Shown: piece after piece, positions 1-62,974 of the stretch | Layout: every line of letters starts with the position of its first letter | Position numbering within the stretch: position 1 is the first letter of the stretch | Origin: a virus | Virus record (IMG/VR): IMGVR_UViG_3300017989_000118 | Coordinates: 1-62,974 of that record | Strand: one strand, 5' to 3' | DNA length: 62,974 bases | The notes under the pieces: model-generated | Databases searched by the model: none | The model's input: only the letters and a program-made list of their open reading frames with translations | Told to the model about the DNA's origin: nothing | Program-made: the position numbers and the translations under genes

Positions 1-82
1 GTCCGAACCTAAACGCTCGTGGAGAGGTAGGCTCTGGCCCGTTTCGGGTGAAACCCATGCCTCGATGAAGCAAGAACCTGCG

Positions 83-105
83 GTGTGTCCTATAATTGGA
101 CACAC
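83..105 (+). repeat. Hairpin at the end of the TnpB remnant
   Basis: A perfect 8-bp inverted repeat, GTGTGTCC and GGACACAC, surrounds the 7-base loop TATAATT. It sits just after the TnpB-like tail, where IS200/IS605 elements carry right-end hairpins and where the guide RNA (omega RNA) of TnpB ends. A role as a transposon end is inference. The loop matches a -10 box, but this may be chance. Confidence 0.5.
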
Positions 106-150
106 TCAAGCAGGACAGTTAGGTAAGCCTGCCCCCAACTTCTATTGTTT

Positions 151-189
151 AAGGCCACCCCCGTTCCACGGAGGTGGCCTTTGTCTTTT
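151..189 (+). terminator. Rho-independent terminator overlapping an SD
   Basis: AAGGCCACC (151-159) pairs with GGTGGCCTT (173-181). The stem continues inward as CCGT/ACGG after one mismatch, around a TCC loop, and is followed by a T-rich run (181-189). This is a strong intrinsic terminator separating the TnpB remnant from the tail genes. The right arm also contains a GGAGG (170-174) placed six bases before a TTG, so the same hairpin could hide the ribosome site of the next gene. Confidence 0.75.
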
Positions 190-756
190 GCAACGACATA
201 CGTCGCAGTCGGCGAGATTTTCGTCGGGCGGGTGAACTTCAAGCACCCGGCCACGAATGAGCTGATACAGGTGCATTCGCCGACGATGTCGATCGTCACG
301 CACGACGACCCTAGGGGCCTCGACGCCGAGAGGGTCATCCTGCCGCCCTCGCCGATGATGCAGGTGAGGGAGGGGGTCTATGTGCTCGGCGTGCGAATAG
401 ACTCGCAGTTCGAGATGTTCAAGACGTATTTCGTCAGCTATGACGCGGTCATACCGGATCCGGTAGACGGCTCACTGCTGTTCAGGGTGCACGAGGAGGA
501 GAGGCTCCGCATAGCGGACTTCCGCACGGCGATACCGCACTATCACGTCTCGCCGACGGAGATCATTCTCCTGAGCTACTACTACTCGGACTACAGCGGG
601 TGCGGATGCTGGGTTTTCCCGCAAGGCCCGTTCTTCGTGAACGGCGGAAGCGCGGGCGGGGCCGGCTCGTGCGGCGGCGAGTACCCGCAGTACCCGGACG
701 GCAACACGAACCTGGGCTGCTGCAACGATTTCGGGATGAACTTCAGCCTTGAGTAG
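181..756 (+). CDS. Virion-associated protein, Cys/Gly/Tyr-rich C-terminus
   Basis: Not recognised. About 191 residues if it starts at the TTG at 181, which has GGAGG six bases upstream. Starts at TTG 145 or GTG 232 are possible, and the overlap with a terminator makes the N-terminus uncertain. The first 100 or so residues look like a beta-sandwich (VGEIFVGRVNF, then alternating hydrophobics), similar in style to the N-terminus of the gene at 1299. The end is unusual: YYYSDYSGCGCW, then a Gly/Asn-rich stretch with GCC and SCGG clusters. It leads the structural operon and ends eight bases before the next gene. A minor neck or virion protein is likely from position only. Confidence 0.6.
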   Translation: MSFATTYVAVGEIFVGRVNFKHPATNELIQVHSPTMSIVTHDDPRGLDAERVILPPSPMMQVREGVYVLGVRIDSQFEMFKTYFVSYDAVIPDPVDGSLLFRVHEEERLRIADFRTAIPHYHVSPTEIILLSYYYSDYSGCGCWVFPQGPFFVNGGSAGGAGSCGGEYPQYPDGNTNLGCCNDFGMNFSLE

Positions 757-764
757 GGGGTAGG

Positions 765-1298
765 GTGTCGTACCACGTGGCATCGAGATTGGTAAAAGCC
801 GCTGCGAGGCCGCCTGTCCTATTGGACGGCTCGATGACGTCCGGCGCCGGCGGAGCCGTGCGGGACACGGTCCGCCAGATGAGGTCCGCCAGGAAACGGG
901 TGGCCGAGGTGATTGGGTTCGTGCCCTCGCGGGACCTCGCCGGGGTCAGTCGTGTCATCGTGGAGGCCGGCCGCGAGGCCCCCGCCCTGGAGGGCGAGGA
1001 GCTGCTGGTGGGTCCCAAGGTCGGGGTAGAGGAGACGCTCAGGCTGTTCGGCGGGAAGGCGTACGAGTCCTTGGACGAGCCGGAGAGCGGGAGGTGGCTG
1101 GACGTGTTCCAGCGAGAGACGAACGCAGGCAAGAGGGTTGTCACCGCCTCGGGTGCCTCCGCCAAGTTCGTGGAGGCGTATATGGACTTTCACCTGCGCC
1201 CGAGGAAGCTGCGCGGCGAGTCGCCGCTGATGTACGGGTTCTTCGAGAGGGTGTACGGCAAGCGCACCGACCAGTTGTGGGACATCGTGGGGAGATAG
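765..1298 (+). CDS. Conserved-looking virion/neck protein, unknown
   Basis: A 177-residue protein with no motif I recognise. The GTG start at 765 follows a G-rich SD (GGGGGTAGG). It is mainly predicted helical, basic at the start and end, with a Gly-Ala-rich stretch near residues 23-30 and a central RETNAGKRVV. The stop abuts the ATG of the next gene exactly, which argues for translational coupling. Its place before a protein with neck-like features suggests a head-tail junction or completion protein, but this is inference from position. Confidence 0.75.
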   Translation: MSYHVASRLVKAAARPPVLLDGSMTSGAGGAVRDTVRQMRSARKRVAEVIGFVPSRDLAGVSRVIVEAGREAPALEGEELLVGPKVGVEETLRLFGGKAYESLDEPESGRWLDVFQRETNAGKRVVTASGASAKFVEAYMDFHLRPRKLRGESPLMYGFFERVYGKRTDQLWDIVGR

Positions 1299-2252
1299 AT
1301 GGCCATAGAGCTATACCAAGGCGAGTCGTCGAGTCCCAGCGATCTGGTGATAAAGTTCAGCCGGACGGAGAACGGCCAGAAGGTGTATATCGATCCGTAC
1401 AGCGTGACGTACAGCCTGATGGACTCGACCACCGGGCAGGACCTCGGCATCGGCAGGCCGTTCAAGCTCCCGGTGAAGGTGCAGACCGGAATCTACTACG
1501 CGCCGTGGACAGTGCCGCTGGACGAGCCGGCTGGTCCGCATCGGGTTAGGTGGACCTTCAAGGAGTCGGCGTCGTCTCCGACCCAGGCCGTCTACACGGA
1601 CTTCGATGTCAAGGCCATACAGCGGTGCGACGTCCCGGAGTTCGGCGACTGCATGAATGAGCTGATAAGGCAGTTGCGGATGCTGTTGCGGGACGACAAC
1701 CCGGACAGAGACTACCATTTCCAGCCCCCGACCTCCGAGAAGGAGATAGCCGGGTTCACGCAGATACGCGGTTTCCGGTGGCCGGACGATCACTTGGCTG
1801 AGTTCATCCTCCTGGGGCTGGACGAGGTGAACGGCGGGGCACAGCCGCCGACGGATTTCGCGCTGGACGATCTGTGCTCCGGAGGGTCGGCGGCCATGTG
1901 GAGGCCTCTGGTCTTCATGTTCGCAAGGGCTCACGCGTTCGAGTCGCTATCCTCTCTGTGGATCAACGAGGAGTTCGACTACAGCCTGAACGGTGTCTCG
2001 CTGTCCATTTCGCGGTACGACAAGTACTCCTCGCTGGGACAGCAGCTTTACCAGTCGGCCAACGAGCGTCTCATAGAGCAGAAGAAGACCGTCAAGATAG
2101 TCAGGGGCTTGGCGCAGAGCAGATACACACTGAGCCGGGGAGCTGCGCTCGGCCCGTGGACGGGCGGCAGCGGGAACCTGCGGAGATGGTTCGTCGGGGC
2201 CGGGCAGCACTCCGGCTACAGGCCCGGCACAATGAGAGGTGGCGGCTTCTAG
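1299..2252 (+). CDS. Neck/head-tail junction-type protein with Ig-like N-terminus
   Basis: A 317-residue protein starting at the ATG that directly follows the previous stop; GGGAG lies just upstream. Residues 1-105 form a beta-rich, Ig-like module (MAIELYQGESSSPSDLVIKF, then DPYSVTYSLMD and GIYYAPWTV). The middle (about 120-260) is helical, with a W..LVFMFARAHAFESL segment and a SISRYDKYSSLGQQLY stretch, as in adaptor proteins near the neck of large phages. The C-terminus is Gly/Arg-rich. The assignment rests on this architecture and its position ahead of the sheath. No catalytic motif is seen. Confidence 0.75.
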   Translation: MAIELYQGESSSPSDLVIKFSRTENGQKVYIDPYSVTYSLMDSTTGQDLGIGRPFKLPVKVQTGIYYAPWTVPLDEPAGPHRVRWTFKESASSPTQAVYTDFDVKAIQRCDVPEFGDCMNELIRQLRMLLRDDNPDRDYHFQPPTSEKEIAGFTQIRGFRWPDDHLAEFILLGLDEVNGGAQPPTDFALDDLCSGGSAAMWRPLVFMFARAHAFESLSSLWINEEFDYSLNGVSLSISRYDKYSSLGQQLYQSANERLIEQKKTVKIVRGLAQSRYTLSRGAALGPWTGGSGNLRRWFVGAGQHSGYRPGTMRGGGF

Positions 2253-2295
2253 CTATAATCCCGGGGATTCGTTGGCCTCCAGGAGGAGGGATGGC

Positions 2296-2829
2296 GTGGA
2301 CTGGACCATTCCCGACAACTTCGACTGGCGGCTGTATCACGAACTGAACCCGGCGGAGTACGACTGGCCGATGGTGCTGGGTCCCCCGGGAGAGTGCCGC
2401 GATAGGGTCGCTGAGCCACATCCAAACATCCGCGTGGGTTCCAGCGTGACCGCCATACCCGCCGACACCGATCTAGTGATCAACGCCGCAAACGACTGCC
2501 AGAAAAGACGGGACGTCGGCGACAGGGAATACATGTGGTTCCCGCTCACGGACCCTTTCTCCCAGAAGTCGCCCAAGCTGTTCGCCAAGGCCGTCCGGGC
2601 CGTCGTCGAGGGCGTATGCGATTCCCGCACGATATTCCTGCACTGCCTGTGCGGCGTGAACAGGAGCGTGAGCGTCGCCGCCGCCGCCGCCGCGATCATA
2701 CGAGACGAGGGCGTCGTGGATGTGCTGGTGGAGATGTCCGAGCAGAGGCCGGAGGTCTACCCCGACGAGGCGTACATAGTGTTGGGGCAGTGGCTCAACG
2801 GCGAGCTTCCGGACATAGGCGTTTTATGA
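2296..2829 (+). CDS. Dual-specificity protein phosphatase-like
   Basis: A 177-residue protein with the cysteine-phosphatase loop HCLCGVNRS: H116, C117 as nucleophile and R123 (CX5R). An upstream FPLTDP segment supplies the likely general-acid Asp. This is the compact architecture of single-domain dual-specificity phosphatases, which remove phosphate from Tyr and Ser/Thr. I chose GTG 2296 because AGGAGGAGGG sits six bases before it. An earlier in-frame GTG at 2239 overlaps the previous gene and lacks a clear SD. A run of Ala codons follows the active site. The substrate is unknown; placement inside the structural operon suggests late expression and perhaps action on host signalling or on virion proteins. 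Confidence 0.85.
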   Translation: MDWTIPDNFDWRLYHELNPAEYDWPMVLGPPGECRDRVAEPHPNIRVGSSVTAIPADTDLVINAANDCQKRRDVGDREYMWFPLTDPFSQKSPKLFAKAVRAVVEGVCDSRTIFLHCLCGVNRSVSVAAAAAAIIRDEGVVDVLVEMSEQRPEVYPDEAYIVLGQWLNGELPDIGVL

Positions 2830-2853
2830 AGTTCTTGCACTCCCCGAGAGGCG

Positions 2854-3222
2854 ATGGGCGACAGTTCCAAGGACATCATACGCAGGGCAATACAGCACCT
2901 GGACGCTAGGCGCGACGAGGAAGAAGATCGCATACGCGCCGCGGTGCGCAAGAAGGTGACCGGAATAATCACCGACCTGTCGGATGTCAGGGAGGCGTCC
3001 AGACACACGGACGACGAGCTGCTGGACCTGGCCATCAGCGCGGCAGGGGAGTACGCGTCCATGTCCGACCGTACGGGCGTGTACGAGCGTGTTCTGGAGG
3101 AGCTCGACACCGCCGGGTGCGACCGACCGAGGTCATACCACATCCTCGCCCGTCTGGCCGACGAGGTCGACTCCATGCTGGAGCGCAACGACATCGAGAG
3201 GCAGACGGATAACCCGCAGTAG
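2854..3222 (+). CDS. Small acidic helical protein, unknown
   Basis: A 122-residue, highly charged, all-helical-looking protein (IIRRAIQHLDARRDEEEDRI, then RLADEVDSMLERNDIERQ). GAGAGGCG precedes the ATG. No signal peptide, membrane segment or catalytic motif is seen. It lies between the phosphatase and a large virion protein with only short gaps. A small structural or chaperone protein is possible. Confidence 0.7.
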   Translation: MGDSSKDIIRRAIQHLDARRDEEEDRIRAAVRKKVTGIITDLSDVREASRHTDDELLDLAISAAGEYASMSDRTGVYERVLEELDTAGCDRPRSYHILARLADEVDSMLERNDIERQTDNPQ

Positions 3223-3270
3223 TCATGGTTTGTTGATGTTTGACGCCCCCCGCAGGCTCGGGAGGATCCG

Positions 3271-5244
3271 ATGGGAGAGTCCAGGGCGAGCGTGCCCTCA
3301 TATGGCGCGTACATCCCCCGAAACGTGATAGTAAGCCACCCCGCCATCCGCGGGGCGCTTGACCTGCGCTGGGACGACGCGTCCCATGTGGATCCGTCCA
3401 TAATCGGGTACAACATCTACCGCAGCCAAGTCGAGCTGGTCGAGACGTTCCGCCGCATCAACCGGGATTTGGTACAGGCGAACTTCTACCGCGACGGCAT
3501 CCGCGACGATGTGATTGTCGAGGATGTGAGTGACCAGTTCGCGAGGGTAGAAGGCCATTTCGGCGATCCGAACGACAGGTTCGATCGGGTGGGCATCGAC
3601 ACCTCTCGCTGGATCATATCGGATCCGGACGAGATTCTGAGCCAGCAGACGAATCTCCGTTTCCGCGACAAGTTCGGGTTGGACCGGGTCGCGTACGTGG
3701 ACAGCAGGTTCCTGCTTGAGGGCGACTTCGACGCCGAGGTCTCGTATCGGGTCCGTAGGCTCGACGAGATTGAGTCCGGCGAGTCCGGGGGGTTTCTGTG
3801 GGTGGCGCTGTCGGGGAACGGCGGCGTGAGGATGATAAGGCGACGGACCGTGTCAGACGACGGGATGGCCGTCGAGAGGGTCGCAGCAGACGGCACGGTG
3901 GCGACCTTGGCCTTCCGTAGCGCGGCGGACCTCGCCGCTGGCCGGGACATCGGGAAGATGCGAATCGTCCGGTCTGGCAGGGACTTCACCTTCGCCTATG
4001 ACGACGGCGACGAGGCAGTGCTCCTGCACACGGAGACCGATGTCGGGGACGAGATCGCCATGGTCAGGATCGGGGGCCAGAGTGGGAGGAACGACTCCGT
4101 CGGCTCGGCGGACACATTCTTCGAGTTCGCCGGGTGGGTGGTGCATGAGGCCACCGCCGTCAAGGCGTGGGTCTCGCCCGACCCGAACATGTGGCTCCGG
4201 GGAGGCGAACAGAGTCCGCCAGATCAGCTCGTGCCGGACTCGGCGTTCATAATCAGCCTGTGCCACGCTCCGGTCGTGGACGACCGCGGCCAGAACCGCG
4301 CGACAGACGACACGAGCCAGATCAAGGTGATGGTCGATGGCCGCGAGGCGGAGGTCATGGTCCTCAACGGCACCCAGGGCCGCGTGGCCGTCGCGTCCTT
4401 CCCCGTGTACGACGATGTCCTGAAGAGGTGGGCCGACAGGCCGCTGCCGAACTTCGGGAGCCACGTGACCGTGGAGTACCGGACAAACACGAACACGGCC
4501 GACACCACGCTGGACAGGAAGCTTTTCTATCGGGTCACCGCCGTGTGCGAGGACGCGGACGGGAACCGCAGGGAGACGGAACTATCCAAGGCCCCCGCCG
4601 CCCGGCTGGGCGGCGACGGGATGACGTACTATTGGGAAGAGGCCGTGCGCCGCAACAAGTGGATTCTCGAGCAGGGCGGACACAGAGCGCAGCTCTACAT
4701 CGCCAAGAAGGTCGGCGAGAAGTGCCCCCTGTGCAAGGAGGTGGAGCACACCCACAACCACCCCCGCGCGGATTGCAGGACATGCTTCGGCACCGGGTTC
4801 GTCGGCGGATACGAGGGTCCGTACGACGTCATAATCTCGCCGCCCTTCGCCGAGACCAAGGTCGAGCACGGCGAGAGAGGGTACAGGTTCATCAAGCAGC
4901 CGGAGGTGTGGATGACATCCACGCCGCTTGTTAGCCAGAGGGACTTCATGTTCCTCCGGGACGGCAAGTGCTACGCGGTCGGGCCGATAACCCAGGTGGA
5001 GGTGCGCAACCACACGGTCCTACAGCAGCACTTCTCCATAAGCGCCCTGGACAGCGGCGACACCAGGTACGCCTTCGTGCGGAGGGAGTCCCTGGCCGAC
5101 AGGCTGCCCACGGAGGAAAGCGAATCCCTCAAAGGTACGGACCAGCATCCGCAGGGCAAGGAGATCAGGCAGGACGGCACCAGCCGCAACCACAGCATCA
5201 GGAAGACGCCGGGGGACACCACGTTCGAGAACCACCTGTACTAG
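3271..5244 (+). CDS. Virion structural protein with FnIII-like and zinc-ribbon domains
   Basis: A 657-residue protein; GGGAGG precedes the ATG. The N-terminus (SIIGYNIYRSQ) reads like a fibronectin type III strand pattern, followed by a beta-rich lectin-like region (about 90-310). Around residues 345-410 is the module QIKVMVDGREAEV..LNG.QGRVAV..., which recurs in other proteins of this window. Residues 485-505 hold CPLC-x13-CRTC followed by FGTGFVGGY, a zinc-ribbon signature I know from structural proteins of large myophages. The last 60 residues are polar and probably flexible. It acts in the particle, probably near the neck or baseplate; the exact site is unknown. Confidence 0.8.
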   Translation: MGESRASVPSYGAYIPRNVIVSHPAIRGALDLRWDDASHVDPSIIGYNIYRSQVELVETFRRINRDLVQANFYRDGIRDDVIVEDVSDQFARVEGHFGDPNDRFDRVGIDTSRWIISDPDEILSQQTNLRFRDKFGLDRVAYVDSRFLLEGDFDAEVSYRVRRLDEIESGESGGFLWVALSGNGGVRMIRRRTVSDDGMAVERVAADGTVATLAFRSAADLAAGRDIGKMRIVRSGRDFTFAYDDGDEAVLLHTETDVGDEIAMVRIGGQSGRNDSVGSADTFFEFAGWVVHEATAVKAWVSPDPNMWLRGGEQSPPDQLVPDSAFIISLCHAPVVDDRGQNRATDDTSQIKVMVDGREAEVMVLNGTQGRVAVASFPVYDDVLKRWADRPLPNFGSHVTVEYRTNTNTADTTLDRKLFYRVTAVCEDADGNRRETELSKAPAARLGGDGMTYYWEEAVRRNKWILEQGGHRAQLYIAKKVGEKCPLCKEVEHTHNHPRADCRTCFGTGFVGGYEGPYDVIISPPFAETKVEHGERGYRFIKQPEVWMTSTPLVSQRDFMFLRDGKCYAVGPITQVEVRNHTVLQQHFSISALDSGDTRYAFVRRESLADRLPTEESESLKGTDQHPQGKEIRQDGTSRNHSIRKTPGDTTFENHLY

Positions 5245-5262
5245 GCCCGGCAAGGAGGGAAA

Positions 5263-5922
5263 ATGGCTGACGTCTTCACGCCGCTGACAAGACGACTGAA
5301 CAGGGGTCCAGTCGCCAACCACGACGCCACGCAGTTGCGCCCGACATCCCTTCCGCCGAACTCCATTCCGCCGGCCGGGCAGTCCTTCATGGGCCCGATA
5401 GACGTCAGGCAGCCGCTGTGCCCGCAGGAGGTGGGGGGCCGGCCCGTGCCTGACAGGATCGCCAGGCCCAACGACGACGTGACGGACAACGTGCTCATCA
5501 GCCCCGGAAGGCAGACGATCGTGTTCCAGGAGTCCCAGTTCGACCTTTACCCGATTTACTCTCTGATTGCGATACAGAGGGACAGGGACGATCGCGCCCA
5601 TTTCGACAACAACCTGCGCAGCCCGCAGAAGACAGTCGGGTTGCCCAACTGGATGTCCCTGCCGCGGATCGAACCGATAAAGGATCCGCCGAGGAAGCAG
5701 CCGTCATACGGCCACATCCAGGTTCCGAACGACCTGCCGCAGAAGGAGACCAAGGGTCCGCAGCCGTGCGTGGGTCGGCTCCTGCGGATCGACACCGGGC
5801 CCGCCAAATCGTTCGCCAAAATCGCCAGGGAGTTTGAGGAGTTCGAGGGCGAGTCGTCCGGCTCCGCCACGGAGGTCACACTAGAATCCGGCGGAGGCGA
5901 TGTTTGCGGGAACTCACCGTAG
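5263..5922 (+). CDS. Pro-rich structural protein, unknown
   Basis: A 219-residue protein with a clean SD (AAGGAGGGAAA). The first 80 residues are Pro/Asn-rich and look extended (SLPPNSIPPAGQSFMGP). The middle has short beta segments (QTIVFQESQFDLYPIYSLI) and the end is acidic with Ser/Gly runs. It has no recognised domain. Its 3' end overlaps the start of the first glycosyltransferase gene by about 19 bases, so the two are probably translationally coupled. Confidence 0.75.
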   Translation: MADVFTPLTRRLNRGPVANHDATQLRPTSLPPNSIPPAGQSFMGPIDVRQPLCPQEVGGRPVPDRIARPNDDVTDNVLISPGRQTIVFQESQFDLYPIYSLIAIQRDRDDRAHFDNNLRSPQKTVGLPNWMSLPRIEPIKDPPRKQPSYGHIQVPNDLPQKETKGPQPCVGRLLRIDTGPAKSFAKIAREFEEFEGESSGSATEVTLESGGGDVCGNSP

Positions 5923-7187
5923 CCATTCTGGTGGATAGGGACGAACCCGATCCGGCCCCGCTCGTGCGGGGGTTGAGGGGCATCGGTGCGAGGTCCGTAC
6001 GGGTGGTTCGAGACGCCAGGGAGTTCGTTTCGGCCGGTTGCCCGGCAACCGTGCTCGTCGCCCTCTGCCCCTCGTGGGCGATATACGACGCCATGTGCCA
6101 TGGCCTGATCGTGGCGACATGCCAGCAGAATAGATTCCTGTGGCACATGAACAACTCCGTGAGGGTGCCCTCGCGGGGGATGATACCCGCAGCCCTGAAG
6201 CGGTTAGTGGACAACGAGTACTTGGCTCAGATCATTCGCGGGCAAGCCGAGAGGATTCGGCTGCGATGCGGCCGGAAGGAGTTCTCTGAGAGCTTTGCCA
6301 CCCAGCCGCCGCCACCCCCGGCCGCCCCCGCCGACTGCCGTCAGCCAGCGCAGGAGCGCCCCGAGCCGGAGCGGTCGCAACCGGTCCCGATACAGAATCC
6401 GCTGCCGGAGGAATCGAAGGTGTCGGTGGTCATGCCCTGCTACAACGACGAGAATGTCATAGGGGACTCGGCAAGGTCGGTCCTGGCACAGGCATGGCAG
6501 AACTTGGAACTCGTCATAGTGGACGACGGGAGCACTGACGGGACGCGAAACGAGATTGCGAAGATAGCGGACTCCGATGACCGCGTTACGGTGTCGTACA
6601 AGCCGAACGGCGGTCCATCGAGCGCCAGGAACTTCGGGCTGAACCTCGTCGATCCGGAGTCGGAGTACATCGCCTTTCTCGACAGCGACGACGCCTGGGA
6701 CAGGGAGTTCCTCTCCAAACTCATCCGCGCCCTCCGGGCGGCCCCACCCTCCGTGGCTTTCGCGTACTGCAACAGCGAGGTGTCGCTGGACGGCGAGTTC
6801 AAGGAGGTGGCCGGGGTCGAGTATAGCTGGCCGAAGCTGATCAACGGCTGGGGCATAATACCGACCGGGACATTCGTACTGACGCGGGAGGCAATCGAGG
6901 TGGCGGGTCCGTTCGACGAGGAGATTGAGCGGGGCGAGGACCTGGAGTGGATGTGGCGGGTGGGGCTTCACTGGGATTTCGTGCATGTCGACGAAACGCT
7001 GCACCGATACCAGAGGGAGAGTGGCGGACAACTGGCGACCTCGCCGGTGAACATAGAGCTGCTGGAGAGACGGCGAAGGGAGTGCTTGTCCCTGAGGGGT
7101 CCCTCCGACGCCCCCGTGAGTCCCGAGCGCCGGCCCGGGGGAACCCGCAGCAGCATAGCGTCCGGGCGAAAGAGAGGTCCGCAGTGA
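5904..7187 (+). CDS. Glycosyltransferase family 2 protein with extra N-terminal domain
   Basis: A 427-residue protein starting at TTG 5904, with GGAGG in the end of the previous gene as SD. Residues 1-130 form an alpha/beta domain without a clear family. Residues 130-170 are a Pro-rich linker. From about residue 172 a GT-A fold follows: VSVVMPCYNDE, VDDGSTDGT (nucleotide-sugar binding) and AFLDSDDAW (DxD metal site), then a late GEDLEWMWR acceptor-side motif. It transfers a sugar from a nucleotide donor to an unknown acceptor. It is first of four GT genes in a row. A role in decorating the virion or the host surface is inference. Confidence 0.9.
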   Translation: MRELTVAILVDRDEPDPAPLVRGLRGIGARSVRVVRDAREFVSAGCPATVLVALCPSWAIYDAMCHGLIVATCQQNRFLWHMNNSVRVPSRGMIPAALKRLVDNEYLAQIIRGQAERIRLRCGRKEFSESFATQPPPPPAAPADCRQPAQERPEPERSQPVPIQNPLPEESKVSVVMPCYNDENVIGDSARSVLAQAWQNLELVIVDDGSTDGTRNEIAKIADSDDRVTVSYKPNGGPSSARNFGLNLVDPESEYIAFLDSDDAWDREFLSKLIRALRAAPPSVAFAYCNSEVSLDGEFKEVAGVEYSWPKLINGWGIIPTGTFVLTREAIEVAGPFDEEIERGEDLEWMWRVGLHWDFVHVDETLHRYQRESGGQLATSPVNIELLERRRRECLSLRGPSDAPVSPERRPGGTRSSIASGRKRGPQ

Positions 7188-7966
7188 GGGGCAAGGCATA
7201 CATACTCTTCATCACGCACAACAGGCTCGGCTTCAGCAGGATAACACTGCCGCACCTGCTGGAATCCGGCGGATACCACAACTACACCGTGTCGGTGGTG
7301 GACAATGCTTCCACGGACGGAACACGCGAGTGGCTGGCGGGCCTGACCCACCCGAGGTTGAGGGGGATAACCTTCAACGACGAGAACCTACCGCTGCGGG
7401 AGGTCACGAACAGGTTCTGGTCCGAGAGCGCGGACGCCGAGTTCCTGGGGAAGGTCGACAACGACACCATCATTCCGGTGGGTTTCATCGGACAAGCCGT
7501 CAAGGCGATACTGAATCCGATCAAGATGGGCGCCGTGGGGGCCATGCACTTCGAGCCGACCGACGCGATGTCTGTCCGGACGAGCGCCTTCGCGCAGAAT
7601 CTGCGGCGGCTGCCGAACGGCGCGAGAATCCTGCTGCAAAGGCACTTGGGCGGCTGCTGCTACCTGATCCGATCGTCGGTGGTGTCGCGGCACGGCTATA
7701 TGCAGGACGCGGGCTACATGAAGGGCGGCTGGACGGAGTACCAGTGGAAACTGTCTCACAACGGCTACCCGGCGGCCTACCTGTACCCGTTCATGTTCGC
7801 CAAGCACCTCGATGATCCCGGATTCCGCATAACTGCGGCGCAGCTTGGAGAGAAGATAGCGCCAGAGGATCCGGAGGATGTTTTCCGGGCGAAGGAGAGG
7901 AAAAGCGTGGCAGACCTGCTCTCGGACGCATCCGTGAGCGGGCTACTCCCGAGGTTCAGGGGCTGA
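7184..7966 (+). CDS. Glycosyltransferase family 2, short
   Basis: A 260-residue protein. The start is set at GTG 7184 because it overlaps the previous stop (GTGA) and has AGAGG upstream; the frame is open further upstream, but that is a shadow of the preceding gene. It carries AYILFITHNRLG, VSVVDNASTDGTR and a GKVDNDT metal-binding motif (DxD type) near residue 92. The length suits a minimal GT-A domain. The stop overlaps the next ATG as TGATG. A paralogue of its neighbours, but clearly diverged; donor and acceptor sugars are unknown. Confidence 0.88.
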   Translation: MRGKAYILFITHNRLGFSRITLPHLLESGGYHNYTVSVVDNASTDGTREWLAGLTHPRLRGITFNDENLPLREVTNRFWSESADAEFLGKVDNDTIIPVGFIGQAVKAILNPIKMGAVGAMHFEPTDAMSVRTSAFAQNLRRLPNGARILLQRHLGGCCYLIRSSVVSRHGYMQDAGYMKGGWTEYQWKLSHNGYPAAYLYPFMFAKHLDDPGFRITAAQLGEKIAPEDPEDVFRAKERKSVADLLSDASVSGLLPRFRG

Positions 7967-9240
7967 TGCAGAACGCGTGCGACATCGTGATGCTGACGAT
8001 GAACAACTACCAGTTCACGGAGGCATGCCTGCGCAGCCTGTTCTCGTGCGACGCGGGGTTTCCGTTCAATGTGCATGTCTTCGACAACGCGAGCAGCGAC
8101 GGCACGCCGGACAACCTGATCCGGGATTTCCGCGGCAAGTTGAGGCTGTGGCGCAGCGACAGCAACCTCGGATTTTCGGGCGGAAACAACAAGGTGCTGG
8201 AGAGGACGAAAAGCAGGTTCGCCTGCCTCCTCAACAACGACACCATCGTCACGCCCGGCTGGTTGGGGGAGATGGTCGCCGCAGCCGAATGCGGCCGCCG
8301 CGTCGGGGTGGTCGGTTCCCGTGGGAACAACGCGAACCCCGAGGGCAGGCCCGAACAGGCGGTGGATCTGGACATAAGCCCGGGTCAGGTAGGCGCCGCC
8401 GAGGAGTTACAGCGGGCCGCCACGCGACTGTCCAGGGCGCAGCCGCGGTTCAGCGAGGCCGCCAGTGTCGTAGGCTACTGCATGCTCCTGAGACGCTCGA
8501 TGCTTAACAGGATAGGCTTGTTGGATACACGGTTCTGGCCCGGAAACTTCGAGGACGATGATCTGTGCCATCGGGCTAGGGAGGCCGGGTACAAGATAGT
8601 TATCGCCAACCGGAGCCTGGTGTACCACTTCGTGTCATCCACCATGAAGTCGGCCACCAGGTGGAGGCACATGTTCCGCGTGAACCGCGGGCTGTTCCGC
8701 TCCAAATGGGTAGAAACCGGAAGGGAGGCTGACATAGGCAGCCGCCCCCGGCCTAGGCTCCGGCTGGCCGTGGAGATGCCTCGCAACCGTGCCGCAGCGC
8801 ACAGGGCCTTGGCCGTGTGTGACGAGCTTCGGCTTCGCGGGTGCCTTGTGCACACCTTTGGTCCACCCACGGACTCACCCCCGCCGGATCGCATGGTGCC
8901 CCATGTGGCGTCCCAGTCGCCCGAGAGAATGTACGCCAGCAGTGCCGTGGTGCTGCATCGACAAGGCCCGCCGGAACTACAGGATGGGAGGGCCCATGTC
9001 AGGTTGGCGTTCGACGGCAAGTATAATCCGTCGAAGCCGTCGCGGCAGCTCGTGATCGGGCGCAAGGAGGACTGGCGGTTCGCGCCGGACTTCGTATCCG
9101 TCCGATGGTCGGGCGAGCACCACAGGGCGCTGCGGGAGGGGGCGAAGAACCGACCCGAGATGTTCCACGAGATGGTGGACAAGATTGAGGATCACCTGCT
9201 CCGCCTCCAGGAGAAGGCATGCGAAGAGACACCCTCATAG
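7966..9240 (+). CDS. Glycosyltransferase family 2 with C-terminal GT-B-like domain
   Basis: A 424-residue protein in TGATG overlap with the gene before. The N-terminal GT-A domain shows IVMLTMNNYQFTEACL, VFDNASSDGTPD, SNLGFSGGNN and LLNNDT (around residue 89), then NFEDDDLCHRAREAGY, the usual order in rhamnosyltransferase-like GT2 enzymes. From about residue 265 a second region (RLRLAVEMPRNRAAAHRAL, later WRFAPDFVSVRW) looks like half of a GT-B enzyme or a degenerate family-1-like domain; this is a weak assignment. The last bases overlap the next gene, whose SD (AGGAGAAGG) lies inside this one. Confidence 0.88.
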   Translation: MQNACDIVMLTMNNYQFTEACLRSLFSCDAGFPFNVHVFDNASSDGTPDNLIRDFRGKLRLWRSDSNLGFSGGNNKVLERTKSRFACLLNNDTIVTPGWLGEMVAAAECGRRVGVVGSRGNNANPEGRPEQAVDLDISPGQVGAAEELQRAATRLSRAQPRFSEAASVVGYCMLLRRSMLNRIGLLDTRFWPGNFEDDDLCHRAREAGYKIVIANRSLVYHFVSSTMKSATRWRHMFRVNRGLFRSKWVETGREADIGSRPRPRLRLAVEMPRNRAAAHRALAVCDELRLRGCLVHTFGPPTDSPPPDRMVPHVASQSPERMYASSAVVLHRQGPPELQDGRAHVRLAFDGKYNPSKPSRQLVIGRKEDWRFAPDFVSVRWSGEHHRALREGAKNRPEMFHEMVDKIEDHLLRLQEKACEETPS

Positions 9241-11471
9241 TCATACCAGCGTCGGGCAACGCCGATTACACCGCCTTGGCGGTGGAGTCGGTGAGGCGCA
9301 ACACCAGCGGCGCGATGGTGGTGATTGTTGAGACGGATTCGAGCGTCGTCTGGGAGGAAGCGGAGGACTTAGCCGTACTCCGGCTGGGCGCGTTCGAGTC
9401 GTTCAGCGACAGCGTGAACAGGGGCATCGAGTTCGGCCTGGCGAAGCTGGACTTCGAGTACATCGTGCTCCTGAACAACGACACGGTGCCGGCGAAGGGG
9501 TGGCTCCCGCCGCTCCAGCAGGCCCTAGACGACGGCTTCTGCGTGGCGGGTCCGGTCACCAACTCCTGCGGGCACGGCGAGCAGGTGGTGCATCCGGCGT
9601 TCTCCTGCACGGAACCCAGCGAGGTCAACCATGAGGCGATGGACAGGTTTGCCGACTCCCTAGAGCCGTCCAGGTCACCCGTCTTCGCCGTCGTCGGCAT
9701 GTGCATGGCCTTCAGGTCCGACCTGCTGGGGTCCATAGGCATGCTTGACAGGAGGTTCCGCGTAGGGAACTTCGAGGACAACGACTGGTGCCTTCGCGCG
9801 TCCGAGGCCGTCGACAAGGGGTGCTGCGTCTGCCGGGACTCGTTCGTCTGGCATTTTGGGTCGGCGACGTTCCGCGAGTCGGGGTCGTTCGCAGACGCCA
9901 TGGAGTCCAACAGGGTCCGTTTCGAGAGGAAGTGGCTGGGCAGGGCCGACATCCCCAAGAGGCACAACAACTCGATCTACCGTACGCCACGGGTGCCCAT
10001 CTCGCTGTCGCCGATGCCGGGCGACCCCGACGCGACATCCGCAATCGAGCGAGTGGCGTCGGAGATGCGGGCGCGCGGGCTGACAGTGGGCGATGGGCCT
10101 GACATACCGATAGACACCCGAGCCGTGCCCGAGGGGGGTTCGGACCGATTTTACGAGTTCTGCGATTCGGTCGAATGGGCCGCCGTGGAGGCCGCCCTTG
10201 AGGAGTCGGTGTCCGGCAGGCCGGATATATCGGTATGCATGATCGTGAAGGACGAGGAGACGGTGCTCGACAGGTGCCTCAAGTCCGTCGCCCCGCTAGC
10301 CAAACAACTGGTGGTGGTGGACACAGGTTCGACGGACGCCACGGTAGCCATAGCCAAGCGCAACGGCGCGGAGGTGTACCATTACGCTGCGGACGGACCC
10401 TTCAACTTCTCCGCTGCAAGGAACCTTTCCCTGTCCAAAGCCAGATGCGGTTGGGTGCTCGTTGTCGATGCGGACGAGTGCCTCCTGCCGGCGGATGTGT
10501 CCGCCATCAAATCGACAGTCGTGTCCGGCAGGGAAGCGGCATACATGATCTCGACTCGCCTGTACCAGGATAACCCCAAAATCGAGGGCATCGTGCCGAA
10601 CGACGGGATGCACCCCGACACGACGGACTATTGCGGTTATGTGCTCAGCACCAAGGTGAGGCTGTGGCCGCGGGAGTCCGGGCTGGAGTTCCGTAACGAG
10701 GTGCATGAGACCGTGGAGCAGTCAGCCGTCGAAGCAGGACTCGACTTCGGGCAATGCGAGGCGATCGTGCATCATTTCGGCGGCAGGAGCCTTTCGGAGA
10801 AGGACGGCCTGTATGCCGAGCTCGGATACGAGAAGGCCCGAAACGATCCCTGCTATAGGACATACAGAGAGCTTGGGCTGCAACTCTACAGGATGGGCAA
10901 GTTCGACGAGGCGGTCGCCGCGATGCGCAAGGCGATCGAGTTCCAGCCCGGAGACGTGGAGTGCACGGTGCTGCTGGCCGCCAGCCTTTCGGCCAGCGGT
11001 GACGAGGGGGCGGCGAAGCAGGCCGAGGAGGCATACCTGTCGGCGCTGAAGTCCGACAGGGACAGCGAGTTGGCCAACAGGTACTACGCCACATTCCTCA
11101 ACCAGCAGGGCAGGTACAAGGAGGCGCATTGGCACTACAGAAAGGTCTCCGACCGCGCGAGGCAGGCGGGCGACGTCAAGACGCTCTGCGATTTCGCGTA
11201 TGTGTGCCAGAATCTAGGCCAGCCGGACGAAGCCATCGAGCTGCTAGAAGCCGCTTCGCGGGTGAACCGACAGTACGTGTGGTCCACAGGTATGCTTGAG
11301 TGTGCGTACCACATGTCCGGCGTGATGGCGGGCAGATCCGGAGACATGCCCAAGGCATCCTCGCGGTTCAGGAAGGCCCTAGAGATCAACCCCGATTTCG
11401 CCGAGGCCAGACACAACCTTGAGATCGCGGAGCGGTGGGCCGCCGCAGACCGCCCCGGCCCCGCTTTGTAA
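9219..11471 (+). CDS. Double glycosyltransferase family 2 with TPR tail
   Basis: A 750-residue protein with two GT-A domains. The first (1-240) has LIVIPASGNADY, LLNNDT and FRVGNFEDNDWCLRA. The second begins near residue 336 with ISVCMIVKDEE, then VVVDTGSTDAT and VLVVDADECLL near 417, the SPBc2-prophage/TPR type of GT2. From about residue 546 there are TPR-like helical hairpins (LGLQLYRMGKFDEAVAAMRKAIE, AEARHNLEIAE), which normally bind protein partners and could choose the acceptor. It closes the four-gene GT block, which overlaps end to end and so is surely one transcript. Confidence 0.9.
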   Translation: MRRDTLIVIPASGNADYTALAVESVRRNTSGAMVVIVETDSSVVWEEAEDLAVLRLGAFESFSDSVNRGIEFGLAKLDFEYIVLLNNDTVPAKGWLPPLQQALDDGFCVAGPVTNSCGHGEQVVHPAFSCTEPSEVNHEAMDRFADSLEPSRSPVFAVVGMCMAFRSDLLGSIGMLDRRFRVGNFEDNDWCLRASEAVDKGCCVCRDSFVWHFGSATFRESGSFADAMESNRVRFERKWLGRADIPKRHNNSIYRTPRVPISLSPMPGDPDATSAIERVASEMRARGLTVGDGPDIPIDTRAVPEGGSDRFYEFCDSVEWAAVEAALEESVSGRPDISVCMIVKDEETVLDRCLKSVAPLAKQLVVVDTGSTDATVAIAKRNGAEVYHYAADGPFNFSAARNLSLSKARCGWVLVVDADECLLPADVSAIKSTVVSGREAAYMISTRLYQDNPKIEGIVPNDGMHPDTTDYCGYVLSTKVRLWPRESGLEFRNEVHETVEQSAVEAGLDFGQCEAIVHHFGGRSLSEKDGLYAELGYEKARNDPCYRTYRELGLQLYRMGKFDEAVAAMRKAIEFQPGDVECTVLLAASLSASGDEGAAKQAEEAYLSALKSDRDSELANRYYATFLNQQGRYKEAHWHYRKVSDRARQAGDVKTLCDFAYVCQNLGQPDEAIELLEAASRVNRQYVWSTGMLECAYHMSGVMAGRSGDMPKASSRFRKALEINPDFAEARHNLEIAERWAAADRPGPAL

Positions 11472-11479
11472 TGTATTAC
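11468..11479. promoter_or_regulatory. Palindrome in an AT-rich gap
   Basis: GTAAT-GT-ATTAC, a 5-bp perfect inverted repeat, lies across the stop codon of the last GT gene and opens a 118-bp gap before the next likely start at 11590. The gap is AT-richer than its surroundings (TATTACCGATTTTGTGC). It may carry a promoter or operator for the downstream genes. There is no experimental or database support, so confidence is low. Confidence 0.25.
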
Positions 11480-11589
11480 CGATTTTGTGCTGTCTGAGTG
11501 ACCGGGAAAGCCGCATGCGAAGGCGCGGAAAGTGTGTTCGGGCGGGGTTTGCGCTCGAGGAGAGGCTGACCAACGGGAGAGTTCCGGCG

Positions 11590-12357
11590 ATGGCCAAGGG
11601 CTTGACATATGTGGTTGTCGCAGCAGGTGGACTCAGGGTGAAATCCCTCAACACCTTCTGGGCGCACGGGCAGTATGTCGAGATAGACCCCTCCTTCCTG
11701 GCGGTGTGCGACGAGCTGAGGGAGCGCATCACCCAGAAGTTGCTGGTGCCAGTGAGCGCGAACTCCGAATACCGCCAAGGCGGACCAACCGGACTCGTGC
11801 CTTCGGGGGACGAGATGGCCTCCCTCCGCCGCGGCGCGGCCGCAAGAGGACGAGCCCCCGTGGTGGTGAACAACATCAGCCTGGACAGGGACCAGGTCGT
11901 GAGGGATCACCTGAGCGGGAAGAGCATCAAGGCCATGGCCAGAGAGGTCGCGGCCGAGGCGTCGGGGCGAGGTGGCTTCGAGTTCGACGACGGCATCATA
12001 GAGAAAATAGCCGCCCGCGTCGCCGCCATGCTGCCGGCCACGGACCCCGGCGGCGGGCCGGACAAGGATTCCGAAGGACGGATTGCGGCCAAGGTGGCGG
12101 AGATGCTCCTGCCTGCCATACAGGCGTCGGGCCGAGGCCAGGGCGGCATGGCTGGTGAGGAGCCGCAGCGGAAGAAAGGCGTCATCGAGGTAGAAGTCGA
12201 CACCGCGCCGCTCCCGGATATGCGGAAGTCCCGCGAGGACGTCGAAGTCAATCTTGGGGACGACCTCGCCAACAGATCCACCGGGGACAGCGTCGAGGAA
12301 CAGGTGGCGGACATCGAGAGAATACTGAGGGAGCGGGACAAGGAGGAGCAACCATGA
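11590..12357 (+). CDS. Unknown protein upstream of the actin-like gene
   Basis: A 255-residue protein if it starts at ATG 11590 (GGGAGA upstream). The frame stays open further left, and ATG 11515 (with GGGAAA) is an alternative. Residues 1-60 form a compact domain (LTYVVVAAGGLRVKSLNTFW, then YVEIDPSFLAVCDELRERI). The rest is charged, with two similar helices (IIEKIAARVAAMLP and RIAAKVAEMLLP) separated by a Gly-rich linker, an internal duplication. The end is acidic and coiled-coil-like. It overlaps the actin-like gene as ATGA, so the two are probably coupled; an adaptor or partner of that ATPase is a reasonable guess only. Confidence 0.7.
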   Translation: MAKGLTYVVVAAGGLRVKSLNTFWAHGQYVEIDPSFLAVCDELRERITQKLLVPVSANSEYRQGGPTGLVPSGDEMASLRRGAAARGRAPVVVNNISLDRDQVVRDHLSGKSIKAMAREVAAEASGRGGFEFDDGIIEKIAARVAAMLPATDPGGGPDKDSEGRIAAKVAEMLLPAIQASGRGQGGMAGEEPQRKKGVIEVEVDTAPLPDMRKSREDVEVNLGDDLANRSTGDSVEEQVADIERILRERDKEEQP

Positions 12358-13502
12358 CGGAACAGGCAAACCAGGGAAACAGGCCAGCGCAGGGCGGGAA
12401 GCCTCAACCCCCAGCCCAGAGGCAGCCAGCCCCGGCCCAGCAGCCGGCCCCTGCCACAGAGGTCGAGTTCTCGAAGCCCGCCCCGAACCCGACGGCGCCC
12501 CAAGGCTCCGCGACGCCCGGCACCGGGCTGGACATAGGGACGATGTTCGTCGTCGGCGCCAAGGACATTGGCGGGAAAGCGCATTTCGCCAGCGTACGGG
12601 ACGCGTTCTTCACGCTCGAATACAACGACTTGCTCGTCGACATGATGAAGAAGGCCGGCGTGGACCACATCCGGCGAGGAGACGAGATAGTGGTCGTCGG
12701 GGACAAGTCCATCGAGTTCGCGAACACCTTCCGTGCGGAACTCAGGCGGCCGTTGCAGGATGGCGTGATCAGCCCTAGGGAGAAGGGGGCGTTCGGGATT
12801 ATCGAGATTATACTGGAGAAGGCAATCGGCAAGGCGTCCAAGAAAGGCGAAACCTGCTGCTTCTCGGTGCCGGCCGAGGCGATCGACAAGGAAGACAGCA
12901 ATGTGGTCTTTCACCAGGGCATGTTCTCCCAGTTCGTGGAGAACATCGGCTACTCTCCCAAGCCGCTCAACGAGGCCGAGGCCATCGCGTACTCGGAACT
13001 CACGGGGGACAAGCTGACGGGCCTTGCTCTCTCGTTCGGCGCGGGGATGGTGAACGCGTGCTTCATCATGCTCGGCGTGCCCTACCTCAAGTTCGCGGTA
13101 GCGAGGTCCGGTGACTGGATCGACAGGATGGCCGCAGGCGCGTGCAACTCAACCGTCGCCGCCATAACGGCACTGAAGGAGTCCGGCGACGTTGATCTGG
13201 TCAGCCCCGACGGTTGGGAGCAGAACGCCATAGCGATGTACTACAACGCGCTCATCAAGTACGTCGTGCTCAACCTGAACAGGCAAGTGGAGGAGGAGAA
13301 GCTTCCGAGGCTGAAGGATCCCATCAAGGTCGTGATCAGCGGGGGGTCGTCCCGCATCCGCGGGTTCAAACAGGCGTTCGAGGGCGAGTTCAGGAAGCTC
13401 GACTGGCCGTTCGACATCTCCGAGATTGTAATGGCGAAAGACCCGATGAACGCCGTCGCGAACGGCTGCCTGGTCGCGGCCAAGCTGGCGGAGAAGGGAT
13501 AA
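12354..13502 (+). CDS. Actin-like ATPase (actin/MreB/ParM/Hsp70 superfamily)
   Basis: A 382-residue protein. Residues 1-55 are a Pro/Gln/Ala-rich disordered leader. The actin fold follows: phosphate-1 LDIGTMFVVGAK (59-70), a connecting NEAEAIAYSEL (206-216), phosphate-2 LSFGAGMVNA (226-235), RSGDWIDRM (251-259), adenosine motif VVISGGSSRIRG (327-338) and an end motif DPMNAVANGCLVAAK. SVPAEAID (171-178) lies where actin-like proteins have their beta-strand/loop before subdomain 3. Family members bind ATP and many form filaments that move plasmids, shape cells or place phage DNA or particles. The ATGA overlap with its upstream neighbour and the position just before tail genes are unusual. Polymerisation is not shown by sequence alone. 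Confidence 0.88.
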   Translation: MTEQANQGNRPAQGGKPQPPAQRQPAPAQQPAPATEVEFSKPAPNPTAPQGSATPGTGLDIGTMFVVGAKDIGGKAHFASVRDAFFTLEYNDLLVDMMKKAGVDHIRRGDEIVVVGDKSIEFANTFRAELRRPLQDGVISPREKGAFGIIEIILEKAIGKASKKGETCCFSVPAEAIDKEDSNVVFHQGMFSQFVENIGYSPKPLNEAEAIAYSELTGDKLTGLALSFGAGMVNACFIMLGVPYLKFAVARSGDWIDRMAAGACNSTVAAITALKESGDVDLVSPDGWEQNAIAMYYNALIKYVVLNLNRQVEEEKLPRLKDPIKVVISGGSSRIRGFKQAFEGEFRKLDWPFDISEIVMAKDPMNAVANGCLVAAKLAEKG

Positions 13503-13506
13503 CAGG

Positions 13507-15021
13507 GTGTCGCACGGGGCGTTCTATCACCGCGGCCCTGCCGAGGTAAAGAGGTTCATCATCGAGGCGCTGCAAGAGCACTTCGCCGAGCACCCCGTGT
13601 ACGCGGACCCGGACGGCCCGGGGCTGCTCGTGCGGAACAAGTTCTCAAGGGACGAGAGACACAAGAGGCAGATCGTCGTCACCACCGCCGCCTCGTCCCC
13701 CCAGAGGCTGGGCCTGTCGGCGGACTTCGGCGGCCAGGTCCACGGCTCCGTGGTATTGGCGAGGCTGAGGGGCCGCAAGGGCACCGCGCTGGAGTGGGTC
13801 GGCGAGAACCCGGTGGAGAAGGCCAGACCCCGCCCCGGCATCTACCTCGTCGAGATGGAGTCGGACACCGAGTTCCGGATCACGCCCCACTACTCCGTTA
13901 GTCACGAGATACTTTACCCCTATGTGGATCGCGCGGACGGCGACAAAGTCAAGGCCACACTGGCGAACAAGCCCGTCGAGGCCCTCAGCGACTTCATCCT
14001 GCTGGACGAGCATCTTCCGCTGGAGCGGGACAAGGACTACACGATCGACTATGCCAGCGGGGTCGTCACATTCGAGGCTCCCATCACCGACGCTCGCATG
14101 ATTTCGGCGGAGTACCGCTGGGTGGGTGAGACAGGCGAGCCGTGTTGCATGACGGGGAGGCACGTGTACGACATAGCCGCCTTGCCCGGCATCATCCTGT
14201 GCTTCGGCCGCAGGGTGCAGGCAGGCAGCCAGCAGGCCATCGTGGTGATGGAGTCCCCGGAGCACATCGCGGACTTCTGGACGGGACGGTGGACGGTTAG
14301 CGTTACTTTGGACATCTACACGCAGGATCCTATCGAGCAGGACGAGCTGGCCGAGGAGGTGGCCCAGGTATTCTGGTACTGGAACGTCGAACGGTGGGCG
14401 GACCAAGGCATGGCCTTGGTGGATCCGCCGGACATATCCGGCGGCACGGAGACCCCGGAGGACGAGATTGCGGACGAGTACAGCTTCGGGAACAGCATCG
14501 GCATGACCGTCGTGGTGGATTGGGAGGCCTTCGTGCCAGTGCTCAGGACGCTCAGAACGGTGAATGTGTCGGGCTACCACGTCTCGCCGTACGATCCGCC
14601 CGCAGACGCCCTGAAGAAAAGCCAGTCGGCCCGTCCGGACGGACAGTTCGGGAACATCGTCGACAGGCGGACCCTGCCCGGACAGGGCGTGCAGCCCGTG
14701 CCGGATATGCGGGGCTACTTCGCTGGGCTGTACGATCCGAGGCTGACCCAGCTTTACCGGGAACTGCTGGATTTCGACGCCTCGCAGGCATCGAAGGCCC
14801 TGATCCAATTCTACGGGTCGGTGGATCCCGCGAACCCGAGCGCGCCCGACTCTCCGGTGAATCTCCCCGAGGTGGTTCCCGTGTCGGAGTTCGCCGATCC
14901 ACCGGCTACTCCGGGCGGCGTGCCGTCGGAACCCGGCGTCTTCTCGGAGGAGGGCGTGATTTCGCTGGACCACCTGCCGCCGGAGCTGAAAGACGAGTTG
15001 AGGCGGCGGACGCGGGGGTGA
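13507..15021 (+). CDS. Neck/tail-completion candidate, structural
   Basis: A 504-residue protein from GTG 13507 (AAGGGAT upstream). Residues 1-130 are alpha/beta. Residues 150-200 carry the short beta module FILLDEHLPLERDKDYTIDY..GVVTFEAP..., which resembles modules in the sheath and wedge proteins here. About 215-330 (WTVSVTLDIYTQDPIEQDEL, AEEVAQVFWYW) has the strand-helix pattern of tail terminator or completion proteins. The last 90 residues are Pro-rich and flexible. Lying immediately before the sheath leader fits a protein that caps the sheath or tube. The name is an inference from position and pattern. Confidence 0.6.
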   Translation: MSHGAFYHRGPAEVKRFIIEALQEHFAEHPVYADPDGPGLLVRNKFSRDERHKRQIVVTTAASSPQRLGLSADFGGQVHGSVVLARLRGRKGTALEWVGENPVEKARPRPGIYLVEMESDTEFRITPHYSVSHEILYPYVDRADGDKVKATLANKPVEALSDFILLDEHLPLERDKDYTIDYASGVVTFEAPITDARMISAEYRWVGETGEPCCMTGRHVYDIAALPGIILCFGRRVQAGSQQAIVVMESPEHIADFWTGRWTVSVTLDIYTQDPIEQDELAEEVAQVFWYWNVERWADQGMALVDPPDISGGTETPEDEIADEYSFGNSIGMTVVVDWEAFVPVLRTLRTVNVSGYHVSPYDPPADALKKSQSARPDGQFGNIVDRRTLPGQGVQPVPDMRGYFAGLYDPRLTQLYRELLDFDASQASKALIQFYGSVDPANPSAPDSPVNLPEVVPVSEFADPPATPGGVPSEPGVFSEEGVISLDHLPPELKDELRRRTRG

Positions 15022-15200
15022 CCTTATTTCGTTTTGCGTCGGCCTGTCCAGGGCGGTCCGGGCGGAGGCCCTCCGGCGCGTTTGATACTGTTTTAGGGCC
15101 GACGCGAGGGCTGCATCCTAAGAAGGTTCGTTGCGCCAGGTAGGCAGGGGCGAACCGGGCAGGTACGGGAGGCTGGTCGACGTGAATTGGAGGCGATAAC
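15022..15200 (+). promoter_or_regulatory. Structured leader upstream of the sheath gene
   Basis: This 179-bp gap, the longest in the structural block, contains a perfect 9-bp inverted repeat (GCGTCGGCC at 15036-15044 and GGCCGACGC at 15097-15105). Between the arms are a second GC hairpin and an AT-rich TTTGATACTGTTTTAG. A further repeat, GGTTCG/CGAACC, lies at about 15125-15157. GGAGGCGATAAC then gives the SD for the sheath ATG. Likely contents are a promoter and a stable 5' leader for a heavily used mRNA. I see no tRNA or known riboswitch. Confidence 0.5.
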
Positions 15201-18200
15201 ATGGCTGGACCTTTTCAGAGCTATGCACCCCCGGGGGTATACACGAGGACGTTGCTCGACCCCGCCGTGGTTGCGCTAATCGGGAACCTTCGTATTCCTG
15301 CCGTGATCGGGACCGGGGAGGAGAGGCTGCGTGTCGATGACTGGCAACTGGTCAGAGGCTCCAGCAACCTCGTGGACCTGCGCGCGTTGAACGAGGACGT
15401 CAGCAGCCAGCTTGACGGTACGAACAACAGGTTCGTCACCAAGCACAGGCCGATTGTGACCGGCCAGAACGCCGGCGAGACGACGACCAACGTCAACGAT
15501 GTCGAGGTGTTCGTCAACGGCAAGAAGACCCCCGTGCTTCAGGTTCGGGGCGAGTCCGGCCTCGTCATCATGCAGAGCATCCCGTTCGAGGACGACATCG
15601 TCACAATCAACTACTACTACATCCTGAAGGACGCAAGGGAAGAGGGCGAGGATGTGAGCGACCAGTTCTCCCGCAACACGGGCGGAACCGGAATCTCGTA
15701 TCTCGGCTCCCCGATTCCGGGTGCCTCCGAGCCGACCCCCGACGCCCACACGCACACGGTCATTCTGGATGTCTCCGGGAACGGCACCACGTCGGTCGGT
15801 CCCGACGGTCACTGGCACGAGGTCGTCAACAACGCTGTCGGGCTTCCGATTGACCCCGAGACCGAGCTTCCGATCCAGGAGCACCACATCCACGACATCG
15901 TCAGCAGGTCGTTCGCCAACAACAGGACGCTTTACACCGCCCACGCCCCGATTGTGGACGGCAGTAACGGCGGCCGCACGACCACGAATCCGGTCGATGT
16001 CCAGGTGTTCGTGAACGGCGACGCAGTCAGGGTGGTGGATGTCGATGGCGCCGAGGGCGCCGTCACGCTGCGGGACGCGCCGTCGGCCACCGACACGGTC
16101 ACGGTCAACTACTACCACAACACGTTCGCCAACACCTGCGACGACCTGCCGTTCCCCGACCCCAACGAGGTCATCCGGTGCGGCATCGCGCCGGGCAGGC
16201 TCGACTACGAGGAGGGCGTGGACTTCACCATCGTCGGGAACCAGATTTGCTGGGGCAACGCCGCGACAATCCGCTCCGGGCTCCACACGCCGGGGTTCGA
16301 GTTCTTCGACGACACCCAAATCCAGACGACCCTCGTGGACGAGAGGATTTGGCGGGAGGATGTCAGCGCCCAGATCAAGCCGGGCAACAACATCTTCACG
16401 GCGAAGTACACCCCCATCGTGAACGGCGACGGCCGCGGCACCATCACGGAGGACCCGCAGAAGGTCATTGTGACGGTCAACGGCGTCGCGGTCCCGGCGG
16501 TCCGCATCGACGGCCGCGAGGGCAAGATTTACCTCAACATCGTGCCGGTGCCGGGCGACGAGGTCCTCGTCACATACTGGCGGAACACGATTGCGGATGA
16601 CGTCTACGAGCTCGAGGTCACGCAGGCGGGCGGAGCCGGCAGCGGCAAGTACACCGTCACCAGCATGGACCTGGGTTCGGTCGGAAGGTGCGATGTCGTG
16701 CCCGCGAGCTTCTCCGGGTTCGATGTTCCGCTGTTCCTCGCCGCGGGCGGCGAGGTCTTCTTCCGCACGGGTCCGATCGCGGGCAAGGGCTTCGCGGTGG
16801 ACGAGTATGTCCGCATCACGTTCACATACGGCGAGAAGTTCGTAGTCGAGTCCTTCGAGGACGAGTTCCTGACGATTCCGAAGACCGGCGGCAGCGGCAC
16901 CGGGCTGACGAACACAGGGCGGACGAACTCGACGTACATCGACTCCGTCACGGGTCTCCAGTTCACGATCAACACCATCGGCGACCCGGTCGTCCCGGCC
17001 ACCGGCGGCATCAAGCCCGGCGCGTCCTTCGTCATGCGGTGCGTGGCCCAGGGCGAGTTCACGGCCGGCACGCGGTTCAACAGGCAGATTCCTGGAATCG
17101 TGTTCACGGTGTCGAACACGGAGGACATCAACGAGAGGATCGGCAGTTCGCCCGGCGACAAGGCCACCATCTCGACATTCAAGAGGGAGGGCAACGAGCC
17201 CGCCGTCAGCGACTTCTACTACATCTCGTACTGGTACGACAAGCAGGACTACTCCTGCAAGCTGTTCACCCAGTTCAACGACGTGGTGGCCGAATACGGC
17301 GAGCTGAAGCCGAAGAACCACCTGACCACGGCGGCGTTCCTGATGTTCCTGAACGGGGCGGTGGCTCTGCTCATGTGCCAGGTCAAACGGCAGCCCGGGC
17401 TGGGGATTGCGGCGTCGTCCTCGTTCCTTGAGGCGTTCGAGGAACTGAAGAAGCCGCAGGAGTTCGGCATCAAGCCGGCGGTGATCACGCCGCTGACCAC
17501 CGACGACACGGTGCTCAACGCCCTGATGCTGCACAACGACATCATGTCGTCCATGCGGTTCCGCAGCGAGCGGATGACCATCTTCGGCGTCCCGGTCGGC
17601 ACCGAGCCGAACGAGGCGGCCGAGAAGGCGCTCTCATACAAGAACGAGCGCATGACCATGGTCTACCCGGACGGCGCGGTCATCGGACTCCTCGACGAGG
17701 AGGGGACCGAGATTGAGCATGTCGTCGGCGGCGAGTACCTTGCCGCGGCGCTTGTCGGGCTGAACGTGTCCCCGGCGTACGACGTGGCCACGCCCATGAC
17801 CAGGAAGACGCTCGCCGGATTCAAGCGGCTCTTCCGCAAGATGGACGAGACCACGATGGACATCGTGGCCAACTCGGGCGTGACCATCATCGAGGACACC
17901 AACCCGGTCCTGCGGGTGCGCCATTGCCTGACGACGAACATGACCAGCGCGTTGACGCGGGAACTCTCGATCCTCACGATCAGGGACTACGTGCAGCAGG
18001 CGATGAGGTTCGCCCTGGAGCAGTACATCGGGCAGAAGTACCTCGCCAAGCTGAACAACGACATCGCCATCACGGCGAACTCGGTCATGCAGCAGTTGAT
18101 CCAGAGGGAGATCATCGTCGCGGCGACGGACGCCAGTGTGCAGACGGACGCGGCTGACCCGACGATGGCGTTGGTGGAGATTTCGTACTCTCCCGTCTTC

Positions 18201-18251
18201 CCGCTGAACTACATCCAGGTCACGTTCAAGCTGCGAGGCAGGCTGTCGTAG
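15201..18251 (+). CDS. Tail sheath protein, expanded
   Basis: A 1016-residue protein, much longer than ordinary sheaths (about 400-700). The C-terminal third is sheath-like: ITPLTTDDTVLNALMLHNDI, GGEYLAAALVGLNVSPAYD, MTRKTLAGFKRLF, then RVRHCLTTNMTSALTRELSI and an end with YSPVFPLNYIQVTFKL. The N-terminus (YAPPGVYTRTL) is also typical. Inserted are three copies of a beta module (residues 77-141, 243-308 and 398-462) and a His-rich loop (181-222) with HTHT, GHWHEV and EHHIHD. The sheath contracts around the tube to drive the spike through the target envelope; the inserts should face outward. Codon choice looks more uniform (few ATA codons) than in flanking genes, which suits high expression. 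A terminator follows. Confidence 0.93.
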   Translation: MAGPFQSYAPPGVYTRTLLDPAVVALIGNLRIPAVIGTGEERLRVDDWQLVRGSSNLVDLRALNEDVSSQLDGTNNRFVTKHRPIVTGQNAGETTTNVNDVEVFVNGKKTPVLQVRGESGLVIMQSIPFEDDIVTINYYYILKDAREEGEDVSDQFSRNTGGTGISYLGSPIPGASEPTPDAHTHTVILDVSGNGTTSVGPDGHWHEVVNNAVGLPIDPETELPIQEHHIHDIVSRSFANNRTLYTAHAPIVDGSNGGRTTTNPVDVQVFVNGDAVRVVDVDGAEGAVTLRDAPSATDTVTVNYYHNTFANTCDDLPFPDPNEVIRCGIAPGRLDYEEGVDFTIVGNQICWGNAATIRSGLHTPGFEFFDDTQIQTTLVDERIWREDVSAQIKPGNNIFTAKYTPIVNGDGRGTITEDPQKVIVTVNGVAVPAVRIDGREGKIYLNIVPVPGDEVLVTYWRNTIADDVYELEVTQAGGAGSGKYTVTSMDLGSVGRCDVVPASFSGFDVPLFLAAGGEVFFRTGPIAGKGFAVDEYVRITFTYGEKFVVESFEDEFLTIPKTGGSGTGLTNTGRTNSTYIDSVTGLQFTINTIGDPVVPATGGIKPGASFVMRCVAQGEFTAGTRFNRQIPGIVFTVSNTEDINERIGSSPGDKATISTFKREGNEPAVSDFYYISYWYDKQDYSCKLFTQFNDVVAEYGELKPKNHLTTAAFLMFLNGAVALLMCQVKRQPGLGIAASSSFLEAFEELKKPQEFGIKPAVITPLTTDDTVLNALMLHNDIMSSMRFRSERMTIFGVPVGTEPNEAAEKALSYKNERMTMVYPDGAVIGLLDEEGTEIEHVVGGEYLAAALVGLNVSPAYDVATPMTRKTLAGFKRLFRKMDETTMDIVANSGVTIIEDTNPVLRVRHCLTTNMTSALTRELSILTIRDYVQQAMRFALEQYIGQKYLAKLNNDIAITANSVMQQLIQREIIVAATDASVQTDAADPTMALVEISYSPVFPLNYIQVTFKLRGRLS
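15429..16586 (+). repeat. Three copies of a beta module within the sheath
   Basis: The copies lie at 15429-15623, 15927-16124 and 16392-16586. Each reads, in order: an aromatic plus a (K/H)(H/Y).PIV start, a Gly/Thr-rich turn (GETTTN, GRTTTN, GTITED), a V.V.VNG core, a (V/R)(R/D)G.(S/E)G.V/I centre, and a final D.V.(I/V)(N/T)Y(Y/W) strand. Similar cores occur in the structural proteins at 3271, 13507, 41461 and 43750. The repeat is clear at protein level and diverged at DNA level, so the duplication is old. Confidence 0.8.
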
Positions 18252-18289
18252 ACCGGGGCGGGCGGCGGATCATGTGAGGAGTGAGGCGA

Positions 18290-18316
18290 ACGGGGGCCGC
18301 AAGGCCCCCGTTTCTC
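18290..18316 (+). terminator. Rho-independent terminator after the sheath gene
   Basis: ACGGGGGCC (18290-18298) and GGCCCCCGT (18303-18311) form a perfect 9-bp stem with a GCAA tetraloop, followed by TTTCTCG. The T-run is short, so some read-through to the next gene is likely. This would give the sheath its own mRNA level. Confidence 0.85.
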
Positions 18317-18335
18317 GATACACCGAGGTGACCGC

Positions 18336-20039
18336 ATGCCGGCAGGCCACATCGCCAGACGACTGCTTCTAGCTGGCAAGCGCCCACAGGACCCCCTGGG
18401 CCTCTGGCGTCTGCTGACGATGAGTTCGGCCAAGCTCCGCAGAGACCCAAACGCGCGCAACATGGTGCCGTTCCTGGAGTCGAGGTACGGCCGGGAACCC
18501 CGTTTGCGGGACCCCGCGAGAATCATGGCGAGGGCGCTCAACGAGATATTCGGCGACGGCACGGCGGAGGAGAGCGAGGGGAAGCTCTGGCTCGCTGGCT
18601 CCCGCGCACACCATGTCGTGGACGCGTTCACGAACCCCGAGGACACACCGGACATGACGCTAGAGACGCTGTGGAACGGCGTAAAAACCGCCGCCGATGC
18701 GCACATGAGGGAGCAGTACGGCGCCTCGCCCCGCAGCGAATCCGAATCCCCCGCCGATACGCCTAGTCAGGCCGAACCCGAGCAGGGTGGCGACAGTCCG
18801 GCTGAACAGACTGCCGAGGCGCCCGAACCGCAGCAGCGGGGACATGTCGGGGAGATGGCGCTCGTGGCCAATGACCCGGAGCTGTGGAACGAGTACATGC
18901 AGTTCGGAGAGGGGCACCGGGAGTACTGGGAGGGCGTGGCCGAAGACCCCGAGCAGTTCCTGGTGGTCAGGGTCGGGCAGCCGGGTTTCGTCGAGCAGGG
19001 CAGGAGCCAGAAGGCCGAGGCCGCCGCGGGCCGCCCGCTCGCAGAGATGCCCGTGCTCGTGTCCAAGGACAGGCTCAGGCTGCCGGACGGGAGCGTCGTG
19101 CCCGTTCGGCCTTCCGCCCGCCCGGTGCCACAGCCCGATCGACCTGAATCCGTACGTCCCGATCTGCCCGCCCCCCCGCGACCCGAACCCGTCCGCGACG
19201 AGTCCGTCGAGCAGCCAACGGTACCGGACGAGTCCGTCGAGCAGCCAACGGTGTCGGGCGACACGCTGGAGAAGATGTCGGGGGCGAGGGACCTTCTGCT
19301 GGAGCTCATGTCAATCCGCCCCGGGTCCATAGAGGGCGCAACCGGCGTGCGGTTCGAGCCGTGGAAGGTCAGGGCCGTCTACGACGAGCTGGACGGCGTG
19401 CTCTCGCAGCACGGCCGCCCCATGCGCGGGGAACCCGCCCCGGCGAGGGACTACGTCCCCGCCGACGAGGAGATGCTCAGGAGGCTCTACCTCCGGCTTC
19501 ACGGCGTGCTGGGGGCGAGGAGGGAGCTTGACGCGGCCAACGTGAACCCCGTCGCGATCAAGTACCTGGCGAGGGACTTGGCCGATTTGTCGGCCAGAAG
19601 GTCGGCGTCTTGTGATGTTTCACGTCGCGGAGCCCTTACGGAGATGTGTTCTGCCGAGGGGGACAGCGTGTGTGACGGGCGCAACAAGGCCGCAAGTATC
19701 GCCGCCGACCTGCTGAAAAAGCAGGCGATCCAGTTGTCCAAGGGCAACATGCGGGCCGACAAGAACGGAACCATCACTATCGACCCCGGCTTCATGAACT
19801 GCCCGGTCGTCCGGGCGGTCATTCGGGATTTGGACACGAAGGCGAGTGACATGGAAGCGCTCCGCCAGAGGCTCGATGACATGGGCATGATAGTCACGCA
19901 GAGCAGTCACGGGCAGTGCCACGTCTACTGTGTCGCCAGGACGGAGTCGGGCGGCGCGGCCAAGACGCGACTGTGTCAGTGGTTCATAGACGCCCACGGA
20001 GCCGACGGCAAGTTCAAGATCGAGTGCGCGAAGGACTAA
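18336..20039 (+). CDS. Unknown protein between sheath and tube
   Basis: A 567-residue protein; GAGGTGACCGC precedes the ATG. Residues 1-120 are basic and helical. About 125-170 and 245-310 are Pro/Glu/Ser-rich and disordered, the second with two identical ESVEQPTV units. Residues 315-440 are helical. The last 150 residues form a compact alpha/beta domain with several Cys (SASCDVS, MCSAEGDSVC, HGQCHVYC, RLCQWF), perhaps a metal or disulfide site. No family is recognised. The position between sheath and tube suggests a tail part or an assembly factor. Its upstream terminator sets it apart from the sheath transcript. Confidence 0.75.
   Translation: MPAGHIARRLLLAGKRPQDPLGLWRLLTMSSAKLRRDPNARNMVPFLESRYGREPRLRDPARIMARALNEIFGDGTAEESEGKLWLAGSRAHHVVDAFTNPEDTPDMTLETLWNGVKTAADAHMREQYGASPRSESESPADTPSQAEPEQGGDSPAEQTAEAPEPQQRGHVGEMALVANDPELWNEYMQFGEGHREYWEGVAEDPEQFLVVRVGQPGFVEQGRSQKAEAAAGRPLAEMPVLVSKDRLRLPDGSVVPVRPSARPVPQPDRPESVRPDLPAPPRPEPVRDESVEQPTVPDESVEQPTVSGDTLEKMSGARDLLLELMSIRPGSIEGATGVRFEPWKVRAVYDELDGVLSQHGRPMRGEPAPARDYVPADEEMLRRLYLRLHGVLGARRELDAANVNPVAIKYLARDLADLSARRSASCDVSRRGALTEMCSAEGDSVCDGRNKAASIAADLLKKQAIQLSKGNMRADKNGTITIDPGFMNCPVVRAVIRDLDTKASDMEALRQRLDDMGMIVTQSSHGQCHVYCVARTESGGAAKTRLCQWFIDAHGADGKFKIECAKD
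19197..19256 (+). repeat. 30-bp direct tandem repeat, two copies
   Basis: Copy 1 at 19197-19226 and copy 2 at 19227-19256 are identical for the first 26 bases (beginning GACGAGTCCGTCGAGC) and differ only at the end. They encode the doubled DESVEQPTV in a disordered Pro/Glu linker. In-frame slippage or unequal exchange explains it. The near identity shows that it is recent. Confidence 0.9.
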
Positions 20040-20056
20040 GCTAGGAGGAGAAGAAG

Positions 20057-20779
20057 ATGGCGAAGCAAGTCACCCAGCAAACCTCGCCGTACGTATACAG
20101 GTACGGCACCGCGCCGAACACGGCGTTGGTGAACACGCTGAAAGTCAAGGTGTTCAGCTTCAACGACAACACCGACGGCGACCCGGCGATGGTGCAGATC
20201 GGCGTCTTGCAGGAGTGGACGCCCTCCGACACCAGGACGAACACGGCGGTCAGGTCGATTGGCTACGGCGACCAGGTCGCGGAGATCAACCCCGGCTCGA
20301 CCGAACTCGCGGGCAGCGCGAGCGTCATGGCCCTGTACACCCGCAACATCATGCAGGTGTTCGGCTACGTCGCCGGCTCGGCCGGACTCGTGAGGAGCCT
20401 GAAGCACCACAGGTGGCCGTTCGATGTCCGCGAGGAGATCGTCATGCCCCTGTACATAGCGAACGGCTCCGGGCAGTTGCCCGGGACCGCGTCGGGCGTG
20501 GCGGGCGACGCCAACAGGAACCCGGAGGCCCCGCAGAGCCGTGCCATCGTCACGTACTACGAGGGCTGCTGGATGAACGACTACAACAGGTCGTACACGA
20601 TCGGCGACGTGTCGGTCACCGAGTCGTCCAGCATGATGATCACCGACGTCTACGATCCGTTCCACGGCTCGAGCGGCGGCTACGGCGAGGGCCTGAGCTC
20701 CGGCAACGGCGCCGCCAACGCCTACGGCTCGTCGCGGCTCTTCACCGCAGGCCAGGGCGGGTTCGGCGGGTTCTTCTAG
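20057..20779 (+). CDS. Tail tube protein
   Basis: A 240-residue protein with a very strong SD (AGGAGGAGAAG). It is beta-rich with VNTLKVKVFSFNDN, MVQIGVLQEWTPSDTR, and NIMQVFGYVAG, of the length and fold pattern of myovirus tube proteins that stack as hexameric rings inside the sheath. The last 40 residues are Gly/Ser/Tyr-rich (SSGGYGEGLSSGNG, FGGFF), an unusual tail that may line the lumen or the outer face. Codon choice is uniform as in the sheath. The gene is followed by a terminator. Its position between sheath and chaperones/tape measure is the standard order. Confidence 0.85.
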   Translation: MAKQVTQQTSPYVYRYGTAPNTALVNTLKVKVFSFNDNTDGDPAMVQIGVLQEWTPSDTRTNTAVRSIGYGDQVAEINPGSTELAGSASVMALYTRNIMQVFGYVAGSAGLVRSLKHHRWPFDVREEIVMPLYIANGSGQLPGTASGVAGDANRNPEAPQSRAIVTYYEGCWMNDYNRSYTIGDVSVTESSSMMITDVYDPFHGSSGGYGEGLSSGNGAANAYGSSRLFTAGQGGFGGFF

Positions 20780-20812
20780 GCCGCCGATAACGGCTAACGC
20801 TTCTCCTCTTGT

Positions 20813-20845
20813 GGCGGGCCGCCCCTCCGGGGCGGCCCGCCGCTT
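20813..20845 (+). terminator. Strong intrinsic terminator after the tube gene
   Basis: GGCGGGCCGCCCC (20813-20825) pairs perfectly with GGGGCGGCCCGCC (20829-20841) around a 3-base loop, followed by GCTTTG. The inner 23 bases of this hairpin are identical to the hairpin at 62321-62345. It would lower transcription from the abundant tube gene into the chaperone genes. Confidence 0.85.
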
Positions 20846-20864
20846 TGCGCTAGAATGGGTCCGG

Positions 20865-22727
20865 ATGGCCGCCACGACCAAGGACAGCCTGCGCGACGTC
20901 GAGGATCTCCTGTACAACGGGTACCTGGAGGAGGACTTCTTCCTCGCAGGGCACTGCATCACCTTCCGCACCCTCTCCACGGCGGAGGAGCGGGAGATGT
21001 GGCTCCGGTACAGGAACGTGCGGTCGGAGGACCACGTCCACTTCGCGCTGGACCTGCTGGCGACCGCCCTGCACCGGGTGAACGGGCGGAGGGTCGGGGA
21101 CCCGTCCGCGGCCTGGGAGTTCCTCTGGCGGCTCCCCAAGGGCCTGCTGGGGGCCATGTACACCTTCTTCCGGGCGAGGACCTCCGACAGGCTGGCCTCC
21201 GCGCAGGAGGCCGTCCGCGAGTACTCGGAGTCCGCTGGCAGCAGGTCCCTCTGGGCGGCGTTCAAGGTGACGGGCACCCTCCCCTCCCCGGACTTCGACT
21301 TCCGGCGCAGCAACATCGTGCAGCACCTGTGGTTCGTCGTGAACCAGTACCGCGACGAGGCGGACGAGGCCAAGGCCGAGTGGAGCAGGGCGCAGTTCGT
21401 GGCCGACCAGATATGCATGTTCACCGACCCGAAGGCCTTCAGGCAGATGGCGGCCAGGCGGGACGCCCGGAAGGGCGCCGGCCGCGAGCACGACGCCGAG
21501 GAGGACATCCTGGCCGGGATCATGGAGATGATGCTCCCGGACGACAGGAGGGCCTTCCTCGCGGGCGTCGTGGACACGGAGCCCGAGGAGCTGACCATGT
21601 TCCTCGACAGGATACCGCGGCAGCACCTGGAGAGCCACGAGGAGTACAAGGAGCGGGTCTGCGCGGCGCTGGAGCGGGTGTGCGACGCCATGGACGCCGA
21701 GGACGACCTCCACACGCAGGTCATGGCCGAGCGGGCCGAGGGCATGGTCCTCGACTTCATCCGCCGCCGGAGGGGCGGCCTGGCGCTGCGGAACCTGAGC
21801 GTGCTCCTGGAGCTGATGGGGCCGGAGAGGCTGGAGGCGGCCACGCCCGCGGAGATCGCGGCCGAGGTCGACATCGCCGTCGCCGAGAGGGGCAGCGGCT
21901 ACGAGCTGCGGCTGCCGTCCGACGAGGCGAACTACTCGCGGATCATGGCCTGCGACGGCGAGTACAAGCACGCCGCCTTCGTGCCGCCGGCGAGGAGGCG
22001 GGAGCTGCTCGCGGCCGCCCTGGCCGAGCCGCTGGCGGACCACGCGAGGCTGGTGGACCCCGGCGCGGACCCGTACCTGGTCCGGAAGGCCAACGGCGAG
22101 GCGGACGGCCCGCGCGGGCCCGACGAGCCAAGGCCGCCCGAGGGCGACGGCGGCGGAGGGCCGCCCCCGGGGCGCCCCCCGACCGGTCCGGCCGGCGAGG
22201 GCAGGGGCGACGCGCCGCTCGGGGCGGACCCGGAGGCGAGGCTGAGGGAACCCCCGCCCCCCGAGCCGCCCGCCGCCGACGGCGACAGGCCGTCCCTGGC
22301 GGACCTCGTGAACCAGATGGCCGAGCAGTACCGCAGCCGGCACCCCGGCGTGGACGACGTGGCCAAAAGGGTGGAGACGGTGGAGCACACCGTCGAGTCG
22401 CTGGGCGACTGGGAGGACACCGCGCAGAGGAAGGTCGCCGAGGAGCCGCCCCCGCCGCCCGAGACCGCGGAGGAGGAGGCCGCCGCGGAGAAGGCGAGGG
22501 CCGCCGAGGCCAAGGAGACGGAGGAGGACGACGCGGCGTCCGCGAGGCGGGAGAGCGCCCTGAGCAGGAGGAACGAGGCCGTGGAGGCGCTCAGGAGGGC
22601 GAAGAGGAAGGCCGGCGTCACGCCCGAGATGGAGCGGGAGGCCTTCATGGACGAGATACGGCGCATCGCCAGGGGCGACCCGGACGACCCGCCGGAGCCG
22701 CCCGCGGCGCCGGGGGCGATAGAATAG
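20865..22727 (+). CDS. Tail assembly protein candidate (chaperone-like)
   Basis: A 620-residue protein. I chose ATG 20865 because the frame upstream runs through the terminator. Only a weak GGGTCCGG precedes it, and a TAGAAT lies about 14 bases upstream. Residues 1-410 are helical with DLLYNGYLEEDFFLAGH near the start. Residues 415-510 are Pro/Gly/Asp-rich and disordered, and the rest is a charged coiled coil (SARRESALSRRNEAVEALRRAKRKAG). GC in third positions is very high compared with other genes here. The place between tube and tape measure is where chaperones that load the tape measure are encoded. The assignment is by position. Confidence 0.6.
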   Translation: MAATTKDSLRDVEDLLYNGYLEEDFFLAGHCITFRTLSTAEEREMWLRYRNVRSEDHVHFALDLLATALHRVNGRRVGDPSAAWEFLWRLPKGLLGAMYTFFRARTSDRLASAQEAVREYSESAGSRSLWAAFKVTGTLPSPDFDFRRSNIVQHLWFVVNQYRDEADEAKAEWSRAQFVADQICMFTDPKAFRQMAARRDARKGAGREHDAEEDILAGIMEMMLPDDRRAFLAGVVDTEPEELTMFLDRIPRQHLESHEEYKERVCAALERVCDAMDAEDDLHTQVMAERAEGMVLDFIRRRRGGLALRNLSVLLELMGPERLEAATPAEIAAEVDIAVAERGSGYELRLPSDEANYSRIMACDGEYKHAAFVPPARRRELLAAALAEPLADHARLVDPGADPYLVRKANGEADGPRGPDEPRPPEGDGGGGPPPGRPPTGPAGEGRGDAPLGADPEARLREPPPPEPPAADGDRPSLADLVNQMAEQYRSRHPGVDDVAKRVETVEHTVESLGDWEDTAQRKVAEEPPPPPETAEEEAAAEKARAAEAKETEEDDAASARRESALSRRNEAVEALRRAKRKAGVTPEMEREAFMDEIRRIARGDPDDPPEPPAAPGAIE

Positions 22728-22749
22728 CGGGACCCGGAAAGGAGGCCGC

Positions 22750-23295
22750 ATGCCAGTACCGCACGTGCCGGACGCGCTGAAGGCGCTCGAGAAGATCGGC
22801 AGGACGTTCTACAAGGAGAGGCCCGTCGAGTTGCCCAGCGGGCACAGGTGCACGCTCGCGCCGCTCGGCGCGGCGATGGAGGCGAGGGCCAACGCGAGGG
22901 TCCAGGACTTCCGCGCCGTGCACTTCCTCAAGGCCGTGAAGGTCGAGCAGCTCGCGTACGCCATCGTGGAGGTCGACGGCCACAGGTTCGAGAGGCCGTC
23001 CAAGCCGGACGGCACCCTCGACGAGGAGGCCTTCGAGACCACGGCGAACGCCAAGAGGGCCATCCTCAACTCCTGGCCCGAGGGGATCGTGACGTACCTC
23101 TTCAACGAGCTCTGCGTGCTCCACGACGAGGTGGAGGCGATGGTCGGCATCAACGTCGACACCGAGCCGGCCGCCGAGGCCGCCGACGACGGGCAGGCCG
23201 GCGGGGCGGATGGCGCGCCCGACGGGCCCGCGGAGGGCGCGGCCGAGGGGCCCGCCGAGGCGGAGGGCGCCCGGGACGAGCCTCCCGCTGCGTAA
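22750..23295 (+). CDS. Tail assembly chaperone candidate
   Basis: A 181-residue protein; AAGGAGGCCGC precedes the ATG. A small globular N-terminal domain (VELPSGHRCTLAPLG, QLAYAIVEVDGHRFE) is followed by a helix (SWPEGIVTYLFNELCVLHDEVEAMV) and an acidic Ala/Gly/Glu tail. This layout resembles the short tail assembly chaperones found directly before tape measures. No slippery overlap with the preceding gene is seen: the genes are separated by 22 bases, so the frameshift fusion of lambda-like phages is not present. Confidence 0.6.
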   Translation: MPVPHVPDALKALEKIGRTFYKERPVELPSGHRCTLAPLGAAMEARANARVQDFRAVHFLKAVKVEQLAYAIVEVDGHRFERPSKPDGTLDEEAFETTANAKRAILNSWPEGIVTYLFNELCVLHDEVEAMVGINVDTEPAAEAADDGQAGGADGAPDGPAEGAAEGPAEAEGARDEPPAA

Positions 23296-23353
23296 GGTCT
23301 TTATCGCGGCGCAACATTAGGGGACGCCCCGCGCGCCCCGTGGGGGGTAGGAC

Positions 23354-26300
23354 TTGCCGGACAGCCCAGACGACATCCTGAACGCGATGAGATCGGCGGG
23401 CGAGGAGTTCGCCAGGATGGCCGACACCATCGAGGGCAAGCTCCCCAAGATCGTCGGCGAGTTCAAGCGGCTCCCGGCCCAGCTCCGCCCGCTGATGAGG
23501 AGCATCGAGAAGATAGCCGCCCGCGCGTCGAGCGTGAGGCTCGACAGGCTCGTCAACGACTTGGGCGACGCGGACAAGGGCGCGGCCAAGTTCCTCGTGA
23601 CGCTGGACGGCGTCGAGAAGAAGATAAACGACATCGCGGACGCCGGCCAGCGGGCGTCGGAGTCCATGGCGTTCGCCCGTCCCGCCGCCGCCAGCCTGAA
23701 GGCCGTCCAGGCCCTCACGTCGCAGGTGAACCAGTTGGGCCAGCAGCTCGGCGCCCGCACGAGGGACTTCCAGAACCTGTCGAGGTCCGCGGACAAGCTG
23801 GCCAGGTCAGACCTGACCGACGCCGCCGGCCCCGCCGGGATCGCGGACCGCGCGGGCCTGGAGCTGCCGGACAACCGGGACGCGAGGATGCTCGGCGAGG
23901 CGATGGGCGACATGGCCCCCGCCGCCGCCGACGTCAGGGCGGAGTTGGGCGGGGCCGACGAGGAAGCCCTGGCCCTCCGCAGGTCGGCGGCGTCCCTAAG
24001 GGACGACTTCCACGAGGTCTCGGCGGCCCTCTCGCCGGTGCAGCAGCATTTCCACGGCATGGAGGAGGCAATCAAGGGTCTCTCGGGCTACATCGTCCGC
24101 GCCCGCGGCGACCTCTCCGACATGGAACCCCCCGCCATCGAGGCGTGGGCCGCCGGCGCCAAAGGCCAGATCGAGAGCATAATCGAGGCCTCGCAGAGCT
24201 TCCCCGGCCTGGAGCCGATAGGGACGGAGGCCCTGGAGGCCTTGCGGGCGGCCATGGCGTCGCTCGAGGACGGCGCCATGACCGCCGACGAGATGCGGGA
24301 GACCATGGCCGCCGTCGGCAGGGAGATGGAGGATCTCAAGGCGAGAGGCCGCGGCCTGAACAAGGCGCTGCTGGCCGACGTCGAGAAGCTCGCGGACGAG
24401 ACGAAGGACTGGTACGGCGTGTCCAAGAGGGACCAGTCCGAGCTGCTGAAGTGGAGGGTCAGGCACCAGAAGGCCGCCGAGAGGATGATAGAGAGGGGCA
24501 TGAAGCCCGCCGTGGCGTACGCCAAGCAGTTGGCCGCCGCGATGAAGGACGTGCCCATCGAGGGCCTCCAGAAGGAGATACAGGGCGTCACCGGACTCCT
24601 GAAGCAGGGTCTGGCCGAGATCACGCAGACCGACGACTTCAGCCTGGTGGGAATCGCCAAGGGCGCAATCAAGCTCCACGACAGGTTCGCGGACATACGG
24701 GAGGAGATGGCCGGCATCACGGCGGAGGCGGGCCACCTGTCGAGCATGTGGTCGGCCGGTGCGGGCGCCGACGACGTCACGGAGGAGCTTGAGAGGCTCC
24801 ACTACAGCATGGACAACCTCATGGACACATGGGGCATGACCAAGAAGGAGACCACCGAGGCCACGGGCGCCCTGCTCAAGGCCGGGTTCTCCATGTCCAG
24901 TATCCTCGGCCCGAGCCTGAAGGACGCGGAGGGCGGGATGCTACAGCTCGCCAAGGGTGGCGAGTACGCGATGAGCGGCATGGACGAACTCGGTCGCCTG
25001 TCGAGGATGACCGGCCGCAGCCTGGGGGACATCGCCACCATGGCCGGGCAGTGGCGCGAGCAGATGGGCGTCACGATCGGAGAGGTGGGCGAGACCTACC
25101 TGGAGCTGGAGGGGCATGCGAGGCGCAGCGGGCTCGCCGTCGGGAAGTTCATGGACCGGCTGATGGCGTCGGCCGGCGGCTTCGTCATATTCGGCGGCAG
25201 GATAGAGGACGTGGCCGCGACGCTCAGCGACCTGATGGCGGGCATGAAGCTGCCGCCCGGGCTGGCGGAGAAGATAGCCGGCGACTACATGGAGAGGCTG
25301 CGCAAGACGACCATGGAGGAGGCGATGCTCACCACCGCCATGCTCGGCGAGAAGGGCCGCGACGCCGCCCTCGCCGGATACAAGAAGTTCGTCGAGGAGC
25401 GCGGCGTGGCGATGGAGGGCGTCGAGCGCACGATAAAGGCTCTGGAGGCCAAGAAGGCCGCCGGCGAGATAGACGAGGCGGCGTACTCCAAGCTGCGAGG
25501 CGAGGCGGAGAACAGGAGGAAGAAGCTTCAGGAGGAGATGGGCAAGCTCGACGCGCTGGTCAAGAGAGCCGAGGCCGGCGACGCGGCGTCCCTGGCGGCC
25601 TTGCAGCAGTACGTGGCCCGTCAGGGCGACATGGCGGCCGTATACGCGGATCTGGTCGGGAAGGCCAATCAGATAGGCGGCGCCGTGGCCGATGCCGTCC
25701 GCGACGCCGTAGAGGCTGGCAAGGAACCGCAGGAGGTCATGCAGGCCATGAAGGACGGCATGTCCCAGATGGCCAAGACGGGCCAAGGCATGCTCCATTT
25801 GCAGAACAGGGTCAACGATCTCGGGTTCGAGAACGAGGCGGAGCTGTTCGCGCTGGTGCAGGGCACGATGGACCGCGGCAGGATGCTCGCCGAGTACGCC
25901 AGAATGTCGGGCAGGGAGGGCAAAGCCATCGCGGACCTCGTCAAGGCTGGGGCCTCCATGGAGGAGGTGTCCGCTGCCATACAGGAGTCCGCCCGGACGC
26001 CGGCGGAGATGTTGAAGAGGCTACAGAAGCTCCAGGCCCAGGGCTTCTCCATCCCGGAGGCGGTGACGAAGAAGCTGGAGGAGGCCAAGGAGAAGTTCAT
26101 CGAGTTCGACGGCGACCCCGAGAAGCAGGCGAAGCTCCAGCAGGAGGCCGCCATGGCCTCCGCCAAGCTCCTCGCCGGGGTGGTGGACAAGCCGAAGCCG
26201 GTGGAGGAGGAGCTCCGGGACTACGCCAGCCAGCAGATGTCCATCCAGGAGAAGATCAAGGCCCACCTGGAGGACCTGATGAAGTGGGGGAAGGCCGTCC

Positions 26301-27979
26301 TCATCGCCCTCGGGATCATCACGGCCCTGATGAGGGCCCGCTCCGCCGTGGACGCCATCGGCAGCATCGGCGGCAAGAAGGGTGTACTTGGCTTGGTCAA
26401 GAACCTGTTCAGCCGGAGCGGCCCGGTGGGCAAGATTCTCGGCAAGATTCCCGGCGCGGGCAGGATCGGCGGACTCGTCGGCCGCACGGCCTCGGCCGGC
26501 GGCCGTGCGGCACGCGGCCTGACAAGTTGGCTCGGCAAGGCGGCGCAGGGCCTCAAGGGCCTGAGCACCTCCGCCACCGCCGCCGGCCGCGCCGCGAGGT
26601 TCGCCGGCAGGGCGATGGGTCCGCTCGCCGTCGGGGTCACCGCCATAACCGAAGCGTACGGCATATACAAGAAGGAGGCCGACGCTTACAACGACGCCTA
26701 CAAGAAGGCGCTCAGCCAAGGCAAGACGAAGGCCGAGGCCGAGGAGATCGCGCAGAGGGCGAAGGACAGGGCGGTCACCAAGGCCGACGCCGGCGGTGCC
26801 GTAGGTGCGGTCGCGGGCGCGGGCACCGGCGCGATCATAGGCGGCATCATAGGCGTTCTGGGCGGCCCCATAGGCGTCGCCGCCGGCGCGGCCATCGGCG
26901 GCTGGCTCGGCGGCGAGGGCGGCAAGTGGCTCGGCGAGAAGATAGGCGACGCCTTCACGACGGAGGCCGAGAGGTTCAACGCGAAGATGGAGCAGGTCAT
27001 AGACCTCGGCACCCTGGACGACGCCCGCGCCCTGGTGGCGGCGGAGGAGAAGGCCCGGGACGACCTCCAGGCGCAGAAGATGGCCCTCATCGCGAAGGAG
27101 GAGGCGGGCGAGCGGCTCACCGCGGAGGAACGCGAGAAGCTCCGCGACTTGCAGAGGCAGATCGTCGAGAAGGAGAAGCAGATCGAGCTGGCGAAGCACG
27201 CCGAGTGGGTGAAGGAGCAGGAGGAGCTACAGGGGAAGGTCAAGGAGGGCATGACGGCGGAGAACAGGCTCCGACTCGACGCGATCAAGAAGAAGCGGGA
27301 GCTGGAACGCAAGAAGAGCCGCGGCGAGAAGCTCTCCGCCGCCGAGGAGCAGGATCTCCTCACGGCCACCAACCTCGCCAAGGCCGATCCGTCCGTCCTG
27401 AAGGGCTACCTGGCCGGGCAGGAGAAGAGATCCCTGAGGCAGCAGGCGGCCGGGATAGAGAAGCGGGCGGAGGGGATAGGCCTGACGGAGGCCGACAAGA
27501 AGAAGCTCGCGGACATACAGGCCCGGATAGACGCGCTCGACTCCGCCGACTTCACCAAGAAGGAGCCGTCCAAGGACATCCTCCAGGTAGCCGGCGGCGG
27601 CGTGGCGTTCCTGAGTCCGGGCGACGTGGTCACGCAGGCGAAGTCGCTCGCCAAGGTCATCGGCGGCGGCGCCGGGGAGCTGGTGAGGGGCATGGCGCCG
27701 GGTCCCATGGCGGGCCCGTTCGCCGACCAGTCCAAGCGGATTGACGAGAACGCCATCTACCAGCGAAACTACGAGGCGGGCATGAGCGCCGACGCCAAGG
27801 CCAGGCTCGCCACGATCCGGGCCAAGAGGGCGGCCCGCGAGGGCGGCGAGGCGACGGCCGGGAAGGCCGTGGTGGACAACTCCACATGGAACGTCTACAT
27901 AAACTCCCAGGCCGAGAAGGAGCTTGAGGAGGCGTTCCTGAAGGTGCTGATAAAACACCAGCAGAGGCTGGTCAACTGA
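23354..27979 (+). CDS. Tape measure protein
   Basis: A 1541-residue protein from TTG 23354 (GGGGGGTAGG upstream). It is mostly long amphipathic helices and coiled coil. A hydrophobic segment near residue 979 (AVLIALGIITAL) and a Gly/Ala-rich membrane-like block at about 1147-1200 (GTGAIIGGIIGVLGGPIGVA) are typical of tape measures that enter the target membrane during DNA or effector delivery. Length sets tail length, and at about 1.5 angstrom per residue a tail near 230 nm is implied (family knowledge, not measured). No lysozyme or peptidase motif is recognised. Its end meets the next ATG as TGATG. Confidence 0.9.
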   Translation: MPDSPDDILNAMRSAGEEFARMADTIEGKLPKIVGEFKRLPAQLRPLMRSIEKIAARASSVRLDRLVNDLGDADKGAAKFLVTLDGVEKKINDIADAGQRASESMAFARPAAASLKAVQALTSQVNQLGQQLGARTRDFQNLSRSADKLARSDLTDAAGPAGIADRAGLELPDNRDARMLGEAMGDMAPAAADVRAELGGADEEALALRRSAASLRDDFHEVSAALSPVQQHFHGMEEAIKGLSGYIVRARGDLSDMEPPAIEAWAAGAKGQIESIIEASQSFPGLEPIGTEALEALRAAMASLEDGAMTADEMRETMAAVGREMEDLKARGRGLNKALLADVEKLADETKDWYGVSKRDQSELLKWRVRHQKAAERMIERGMKPAVAYAKQLAAAMKDVPIEGLQKEIQGVTGLLKQGLAEITQTDDFSLVGIAKGAIKLHDRFADIREEMAGITAEAGHLSSMWSAGAGADDVTEELERLHYSMDNLMDTWGMTKKETTEATGALLKAGFSMSSILGPSLKDAEGGMLQLAKGGEYAMSGMDELGRLSRMTGRSLGDIATMAGQWREQMGVTIGEVGETYLELEGHARRSGLAVGKFMDRLMASAGGFVIFGGRIEDVAATLSDLMAGMKLPPGLAEKIAGDYMERLRKTTMEEAMLTTAMLGEKGRDAALAGYKKFVEERGVAMEGVERTIKALEAKKAAGEIDEAAYSKLRGEAENRRKKLQEEMGKLDALVKRAEAGDAASLAALQQYVARQGDMAAVYADLVGKANQIGGAVADAVRDAVEAGKEPQEVMQAMKDGMSQMAKTGQGMLHLQNRVNDLGFENEAELFALVQGTMDRGRMLAEYARMSGREGKAIADLVKAGASMEEVSAAIQESARTPAEMLKRLQKLQAQGFSIPEAVTKKLEEAKEKFIEFDGDPEKQAKLQQEAAMASAKLLAGVVDKPKPVEEELRDYASQQMSIQEKIKAHLEDLMKWGKAVLIALGIITALMRARSAVDAIGSIGGKKGVLGLVKNLFSRSGPVGKILGKIPGAGRIGGLVGRTASAGGRAARGLTSWLGKAAQGLKGLSTSATAAGRAARFAGRAMGPLAVGVTAITEAYGIYKKEADAYNDAYKKALSQGKTKAEAEEIAQRAKDRAVTKADAGGAVGAVAGAGTGAIIGGIIGVLGGPIGVAAGAAIGGWLGGEGGKWLGEKIGDAFTTEAERFNAKMEQVIDLGTLDDARALVAAEEKARDDLQAQKMALIAKEEAGERLTAEEREKLRDLQRQIVEKEKQIELAKHAEWVKEQEELQGKVKEGMTAENRLRLDAIKKKRELERKKSRGEKLSAAEEQDLLTATNLAKADPSVLKGYLAGQEKRSLRQQAAGIEKRAEGIGLTEADKKKLADIQARIDALDSADFTKKEPSKDILQVAGGGVAFLSPGDVVTQAKSLAKVIGGGAGELVRGMAPGPMAGPFADQSKRIDENAIYQRNYEAGMSADAKARLATIRAKRAAREGGEATAGKAVVDNSTWNVYINSQAEKELEEAFLKVLIKHQQRLVN

Positions 27980-29064
27980 TGGCAGCAGAGACGAGAGACA
28001 CGAAATCACAGTCGGCCGACCACGCGTCGGCCGCCGCGACCCCGTCGGAGATGTCCGCGTGGGCCGCGGGCGCGCAGGCGGCCGCCACGGTGGTGTCCGC
28101 GTCGGCGTTCCTCGGTCCGGTCTCCGCCTTGGCGGCCGACGCCGCCCTGTTCGGCGCCCTCGCCCTGGCGGCGGCCCAGCCCGCCGCGGTCCGCACACGA
28201 AAGGACGAGTCGCGCGGGTCGCCGGAGTCGCTCGTGCCGCCGAAGCACTCGCTAGTCATGTCTCCCGACGCCCCCGGGCGCCAACAGGTGGAGCGCGAGG
28301 GCGGCGTGACCGCCGCGTCCCCACTGCGGTACGGCACGAAGGCCATGAAGATAGGTCTGAACATCGACCCGACATACCTGGAGGAGATCAAGAACGACAT
28401 AGCCAAGCCGACGGGCGGAACCAAGGTGGATCTCACGCACCTGAACGCCTGGCTTGCCATACCGGACGTAGTTCTGCTCGTCAACCCCACCAGCCTGGAG
28501 TGGTCCATGGCCAACCGGGTGCAGGAGACGAGGACCCGCGGCGGCTTCTTGCAGGAGTTCTGGGGCAGCGAGCTGGACACCCTGACGGCCAGTGGCAAGT
28601 CGGCGGTGGCGTATGTCGCGAGCCAGGGCGCGGACCAGGGCGGCGGGCTGACCATACGCGATCTTCGGAGGGACAGCGCGGGATACAGGAACCTGCGACG
28701 CCTCGTGGACATCTACCGCTCGAACGGCGTGATCTACGGGATGCGGGCGATGGGCAACTACGCCGTTGGGCGCGACGAGGAGAAGCCCGCATACAGGAAG
28801 ACGCTGCTGTATGGCGGTTATGTGGACATATTCTACGATGGCGTGACGTACAGCGGGTTCTTCGAGAACTTCGAGGTCAGGGAATCCGGCGAGGCGCCGT
28901 TCTGGCTGGACTGGTCGTTCACGTTCAAGGTCGAGACGGTGACCGGGCAGGACCTGAAGGTCTACGACAGCGGGAAGTACCTGCGGGCCGACTCGCCGGC
29001 GGAGTCCGCGCCGGCGGAGTTCTCCAGCATGAGCATTAACGATACCGGGCAAAGGAACCTGTAG
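27979..29064 (+). CDS. Tail/baseplate protein (NPTS type), paralogue A
   Basis: A 361-residue protein. Residues 15-70 are Ala-rich. The conserved part starts with LLVNPTSLEWSMANRVQETR, then GGFLQEFWGSELDTL..SGKSA and ends GYVDIFYDGVTYSGFFENFEV, WLDWSFTFKV. This pattern is common in proteins encoded between tape measure and hub in large myophages, probably linking tube to hub. The gene at 30946 is a diverged paralogue. It overlaps the tape measure stop by one base. Confidence 0.75.
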   Translation: MAAETRDTKSQSADHASAAATPSEMSAWAAGAQAAATVVSASAFLGPVSALAADAALFGALALAAAQPAAVRTRKDESRGSPESLVPPKHSLVMSPDAPGRQQVEREGGVTAASPLRYGTKAMKIGLNIDPTYLEEIKNDIAKPTGGTKVDLTHLNAWLAIPDVVLLVNPTSLEWSMANRVQETRTRGGFLQEFWGSELDTLTASGKSAVAYVASQGADQGGGLTIRDLRRDSAGYRNLRRLVDIYRSNGVIYGMRAMGNYAVGRDEEKPAYRKTLLYGGYVDIFYDGVTYSGFFENFEVRESGEAPFWLDWSFTFKVETVTGQDLKVYDSGKYLRADSPAESAPAEFSSMSINDTGQRNL

Positions 29065-29065
29065 C

Positions 29066-30946
29066 ATGTTCAAGATAACCAACACGGAAATCGCGAGGGT
29101 GGTGCAGAACCCGAAGGGGTATGTGTACGATTTCGGCGGTCGCAGGTTCTTCCTGGCGAAGGTGTGCCAGAGCGACGGCTGCGGATTCGACTTCTGCGCG
29201 GGGCTGAACAGGACCTGCCTTGATTTGGTGCGGCAGAGGGTCGTCGGCATGCTGGTCACCGCGGACGAGTACGACGGACTCGAGCTGATAGACACGCGGT
29301 TGGCCGCTGCCGGACAGGTGCTGCTCATACAGGAGAACGGCGAGGTCGTATTCAACGGCGTGCTCGAGGAGGACTGCCTTGTAGTGAAGTTGGAGGGCCC
29401 GAAGACCACCAGACTCAAGATGATACCCGACAGGCTCTATGTCGTCGGCACGAGGGAGGGGGACGACAACAACGGGTTACTGGTGCGGGCAGTGAGCGCC
29501 GACCATGCCTCCGACATGCTCGGTCGCTTGCACGACCTGCGGTGCAGTCTCACGACGAAGCTACTCGTAGAGGGGGCGCTGGACAGGAAAGTCGGCCGGG
29601 CGACAGGCAGGCTTGAGAGGCCGTCCCAGGAGCCGCGGATCAACCCGACCCTCGGCACCGTGCTTGTCGAGCACGGCGACATAGCCGATCCGCTGCCCCA
29701 CGAGGTCCGCGGCATGTCGGAGAAGGAACAGGAGGAGGTGGTGGAGAAGGGTCTGTCCGGCTCGTCCTCGTCATCTTCCCTGTCTGGTGAGCGGGAGTAC
29801 GCGGAGTCGGAGATACTGACGTTCGAGTCCGAACTCGTCGCGGGCGCGGAGATGCTCGACAGGTTCGGATGCCAACTGACGGGTTCGCCGAACTCGGGCA
29901 CCGAGGTGTCCGCGTCGGCCATTCAGGGTGCGCTGGACGCCATCTCCCGGTTCGAGTCCGCCAAGTCCGTCTTCGGCCTGCCCGCAGCCCCTGCGCCAGC
30001 CCGTCCGGCGAGCGTGGACGATTTGGCGTACGCCGTGATGCTTGTCAATCACGCCGACTCCCAGGTAGAGGGAATGCGGAGGAAGATAGTCTTCACATCC
30101 ATGTCCTCCGACAGGGACGGCGGATCCAGCCCGTGCGAGTCGTCGCCTACGAGTTGGATATGCGCCGGACTGTCCAACCCGACCGCCCAGTTCGGGGGGA
30201 ACAGGGTCGCGGTGGGGGATGTGCGGGAGGCCGCCGGCGAAGCCGCCAGGACGGTGTCCGCCAGGACAGAGGAGATGCTGGGGCTGACCCGACGCGCCAG
30301 ACTCGCCGTCGACAGCGTGATAAACGCCCACCGCGTGTGGTTCAGGTTGGAGGCATACAGGCAGAGGATGGCCGATCTGGAGGCCGTGTTCCGGGCAAAC
30401 CGATCGCCACTCGACGGGCTCACCGGCGACGCACTGGAGGATGTCTCCGCGAAGATAGGCGCGGCCACCGCCGAGCTGTATTTGGCGCTTCGGGCCGCAG
30501 GCGCGGAGACCTCGTACGGACGCACGACGCTAGAGTCGACCGAGCAGGGCAAGTTGTATCAGACGCTGAACGCCCACCCGGAGATGCTCAGGAGAATCTC
30601 CGACGCGGTGTCGGGCATGATGGATGTGGATTTGCCGCCCTTCCGGATTCCGTCCGGCACGGAGGACAGCAGCCCGGCCTCGCTTGTCTCGCTGGGCTTC
30701 GGCGTGCCGACGGCGCAACTGGATGCCGTGGAGGACGATTTCGCGGCCGCGCTCGGGGTGGACGGGTTCGACCCGGACATAGGCGTGATACCGGCGGATG
30801 CCCAGGAGGACATGGAGTCCAGACTTTCGGCCATGTTCGGGGCCAAATCGGTCACAGGCGCGACATACGAGTCGTTCATGGACGTGGCGGAGAGATCCGC
30901 CCTGTACGAGGACGGGAGGGTGAACTCCCCGGAGAGGTTCGTCTGA
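29066..30946 (+). CDS. Baseplate-region protein, unknown
   Basis: A 626-residue protein with no recognised family. The first 60 residues have four Cys (SDGCGFDFCAGLNRTCL). A Ser-run (GLSGSSSSSSLSGE) separates an N-terminal beta-rich part (1-150) from a mostly helical C-terminus. The start ATG lies in a two-base gap after the previous stop, and the stop overlaps the next ATG (TGATG). It is flanked on both sides by the two paralogues of the NPTS family, so it probably works with them at the tube-baseplate joint. Confidence 0.75.
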   Translation: MFKITNTEIARVVQNPKGYVYDFGGRRFFLAKVCQSDGCGFDFCAGLNRTCLDLVRQRVVGMLVTADEYDGLELIDTRLAAAGQVLLIQENGEVVFNGVLEEDCLVVKLEGPKTTRLKMIPDRLYVVGTREGDDNNGLLVRAVSADHASDMLGRLHDLRCSLTTKLLVEGALDRKVGRATGRLERPSQEPRINPTLGTVLVEHGDIADPLPHEVRGMSEKEQEEVVEKGLSGSSSSSSLSGEREYAESEILTFESELVAGAEMLDRFGCQLTGSPNSGTEVSASAIQGALDAISRFESAKSVFGLPAAPAPARPASVDDLAYAVMLVNHADSQVEGMRRKIVFTSMSSDRDGGSSPCESSPTSWICAGLSNPTAQFGGNRVAVGDVREAAGEAARTVSARTEEMLGLTRRARLAVDSVINAHRVWFRLEAYRQRMADLEAVFRANRSPLDGLTGDALEDVSAKIGAATAELYLALRAAGAETSYGRTTLESTEQGKLYQTLNAHPEMLRRISDAVSGMMDVDLPPFRIPSGTEDSSPASLVSLGFGVPTAQLDAVEDDFAAALGVDGFDPDIGVIPADAQEDMESRLSAMFGAKSVTGATYESFMDVAERSALYEDGRVNSPERFV

Positions 30947-32343
30947 TGGAGCCGCGAGAAAACCCGGCGTCATCGGCGGCGCACACCGCGGTAGCCGCCA
31001 CCCCCGCGGAGTCCGCGGCCGCCGCACAGCGGGTGCAATCCGCCGCGACATCCGTGCGCGAATCCACATTCTTCGGGCGGGCGGACGGCCTTACCGTAGA
31101 TTTGAGGCTGTTCGAGGCCCTGGCCGCGAGCAGGGAGCACACAACCGCCGTCCGAGCGGTGTCGCGGGAACCGCTCGCCGAGGGGTCGCGCCACGCGGAC
31201 TTCACGGGGCAGCAGTTCGTCGCGGCCCTGCGGAAGCCGCCAATCGACAGGCGACCGAGGCGCAACGCCGCGTCCGACCGCAATGTATTCGGCGGAAGCC
31301 GCGAGCAGACCGTACAGCGGCCGTCCAGACAGCCGGACGACGCGGACGGCACGGCGCAGATTTCGTCTGCTAAGCCGCCGTCCAAGCCCTTCTACATCGG
31401 CCTCATTGATGTGCCCGGCATCGGGTATGCGAACACCTTCCTGTCGAGGACCGCCAGCGGGGAGTTCAACCCCACCGCGAAGGCCTCCGAGGCGCTGCTC
31501 GCGCATCCGCTCACCCGACCGGAGTCCTCCCAGTCCAGATCCATGACGCCAGCGGTCGTGAAGATGCATGTCAACCCGACGGACATCACCCTCACATACC
31601 AAAAGAAGGTGTCGGCCACGCGGGTCCGGGCCAACTACGCGAGGAGGGAGCTGGCCCAGGGCGGCAAGGTTACAGGACATGTTGTCGAGCACCACTGGGA
31701 CGAACTCGACAACGTGTCGGTGAACTGCGTCACGGGCAACTTCTGGGTGAACGGCGGGCTAGATTACCCCCGCGGCGAGCAGTCGGGCTTCGTGCCGAGC
31801 CGGTCCAAGTCCCTCGCGTACAGGAAGCTGCAAGCGATAATAGCGATGTTCCGCAACAACGGATGCGCTTGGCTGACCGGGAACACCAAGCTCACGTACA
31901 GCGACGAACAGAACTTTTTCGGGTCGGACTTCAACATAATCGTGAATCCGGGCGCCGCCTTCATGATGTACGACAACATCATATGGTACGGCCACTTCGA
32001 GACGATGAACGTCACCGAAAGCGGCGACGTGCCGCACATGTTCAACTTCTCGATCGAGTTTAAGGTGGCCAAGACAGTCGATATGAACGGCGTCAGCGAC
32101 GCGGATGTCATGGAGGACGGCGCGCTCCCGGTGTTCTTCGACTCCCCACCGCCGCAGTCCCCCGTCTCCGAGCAGAGGCCCAACGCCGAGAATCTGGAGA
32201 GATACAGGGAGAATGCCGAGAAGGAGGCCGAGCGTCGGGTGAAGGCGTCCGAGGTGCTTGGGCAGTCGCCGACGCCGCCGAAGGAGACCAATGTCAGGTA
32301 CATTCCGCCGCAGTGGGGCGGAGAGATTGAGGGGGGTGGCTGA
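30946..32343 (+). CDS. Tail/baseplate protein, paralogue B
   Basis: A 465-residue protein. I placed the start at ATG 30946, overlapping the previous stop; a much longer open frame upstream is a shadow of that gene. Residues 1-130 are Ala/Arg-rich and disordered. The core begins KMHVNPTDITLTYQKKVSATR, has VVEHHWDELDNVSVNC, and ends FNIIVNPGAAFMMYDNIIW, GHFETMNVTESGD, FNFSIEFKV. These match the core of the gene at 27979 piece by piece, including the NP(T)-start, the W.ELD motif and the final ES(G)(E/D)..(F/M)....F.FKV. An old duplication is clear. Function is probably a tube initiator or hub adaptor. Confidence 0.75.
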   Translation: MEPRENPASSAAHTAVAATPAESAAAAQRVQSAATSVRESTFFGRADGLTVDLRLFEALAASREHTTAVRAVSREPLAEGSRHADFTGQQFVAALRKPPIDRRPRRNAASDRNVFGGSREQTVQRPSRQPDDADGTAQISSAKPPSKPFYIGLIDVPGIGYANTFLSRTASGEFNPTAKASEALLAHPLTRPESSQSRSMTPAVVKMHVNPTDITLTYQKKVSATRVRANYARRELAQGGKVTGHVVEHHWDELDNVSVNCVTGNFWVNGGLDYPRGEQSGFVPSRSKSLAYRKLQAIIAMFRNNGCAWLTGNTKLTYSDEQNFFGSDFNIIVNPGAAFMMYDNIIWYGHFETMNVTESGDVPHMFNFSIEFKVAKTVDMNGVSDADVMEDGALPVFFDSPPPQSPVSEQRPNAENLERYRENAEKEAERRVKASEVLGQSPTPPKETNVRYIPPQWGGEIEGGG

Positions 32344-34949
32344 TGCCTGCGGGATTCCAGCAGCCTCCAGTCCTGAAGCTCAGCCCGGACTACAAGGTCT
32401 TCATCAGCGGGCTCAGTAAGCTCCCCATCTCCGGCCAGGCGACGGAGAGTCAGAGGACCCCGCTCGGACGCGGCGCGGTGAGCTACCGTGACCTTAACAG
32501 CGATGTAGCGGGGGTCACCGTCTCGATGGGCATAGAGAGCAGCCCCGGCACCGCGAGCTTCACCGTAAATGTCCCCCGGCACCGCACCGAAGCGCTCGCG
32601 TACCTCCGGGACGGCGAGGTGCTCATAAAGCCGATGATGGAGGTGCATGTCTACCTCCGCGGCCGGTTCAACAACCAGGACAACCAGCCCCAGTACTACT
32701 TGGTCTTCTGGGGGGTGGTGAGCACCGTACAGGAGCAGTACAGCGACGGCACACACTCGCTGAACGTCAGTTGCCTAGACATACTGCACTGGTGGGAGAT
32801 AACGAAGGTCGTGACCTCGCCGTCCGCCGTCGCGGCCGCGCAGGTAGGGGATCAGGAGATATCCGGCCTGAGTTCCATCTACACGCAGTTAGACGCCCAC
32901 TCGATCATATACGACCTCGGCAAGATTTCGATGCAGAACTTCATGCTGCCCAACACCATAAACATCTCGGACGCGGAGACGGGATACCAGTCGGTGGAGC
33001 AGTTCAACCGCGAGGCGCCGTTCATAGCGAAGTACTGGCGGGAGAGGTTCGCGGCTATCAGGTCGTCACTGAGGCTGTACGCATTCGCTGGGTTCCAGAC
33101 CTGCTCGAAAAGGACCTTTGGCCCGAACAAGCCCGACAATAACGCCCAGTCGGAAGGCGATACCGAGCAGCCGGGTCCGCTCAGCGAGCAGGGAACCAGC
33201 GGGAACTATGTATACACCGTGGTGAAGGTGTGCGAGAACCAGATCGAGGCGATGCACCCCTACAAGACCATCGAGGGGCGCTCCGTCGGGCAGCAGGAGA
33301 GCCAGCAGCGATCGAAGCTGGAGGTGGCCAAGGAGGTGGCGAACAACACCCACTGGGAGTTCTTCCTCGACATGGACGGCAGCGTCGTGTTCAAGCCGCC
33401 GTTCTACAACTTGGATGTGCGAGGTAACGAGGCCTCGGTCATACTCGACATAGACATAATCAACTACACCCGGACCGAGACTGAGAACGGCGCAGTGACA
33501 TCGCTGTACGTGGCCGGAAGGAAGATGTCAGAGCAGAGTTCCGAGACCCCGTGGGGCGGTTGGTGGATAGACTGGCCGATGGCGCTCACCCTCGGACTCA
33601 GGCACGAGCAGAGGGAGGAGTGGCGGGTCTTGGATCCGAAGCAGTGCAAGCAGTATGCGCAGGCGGAGATAAACAAGCATAACGCGATGCTCGACACGTT
33701 GGACCTGACCATACCCGGCCGTCCCGAACTACGGCTGGGATATCCCGTGTATGTGGAGCCGCTAGACAGCTTCTACTATGTCTACAACATCGACCACACC
33801 ATACAATCCGGCGGCGCGTTCACGACCACTCTGTCGCTCAAGGGTAAACGTACTAGGATACGCGACTCCAGCGGACGGGTGCAGAAACTTCTTGCGGCCG
33901 TCCAGAAGAGCGGGTCCGGACAGTCGGGCAAGGTCATGGAGAACGGGGAAGACGGCGCAGGCGGCTCTTGCGTGCCGACGACGCTCATGTCCGCGACGCA
34001 GACGTTGGCGGACTCGTATGCCCGGGCCTTAGCGTCGTCGGAGACCGAGGTGTCCAGCGCCAAGGGCAAGTCGATACGGACCCTGTCCGCATCACCCAGT
34101 CTGAGCCAGGAGGCGCTGGCGGAGGAACGCAAGAAGGCTGAGGCCGAGGCCTTGCTTGAGTCCGATCCATGCAACGCGCATTACCAAGAGCAGCTCAGGA
34201 AGAAGATCGCGGCCGTCAACGAGGCATCCAAGAAGACCAGAATGACCGCAGACGGGAACGCCCCCGGTGACTGGGTGTTCGTCGAGGACTTCCCCGTCAT
34301 ACCCGGCGCCGCTGGCTCCAACAAGCTCGCGCCGGTGGACGGGAGCGAGATTGTGGACGCGATACAGTTCACCGACGAGCAGGGCTACAAGCTGTTCGGG
34401 CCGTTCCTCTACGGCAGGTTCGTCTCCCTGGGGCCATCCGGCAGGATGGAGTCCAGCACCAACGAGAGCGGGGAGAAGCACGTATCCGAGGTCGCGAAAT
34501 CCGCGTCCGCCGGACCCGGTGGGTCCGGTACGAACGACGGCGCGCTCAGGTACACCATAGACCCGAACCTGGGCGCCATAACCCTGAAGCTCGGTTCGGC
34601 CGTGGGTAGGCTAGGCGCCGGCGTGGGCGGGGAGGCGCTCGCGGCTACCAGCCGCATGTCAGAGGACGGCAGCCTGCCCAAGCGCAGCCTCGCTGGCTCC
34701 GAAGGCGGACTCGGGACTGAGCCGCAGGCGTCGCAGGGCGGCTCGAAGAATCTGTCCACCGGGAAGGCCTCGGTAGATGACGTGAACAACTGCGAGGCAG
34801 GCACATCTGGGCAGAAGGCCGGACCCCACACACCGGAGGCCCAAGAGAAGTACAAGCAGCTCCGCCGGTGCATGACTCAGGGGAATACCGAGGAGCAGGA
34901 GGAGACCAAACCCAACTACGTTCCGCAGAAGTGGGCCGGAGAACAGTGA
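32343..34949 (+). CDS. Baseplate hub protein (gp27/late control D type)
   Basis: An 868-residue protein; the ATG overlaps the previous TGA. Hub-like order: an N-terminal beta domain (KVFISGLS, SYRDLNSDVAGVTVSMGIE), YYLVFWGVVSTVQEQYSDGTHSLNVSCLDI, later WEFFLDMDGSVVFKPPFYNL, and LRLGYPVYVEPLDSFYYVYNIDHTIQSGG, the strand pair that closes hub barrels. About 250 C-terminal residues (after residue 520) are Ser/Gly-rich with a small domain (DWVFVEDFPVIPG), an extension not usual in the family. The hub carries the spike encoded next and joins it to the tube. Confidence 0.8.
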   Translation: MPAGFQQPPVLKLSPDYKVFISGLSKLPISGQATESQRTPLGRGAVSYRDLNSDVAGVTVSMGIESSPGTASFTVNVPRHRTEALAYLRDGEVLIKPMMEVHVYLRGRFNNQDNQPQYYLVFWGVVSTVQEQYSDGTHSLNVSCLDILHWWEITKVVTSPSAVAAAQVGDQEISGLSSIYTQLDAHSIIYDLGKISMQNFMLPNTINISDAETGYQSVEQFNREAPFIAKYWRERFAAIRSSLRLYAFAGFQTCSKRTFGPNKPDNNAQSEGDTEQPGPLSEQGTSGNYVYTVVKVCENQIEAMHPYKTIEGRSVGQQESQQRSKLEVAKEVANNTHWEFFLDMDGSVVFKPPFYNLDVRGNEASVILDIDIINYTRTETENGAVTSLYVAGRKMSEQSSETPWGGWWIDWPMALTLGLRHEQREEWRVLDPKQCKQYAQAEINKHNAMLDTLDLTIPGRPELRLGYPVYVEPLDSFYYVYNIDHTIQSGGAFTTTLSLKGKRTRIRDSSGRVQKLLAAVQKSGSGQSGKVMENGEDGAGGSCVPTTLMSATQTLADSYARALASSETEVSSAKGKSIRTLSASPSLSQEALAEERKKAEAEALLESDPCNAHYQEQLRKKIAAVNEASKKTRMTADGNAPGDWVFVEDFPVIPGAAGSNKLAPVDGSEIVDAIQFTDEQGYKLFGPFLYGRFVSLGPSGRMESSTNESGEKHVSEVAKSASAGPGGSGTNDGALRYTIDPNLGAITLKLGSAVGRLGAGVGGEALAATSRMSEDGSLPKRSLAGSEGGLGTEPQASQGGSKNLSTGKASVDDVNNCEAGTSGQKAGPHTPEAQEKYKQLRRCMTQGNTEEQEETKPNYVPQKWAGEQ

Positions 34950-34960
34950 TAGGATAGGGT

Positions 34961-37900
34961 ATGCCGAGACTCAACTACTATGGCGGTCCGATCAAGAGCG
35001 GCTTTGGCGTCCGCCCGGTGCAGTACGGGGCGCAGTGGAAGTTCGGCGAGGGCATGGGCCGGGATTACTTCGCCAGGCTCGGCAAGGTCTCCCGCGTGGA
35101 CGAGGAGAACGGCGTCGTAGATCTCAAGTGGCTGGACTACGGCGGATACGCGCAGGAGGTGCCGCTGGCGCTGCCGTACGCCACCCGACGGGGGGCCGGA
35201 CACGGCATGCCGTCCAGGGGCGCGATCGCAATCTGTGTCTTCATCAAGTACAGCCAGCGGATCGGGAAACCGGTGATAGTCGGGTGGCTGAAGTCGCCGT
35301 GGGCCGGAAGCAAAGCCAACGAGCTGGATTTGGGCTTCGGCACGCTCAGCACCCTGTCGCAGGACTTCATCGTCGATCAGGAGGATATCCGGCTCGCGCC
35401 CCGCATAGGCGCCGCGTCGGAGAGGCGGCGACTCCGGAAGACGCATCCCGGGGACGTGCATTGGATAAGCGACCACGGCGGCGAGCTGTACCTCGACGAG
35501 AATGTGCAGCTATCCTCCGGAGCGCTGGACGAGTTCCTTCTCCGCTCCGATGATCAGACGGCGAGTCTGGTCACCGGCACCAGCCGCGTCGCCACGGAGG
35601 CCGGCCGCCGCAGGTTCGGCATCGCGTTCCGGAACGAGGTCGTATCGTGGCAGGATCATGAGTTCGACGAGGAGAGTCTGGAGGAGGAGAAGGACGACGT
35701 CGACGAGGGCATATCCAGCGCTATGCGCAAGCTCACGTACGAGTCCCGTATACTGCCTGTGGTCACGAGATCCGGGAAGTTCCTCTACATCCCGACACCG
35801 CTTCTGAGCAAAGGCACCGTCGACGCCGGCGGAACGCCATGGGTGGAGGATATCCTTGAGCTTCGGGAGGTCGGGGACTGCGTCAAGGATGTCTGCGAGG
35901 AGGTGCATGATCACGATCTGGATTCGCTGTACCCTCCCGCAGCGGTCGGCGACAACCACACGGACATATTCATCAGGAGGGTGCTCGGCACATACCTCGG
36001 CAACGACCCGACGGACAAGAAGTCGTACGGCGTGCCGATGTACCGCCGCATTTTCGAGGGGTACGGCAGTTGGCGGCCGGATGCCCCCGGCAAGGAGTAC
36101 TACGATCCGGACAGCGGGGAGAAGAAGGAGACATCCGCCGGCCCGAAATGGGTTCCGATAAACCGCACGTATTTCGAGAACGAAGCGTTCGAGAGCGCGG
36201 AGTCCGTCGAGAAGTCGGGTCTGGGCGGCGACGAGGGGCGACTGAGGACGCGAGAGAACCAGGAGGCGAGCCTCCTGCACACGGAGTTCGCGCACACCGG
36301 GCAATTCGGCAGCAACGCGGACTCGGACACCGTCCGCAACACGGCCTTCGACATCTCGAAGGAGGGCGTCCTCCAGTTCATCGTGAGCGCGTCGAGCGAC
36401 GAGCATGCCATAGTGTCCACCGAGGGCTCCGAGGAGAGCGAGGAGGAGGGCGGCTGGAAGTCGTCCGGCCGCAGCGTCGAGGGGCATTTCGAGGGCTCTG
36501 TCAAGCTGTCCCACGCGGCGAACACGAACGAGGAGGAGAGTTTCCGGCAAACAGCGCTGGGCAAGTTCGTCACCCTATGGGGGGCCAGCGAGCACCACTT
36601 CGCAGAGGACTGGAAGGACAAGTCCAGATCCGATACGCTCGCCACCGCCTTCATCATGGACGGGTTCCCCGGCCAGGATGGCGGCGGCCCGGGCGTGCAG
36701 GTGCTGGAGCTGAAGGGCGAGGGCGCGACGGACAGGTACGACTGGCCCGTGGTGCCCGCCGGCCTGAAGGTCGCCAACCGGCGGCGAAGCGAGCGACGCA
36801 GCACATGGGGCGGCCTCGATTGGTATTTGGGCAGGACTGTAGATAACCGCACGTCGTGGAACTTGGCCACCGCCGGGCAGGTCAAGCAATGGATTGGTGC
36901 GACCCCGGCGCCGTCCACGGTGAACGAGGAGGAGGCCGAGGCCACCAATGTCGCCGGGCGCGTGAACTGCTCCATCGTAAGGCACACTGTCGGTTCGGTG
37001 GAGGAGCACATCGGCAGGAACGAGAATGAGGAGTCCTGGAACACGGTGTTCGACGGGCAGGTCAAGCACCGGATAGGCTACACGGAGAGTCCGGACAACA
37101 ACACGGGCGAGGACCTCGACGTGCTTGGGCCTAACGGACCCGGCCGCGTCAGAAACTCGGTCAACCGCCAGGTGCTCGGCTCGGTGGAGGAGCATGTCGG
37201 GGTCAACGAGAAGCAGGAGACATACAACGCCGTCTTCGACGGGCAGATCAAGCACAGGATAGGGTACACGGAGGTCCCGCCGGAGGAGCGGCTCAACACC
37301 GGACAATGCCCCAAGGAGGGCGGCTCCGAGGGCGAGATGGAACCTTGCATGCTGGTGGTTGGGCCAAACGGCCCGGGACGCGTCAAGAACTCTATAAACA
37401 GAGAAATACGCGGCTCGGTGGAGGAGCATGTTGGGGTCAACGAGCAGGAGGAGTCGCACAACGCGGTCCTGGACGGCCAGTTGAAGATGCGGATCGGCAC
37501 GACCACGACGCCCCCGGCCAACCGCCGGAACACGTCCGACGGACTCGATGTCTCCGGGCCGTTCGGCGCGGGCGACAAGGGCAACTCGGTGAACCTGCAA
37601 CTCCTGGGCAGTTTTGAGGCGAACGTCGGCAAGAACCAGACGCTGGGCGACTCGGTCTACATCAACACGCTCGGCGGGTGGGACATCAACATCCTCGGGC
37701 CTGACATGTCGAACTGTGCCATCAAGCTGCTGGCGAAGGGGAATGTAGATGCGTCCGTGCAGGGGGATTGGGCGGACAGCATCTCGGGGAAGCAGGCCCG
37801 CACCATCGGCGGTGACTACATGAGGACGGCCGCCAGACACGTCCTGGTGGGGGATGTGCTAATCCAAGGCAACCTGAGCGTCGAGGGGGACGTGCATGTC

Positions 37901-37963
37901 ACGGGCGACCTCCATGCCGACGGGGAGATAACCGACTCCAACGGCGAGGTGCACAGCCACTAG
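34961..37963 (+). CDS. Baseplate central spike (gp5/VgrG-like) with HxH tip
   Basis: A 1000-residue protein; AGGATAGGG precedes the ATG. Residues 1-130 form an OB-fold-like region (YFARLGKVSRVDEENGVVDL, AICVFIKYSQRIGKPVIVGW), as in gp5 and VgrG. No lysozyme domain is seen. Residues 660-900 hold four repeats that suit a triple-stranded beta-helix. The end is a regular needle (GDVLIQGNLSVEGDVHVTGD) finishing NGEVHSH. The HSH fits the HxH iron-binding motif at the tip of P2 gpV-type spikes (family knowledge). Three chains should form a membrane-piercing needle under the hub. Confidence 0.88.
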   Translation: MPRLNYYGGPIKSGFGVRPVQYGAQWKFGEGMGRDYFARLGKVSRVDEENGVVDLKWLDYGGYAQEVPLALPYATRRGAGHGMPSRGAIAICVFIKYSQRIGKPVIVGWLKSPWAGSKANELDLGFGTLSTLSQDFIVDQEDIRLAPRIGAASERRRLRKTHPGDVHWISDHGGELYLDENVQLSSGALDEFLLRSDDQTASLVTGTSRVATEAGRRRFGIAFRNEVVSWQDHEFDEESLEEEKDDVDEGISSAMRKLTYESRILPVVTRSGKFLYIPTPLLSKGTVDAGGTPWVEDILELREVGDCVKDVCEEVHDHDLDSLYPPAAVGDNHTDIFIRRVLGTYLGNDPTDKKSYGVPMYRRIFEGYGSWRPDAPGKEYYDPDSGEKKETSAGPKWVPINRTYFENEAFESAESVEKSGLGGDEGRLRTRENQEASLLHTEFAHTGQFGSNADSDTVRNTAFDISKEGVLQFIVSASSDEHAIVSTEGSEESEEEGGWKSSGRSVEGHFEGSVKLSHAANTNEEESFRQTALGKFVTLWGASEHHFAEDWKDKSRSDTLATAFIMDGFPGQDGGGPGVQVLELKGEGATDRYDWPVVPAGLKVANRRRSERRSTWGGLDWYLGRTVDNRTSWNLATAGQVKQWIGATPAPSTVNEEEAEATNVAGRVNCSIVRHTVGSVEEHIGRNENEESWNTVFDGQVKHRIGYTESPDNNTGEDLDVLGPNGPGRVRNSVNRQVLGSVEEHVGVNEKQETYNAVFDGQIKHRIGYTEVPPEERLNTGQCPKEGGSEGEMEPCMLVVGPNGPGRVKNSINREIRGSVEEHVGVNEQEESHNAVLDGQLKMRIGTTTTPPANRRNTSDGLDVSGPFGAGDKGNSVNLQLLGSFEANVGKNQTLGDSVYINTLGGWDINILGPDMSNCAIKLLAKGNVDASVQGDWADSISGKQARTIGGDYMRTAARHVLVGDVLIQGNLSVEGDVHVTGDLHADGEITDSNGEVHSH
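36952..37700 (+). repeat. Four degenerate repeats in the spike shaft
   Basis: The units begin near 36952, 37138, 37372 and 37567. Each has G(R/D)V/K.(C/N)S(I/V).R., then GS(V/F)E(E/A)(H/N)(V/I)G.NE..E(S/T), then a DGQ(V/I/L)K.RIGYT-like end. The second and third are the closest. Spacing varies because loops differ in length; the third loop is longest and adds two Cys. The pattern suits turns of a trimeric beta-helix. Confidence 0.8.
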
Positions 37964-37973
37964 GGGGCCATAT

Positions 37974-38480
37974 ATGATGCAGCCATCGGATGTAGCGAGC
38001 CGGGCGCACGCGGAGCTGGACAGCATATCGTCGAACATCGACATGATGTTCGACAACCCGTCGACGGGGTACATCATAGTCGATGGGCCGATAGCCAACC
38101 TGCTGTGCCCGCCGATTCCGTCGGCGTTCGACTTCTCGCTGGAGATATCCGCGCAGTTCGAGGGGTTCAAGGTCACGCTGATGCTGTTCTCGGACTTCTC
38201 GCTGGACATCGACATAGAGCTGCCGCCGTGCCCCACCGTTGCAGTCGGCGCGGGGATCGACACGGTATTCGGCTTGAGGGCGCAGGCGGGCGCCGTGATC
38301 GACTGCATGCACGGCACGGTCGATTTCTTCGCGGAGGTGGTTACCCCGCCTCCGCCAAGCATAGAGGTCGTGTGCGTCCGTCAGCCGACCGTGGCCCCGT
38401 TCATAATGGAGGCGTTCGGGCAGCTCGAAATCGCAAAGGGCGGGGTCCTGACGGCCGCGCTCAGCGCACAGGCCGTCTAG
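37974..38480 (+). CDS. Small hydrophobic protein after the spike
   Basis: A 168-residue protein; GGGGG lies before an ATGATG start. It is beta-rich with Pro-Cys turns (LLCPPIPSAFDFSLEI, ELPPCPTVAVGAG) and no charged core. Genes at this position often encode a spike-tip or PAAR protein, but I see no PAAR or His-rich motif, so I only call it baseplate-associated by context. Its stop shares the palindrome CTAG (38477-38480) with the stop of the convergent lipoprotein gene. Confidence 0.7.
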   Translation: MMQPSDVASRAHAELDSISSNIDMMFDNPSTGYIIVDGPIANLLCPPIPSAFDFSLEISAQFEGFKVTLMLFSDFSLDIDIELPPCPTVAVGAGIDTVFGLRAQAGAVIDCMHGTVDFFAEVVTPPPPSIEVVCVRQPTVAPFIMEAFGQLEIAKGGVLTAALSAQAV

Positions 38481-38704
38481 TCCCAGAACCCGATCTCGAT
38501 CTCAAACTCGCCACCGCAGTCGTAGCGGCAGTCGTCGTAGTATCCGTCATAGTAGTACCCACCGCCGCTGTACGGCGGCACCGCCACGGGCGGCATGCCC
38601 GGGGCGATGTCCACGAAGACATCCCAATCGCACCCGGCCGAGCAGCAGCACGCGAGAAGCGAGAGGCCCAGAACGCACAGCAGTTGTTTCAGATTCAGAT
38701 TCAT
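38477..38704 (-). CDS. Small Tyr/Asp-rich lipoprotein (antisense moron)
   Basis: A 75-residue protein and the only clear minus-strand gene inside the tail block. The ATG (38704 leftward) has AAGGAG seven bases before it. It begins MNLNLKQLLCVLGLSLLAC, a positive then hydrophobic signal ending in a lipobox-like LLAC, followed by two more Cys. The mature part is acidic and rich in Tyr, Gly and Cys (GGGYYYDGYYDDCRYDCGG). Diacylglycerol attachment at C19 would anchor it on the cell envelope. Phage lipoproteins of this size often block superinfection by covering the receptor (family knowledge); here that role is inference. A longer in-frame ORF to 39073 is a shadow of the opposite gene. Confidence 0.72.
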   Translation of the reverse strand: MNLNLKQLLCVLGLSLLACCCSAGCDWDVFVDIAPGMPPVAVPPYSGGGYYYDGYYDDCRYDCGGEFEIEIGFWD

Positions 38705-38831
38705 TCTCTGGCTCCTTGAACCGGCGACCGCCCCTTTGTGGCCGCCCGCATCCAGCCGATCTGCGTCCGGGCCATGCCTACGGATTTTGTTTTGTGAAGT
38801 CTTAATCCGGTCCCTCCAGCGGAGGTTATGG
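38705..38831. promoter_or_regulatory. Divergent intergenic region with inverted repeat
   Basis: This 127-bp gap lies between the leftward lipoprotein gene and the rightward methyltransferase-like gene, so promoters for both are expected. The centre is AT-rich (38784-38805, ATTTTGTTTTGTGAAG), flanked by CGGATT and AATCCG, an inverted repeat that may be an operator. GGAGG near the right end is the SD of the rightward gene. Exact promoter boxes cannot be assigned. Confidence 0.35.
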
Positions 38832-40619
38832 GTGCCACATCTGGGTGACATAGCGGTGGAAGTTAGGCTAACCGACCGGAATAACCCCCGTTCCTTCGAG
38901 CAGTTGGAGGCCCTCGTATCGGCCCTGCGGCGGTTCCGAGGCCAGCCGCCCCTGGAGTCCGACGGAAAGGTCCGCATATCCTTCAACTCCGTCCAGTTCA
39001 TGCCCAAGGCCATCAATGTCGGGTTTCTCGACGATGTGCCCTGGGATATCAGATCGCAGGCCTTGAACTTCACGCGGTACGGCCTCTGCCTGCCGCCGAA
39101 CAGCGTTGACGAGTTCCACTGCTACGGTTTCGCGCACAGGATCAGGAGCGATTGCGAGCTGACCCACTTTTTCGAGCATGTGTTCTACTGCCTGAAGCAC
39201 GGCGGCACATGCCACTTCAGGGCCACCAACCTGATGGAGCTGATGGAGAGGTGCATCGACGCGAAGGGCAGGGACAACGAGCTGCATGTCGTGGAGCGAC
39301 AGCTATTCACGGGCCAGGACAGGTCCGGCCTCTACTTCAACCAAGCCTGCCTGAACAAGGCCAGGCTGGTTAGCAGGATGAGGCATTCCGGATTCCTTCG
39401 CATCGAGGTGGAGGAAGACGAGTCCCCGGACAGCGCCGCCCTGCCGAAAGAGGCGGACCAGATATGGCTGCGGGAGTTCACGCCCGAGCAGATGGAGAGA
39501 TGCCTGAGTTCCAGGGACTGCATCATGCCGGGGTGCAACGGGCGGCGCTGGTTCAAGCTGTACCGTCCAAGCGAGTTCTCCATCTATTGCAAGAAGCACT
39601 TCAGGAAGGCCCACGCGAAGTATCTGACCGAGCTGAACAGGAGGCTTGCCGTAAGGTGGTCCTCCGTGAAACCCGAGCCGGAGGAGACTGCGCCGCTGAC
39701 CGGGAGGCAATGCCTCATCCCGGAGCTGGCCGGAGACGCCCCCATCTGGCGAGGCGTGAGGATGCCCCTGGGCACCCTGACGGCCCCCGTGAGCCTGACC
39801 GGCGAAGGCGCCACATGCAATCCGGACTCGCTGAAGGAAATGGTGTCGGCCGTCAGGGAGTTCAGGTGTCTGGAGCCGCTCGGCGAGGGGTTCAAGATAT
39901 CGTACAACTCCGACAGGTTTGTGCCCGAGTGCATCAATGTCGGCAACATCCGCGCCGAGTGGGAATGGGATGTGGCGGCGAGCAAGTTCGACTTCTCGGT
40001 GGATGGCCTGCCGCTTCCCCCGGAATCCGCAGACGAGTTCAGGTGCCACGGATACATACAGAGGCTCCGCAGACCGGAGCTGGAGGGGTTTGTACGCAGC
40101 GTGCACAGAACGACGAGACCCTTCGGGCGATTCTTCGGTTCCTGGAACAACCTGGATGCGGCGAAGAGAAAGTTCCTTGAGGCCAGCGGAATGTCGGATC
40201 CCGCCCTGGCCGCCATGTGCCTCGGCGAGCCGCTGACCCCCGAGGCGATGAAGTCCATACTTGAGGCAGCCGGATTCGCCGTGCTGGAGATACGCCGCGG
40301 CGGCGGCCGATATGCCTCCGTGGAGGACGTCCTGCTCCCCAAGGCCGATCGAGACATGGCTAGGGCCAACCGATTCCGCCCGCCCCCTGACGAGGGCCAC
40401 GACGAATGCTGCGTGTGCGGAAAACCGAGGTTCTGGCCCCAGGACGGCATCCGCGCCACGGGGGTGGACCCGTTCTCCTGCCCCTCGATCTACTGCCGCC
40501 GCCATTTCACCCACGCGGCTAGGCTGCTGCACGCGGACATAACCGCCAAGGCTGTGCTGACCTTCGAGGCGGTCAAGAAATACCGGGTCAGCGCCGGGCG
40601 CCGCATCCGAATCCGCTGA
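38832..40619 (+). CDS. Tandem degenerate methyltransferase-like/zinc-finger protein
   Basis: A 595-residue protein from GTG 38832 (GGAGG six bases upstream); the open frame further left runs through the antisense lipoprotein and is not coding. It has two similar halves. Each has a strand INVG (INVGFLDDV, INVGNIRAE), then GL.LPP.S.DEF.C.G...R, a pattern recalling small SAM methyltransferases (LNVGCG..., LPF.DNS.DE) but with the Gly-rich SAM loop lost, then a helix and a late AGF-type strand. Each half ends with a Cys/His cluster followed by a (K/R)(K/R)HF helix: CIMPGCNGR...YCKKHF and CCVCGKP...YCRRHF. A catalytic role is doubtful; binding of nucleic acid or protein is more likely. Confidence 0.65.
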   Translation: MPHLGDIAVEVRLTDRNNPRSFEQLEALVSALRRFRGQPPLESDGKVRISFNSVQFMPKAINVGFLDDVPWDIRSQALNFTRYGLCLPPNSVDEFHCYGFAHRIRSDCELTHFFEHVFYCLKHGGTCHFRATNLMELMERCIDAKGRDNELHVVERQLFTGQDRSGLYFNQACLNKARLVSRMRHSGFLRIEVEEDESPDSAALPKEADQIWLREFTPEQMERCLSSRDCIMPGCNGRRWFKLYRPSEFSIYCKKHFRKAHAKYLTELNRRLAVRWSSVKPEPEETAPLTGRQCLIPELAGDAPIWRGVRMPLGTLTAPVSLTGEGATCNPDSLKEMVSAVREFRCLEPLGEGFKISYNSDRFVPECINVGNIRAEWEWDVAASKFDFSVDGLPLPPESADEFRCHGYIQRLRRPELEGFVRSVHRTTRPFGRFFGSWNNLDAAKRKFLEASGMSDPALAAMCLGEPLTPEAMKSILEAAGFAVLEIRRGGGRYASVEDVLLPKADRDMARANRFRPPPDEGHDECCVCGKPRFWPQDGIRATGVDPFSCPSIYCRRHFTHAARLLHADITAKAVLTFEAVKKYRVSAGRRIRIR

Positions 40620-40657
40620 TCCGTTGTAATGTCCTGGTCAAAATGGCAAATTGGGGT

Positions 40658-40675
40658 TCCGCTAGAATGAGCGGA
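40658..40675 (+). promoter_or_regulatory. Short hairpin with TAGAAT in a 70-bp gap
   Basis: TCCGCT and AGCGGA form a 6-bp inverted repeat around AGAATG. It contains TAGAAT, and the gap starts with TTGTAATGT, both seen in other gaps here. The hairpin lacks a T-run, so it is not a terminator. It may be a promoter or operator for the baseplate genes downstream. Confidence 0.3.
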
Positions 40676-40692
40676 CAGGGGAGGCTGTGCGC

Positions 40693-41460
40693 ATGGCTTA
40701 CGACTACCTCGGTACAATGGACCGAGATCAGTTTGATGACCTCGTCGAGTTCGCGCGCAAGCAGAAAACGCTTGTTGCGTGGCAGGACTCCCATGCGCGG
40801 GCCGAGATAAAGAGGCTGGACTCCCTCTTGGCCAAGATGACCAAGGCCCACGATGTGTTCTTCGCCGGGACATTGGGCGAGGGGAGGACCGTGCCGGAGT
40901 TCCAGGACAGGGGCATTTTCGACGAGGATGGCGATCCGGATGCCACGGCCGGGGGCGCAGAGCTGGAGATCGATGCCCCGGCGAACGAACCTCACCTCGC
41001 GCATCGCGGGAGGGAGGACGCATTCGCCTTGGGTCCCCTCACCCTGAAAGCCAAGCCGCCGAGCGTGCAGGATGCGCTGAACGACTGGGAGCCAGCCGAT
41101 GTGACAAGGGGAGTCAAGAGCGCTTTCCTACCTGCGCTCAAGCACCAGCGGGAGCAGCTTGAGTGGCGCGTCCGCAAAATACAGGACAGGCAGGAGCAAT
41201 TGGAGGAGGCCCGCAGGAGACGGCGCATAGCCAGGGACAGCGCCGTAGAGAAGTTCGTCGCCGACCTGGAGAGGATGTTCAGCGAGGCGACCAAGGTCGA
41301 TAACCCGTATTGGTGGTGCCTGAACCCGAATCCGGGGGCCGTGAACCCGGAGAGGCCGGAGGTGATATTCAGGCGGGACAGATATTCGCCGGCCCAGGAG
41401 GAGCTGAAGCGCGCCCTCGACAAGGCGGTGAAATCGAACTTGGAGTTGGAGGCGGACTAG
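40693..41460 (+). CDS. Baseplate-region coiled-coil protein, unknown
   Basis: A 255-residue protein; GGGGAGG lies eight bases before ATG 40693. The GTG at 40687 would be too close to that SD. An N-terminal helix pair (DRDQFDDLVEFARKQKTLVAW) is followed by a disordered stretch and a long charged helix (LEWRVRKIQDRQEQLEEARRR). Near the end is a compact PYWWCLNPNPG motif, a Trp-rich turn that may bind a neighbour. The stop is directly followed by the GTG of the next gene, so translation is coupled to the wedge genes. Confidence 0.75.
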   Translation: MAYDYLGTMDRDQFDDLVEFARKQKTLVAWQDSHARAEIKRLDSLLAKMTKAHDVFFAGTLGEGRTVPEFQDRGIFDEDGDPDATAGGAELEIDAPANEPHLAHRGREDAFALGPLTLKAKPPSVQDALNDWEPADVTRGVKSAFLPALKHQREQLEWRVRKIQDRQEQLEEARRRRRIARDSAVEKFVADLERMFSEATKVDNPYWWCLNPNPGAVNPERPEVIFRRDRYSPAQEELKRALDKAVKSNLELEAD

Positions 41461-43737
41461 GTGTCATTCGACCTGAAGATAAACCACCTTTGTCCGCATA
41501 TCCAGACGGAAGAAGTGCATGTCTGCGAGTCGGACGGACGGCGCGTGATACTGAATGACATCATGGCGTCCACGAATCCGTCCTCCCTCCGCGTCAAGGT
41601 CAACGGCGTCGAGTGGGACAGAAACAACCGGCTTGAGGCGCCAGCCGTTTTCGACATACTTGAGGACATCGAAATATCGCGGGTCGCCGCCACGGGATAC
41701 CAGCTAGTGTTGCCGGATGTGCCTGCGATGCGGGGCGACCAGCAGGGCAGGTTTGCGTCCAGCGACCAGCATGTGATTGTCCGTGCCTGCACGACGGAGA
41801 GCGTGCCGTTCAGCCAGTTGGCGGAGAGGCCACAAACGTTCCTCATTGGGCAGAATCTCGACGCAACCCCGCTCTATGTCGATCACGCGTCTGCGCACGC
41901 ATGGGGCCTGGTCCGCCCTAGGCTGGAGAGGGCCGTGTCGTCGTCGTACGACGGGGACGCCATACTTGACCGATACGACGCGAACCCCAACATCGACCCC
42001 ACGGATTTGTTGAAGAACCCCGACATCATCAGGCCGGAGCTGGAGAGGGTGCTCCGACCAAGGTACGATCTGGAGCCGTGGGCCACGGCCGAGATACTGT
42101 CCCGGTTCGACGCGGACCCGACATCGCCGACATACGGCACCGTAGTGGACGGCGAGTTCCGGGACGGACTCCTCGACGGACTCACCGTGCCCGAGGATGT
42201 CGAGGCGTCAGTGTTCGCGCTCATAGGCGAAAAGGGGCGGCAGGATGCGGTTTTCGATGTGACCGACTCCGTGCGAGAGGATGTGGAAGTAGCACTCGGC
42301 TCGGTCAGGCCGCAGCTAGCGAGGGCGCTGGATGCCGATCCGGGGCTGACGGCGTCTCAGAGGCAGGTGGTGTTGGCCCGTTATGACGCGGATCCGTCGC
42401 TCGACGCCGAGGCGCTTCTGGAGGGCATCCCGGCTTCTGAGTCCACGGCCCAGCAGATATACGCGCTCATCGGGGACTTTCCGCCGGATACCCGCCGGGT
42501 GGAAATACCGATCACATCCCGTCTCCCGCTGCTTGGCAGGTACGACTTCATTGAGGGGGAGGTGTCGCCGGAGGACGTGCGGGCCACGGTGAACGGCGAG
42601 GAGGTTGAGGTCGTCGAGGTCGATGGCTTCACCGGCGCGGTTACGCTCGCCTCGGCGCCGTACCCGTGCGATCTTGTAGAGTTCAGCTACTGCTGGAAAA
42701 TGAAGCTCCTGTTCGTGAACGGCGAGAGCGGCGTCGTCGCCGTGGATCCCCATCATCTGGGCGCGACAGGGTCCGGCGTCGAAATCCGCAGCGTAGATGT
42801 CAGGTACTTCACACGGGTGAAGGACGGCTGGTCACTGGTGCCGAATGTCGGCTCGATTGGCGGGCAGCTTGACATACTGTTCGACACCACGAAGCGGACC
42901 GACAAGGGGCGGGTGATTTTGGAGGACATCGGAGATCTGGCTAACGGCTTCAACACGGTGTTCCAGGCATCTCAGTCCCCGTTGCTGCCGTTCAACGCGG
43001 GGTTCTTCTCGGATTCCACCGAGACGCTCTCAAACTCTGCGCCGGTCAGCCTGAACGGCGAGATAACGGTGCCGACGGCCTTTGACCCCATCCTCGGCCT
43101 GATACAGTTGGAGTCCCCTCCGGCCCCGGGCCAAGACCTGCGGATCAGCTACTACTATCGCATGTCGGGAGACGAGGGGTCGCCCAACCCGTTTGAACCA
43201 GACATAATTGAGGTCGATTACGTCACGGAGCGCACCAACTGCCACAGGTGCAACGCCATGGGCAGGCTGGACGACATGCATTACTCGCCCGTGAACGGCG
43301 CGATGGTCACCGTGCGGACCGAGCAGAAACTGAGGCAGGACCTGTACAAGATCGTCGGCACGGTCGTCGGGAGTAACCCGTTCCACAGGTTCTACGGGAC
43401 GAACTTCACGATCTACATCGGGCAGTCCGGACCGGCCGGATTCTTCCAGGCCCAGCTAACCAACGAGATGATCACGGCGTTAGGGGCGTTGCAACGGCTC
43501 CAGAACGACCAGTTCACGTACCAGGCCGAGTTCATCGATCGCCGCGAGCTGATAAACGCGGTGCAGTCCGTGAATGTCCGGCAGGTAATAGAGGTCGATC
43601 CCGGCATCTTCCAAGTCGATGTATCGTTGCTTTCGGATGCGGCGAATGTGGTGTACGCCAGAGTGCTACTAACGGAGGAGGGCGTCACCCTCCTGGATCG
43701 CGCTAAGGGTGGAGAGCTTGAAGCTATACCACAGTAG
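41461..43737 (+). CDS. Baseplate wedge protein with gp25-like C-terminus
   Basis: A 758-residue protein; the GTG start abuts the previous stop. The N-terminal half contains repeated short Asp-rich units (RYDANPNIDP, RFDADPTSP, RYDADPSLD). About 355-405 is the shared beta module (RATVNGEEVEVVEVDGFTGAV), repeated more weakly at about 520-570. Around residue 595 a C..C pair (NCHRCNAMG) occurs. From residue 620 (RQDLYKIVGTVVGSNPFHRFYG) to the end it resembles gp25-type wedge proteins, with the late pattern V..VNVRQVIEVDPGIFQVDVSLL. gp25 helps start sheath assembly at the baseplate. A large N-terminal extension is unusual. Confidence 0.72.
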   Translation: MSFDLKINHLCPHIQTEEVHVCESDGRRVILNDIMASTNPSSLRVKVNGVEWDRNNRLEAPAVFDILEDIEISRVAATGYQLVLPDVPAMRGDQQGRFASSDQHVIVRACTTESVPFSQLAERPQTFLIGQNLDATPLYVDHASAHAWGLVRPRLERAVSSSYDGDAILDRYDANPNIDPTDLLKNPDIIRPELERVLRPRYDLEPWATAEILSRFDADPTSPTYGTVVDGEFRDGLLDGLTVPEDVEASVFALIGEKGRQDAVFDVTDSVREDVEVALGSVRPQLARALDADPGLTASQRQVVLARYDADPSLDAEALLEGIPASESTAQQIYALIGDFPPDTRRVEIPITSRLPLLGRYDFIEGEVSPEDVRATVNGEEVEVVEVDGFTGAVTLASAPYPCDLVEFSYCWKMKLLFVNGESGVVAVDPHHLGATGSGVEIRSVDVRYFTRVKDGWSLVPNVGSIGGQLDILFDTTKRTDKGRVILEDIGDLANGFNTVFQASQSPLLPFNAGFFSDSTETLSNSAPVSLNGEITVPTAFDPILGLIQLESPPAPGQDLRISYYYRMSGDEGSPNPFEPDIIEVDYVTERTNCHRCNAMGRLDDMHYSPVNGAMVTVRTEQKLRQDLYKIVGTVVGSNPFHRFYGTNFTIYIGQSGPAGFFQAQLTNEMITALGALQRLQNDQFTYQAEFIDRRELINAVQSVNVRQVIEVDPGIFQVDVSLLSDAANVVYARVLLTEEGVTLLDRAKGGELEAIPQ

Positions 43738-43749
43738 GGAGGATGAAGC

Positions 43750-46641
43750 ATGGCAGACCTTCTGCCGCCAACTGGCCTGAGTATCGAGTCCTACGTGAGG
43801 GACAACTTCATCGAGTGGCACGGCTCGGATAACCCCGCCGTGGTCGGATACAACGTGTATGTCTCCTCCACGCCCGGCGGCGGCCAGAGCCGTTACCTAA
43901 GGCTCAACAACATGGTGATCACCACCCCCCACCGGACCGAGGACGTCGTGGACGAAGAGTCCACCGACGAGATAGAGGTTGCGCTGGAGAGCGGGGCCGA
44001 ACAGACGGAGATCACGCGGCGTCAAATCCACAAGGTGTCCATATTCCGATTCCGGCACAGGAACGTGGACATCAACTCGACAATGTACTACGTGGTGACG
44101 GCCGTGGATGGCAACGGCGCCGAGAGCGGATTCAGCACGGAGCTTTCCGGGACCACTACGCGGATAGACTCGCAGATCGTCAATGTCCCGCCAAAGCAGT
44201 TCTCGGAGATCGTGAACGGTTTCGTGGACACCCTTCTCCGCCGGGACCCGGAGGTGGATCTAAAGCCGGGCACCGTCATGCGGGATCTAGTGATAGACCC
44301 GCAGGCCTTCGAGATGGAGAAACTGTGGTTCTTCCTCAACTTCGTCGACAAGGCTACATCCATGATTGGCCTACGGGCTATCGACGACGAGAACGACGAC
44401 AGCATAAGCGATCCTGTGTCGCAGAGCGACTACAAGCAGAAGCTGCGAGTGGCGCTCGGGCTGACCAGCGACGAGGACACCCAGACCCTCATAGACTTCG
44501 CGATGGAGCGACTCGCGTCCAATGTCCGGGTGTTCCGCAAGGCCGCCACGCGGGCGCAGGGCCAGGTCGTCTTCTACACGACCGACAGGCCGTCCGGCGA
44601 CGTGGAGATTCCGGCAGGCACGGCCGTGTGGACCCCGGCCGACGAAAACGGCACGGTCATACGCTTCACCACCTCGGCGTCGGTCACGGTCGCGGAGTCT
44701 GAGCTTGACTCCAGATACAACGCGGCGAAGGACCGGTACGAGTTCGCGGCGCGCGTGACGGCCGACGATCCGGGCCCCAGCGGTAATGTCAGCGTCGGAT
44801 CGCTGACGAAATCGAATGCCGGGCGACTCTCGGTCACCAACACATCGCCCACATATGGCGGCGACACGCAGGAGAACAACGCGCTGTTCAGCGAGAGGGC
44901 GGTGCTCAAGATGTCCAGCCTGGATGTCGGCACCACCCGAGGGTACCGCAGGACACTCATCGAGCAGCCCGGCGTGCGGGACGTCTATGTGGCCGGCGCC
45001 GGCGACGCGCTGATGCAGCGAGATTTCATACGGCACGTGTCCCCGGACGGCACCGTCAAAAGCGAGCACATCTTCGGCAAGGTCGATTTGTGGACACGCG
45101 GCGGGGAAAGCGTGGTGTTCGAGGACAGGGTGGGATTCCTGTACGACCGCATCGCCGACGAGGCGTTCGACACCATCGAACGGATCAACGCCTTCACCAT
45201 CGAGACCACCAACGCCGACGTGACGGAGGACGCCCCCATATTCCAGGTGGAGAGGATCACCAGACACCGCGACGGGGTGCCCGACGCCGACTATGTGCTT
45301 GACAACCTGATATACGAGGACGGCGGCCGGCGCCTCACGATCGACACGACCGATGCAACGAATGTCGGCATCGGGCTGCGGGAGGGCGATACGGTTACGG
45401 TCACGTACTGGTACCGGGGCAGCGACCCGATCGTGCTGCTCAGCCAACCGGCGACCTCCGTGGTAAGTGTGGAGGGGCTGAACAGCGGGAGGCTGGACGA
45501 GGGCGTACACTACGAGTTTCTCCGAAAGAGCGACTTCCTGCTGCTCGGACGCAGCGTGCGGGACCAGTCCGCCATACAGCTCAAGTACGACAGCCGCAGC
45601 AGGAAGCCCGTGGGGACGATTGAGGAGTTCTCGGAGCGCACTGGGAACCGGGACGGGTTCGTGCTGACTAAGGACCTCAGGGAGCTGTCGAAAAGGGGCA
45701 TTCTCCCGGCGTCGATAACGGTCGAAACCATCCCTCTCGACGGCAGCGATCCCGTGACGCTGGAACTGAACAGGCATTATGCAACCGAGTCGGACTCCTC
45801 GACCGGTGTCACGTCCGTGAAGTTGATAGGCAGCGATAGCCGCTTCCCGTCCGGGCAAAGGTACAGCATCTCCTATCAGCATGGCGAGGAGATAATCATC
45901 AGGTACCGCGCCAACAACATGATCGGCAGGTTGCAGTCCCTCATCGACCGCACTAGGCATGAGGCGGCGGACGTGCTCGTCAAGTCCGCGATCCCGGTGG
46001 ACATCGATGTCATTTTCAGCTTCAAGGTAACCGGCGGCTCCGATGTTCTGGACACCAAGGAGGCGGTGATCGACGCCGTGCGCAACTATGTGTCCGGACG
46101 CAGGCTGGGCGAGTCCATCTACGAGTCGGACCTGATATACAGGATACAACAGGTGGACGGGGTGAAGCATGTGGTGCTGCCCATGTCCCAACTGGCGAGG
46201 ACCTCTGGGAACTACGAGACGAACGAGGTGATACAAAGCACTTGGACGGAGGCGGTGGTTGGGTCTGACTCATCCGGGAACCCGGTGTCCTACTGGCAGA
46301 CGCTCCGTAACGCGCTGCTCAAGAACACGCTGGGCACATCGGCTGAACCCAACGAGTTCTGGGGACTGAGGGAGAACGGCACCCCGCTGAAGGTGGTCGC
46401 CGATCTGACCGAACTCGTCGCCACCAAGGGCACGTTCTTCATCGACGCGACAGGCACCGTGTTCGTGAACCCGAAGTCCGCCGACGAGGTCGGGAATCCG
46501 TTGAACGATTCGGATCCGAACAACAACGTGTACGCCGCCACATACAGAATATCCGGTGAGTCCGGCAGCCAGGACATCATCCTCAACCAGAACGAGTACG
46601 CGCGACTCGCCGATCTGATTGTCGAGGCAGTGGAGGGTTAG
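43750..46641 (+). CDS. Baseplate wedge protein, J-like (gp6/gp47 type)
   Basis: A 963-residue protein; GGGAGGATGAAGC precedes the ATG. The N-terminus (1-130) is FnIII-like (FIEWHGSDNPAVVGYNVY). From about residue 150 it follows baseplate J: FVDTLLRRDPEVDLKPGTVMRD, GDVEIPAGTAVWTP, a later GPSGNVSVGSL turn, then VKSAIPVDIDVIFSFKV, RRLGESIYESDLIYRIQQVDGV and HVVLP. Between is an extra beta module with DGGRRLTIDTTDATNVGIGL..GDTVTVTYWYRG. J-like proteins form the ring of the baseplate wedges. About 100 C-terminal residues after the J core are extra. The gene ends one base before the next start. Confidence 0.85.
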   Translation: MADLLPPTGLSIESYVRDNFIEWHGSDNPAVVGYNVYVSSTPGGGQSRYLRLNNMVITTPHRTEDVVDEESTDEIEVALESGAEQTEITRRQIHKVSIFRFRHRNVDINSTMYYVVTAVDGNGAESGFSTELSGTTTRIDSQIVNVPPKQFSEIVNGFVDTLLRRDPEVDLKPGTVMRDLVIDPQAFEMEKLWFFLNFVDKATSMIGLRAIDDENDDSISDPVSQSDYKQKLRVALGLTSDEDTQTLIDFAMERLASNVRVFRKAATRAQGQVVFYTTDRPSGDVEIPAGTAVWTPADENGTVIRFTTSASVTVAESELDSRYNAAKDRYEFAARVTADDPGPSGNVSVGSLTKSNAGRLSVTNTSPTYGGDTQENNALFSERAVLKMSSLDVGTTRGYRRTLIEQPGVRDVYVAGAGDALMQRDFIRHVSPDGTVKSEHIFGKVDLWTRGGESVVFEDRVGFLYDRIADEAFDTIERINAFTIETTNADVTEDAPIFQVERITRHRDGVPDADYVLDNLIYEDGGRRLTIDTTDATNVGIGLREGDTVTVTYWYRGSDPIVLLSQPATSVVSVEGLNSGRLDEGVHYEFLRKSDFLLLGRSVRDQSAIQLKYDSRSRKPVGTIEEFSERTGNRDGFVLTKDLRELSKRGILPASITVETIPLDGSDPVTLELNRHYATESDSSTGVTSVKLIGSDSRFPSGQRYSISYQHGEEIIIRYRANNMIGRLQSLIDRTRHEAADVLVKSAIPVDIDVIFSFKVTGGSDVLDTKEAVIDAVRNYVSGRRLGESIYESDLIYRIQQVDGVKHVVLPMSQLARTSGNYETNEVIQSTWTEAVVGSDSSGNPVSYWQTLRNALLKNTLGTSAEPNEFWGLRENGTPLKVVADLTELVATKGTFFIDATGTVFVNPKSADEVGNPLNDSDPNNNVYAATYRISGESGSQDIILNQNEYARLADLIVEAVEG

Positions 46642-46642
46642 A

Positions 46643-49600
46643 GTGACGCGGCGAGAGGCACCGAAAACCACGCTCATTGTCGAGTTCCCGCCGGATGGCA
46701 GGGCCGACTGGTATGTCACCAACCCCGACATAACATTCGAGGTGTCCAACCCGGTGGACGGCGCTGTGTACCGCACGCTGTACAGATGGGACGGCCTCGG
46801 CGAGGAGGTCGAGTGGGATGGGTCGGCCATCAGGGTCCCGTCCGACGGGCAGCACATACTTGAGTACCGATCCGTAACCGTGCTGACCGACGATTTCCCG
46901 GTTACGCCCGGCAGGACGCTGGTGCCCGTGCCGAGGTACTTCGCCGAGCTGCCGAAGAGGTATCTCTTGAAGCTGGACACAACCCAGCCGAAGGTCGGCT
47001 CCGGGTTGACGGATCTGTTCGATAGCCGGGTGCTGATAACGGACGACTTCTTCGTAAACGACGGGAGCGCCGTCCTCACGTCGGTCATGCCTGGAAAAGC
47101 CAGCGGATGGGTGCTCCTGCGCGACCCCGAGTCGGCCCCGCCCGATTCGTCATTCCCCGTGCTGGAACCGGACGCAAACGGAAAGTACACGCTGGAGATA
47201 GATGCCCGCCGGCCGGTGCCCGGCTCCCTGGTGCTCCGTCCGCTGTCGGAATCCGGCGCGCCGCTGGTCGAGCATGTCGATTACAAAGCGGACTATTTCG
47301 AGTCCTCCGGACGGGTATTCGTGGAGAGCATGGGGGACTCCTGGCCCGTCGGCGGGGAGATGTTCTGGGAGCTTGGCACCCGCGATGTCGTCCGGTACGA
47401 GAATAGGGACGGCCGTCAGAGGTTCACCGTCAGGTTCCCGTCGCGGATAAGGAACATGACTGTGGGCACCCCCCAGGAGGGGGAGTCGGTGGACACGGGA
47501 CTCGTCGAGACCGAGGTGGCCAGCCTCCTGCTTGATGTGGTTCTGGTGGACGACAACGGCCTAGGGCGACCCGCGAGCCCCGCGACATTCGAGCTGACAG
47601 CGGAGTCCGACGGCCGCGTGTTTCTGAAGAACAACTCGGCGAGCGACTTCTCGCCCGGCGTCGCGAGGAACCTTCGCGTGCGGGGCGTTCAGGTCAGGGT
47701 CGCGCTGGAGAGAGTCAATTTTGTGGACGACGGCACGGCTTTCATGCTCGACGAGGGCACCGGCAAGCTGTACTCGCCCCCTAACTTCTCACTGGACTTC
47801 GACCCGTCGTCACAGTTACTGCATGTAGTCAGATCATCCGGCGACATACCGTACGACTCAGACCTTGTGCTGGAGATGAAGCTTGAGTCGCGCAGCGAAT
47901 CCTCCAAGTACGTCGACTTCAGCACATACAACGATCCGTCATCGACCCGACGGTTCGTGATAAACAAGGAGCAATCGGTCTGGTACTATTCCCGCGACGA
48001 GTGCGCCAAGCCCACCGAGGAAAGCGTGGCGAATGTCGTCGTAAACGAGATCGAGAGCGGCATAGATCGGGTTCACTACACCTTCAACGGTGACTCGCCG
48101 ACGGACGGCGACAGCTACATCGAGTCGCCTTCGGCGGTGCTGCCCGCTCCGTCCAGCTATCGCAACCGGTTCGTGTTCAAGTGGCTCGCCGTTGATCGGG
48201 CCGGAAACAGCGACAGCGGGTTCTTCACCAATGTGGGTGACGCACTCACCGCCCCGCTGGTGTTGCCGGATCGATTCCTGGCGAAGCCAATCGAAAGGAT
48301 ACACTTCGCGCCGGACGGAGAACCCCTGAGCGAGAGTTCACCCTCGATAACGCAGTCCGGCGACTTCATCGTCATAGAGAAGGGCGTGTGTCAAGGGTGC
48401 GTCGACGTAAACTTCCTCGTCGTGTACGCTGACCACACCAGCGCGTCGGGCTCCGCGAGCGTGTGTGTATACAACGATTTCCTGATCGGCAGCTTTGTCC
48501 CGCAAATTGTCAGCGAGTTTGCGCCCGGTGACCCCGACTCGAAGTCCCGGCAGTGGTACCGCGGCTTCAGGCCGATAGTCGTACTACCGATATTCGGCCC
48601 CCGACCCTCGGACTTGGCGCCGGAGACCCCGTTCCCCTCGAAGATATTCTGGAAATGGTCGGACGAGGACGTGTACCGCGAATACACTGAGCCGTTCACG
48701 TTCCGGGATGTCGGCGAGAATGTGCTCAACCTGTATGTCAGCTTTATCGACGCCGAGGGCAACGGCACCGAATCCGACTCGTTCAGGTTCACATACTACT
48801 GGGATAACGAGAGGCCAGATGTCGGCGACAACTCCGAAGCGAAATGGCTGAACCGAGACGCCACGATATTCTTCACCTTCTCAGAGGACGGCAGCGGCGT
48901 AAAGGCCCTCTACTACCGCGTCTGGAAGGAGACCTTGGACGCCCCGCCGGGACAGAACCCCGACGCCCAAGGCCTCGTGGACCTGAATGACGTCGTCGCC
49001 TTCTTCGTGGCGAGAGACCCGGAAGAACTAGCCGATTTGCAGCCGCAGGACTTGACGGACGAGCAGATAGACGAGTTCCTCAGGCTGCAATATCTGCCGC
49101 CGGTCGAGTCGATGGACGAATGGGCGCTTTCGGGCGGCGTCGAGAACCCGGGTGTGAAGGTGGAGGATCAGCGCACCGTAGACGGAGAAACCTTCACTGG
49201 CATCAACGCACGAATAAGTCCCTGCTCCCCCGGCGAGACCGAAGAGGCCTGCTCCTCGTTCGCCGACGGGTCGAATTGCCGCCTGCGCAAGATGGACTTG
49301 GAAAAGGCGCCGTTTATCCGCCTGTGCGATCCGGGAAGGTACCACATCGCGGTGTTTGCCATCGACAACGCGAACAATGTGTCCGCCGCAGATGTCGGCG
49401 TGTCGTCCGAGTCGCTCCGTCCCGTCTTCACGGAGTATGTTGTACAGATTGACCAGACGCCGCCGACGGCATCCTTGGCATTCGACAGGCCGTCCGTGAC
49501 GACCGAGCTTGCGGACGGGACGAAGCTGATAGAGCTCGAGTCGTACCCGGACATCGACCTGATTGCGGTGGACCTTGAGAGCGGGGTGGAGGCGTCCTTC

Positions 49601-52600
49601 TACAGGTTCGGCGGTCGGAACCGGCTCGTCGAGGAAACCGTGCTCCCCGAGACGATTGCCTCGTGCGATCCGGTCAAGGAGGAGATTCCCGGCACAGGGG
49701 AGTTCGTGAGGTTCGGCGGCGTCATAAGGCTCGATGCGTCGGGTCCGGAGTTCGAGGACGATATCTTCTTCTTCGCCACAGACAAGGCAGGAAACCGGAG
49801 CGACATTCAGAAGGCCACCATACGCGTGCGGATTTCCTCCGCCGAGGCCGACATATCTCCGCCCACGATACGGGACATCGTGCCTAAGAGCGGCAAGATA
49901 GACGTGTCCCGCAACGCGCACATCCAGTTCTTCATTCAGGACGACGACAGTGGCGTAGACATCGACAGCGTAGTCGTGTCGGTGAACGGGGTAGAGTTCC
50001 TGCTGGAGAGCCGGCCAGCGATACAACTGCGGTACACCCCTCCCGCGGAACGGAACGACATAGAGTACCTCTATGCGTCGGTGGTGAACAACAACCTCAT
50101 CCTCCAGGACAACATGGGGGTGCATTCCTTCCTGGACGGGACCGTGCTTCGGGAGGCGAGGATCAGCTTTGACGACGACGGCTACGACACCGTGGAGGAG
50201 GTAATCGGATTCCTCGACAGGATACCCGGCATGACGGCCGCCTTGTCCTCCGCGAGCCTGGCCACGCTGGACTCGAAGCTGTTGCGGGATGTCCGCGATG
50301 TGAAGATTTTCGACAGAAGCGATCCGGCGGTAGGCTCCCTGACTCAAGTCACGCTGCTCAGCCTGCTTGAAGAAAACCCGCAATTCGCGTATTCGGAGAG
50401 GAGCAAGGGGTATGTGGTTGACATCAACCCCCGTGCCCTTTTCGACAGTCGCGGCGAGGTGGCGGTCCAAGTGGACGCGAAAGACCATGTCGGCAACGCG
50501 ATGGAAACGATGTCGATGACATTCCAGGCGCAGCAGATGCGCACCCTGTCCGCCGACAGCAGGAACGACATGGTTCGCAGGTCAAAGCGATTCATAGACC
50601 GGCTACACGACAACACCGCCAGCAACTACAGGAAGAACTGGTTCACGAATGTCGCGGGCTTCTTCAAGGCGTGCGGGCAGGAGTATGCCACGATGGAGCA
50701 GTCGGCCGTTAGGGCGTTGTCCAACGCCCGGTTCGACACCGTCGATGCGGAGCATCTTTACCGGAACTTCGGCTCCCCGATGGCGGTGCCGGGCACCCAA
50801 TTCATCAGCCATCAGGCCTACCAGCAGCTACTCTTCAGCCTGCGCAACGCGTACCTAGGGGGCAGCAACCCGGTCACATTCCGCACTGTCCTGTCGGCCT
50901 GGGCGCCGGGCGGCGTGGAAGTGGTCGATTTCGTGAACTTCAGCAACGACATAGCCGACCAGCACAAGATACGGGTGTCGATTTTCTACGACGAGGAGCT
51001 GCGAAGGCATGTGGTAACCCACCCGGATCCGCTCAAGTCCGGGGTGTACGATTTCATACGCGAGTTCCGACCAGCGCACCTTAGTTACGGGGAGCCGGTA
51101 TTCGCGTTTGGCGAACAATTTGATTTTCAGGCAGGCTGCGAACCCATCTGCGTGACCGCGGAGGGCTTCAGGGCCACCCGGCTCATAGTCGAACCCGCCG
51201 CCGTAAAGGTTACAATCTCGGGCGAGTCCACCGAGTCCGTTGTTTCCCGACTTCGCGCCGCCGGCCTTGAGCTGTGCAGCACGAGTGACCTGATTGTGGA
51301 GGCCGGATCTGGGTTGTGCTCGACCGAGATAACCAGCACGCAGACGGTCATTCGCGGGTTCGCGCAGCGGTCGAGGCTGGACGCCATAGCAAGGGACCCG
51401 GCCGTGCTTGAAGTAGCCATCGAAGCCGACGCCTGCCGTTGCGTGCGCAACTGCGACGGCGGGTGCGTCCGCGGCGTTCCGCCCGAGATGAGCGAGGTGG
51501 TTTCCTGCTGCTCCGGAGAGAACTCGCCGCAGATACTGTGGGGGCAGGTCGGAGAAATCGACGACTCCAATATGGAGTTCACCATAAGGCTGAGACAAGG
51601 CACGGGCGGTAGCACCGGTCTGGTAGACGCGGGTTCGCACCCGCCAGAGTTCATCGAGGTGAGGGTGTTCGCCGAGGAGGGACAACACAGCGTAGCGAGG
51701 AGGACATACCAATCCCCGGACGGCTGCGGCAAGATTGCGTCATACGAGTGCGTGGACTTCACCGATATACAGCCGGGCGACTGCATCGTCGCCACAGGGG
51801 CGTTCATAGGGCGTACGCCGGTGTTCAAGGATGGCCCGTGGTTCAACCTGTGGCTAACGCCGGAGACGTACTCGGTCATCCGAGGATGCGATCCGTCGTT
51901 GCCGGAGGAGATAGCGACATTTGACGAAGACGGCGATGTCTCGGGCGGGTATGTAGGCCTCGACAAGTCCGGAGCCACCCGGACGCCTCCGTACACTGAC
52001 TACCAGAGATCCGTGGTCATGTCGGACGAGCTGTCTAAGGAGCCATCCCAACGCAGCCTGCTGGTGCCCGGCCACACCTCGTTCCGCGAGATCGTGGCCA
52101 CGCTGGAGGCCTGCCCGGAGAGCGGTTGCGAACTCAAGGTGAAGAGCAGCCCCACCGCGATATGCGAGTGCCTTCTGGCCAGCCTGCAACTCCTATTCTG
52201 CGAGAACACGCGAAAAGGCAGCAGTGAGGTCGAGGGTGTAGCCGCGCCGTGGAGGTCGGATGTCACCGACCAGTGGGACGGGACGGGCGTGTACTCGGTC
52301 CGCCCCCCGATGCTGTCCCCGAGCGAGTTCGGCGGCGACCTGAGACTGGCCTCGGAAGCACACGAAGTTCTCGCGTATGTGGGCTGCGAACTCGCGGAAA
52401 TCTCGTCCTTCGATGCGGTGAGAGGCGTCGTCTGCCTGAAAGAGGTGCCGCAGCGGGGGCAGCGGGTCGTGCTGCTGCATTACGGCAACATGCACGCATC
52501 CGTGGAGTCGGACAAGTACCACTTCACGGTGCAGGACGACGGCAGCATGGATTTGCTGGACCGCTCGACGCTCGGCAGGGACAGGTTCCGCATCGGCCTC

Positions 52601-53473
52601 GACGAAGGCGGAAAATTGAGCACGCCCGAGTCGGGTCGCGATGTCCAATCCCTCAGGAAACAGCACATACCCCGCGGCGCCTGTGAGCCATTGGAGGCCG
52701 TGAACGAGCGCAACAAGGAGTTCTCGGTTACTAGCTGCCTCGTCGAGCCGAACCAGCCGCAACCGCCGGAGCAGTGCCTCGGCGTGGAGCCCTTCGGTGA
52801 GCAGGGCTACAACGACACGCGGCTGGAGCCACACACGCTCAACCAGGACTTCCTGCTTAACGCGTTTCCGGGCCTACGGAAGTCAAGTCCGTTCCACGCG
52901 CCGGTCTCGGACCACATGCCATCGGCATGCATCGAGTTCCAGGAGATCAACATACGAAGGTCGTGGAACGACGCCAAGTCGGCCACCAACGATCCGGGTC
53001 CGAGGAGGCAGGAGGTAGACTTCATCGACGGACCCAAGCTCCCGGAGAGGGAGGTCGATTACACAGAGGTCTGCGTATGCGGCCAGTATTACTACGACGG
53101 TTCGTACATCAACATATACGGCGATCTGCTGGAGGAGACCCTGCGGGTACGGCGACAGAGGTTCGGGTTCAGGGATCATGACACCAGCGTGATTCATTAC
53201 GCCGTCGAGGAGGCAATAGTGCCGGTTCCGGGGTTCGTCTGCTACGGATACGAGGCGGAGGTGCACGGGTACACGTATTTCCCGTACTATCACTACCTCG
53301 GTTGCCGGAGCACGCCGGAGTCCGGCGACGGCCCGGCCACCTCGGGCGGGTGCCCAACGGTTTTCCAGAGGAATCCGTGGATAGACTCGCTGTTCGGACC
53401 CAGGGAAGAGCCGTTCTGGGCGATAGAAGGCGACGCGGATCCATTCCCAATCGGAACCCCATTGGCCAGTTGA
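46643..53473 (+). CDS. Giant tail protein with tail-protein-I-like and Ig-like domains
   Basis: A 2276-residue protein. I chose GTG 46643 (GGAGG six bases upstream) over TTG 46619. The first 1200 residues are a series of Ig/cadherin-like modules, some resembling HYTFNG... or YYWDNERPDV patterns of surface proteins. An SAEADISPPTIRDIVPKSG module starts near 1070. From about 1311 a helical part (KRFIDRLHDNTASNYRKNWF, YRNFGSPMAVPGTQF, FRPAHLSYG) resembles phage tail protein I, which joins fibres to the wedge. The C-terminal 750 residues are Cys-rich (DACRCVRNCDGGCVRG, SCCSGEN) with Tyr/His-rich ends. It is probably the bridge between baseplate and fibres and may also bind the host. Confidence 0.8.
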   Translation: MTRREAPKTTLIVEFPPDGRADWYVTNPDITFEVSNPVDGAVYRTLYRWDGLGEEVEWDGSAIRVPSDGQHILEYRSVTVLTDDFPVTPGRTLVPVPRYFAELPKRYLLKLDTTQPKVGSGLTDLFDSRVLITDDFFVNDGSAVLTSVMPGKASGWVLLRDPESAPPDSSFPVLEPDANGKYTLEIDARRPVPGSLVLRPLSESGAPLVEHVDYKADYFESSGRVFVESMGDSWPVGGEMFWELGTRDVVRYENRDGRQRFTVRFPSRIRNMTVGTPQEGESVDTGLVETEVASLLLDVVLVDDNGLGRPASPATFELTAESDGRVFLKNNSASDFSPGVARNLRVRGVQVRVALERVNFVDDGTAFMLDEGTGKLYSPPNFSLDFDPSSQLLHVVRSSGDIPYDSDLVLEMKLESRSESSKYVDFSTYNDPSSTRRFVINKEQSVWYYSRDECAKPTEESVANVVVNEIESGIDRVHYTFNGDSPTDGDSYIESPSAVLPAPSSYRNRFVFKWLAVDRAGNSDSGFFTNVGDALTAPLVLPDRFLAKPIERIHFAPDGEPLSESSPSITQSGDFIVIEKGVCQGCVDVNFLVVYADHTSASGSASVCVYNDFLIGSFVPQIVSEFAPGDPDSKSRQWYRGFRPIVVLPIFGPRPSDLAPETPFPSKIFWKWSDEDVYREYTEPFTFRDVGENVLNLYVSFIDAEGNGTESDSFRFTYYWDNERPDVGDNSEAKWLNRDATIFFTFSEDGSGVKALYYRVWKETLDAPPGQNPDAQGLVDLNDVVAFFVARDPEELADLQPQDLTDEQIDEFLRLQYLPPVESMDEWALSGGVENPGVKVEDQRTVDGETFTGINARISPCSPGETEEACSSFADGSNCRLRKMDLEKAPFIRLCDPGRYHIAVFAIDNANNVSAADVGVSSESLRPVFTEYVVQIDQTPPTASLAFDRPSVTTELADGTKLIELESYPDIDLIAVDLESGVEASFYRFGGRNRLVEETVLPETIASCDPVKEEIPGTGEFVRFGGVIRLDASGPEFEDDIFFFATDKAGNRSDIQKATIRVRISSAEADISPPTIRDIVPKSGKIDVSRNAHIQFFIQDDDSGVDIDSVVVSVNGVEFLLESRPAIQLRYTPPAERNDIEYLYASVVNNNLILQDNMGVHSFLDGTVLREARISFDDDGYDTVEEVIGFLDRIPGMTAALSSASLATLDSKLLRDVRDVKIFDRSDPAVGSLTQVTLLSLLEENPQFAYSERSKGYVVDINPRALFDSRGEVAVQVDAKDHVGNAMETMSMTFQAQQMRTLSADSRNDMVRRSKRFIDRLHDNTASNYRKNWFTNVAGFFKACGQEYATMEQSAVRALSNARFDTVDAEHLYRNFGSPMAVPGTQFISHQAYQQLLFSLRNAYLGGSNPVTFRTVLSAWAPGGVEVVDFVNFSNDIADQHKIRVSIFYDEELRRHVVTHPDPLKSGVYDFIREFRPAHLSYGEPVFAFGEQFDFQAGCEPICVTAEGFRATRLIVEPAAVKVTISGESTESVVSRLRAAGLELCSTSDLIVEAGSGLCSTEITSTQTVIRGFAQRSRLDAIARDPAVLEVAIEADACRCVRNCDGGCVRGVPPEMSEVVSCCSGENSPQILWGQVGEIDDSNMEFTIRLRQGTGGSTGLVDAGSHPPEFIEVRVFAEEGQHSVARRTYQSPDGCGKIASYECVDFTDIQPGDCIVATGAFIGRTPVFKDGPWFNLWLTPETYSVIRGCDPSLPEEIATFDEDGDVSGGYVGLDKSGATRTPPYTDYQRSVVMSDELSKEPSQRSLLVPGHTSFREIVATLEACPESGCELKVKSSPTAICECLLASLQLLFCENTRKGSSEVEGVAAPWRSDVTDQWDGTGVYSVRPPMLSPSEFGGDLRLASEAHEVLAYVGCELAEISSFDAVRGVVCLKEVPQRGQRVVLLHYGNMHASVESDKYHFTVQDDGSMDLLDRSTLGRDRFRIGLDEGGKLSTPESGRDVQSLRKQHIPRGACEPLEAVNERNKEFSVTSCLVEPNQPQPPEQCLGVEPFGEQGYNDTRLEPHTLNQDFLLNAFPGLRKSSPFHAPVSDHMPSACIEFQEINIRRSWNDAKSATNDPGPRRQEVDFIDGPKLPEREVDYTEVCVCGQYYYDGSYINIYGDLLEETLRVRRQRFGFRDHDTSVIHYAVEEAIVPVPGFVCYGYEAEVHGYTYFPYYHYLGCRSTPESGDGPATSGGCPTVFQRNPWIDSLFGPREEPFWAIEGDADPFPIGTPLAS

Positions 53474-53488
53474 CAGGTAGAATGCGTT

Positions 53489-53704
53489 ATGCGTGACACG
53501 GAACAGAGCGAAAGACTGCGGCGCCTGCGGCGAATGCTCGGCGGAGACTGCTCCCGCCCCCCGCAGGCAGAGGACATCGGTCGGCGCGGGAACCAGTCGG
53601 ACGACGCAATCGAGGCCGTCATCATCCACCCGGATGGTCGGAGGGAGCGGCTCGGGATGTCTCGCAGCGACGCGAAAGGAGGAGACGGTGAATCGTCCGT
53701 TTAG
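53489..53704 (+). CDS. Small basic protein overlapping the next gene
   Basis: A 71-residue protein with an Arg-rich start (SERLRRLRRMLGG) and a C-terminal EAVIIHPDGRRERLG segment. AGGTAG lies before the ATG, a weak SD. Its last 17 bases overlap the next gene in another frame, which suggests coupling. A competing longer frame starting at 53493 is rejected because the strong SD for the next gene lies inside it. Function is unknown; PDGR also occurs early in the next protein. Confidence 0.5.
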   Translation: MRDTEQSERLRRLRRMLGGDCSRPPQAEDIGRRGNQSDDAIEAVIIHPDGRRERLGMSRSDAKGGDGESSV

Positions 53705-54218
53705 CGAATGGGTCACGAAGAATCTCGGTGGCGGCGTGGTGGCCGGCGAGATGCAGTATCCGGATGGTCGTATCGATCGGCGATTCATTGGGCACAACGT
53801 CATCGTCCAAGACGCCAGCCTGCTGATCGCGCAGTTGTGCAAGGGCGAGGATGTGGACGGATTTACTCACTTGGCCGTAGGTGTCGGCGCGCCCACATGG
53901 GACAAGTTCGACCCCCCGCCCGAGAGCCCGTTGATATCCCGGCTGGAGAGCGAGGTGGTCAGGGTCGCTGCGGACGACATCTATTATGTCAAGGAGGACG
54001 GGAGCGGCGCCCCGTCCGAATCTCGAACCAGGATCGTCGATTTTCTGTTCACCTTCACCGAGTCGCAGGCCAACGCGCCACTGGTCGAGCAGGGGCTTTT
54101 CGGCGGCGCCAACGCCTCCCTGCCCAACAGCGGCACGATGGTCAACTACCGGACGCACAGCGTCTGGAACAAGCCAGTAGGGGCCAGGTTGAGCATGCTG
54201 TGGCGGTTCACCTTCTAG
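53688..54218 (+). CDS. Fibre/collar-type protein
   Basis: A 176-residue protein from GTG 53688 (AAAGGAGG five bases upstream). It has RFIGHNVIVQDASLLIAQLCKGE, then THLAVGVGAPTWD, and ends NYRTHSVWNKPVGARLSMLWRFTF. The I.GHN.I...A..L.A.L..G......AVG.G pattern is common in small tail-fibre-associated proteins of tailed phages. It sits just before the two giant fibre genes, probably as a connector. Confidence 0.7.
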   Translation: MNRPFSEWVTKNLGGGVVAGEMQYPDGRIDRRFIGHNVIVQDASLLIAQLCKGEDVDGFTHLAVGVGAPTWDKFDPPPESPLISRLESEVVRVAADDIYYVKEDGSGAPSESRTRIVDFLFTFTESQANAPLVEQGLFGGANASLPNSGTMVNYRTHSVWNKPVGARLSMLWRFTF

Positions 54219-54282
54219 GCGCGCCGCCCTTGTATTCTTTAACCGACACCACGACAGGCGTGCCAGTTGGCGGGAGGGTGCA

Positions 54283-57200
54283 GTGACAGCCAAAAACTTC
54301 GGAACAGGGGTCTCAAGGTCAGTCGATCCGGCTGACCGATCTTGGCTGCATGTCGTGCTCAACCAAGGTCGTCCGGCCTTGGAGTACGAGATCAACCTGA
54401 TTCAGGACATCGGGTTCGCTCGGATAGCCGAGGGGCACAAGGCGGTTCTCCCGTCGGGTTTCCTGTCGTTGCCGAGTATAGCCTTCGCGAATGAGGCGAA
54501 CACCTTCTACCTGCCCGCCGCCAAGGCGGAAACCGTTTCGTACGCCGTGGAGGACCTCGCCGCCGGCTCGTCCATCTCCAACCGCGTGGTCCGCGTTTTC
54601 GAGGAGCGAGCGAGGGTGGTAGCCGTCCGAGTGGTCAACCAGTCGGTCGCGGCAGCCGGCATCGATGACGGAAACACCTGCGAGGTGACCTTGTCTACGG
54701 CGGAAGGCACCATAGCGACCGAGACATTCGACTCCACGACGGCATTTCCCGCCGCCAACACGCAGCACGATTTAGGCTCGGTGGGCAACGCGCATGTGCG
54801 CCCCGGCTCAGCGGCGCTCCTGTCCGTCGCCAACGGCCCGACGGCCAACCCTGGTCCGTTCCTGATCGAGGTTGATTACGTCGCCGATGAGCCGATGATG
54901 GCCAATGTGGCGGGGTGGAACGTGCCTGTTCGCGGGACACAGGCGGAGGATTTCCAAGGAGGCACGCTCAACAACCTCGGAAACAAGATTTCGCTTTCCG
55001 CCGCCCCCTCCACGGGCTCCAGGACCGATCTCGTATATCTGGAGGTTTGGCTGGCCCTGGTGACCGGAAACTCCGACAGCCCGCCCATCAAGCCGCCGAG
55101 CGTCAGCAGGCTGGACACGGCCGGCCGAGTGTTCCAGAAGAGCCAAGTGTGGCCATTCGGGAACATCCTGTACGGCGGAACGACGCTTGACGACGATATC
55201 GTCGATCCCGATGTGAGCCTCGAAACAACCAAGCGGGTTCAATTGCAGTACGCAATCCGGACCTTCGAGGGCGTTGACCTGGACACTTACCCCCGCGGGC
55301 TTGGCGACCCCAACATAGCAGGGATTGGACCCCAAGAGATGGTGACCGTCGTGTACGGCACACCGTTCCGGAACGCTGGAGAAGAATCCGGCGACCACGG
55401 ACTCTGGATATCGGAAACCCCAGACTTGACGGTGGACGGTAAGGTGTACGCGATCCCCATCTGCGCCATCCACAGGCGCAATTCCGGGGGATTCCGCGCC
55501 AATGATGATCCGAGTCCGAACCCGAACGGCAGCTCTCCGTCCGACAGCGAGGATTTGGGGCTGCGACCAGACGGTTTCGCATCGGACCGCATCGTGCCAT
55601 CCGACATCATCGACCTAAGGCACAAATCCGTCCTGTCGCCGGCCACCGCCTCCTCCGCAATCGTCAGATCGCAGCGGGACGCATTCGCGGGGACCCTCCA
55701 CACTTCGTTCGGCAGCGCCGGCGTGTCGCCGGACGTGTCCGGTTCGACAGTCTCCACCCAGAAGGAGATTGTGTCCAGCGCGAGCCTGAACCCGGCCGTG
55801 AGCGAGCACATCGGCTCCTGCGACGGGCTGCGGAGGGTATTCTCCGCCGCCCCAACGGCAGAGAAGAACATCTTCATGGCCATCAGCCAGAACCTGGATG
55901 TGCCGCCGGACCCGGAGTTCGGTTTCGGACTGCCGTCCTGGCTGCAACAGCAACCCGATCCCGCGAACACGATAGAACTCACGCTCCCGGCCGAGTCGAG
56001 CGCCAAGTTCAGCGCCCGTCCGCCAAGAGGCATACTCAGCGAGACCCAAGAGGAAATCGTGTTCAATGCCGTCACGCTTGGCCCGAACGGCAAGTCGATG
56101 AAGCTTGAGTTCGGAGTCGGATCATACAGGACGGACGGCAACCTCAACGGGCGACATTATCCCCAGGATGTGTGGCTGTACTTTGACATCGAGGTCCCGG
56201 CCACTATCGGCATAAGGTCGGAGCCGCTGGAGATGCAGAGTCCCCACGCGACGGCAATCGCGACCAACAAACTGAACCCCGGCACCACCCAGCGGGTCGC
56301 GGCCACGTCACGGGAGAGCTCCGCCAACGGCAGCAAGATGAACAACACGCACTACGGCACCCTCTACGCCGCCACGCTCGATTTTCGCATGGTCGAGACG
56401 ACCCGGCGACTCGCCGCCCCGCTTCGGGACGCGACCGAGGACGGCTTCTTCTCGGGCATGTTCGACTTGGATTCGTACATCGGCGACGCAGATCCGAAGC
56501 CAGTGCCAGATGAGCGACTCACGGTCGATTTCCTGAAGAAGCGGTTGGACGGCGTGATCGATCTCGACGACGACCTGCTCAACATCGATGCGGGCTGGGT
56601 GTCCGGTCGCCGCGCCATGTTCGTCCGTCCCCTGAACGCGACCACGAAGTCCGGGGGCACGGGCAAGGACATCGAGTTCGCCATGAGTTCGCACGCATTC
56701 TATGTCCTGCGCGACGCGTCTTTGCCCGCATCGGTCCCGTTGTTCACTCTGCTTTCGCCGCTTCCGATTGTGCATCTGCGCGGCGCGTATATCCGGGAGC
56801 CGGGGACGACTACCCCGCTGCAACTGGACGCCGCCGATTACACGGAAGGGGTATCCGGCGAGGTCTGCGGGCGACTGATTCCTGATCCGGACGACCCCGG
56901 CGCGACGGATGAGTTCATCATTCCGGCCGGCATCGTCGAGCGCCCCGGCACGAGCACATACCGCCTCACCGACAGCAGCGACCCATTGCAGGGCACGGTG
57001 CCGCTGGCCACGAATGTGATGCAGGTGCTCGGGATAGACAAATGGGACGCCAACGGTTCGCAGTGGGTGCCCAAATACAAGGCGGGCCTCCTGAAGAAGG
57101 CGTTCGTGAACAACGACGCCACGGTGAGCCTGAACATGATTGTGCCCGTCTACATCCGTGAGGGAGGGATCACGAACCAGATCGCACTCCTGAAGCGGAC

Positions 57201-58167
57201 GGAAAGGTCCGGCGCCTCGCCACTGTACGAGATTTTCGAGTTCAGCATCGATCCGTCGGCGGAGGGCTATGTGGGTGCGGGCACGCCCGCCGATCCTTGG
57301 AGGTATCGGATAAGGTACCGCGCGGTCCCCAACACGGGTTCGCCATGGGGTCCGCTGGACACCGATTTCGACATCGAGTACAGCAAGTACATATCCGCGA
57401 TGAGGCAGCAGGACTCGGACCCGGTGTCGCCGGGACGGAATGCCTTTGTGGCCGCCGGCCTTCGCAACGGGCACGAGGTCTTCTTCGACGCCGATATCAG
57501 GGTGTCCCTGCCGATAGACGCGGAGGTTGCCACCCCGATAATCAGCGTGCCGCCCAGTAGCGGCGGGCGGCCTGCGCAGACAGCGGCGTTCGATCCGGGT
57601 GCGAGGACATTCAAGGTATCCTCGGTGTCCGCCGAGATGGTCGTGACATCGGCCTCCCCGGCAAGGCTGGGCGACGCCGTGCTTCCCGATTCCGCCGCAA
57701 ACGCCACGGACAATGTGTTCGTGCAGCCGGCGCAGGGCGGCACGGACTTCCAGTCTGAGGCCCTTGGGGACTCCGGATCAGCCGTGCTGAGGCTGCCAGT
57801 ACTCGGTTCCGCCGGCCGCGACGCCGTGGAGACGCTCAGCGGCATCGAGGTGCGGCTCAGCGGGTCGAACGGGGTGTTCAATGCCGTTCTGGACACATCC
57901 GGCGCCCCCATAAGGGTGGCGGCTTCCGCAGGTCCGCTGACGGCGCAGGGCGATCTGGCGGCGTACCTCCCGGTCACGGCTGTGGCGGACACGGGCGAGG
58001 TGGTCCTGCTGATGCTGTCCCAGCGGAACTCGGCTGACCCGGGTAGCGGTATGTTTGACGGCACCCCCTCAGTGGACACCGGGGCCGAGGGGTTCGCCGC
58101 GACGGTTTACAGGCCCTGGGGGAGGCCGCTGGTGAAGGGTCGTGGGATCGACGCGCACTCCGCCTAG
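54283..58167 (+). CDS. Large tail fibre/adhesin protein 1
   Basis: A 1294-residue protein from GTG 54283; GGGAGGG precedes it. The N-terminus DRSWLHVVLNQGRPALEYEI, NLIQDIGFARIAEG matches the start of the next gene (VIFQRDRPVLDFELN..QDI) and the DUF4815-type opening of phage tail proteins. Many beta-rich blocks follow with Ser/Thr/Gly-rich linkers; no enzyme motif is seen. Near residue 880 VSGEVCGRLIPDPDDPGATD hints at a calcium-like Asp loop. Likely a trimeric or extended fibre whose N-terminus docks at the baseplate. The preceding 64-bp gap has an AT-rich CTTGTATTCTTTAAC that may be promoter. Confidence 0.75.
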   Translation: MTAKNFGTGVSRSVDPADRSWLHVVLNQGRPALEYEINLIQDIGFARIAEGHKAVLPSGFLSLPSIAFANEANTFYLPAAKAETVSYAVEDLAAGSSISNRVVRVFEERARVVAVRVVNQSVAAAGIDDGNTCEVTLSTAEGTIATETFDSTTAFPAANTQHDLGSVGNAHVRPGSAALLSVANGPTANPGPFLIEVDYVADEPMMANVAGWNVPVRGTQAEDFQGGTLNNLGNKISLSAAPSTGSRTDLVYLEVWLALVTGNSDSPPIKPPSVSRLDTAGRVFQKSQVWPFGNILYGGTTLDDDIVDPDVSLETTKRVQLQYAIRTFEGVDLDTYPRGLGDPNIAGIGPQEMVTVVYGTPFRNAGEESGDHGLWISETPDLTVDGKVYAIPICAIHRRNSGGFRANDDPSPNPNGSSPSDSEDLGLRPDGFASDRIVPSDIIDLRHKSVLSPATASSAIVRSQRDAFAGTLHTSFGSAGVSPDVSGSTVSTQKEIVSSASLNPAVSEHIGSCDGLRRVFSAAPTAEKNIFMAISQNLDVPPDPEFGFGLPSWLQQQPDPANTIELTLPAESSAKFSARPPRGILSETQEEIVFNAVTLGPNGKSMKLEFGVGSYRTDGNLNGRHYPQDVWLYFDIEVPATIGIRSEPLEMQSPHATAIATNKLNPGTTQRVAATSRESSANGSKMNNTHYGTLYAATLDFRMVETTRRLAAPLRDATEDGFFSGMFDLDSYIGDADPKPVPDERLTVDFLKKRLDGVIDLDDDLLNIDAGWVSGRRAMFVRPLNATTKSGGTGKDIEFAMSSHAFYVLRDASLPASVPLFTLLSPLPIVHLRGAYIREPGTTTPLQLDAADYTEGVSGEVCGRLIPDPDDPGATDEFIIPAGIVERPGTSTYRLTDSSDPLQGTVPLATNVMQVLGIDKWDANGSQWVPKYKAGLLKKAFVNNDATVSLNMIVPVYIREGGITNQIALLKRTERSGASPLYEIFEFSIDPSAEGYVGAGTPADPWRYRIRYRAVPNTGSPWGPLDTDFDIEYSKYISAMRQQDSDPVSPGRNAFVAAGLRNGHEVFFDADIRVSLPIDAEVATPIISVPPSSGGRPAQTAAFDPGARTFKVSSVSAEMVVTSASPARLGDAVLPDSAANATDNVFVQPAQGGTDFQSEALGDSGSAVLRLPVLGSAGRDAVETLSGIEVRLSGSNGVFNAVLDTSGAPIRVAASAGPLTAQGDLAAYLPVTAVADTGEVVLLMLSQRNSADPGSGMFDGTPSVDTGAEGFAATVYRPWGRPLVKGRGIDAHSA

Positions 58168-58226
58168 GAGTCCGGTCGACCCCTTTCTAATGTTTTCAGT
58201 CGGCTGCGGTGTCGGGAGCAGGGTGA

Positions 58227-61200
58227 ATGGCAGACATCAGCAAAAACTCGTTTGACCCCGCTAAGGACTACCGGAAAGTCATTTTCCAGCGCGACCGCCC
58301 GGTCCTCGACTTCGAGCTGAACGAGGGACAGGACATACAGCGCTACCAGCGTGATTGGCTTATTCGGCACTCCAGCGGGGACTTCTATCTGGGGGACGGG
58401 TTCCTAGTCCACCAGGTCGATGACCCGGAGCTCCAGGGGAACCGCGTCGTGGTCCGGCACGGCAGCGTCGTGCACATGGGCAAGCGAATCCTCCTGGAGG
58501 AGGATTTCACGATCGGCGAGGACGATTCGCCGCTGACGACCCCGAGCGAGGACCGCGAGGACATCGTCTACATCAAGTACTTCGCCGAGGAGATCACCTC
58601 GGAGGACGACCCGGACATCATCGACCCCGAGTTCGGCCAGGAAGCCGCGATCAGGGAGAAGATCAGGGTCGTCATCAAGGTCGAGGAGGGCGGCCAGATA
58701 CCGTGCCCGGCCCCCGGCGAGACGGTATTCGAGATAGCCAGACTGCACCGCCGGGCGGGCGTGACGGCCGTGACGTCCGACCAGATCGAGGACACCCGCG
58801 CGCAGGCATTGCACAACTTCGTCGTCCAGGGCCTGCATGTCGGCGAGAGCACTGAGGCGGGAGGGGCCTTCAGGTTCGTCATCGCGAACGGCAGGGCGAG
58901 GGTCGCCGACGAGGATGTGACCTTCGACTTCAGCGACGCCGACACGTCGGCCTTCGAGGTGTCCCCCAACACGACCACCGAGGTCTTCATCAGCCGCGAC
59001 GGCCAGATTGTCATGGAGGAGGTCGGCACCAACGAGTGCTGCACCACCGACATACACCTGCCGCTGGCCTGCATCGTGTCCAGCGACGTGGGCATCGAGA
59101 CGATCACCGACAAGAGGTTCTTCCTGTCGTCGTTCCTGATGTGGATATACCTCAAGCTCCTGGAGCTTGAGGACGACCTGATCGCGTTGCGGGAGGATCC
59201 GCCGGTCCAGGAGTGGGAGCAGGAGAACTCCAAGCGCAACTACCCGTTCGCGCAGGACGCCTCGCTCTACAACGGCGTGCTACAGCTCCCGACGGACTTC
59301 CTGATCGACATCGACCTGGCGAACACCCAGTGCAACGCCCGGTACTACATCTCCCGCGTCATCAACACGCCGAACCTACAGTGCGTCGAGGTCAGCCAGC
59401 GGAACGGGTCCAGGAACCCCGTGGCCCGCTTGTGCAACACGAACACCGTCTGGACGGCGCTCGAGTGGGAGATGCCGCCCAGGTACTTCCACTCGGCGGT
59501 GAACATCGCCGGGAAGGCGTACATCTTCGGCGGGCAGGACAACCTCGACCAGATCGTCGGCGGCGAGACCATCATCGAGTTCGACCTCGACGGCGCCGAG
59601 GGCGTGTGGACCAGGTCCACCCGCGGCGACACGTCCTCCGGCTCGGAGGAGTGGCCGACCGGCAGGTTCGACCATGCGGCGATCGCGATGTCCGACAACA
59701 GGATGCTGGTCTACGGCGGGCGGGCGAACGCCGACGACGCCGCGCCGCTGCCGCTGCCGGACATGTGGATCTACACGCCGGACTTCGAGGACCCCGACGA
59801 GGGCTACTGGAAGAGGCTCCCGCAGCTCGCGGCGACCATAGGCGGGTCCACCGTGGACCTGAAGGGCCGCTACGGGCACCGGATGGTCTCCCGGCAGGTC
59901 ACGCTGCCCACGGGCACATACGAGGAAATCTACATCTACGGCGGCTACGTGCTGTTCGAGAGCGGATCGACCATCAGCTACGAGCCGACCGACGACTTCA
60001 TCAGGGTCACCCTCGACATCACCCCGGTGAACGACGGCGGGACCGTGAGGCCGAGGGATGAGGTCGTCAGCGTGGAGCTGCTCGACGCGTCGGCCGCAGG
60101 CCGCCGGGCGTGGCACGGGCTGACGCTGACGGGCAGCCGCGTCTACGCCATGGGCGGCGAGAACGCCCTGGCCCAGACGTTGAACGACCTGTGGGAGTTC
60201 AACCCGGCGAACATGCAGTGGACGAGGCTGGAGCCGTCCGACGCCCTCCTGCCGCCCGTGAGGCTGGGGCACCAGATGTTCCAGACGACGGGGGCCGTCT
60301 ACGTGTGGGGTGGGTGGAACTCGTTCGGCTCGCTGTCCGACACCTGGAGGTTCGATCTCGACACCAGGAGGTGGGAGCAGAGGACGTCCTCGCCGCTGCG
60401 GCTACAGTACGCCGCCGCGGTGATGAGGGACGATTCCCGCCTGATTGTGTTCGCGGGCCAGTCCGGCCGCACCGAGAGCAGGCAGATATTCCTCTATGTC
60501 GTGGACGAGATTCCGGACTCGGACTTCATCACCCTGAACGACTCGTGCATCTGCGGCTCGGCGATCCTCGACATGACCAAGGTGCCGGAGGGCACGGACG
60601 AGGACTTCACCTTCCAGCAGGCGGCGCTGCTGCCGACGGTGGCCCACCCGAGGCTGCCGGAGGACTGCTTCCCGTGCGACGTCAGCCAGGAGGGCCAGGA
60701 GCTCTGCTGCGAGGACGGCAGGGTCTTCGCCATGGTCCGGGGGAGCTCGTCGCTCCACGGCCCGCTGGAGATTCCGCTCGAGAACCCGAACTGCCAGGTG
60801 CTGTGCGCCCTGGTGGCCCACGCGAACGGCAACGCCGACTGCGTCGGCTTCCCGTGCACCGGGTACGACTACGACTACCAGCCGCCCGGCGAGTACGAGT
60901 ACGAGTACCCCGGCCCCGGCCCGATATGCGGGTGCGTCTTCGTCCGCGTCGGCCGGAAGGACTGCGGCAAGTTCTATGTCGAGTACGACGTGTCCTACAA
61001 CGTCCCGCAGCCGATCGGCGAGGAGGCCGAGGTCCTGCTGGAGCTGAACTGGATGGTGACGGGTCAGCCGTGCGAGGTGCCCGTCGAGCAGCTCGCCCCG
61101 CGGGCGCTCATCGACATCAAGTCGGCCAGGGAGTTCACCTTCTGCGGCGACGGCGTGGACGACAGCGGCAGGCCGGTCCGGTACGTCTGGGAGATATACA

Positions 61201-61376
61201 ACGACGCCACGGGCGTCCTGCTCGACCGCTTCGAGCCCGCCGAGGACCAGCCGGAGGACTACTACCGCGTGCTGTCGTACAAGTTCGCCTTCGCGGGCAC
61301 CTTCCGGGTCAGGCTCATCGTGCAGTTCCGGGACGACGACATCGCCATCCGGGACACCATCGTGGACGTGGAGTAA
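58227..61376 (+). CDS. Tail fibre with DUF4815-like start and kelch propeller
   Basis: A 1049-residue protein; AGCAGGG lies before the ATG. Residues 1-310 are DUF4815-like (DYRKVIFQRDRPVLDFELN, DFYLGDGFLVHQ). From about 415 to 760 (59475-60510) six kelch-type blades follow, each with R..H/Y(S/A/R/G).. then an aromatic-GG motif: YFHSAVNIAGKAYIFGGQ, FDHAAIAMSDNRMLVYGG, YGHRMVS..IYIYGGY, AWHGLTLTGSRVYAMGGE, LGHQMFQTTGAVYVWGGW, LQYAAAVMRDDSRLIVFAG. Cys-rich and YEYEYPGPG segments follow, then a final PKD-like domain (RYVWEIYNDATG). A beta-propeller is well suited to bind sugar or protein receptors. Codon use is uniform and GC-high, as in the sheath, suggesting strong expression. Confidence 0.88.
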   Translation: MADISKNSFDPAKDYRKVIFQRDRPVLDFELNEGQDIQRYQRDWLIRHSSGDFYLGDGFLVHQVDDPELQGNRVVVRHGSVVHMGKRILLEEDFTIGEDDSPLTTPSEDREDIVYIKYFAEEITSEDDPDIIDPEFGQEAAIREKIRVVIKVEEGGQIPCPAPGETVFEIARLHRRAGVTAVTSDQIEDTRAQALHNFVVQGLHVGESTEAGGAFRFVIANGRARVADEDVTFDFSDADTSAFEVSPNTTTEVFISRDGQIVMEEVGTNECCTTDIHLPLACIVSSDVGIETITDKRFFLSSFLMWIYLKLLELEDDLIALREDPPVQEWEQENSKRNYPFAQDASLYNGVLQLPTDFLIDIDLANTQCNARYYISRVINTPNLQCVEVSQRNGSRNPVARLCNTNTVWTALEWEMPPRYFHSAVNIAGKAYIFGGQDNLDQIVGGETIIEFDLDGAEGVWTRSTRGDTSSGSEEWPTGRFDHAAIAMSDNRMLVYGGRANADDAAPLPLPDMWIYTPDFEDPDEGYWKRLPQLAATIGGSTVDLKGRYGHRMVSRQVTLPTGTYEEIYIYGGYVLFESGSTISYEPTDDFIRVTLDITPVNDGGTVRPRDEVVSVELLDASAAGRRAWHGLTLTGSRVYAMGGENALAQTLNDLWEFNPANMQWTRLEPSDALLPPVRLGHQMFQTTGAVYVWGGWNSFGSLSDTWRFDLDTRRWEQRTSSPLRLQYAAAVMRDDSRLIVFAGQSGRTESRQIFLYVVDEIPDSDFITLNDSCICGSAILDMTKVPEGTDEDFTFQQAALLPTVAHPRLPEDCFPCDVSQEGQELCCEDGRVFAMVRGSSSLHGPLEIPLENPNCQVLCALVAHANGNADCVGFPCTGYDYDYQPPGEYEYEYPGPGPICGCVFVRVGRKDCGKFYVEYDVSYNVPQPIGEEAEVLLELNWMVTGQPCEVPVEQLAPRALIDIKSAREFTFCGDGVDDSGRPVRYVWEIYNDATGVLLDRFEPAEDQPEDYYRVLSYKFAFAGTFRVRLIVQFRDDDIAIRDTIVDVE

Positions 61377-61385
61377 GGGGGAGAG

Positions 61386-61631
61386 ATGGGTAGCACAAGG
61401 AAAATCGCCGAGAGGCTCGCCGGGGTGACCGGGGGGCCGGGCGGGGAGGACTACTTCACCCCCGAGCAGCGGCGGAGGGTGGACGAGGAGGTCGTGAGGA
61501 TCAGGGACATGGTGGCCGCGGAGATAAACCGCGTCGCCCCGGAGGTCAGGGCCATGGACCCCGACGGGCTGGCGTACGTCGCCCAGGGAATCCTTGAGGA
61601 GCTCATCGACGAGCTCCAGCGGAGGGTGTGA
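61386..61631 (+). CDS. Small helical protein
   Basis: An 81-residue protein; AAGGGGGAGAG precedes the ATG. Two or three helices (RRRVDEEVVRIRDMVAAEI, GLAYVAQGILEELIDELQRR) with a Gly-rich turn. No family is recognised. Its end carries the SD (GGAGG) of the ferritin-like gene and overlaps its alternative GTG start, so the two are coupled and may be partners. Confidence 0.7.
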   Translation: MGSTRKIAERLAGVTGGPGGEDYFTPEQRRRVDEEVVRIRDMVAAEINRVAPEVRAMDPDGLAYVAQGILEELIDELQRRV

Positions 61632-61633
61632 CC

Positions 61634-62251
61634 ATGCCGGGGTTCGGCGACGCGTTCTCGGGCCTTTCGCTCGACCGGAAGATGACGGCCGACGAGCTCG
61701 TGCGGGCTGTGCGGTTCGCGGTGGCCGCCGAGTACGAGGCGGTCCAGCAGTACACGCAGATAGCCGAGGCGTCCGACAATCCGCTAGTCACCAAGGTCAT
61801 GCTGGAGGTTGCGGACGAGGAGCGGGTCCACGCGGGCGAGTTCCTGCGGCTCCTGAGGGAGATCGCTCCGGAGGAGGCCGGCCTCTACGAGGAGGGCGGC
61901 TCCGAGGTCGAGGACGCCGCGGGAGGCGAGGCCAAGGCGAAGCCGCGCGGCGCGTCCGCGTGGCCGCAGGTGGGCGCGAAGGTCACGCCCAGGGAGCGGA
62001 CGGAGGCGTATTACTCCGGGTACGCCGGCGCCCCCGAGTGCTTCCTGGAGCCGGGGGAGGTGGCCATCGTGGTCTCGGTGGACAACCCGCCGGTCACGGG
62101 ACGCCGCGCCAACTTCCTCACCGCCGCGTTCGAGCGCGGGGGCAGGAGATGGACGGTGGCATTGCGGCGGGGGGAGTACGATGTGGTCAAGGACGCTGGC
62201 GAGCGGGCCGCGAGGCGGATAGCAAGGAGGCTCGTCGTTAAGCAAGCATAG
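61634..62251 (+). CDS. Encapsulin-cargo-type ferritin-like protein with extra C-terminal domain
   Basis: A 205-residue protein; GGAGG lies eight bases before ATG 61634. Residues 1-97 match the encapsulated ferritin-like family: MPGFGDAFSGLSLDRKMT, AAEYEAVQQYTQIAEASDN, EVADEERVHAGEFLRLL. E33, Y40, E63 and H66 align with the iron-site residues known in EncFtn (E32, Y39, E62, H65). Such proteins form ring-like decamers that oxidise iron, usually inside encapsulin shells. Normal family length is near 100 residues; here a charged linker leads to a second domain (108-205) with ECFLEPGEVAIVVSVDNPP and WTVALRRGEYDVVKDAG, unrecognised. No encapsulin gene or clear targeting peptide is in the window. 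Confidence 0.85.
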   Translation: MPGFGDAFSGLSLDRKMTADELVRAVRFAVAAEYEAVQQYTQIAEASDNPLVTKVMLEVADEERVHAGEFLRLLREIAPEEAGLYEEGGSEVEDAAGGEAKAKPRGASAWPQVGAKVTPRERTEAYYSGYAGAPECFLEPGEVAIVVSVDNPPVTGRRANFLTAAFERGGRRWTVALRRGEYDVVKDAGERAARRIARRLVVKQA

Positions 62252-62657
62252 GGTGCGACCCCCGGGCAGTCCGGGCAGTAGTGTCTACCAGGGCGCCGCA
62301 GGACGGCGCCCCGCGGAAAAGGGGCCGCCCCTCCGGGGCGGCCCCTCGTTTTTGTAAGGCCTTTGCCCCGGCGAGGGTTCGGGAGGTGCGACATGGGGAA
62401 CGCGAGGCGGTTGGCCCGGCGGCTGCTGGCCGAGAGCGAGGGCGCGAGGCGCGAGAGAGAGATCCACGAGCTGGAGCAGCAGTGGGGGAGGCCGCCTGCG
62501 GCCCGCCCGCGAACGGGCCCCGCTCCCGAATCTGCATCTCGGCGAGGTCCGGCCCGAGGATGCCGCATATCCCGACGATGTCCCGCCCCTCCAAGCCCCT
62601 CGTCCGCCGCCTCTCCCACGCCCTCATCTGCCTGTGCGTCGGCTCCCCGCGCCCCAT
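62238..62657 (-). CDS. Possible minus-strand gene
   Basis: Reading leftward from ATG 62657, which has GGGAGGG seven bases before it, the first 50 residues look coding: HRQMRAWERRRTRGLEGRDI, VGICGILGPDLAEMQIRERG. The rest (Ala/Pro/Arg-rich) runs through the opposite gene start and the terminator and is unlikely to be real. The two genes may therefore converge near 62490, with a lost stop codon or a sequencing frameshift. Not recognised. Confidence 0.35.
   Translation of the reverse strand: MGRGEPTHRQMRAWERRRTRGLEGRDIVGICGILGPDLAEMQIRERGPFAGGPQAASPTAAPARGSLSRASRPRSRPAAAGPTASRSPCRTSRTLAGAKALQKRGAAPEGRPLFRGAPSCGALVDTTARTARGSHPMLA
62291..62311 (+). repeat. GC hairpin preceding the terminator
   Basis: GGGCGCCG (62291-62298) and CGGCGCCC (62304-62311) form a perfect stem with a CAGGA loop. 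It lies ten bases before the intrinsic terminator and probably protects the mRNA 3' end or aids termination. Confidence 0.6.
62321..62353 (+). terminator. Strong intrinsic terminator closing the late operon
   Basis: GGGGCCGCCCC (62321-62331) pairs with GGGGCGGCCCC (62335-62345), followed by TCGTTTTT. This has the best T-run in the window. Its inner 23 bases are identical to the terminator after the tube gene. Confidence 0.92.
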
Positions 62658-62710
62658 GGCTGGCCCTCCCCCGTCCGGGGGCCGCCCCGCAGGGGCGGCC
62701 TGTGTCCTAA
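62393..62710 (+). CDS. Small charged protein, 3' end uncertain
   Basis: A 105-residue frame with a good SD (GGGAGG six bases before the ATG). The first 34 residues look real: MGNARRLARRLLAESEGARR, EREIHELEQQWGRP, an amphipathic basic helix followed by an acidic one. After that the frame becomes Pro/Ser/Ala-rich, as expected of the shadow of an opposite-strand gene, so the true protein may be shorter or frameshifted. A hairpin at 62680-62700 lies before the stop. Confidence 0.4.
   Translation: MGNARRLARRLLAESEGARREREIHELEQQWGRPPAARPRTGPAPESASRRGPARGCRISRRCPAPPSPSSAASPTPSSACASAPRAPWLALPRPGAAPQGRPVS
62680..62700. repeat. GC-rich perfect hairpin
   Basis: GGCCGCCCC and GGGGCGGCC pair around GCA. 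It is symmetric in use and lacks a T-run on the plus side (TGTGTCC follows), so I do not call it a terminator. It lies just before the start of the minus-strand candidate gene and resembles the two strong terminators at 20813 and 62321. Confidence 0.55.
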
Positions 62711-62736
62711 TCCGTCGGAACAAAAAACGGTCGGGG

Positions 62737-62862
62737 CTATCGCCCCCCAATCTCCGTGGGCCAGGTGTGCCCGTTCGCGCAGCACGCCAAGGGCCTGTTG
62801 TCCGGCCCCTCCGGCTCCCCCTCGCGCTCGAGCAGCGTCCTCTGGTCGTCCCAGCGCCTGCG
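62737..62862 (-). pseudogene. C-terminal fragment of a minus-strand protein
   Basis: Leftward frame ending in TAG at 62739-62737. The last 40 or so residues are RRWDDQRTLLEREGEPEG then LACCANGHTWPTEIGGR. The CANGHxWP pattern resembles short zinc-finger tails of viral proteins. No start codon lies between here and the TnpB fragment, which begins at the point where this frame loses sense. I infer that the 5' part was replaced by the TnpB segment. Confidence 0.4.
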
Positions 62863-62974
62863 GGGCGGTGCGCGCCGAGCTTCCGCTCGGCGAGCGCGCG
62901 TACCGCTGCCCGGAGTGCGGCCTTGGGCTGGATCGGGACCTGAACGCGGCGAGGAACCTGCTGGGTCTTTTGGA
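62850..62974 (+). pseudogene. tnpB: TnpB zinc ribbon and RuvC-III end (right half)
   Basis: In the frame with codons from 62850 the translation reads SACGAVRAELPLGERAYRCP, then ECGLGLDRDLNAARNLLGLL. This is the TnpB zinc ribbon (CG...YRCPECG) followed by the RuvC-III motif DRDLNAA with its catalytic Asp. The first Cys of the ribbon is absent (Pro at that place) and nothing upstream in any frame looks like TnpB, so the N-terminal 300 or so residues are missing. Joined to base 1, the frame continues as ESEPKRSW.... An inactive remnant, or a gene cut by assembly. Confidence 0.75.

Follow-up and report, generated by a model that had tools for sequence, protein, structure and literature searches.

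A late-operon gene of a contractile-tailed phage predicts an EncFtn-family ferroxidase fused to a novel C-terminal domain

The window, that is, the whole stretch of DNA analysed, was a 62,974-base IMG/VR fragment that, apart from the gene described here, was a contractile-tail gene cluster encoding a sheath (nt 15201–18248; phrog_2839, E=2.7e-30), a tape measure protein (at nt 23354) and a baseplate J protein (at nt 43750). Glycosyltransferase genes (phrog_841, phrog_3692 and phrog_13126) were located inside the structural cluster at nt 5904–11468, and the contig end (nt 62880–62971) carried a fragment similar to the zinc ribbon at the C terminus of TnpB-type transposon proteins (YRCPECGLGLDRDLNAARNLLGLL). 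The tail module was collinear with that of the 485-kb uncultured phage LR745208.1 and partly with that of Tunturiibacter phage Tunturi_5.

Toward the right end, four genes on the plus strand formed a tightly packed late operon closed by a strong terminator. The first (nt 54283–58167) encoded a large fibre-type protein with a homologue in LR745208.1 (41% identity over residues 205–406), and the second (nt 58227–61376) a tail-fibre protein with, according to Pfam, a DUF4815-like N terminus followed by kelch repeats, which as an IMG/VR query gave no match. The third was an ORF of 81 aa (nt 61386–61631), starting 10 nt past the stop of the kelch gene and ending 2 nt before the next ATG; it had no family match, and a weak two-piece match in locus L044 was dismissed as chance. 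The last gene, encoding the EncFtn fusion of 205 aa, extended from the ATG at nt 61634 to a stop codon ending at nt 62251 and was preceded by a Shine-Dalgarno sequence, GGAGG (nt 61621–61625), 8 nt upstream of the start. Its GC3 was 0.91, and those of its neighbours were 0.91 and 0.95. An intrinsic terminator (nt 62320–62352, plus strand), consisting of a 12-bp GC-rich stem (nt 62320–62346) followed by a T run, CGTTTTTG, marked the operon end. Terminator-like hairpins at nt 20816–20846 and 62322–62352, 31 nt each and 41.5 kb apart, were 90% identical, which suggests that a terminator sequence was reused within the window. The order proposed by the sequence-only reading, with the EncFtn gene behind the fibre genes and last before the terminator, was thus borne out; direct adjacency to the fibre genes was not, the 81-aa ORF lying between the kelch gene and the EncFtn gene.

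Residues 1–100 of the fusion protein (nt 61634–61933) constituted an EncFtn domain. The best profile match was to NCBIfam NF058679 (EncB_fam; E=1.4e-24 over residues 1–103), with 86.3 bits versus a curated cut-off of 90, followed by TIGR04535 (E=3.6e-19) and, in Pfam, Rubrerythrin (1e-8) and EncFtn-like (7e-5; score 22.9 versus a cut-off of 27). In the PDB search, the EncFtn of Pyrococcus furiosus, 5n5e, was matched at E=6.9e-14. Judged from these searches, homology to EncFtn is clear, the similarity being far beyond chance even though the curated thresholds were narrowly missed. An AlphaFold run on a 31-row alignment predicted two long helices (residues 19–46 and 50–77; pLDDT about 85–98) and a further helix (residues 79–97), with pLDDT of 91–98 across residues 21–90. 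Among the 50 Foldseek matches listed, all were EncFtn chains (5n5e, 7s8t, 7s5c, 7s5k, 5da5, 5n5f and R. rubrum variants), except 3k6c, an EncFtn-like decamer. With these helices in the model, the two-helix ferritin half on which the sequence-only reading depended was present.

The ferroxidase centre of R. rubrum EncFtn comprises Glu32, Tyr39, Glu62 and His65 (PMC5012862). Since residues 28–76 of the query aligned to 27–75 of the chain in the PDB search, their equivalents in the window protein were E33 (nt 61730–61732), Y40 (nt 61751–61753), E63 (nt 61820–61822) and H66 (nt 61829–61831). All four, already singled out from the sequence as retained, were invariant in the 31-sequence alignment. 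Sequence, predicted fold and active-site residues therefore support assignment of the window protein as a putative ferroxidase of the EncFtn family.

The remainder of the protein, residues 108–205 (98 aa; nt 61955–62248), appeared to be a novel domain with no Pfam match and low pLDDT. Two AlphaFold runs, on the full protein and on the C-terminal half, predicted three strands followed by a helix with low confidence, and the model of the half alone was too poor for structure search. No convincing relative was found in IMG/VR, phage records, Pfam, the ORFs of the collected loci, 43 tail-tube relatives or 395 genomes of one phylum, in agreement with the earlier suggestion of a fusion to a new domain, for which a search of other viral genomes had been proposed. 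The best match among phage records, an Aeromonas tail tubular protein A (E=0.4), was unconvincing; a match in L242 and L243 (E=0.0015) was confined to a short A(D/N)FLTAAF(E/R)R stretch and judged to be chance; and weak matches to uS13 in the PDB search were set aside. In shell-associated EncFtns, the place of this domain is taken by the targeting peptide. Other MPxFG-type EncFtns from phages were joined at the same point to unrelated C-terminal sequences, as in L006 (434 aa, with DUF5661) and L010 (289 aa), and L011 was similar.

The closest cellular relatives shared up to 69% identity with the window protein over residues 1–94. Eighty cellular loci (L029–L108) were searched for encapsulin within about 4 kb; as these were the best matches only, the proportions are not a census, but 70 of the 80 had neither an encapsulin nor a targeting peptide and encoded proteins of about 100 aa, whereas the other 10 had an encapsulin and all bore a C-terminal extension, mostly with a GSL-type targeting peptide at the end. 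An encapsulin was present in 4 of 22 whole genomes searched. Hence, for the subfamily to which the window protein belongs, the statement that encapsulin genes are the normal neighbours of such proteins was not supported. This cellular subfamily of about 100 aa is widespread. Encapsulin (PF04454) was absent from the 62,974-base fragment and from 23 other viral records with EncFtn, and the window protein, unlike its encapsulin-linked homologues, had no GSL-type targeting peptide, its C terminus ending in ARRIARRLVVKQA. In a tree of 100 columns, the short length of which limits the support, the window protein fell inside a cellular group as the sister of L031, a sequence from a deltaproteobacterial MAG (SH-aLRT 89), and apart from the main branch of phage EncFtns. 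This weakly resolved tree suggests that the window EncFtn may have been acquired from a shell-less cellular lineage.

No close phage relative carried the same fusion gene. EncFtn was not found in LR745208.1 or Tunturi_5, nor was it detected in 43 further records with a tail-tube protein of the same type, some of which were short fragments; its apparent lack in these records indicates that EncFtn is dispensable in the clade. Two other members of the tail-tube clade, L010 (469 kb) and L147 (183 kb), possessed an EncFtn gene, located more than 100 kb away from the tube gene. Absence from most records of the clade, together with this distance, points to sporadic acquisition rather than to a conserved tail part.

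Several dozen viral EncFtn loci were recovered in two IMG/VR scans, and no published description of EncFtn in phages was found in the literature. Two of the proteins were fusions to portals: in L021 (nt 4519–6234) a portal (PF06381, E=7.8e-72) had a C-terminal EncFtn domain, and in L131 (nt 5498–8152) portal (PF06381, E=8.3e-77), EncFtn and topoisomerase IB followed one another in one chain. In L012, an EncFtn ORF of 79 aa lay directly downstream of a portal-topoisomerase IB gene. A group of T4-like phages had EncFtns with N termini such as MGKFKDYLTEA and MSRLSNYLTES. An N terminus resembling the T4-type capsid-targeting peptide was present in 8 of 31 phage EncFtns (L028, L118, L135, L136, L138, L139, L143 and L148), versus 0.15 expected on shuffling (0/2000); other ORFs at those loci had it too (28/550), and it occurred in none of 746 ORFs of cellular loci. 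The pattern was defined after the sequences had been seen, and the phages and loci are related, so that these counts represent a strong lead and not proof. The window protein had no such N terminus. In a descriptive survey without a control, the neighbourhood of phage EncFtns contained a mixture of genes for head proteins, ribonucleotide reductase and HNH proteins. In L017 and L018, large phages of the same type, an N-terminal tag, MDNKKVASELLKIAKxLV, was carried by many small proteins, EncFtn included. Eggerthella phage LE2-3 (MW679026.1; L002, nt 8386–11229) encoded, between its portal and capsid genes, a protein of 948 aa in which a ferritin-like stretch was weakly matched (PF02915, E=2.9e-4), slightly below the cut-off.

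The reading we favour, to which we assign a probability of roughly one half, is that the gene, expressed late in infection, encodes an open decameric ferroxidase derived from a shell-less cellular lineage, in which the C-terminal domain serves as an adaptor. The N-terminal half would fold as a two-helix EncFtn subunit and, upon binding iron, subunits would assemble into an open ring of dimers as characterised EncFtns do, with Fe(II) being oxidised to Fe(III) at di-iron sites on the dimer interfaces. Standing last in the late structural operon, the gene would be expressed during virion assembly; the most likely role would be to lower free Fe(II) late in infection and so to lessen Fenton damage to DNA and particles. 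The C-terminal domain probably anchors this ring to a partner of phage or host origin. By itself, R. rubrum EncFtn acts as a ferroxidase but is unable to mineralise iron, storage requiring the shell (PMC5012862); by analogy, the lack of an encapsulin in the fragment argues for ferroxidase action rather than an iron store. The family, predicted fold, active-site residues, operon position, absence of encapsulin from the 63-kb fragment and cellular ancestry come from the present analysis, and from them we infer the oligomer, activity, timing, anti-Fenton role and adaptor role. The C-terminal fusion could, on the other hand, block decamer formation, which would count against this reading.

The main rival, which would also be the more novel case, is that the C-terminal domain brings the protein into or onto the particle, be it the head interior, the neck or the tail, the capsid or particle then acting as the encapsulin shell and delivering a ferroxidase or bound iron upon infection. 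We regard this as possible but tentative. The T4 targeting sequence directs proteins, both internal and foreign, into the T4 head (PMC3012670), and the two portal fusions, together with the T4-type N termini of 8 of the 31 phage EncFtns, make ferritin as capsid cargo a live hypothesis; the EncFtn ORF behind the portal-topoisomerase gene and, in the window, the location of the gene in a structural operon are in line with it. However, the window protein lacks the T4-type N terminus and in the tree appears to be a separate acquisition, the EncFtn genes of L010 and L147 are remote from the tube gene, and the targeting pattern was chosen post hoc among loci many of which are related. For loading into an HK97-type capsid, as raised in the sequence-only reading, the backing provided by the portal fusions and N termini of other phages is circumstantial.

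It is unlikely that the gene is a chance cellular passenger, recently transferred or introduced by mis-assembly, that does nothing for the phage. Its closest domain relatives are indeed cellular, both by identity and in the tree, and the TnpB-like fragment lies downstream near the contig end. Against this, the gene is packed 2 nt behind the preceding ORF, has its own Shine-Dalgarno sequence, is placed before the operon terminator, and agrees in GC3 with its neighbours; the active-site residues are intact, a domain unseen in cellular homologues has been gained, and EncFtn genes are kept by many unrelated phages.

We consider it similarly improbable that the di-iron site serves other chemistry, such as scavenging of O2 or NO in an anaerobic host, or that the fold is a mere scaffold. 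Most of the nearest cellular homologues come from anaerobes, in which O2 or radical chemistry may outweigh storage; yet the residues exactly match those of a characterised ferroxidase. The sequence-only reading had offered protection from peroxide as a role; protection by peroxidase chemistry is unlikely by analogy, because no such activity was seen with R. rubrum EncFtn (PMC5012862).

Very unlikely is the supply or insertion of iron into an iron-binding tail spike: a spike-like protein of 1000 aa (nt 34961–37963) does end in EVHSH, an HxH end that presumably resembles iron-binding spike tips, but to our knowledge HxH-tipped spikes are common and acquire iron without dedicated ferritins, 43 relatives with this type of tail had no detectable EncFtn, the EncFtn product is Fe(III) with no link to the spike, and the genes of L010 and L147, members of the same tail-tube clade, are far from the tube gene, so that this earlier proposal gained no specific support.

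Encapsulins and the capsids of tailed phages have the HK97 fold in common, and encapsulins are believed to derive from phage capsids. The HK97-type capsids of tailed phages might act as encapsulin-like shells, with EncFtn as head cargo recruited by portal fusion, by T4-type peptides or, here, by the new domain at the C terminus, a ferroxidase or iron thereby being carried in the virion; we hold this general scheme to be doubtful at present. That these phages have the ferritin cargo but no shell, with the gene in a late operon in this window and fused to portals elsewhere, offers a direct means of testing whether cargo, like shells, has moved between viruses and cellular compartments, and whether virions carry or manage iron.

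The window protein shares the two-helix fold and ferroxidase residues with the EncFtn cargo proteins of the NF058679/TIGR04535 families, namely R. rubrum Rru_A0973, P. furiosus PFC_05175 and M. xanthus EncB/EncC, and is 24–37% identical to the solved members, but differs from them in having neither encapsulin nor targeting peptide, in its location in a viral late operon and in its new C-terminal domain. In the fused EncFtn-encapsulin of P. furiosus (2e0z), the EncFtn domain is likewise N-terminal in a longer polypeptide, although its partner there is an HK97-fold shell and here a 98-aa domain of unknown fold. The shell-less cellular proteins (Thermoanaerobacter, Desulfosporosinus, Syntrophobacteraceae and others) resemble it in the MPxFGxxFSGL start, in identity of up to 69% and in lacking targeting peptide and encapsulin, whereas they are encoded by single-domain chromosomal genes and the window protein, encoded in a phage, has about 100 extra residues. 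With the other phage EncFtns (L006, L010, L011, L013, L021, L131, L133 and the T4-like group) it shares the EncFtn domain, the same ferroxidase residues and a viral contig; these proteins, however, bear fused DUF5661, portal, topoisomerase IB or NUDIX domains or targeting-like N termini and mostly form a branch separate from that of the window protein.
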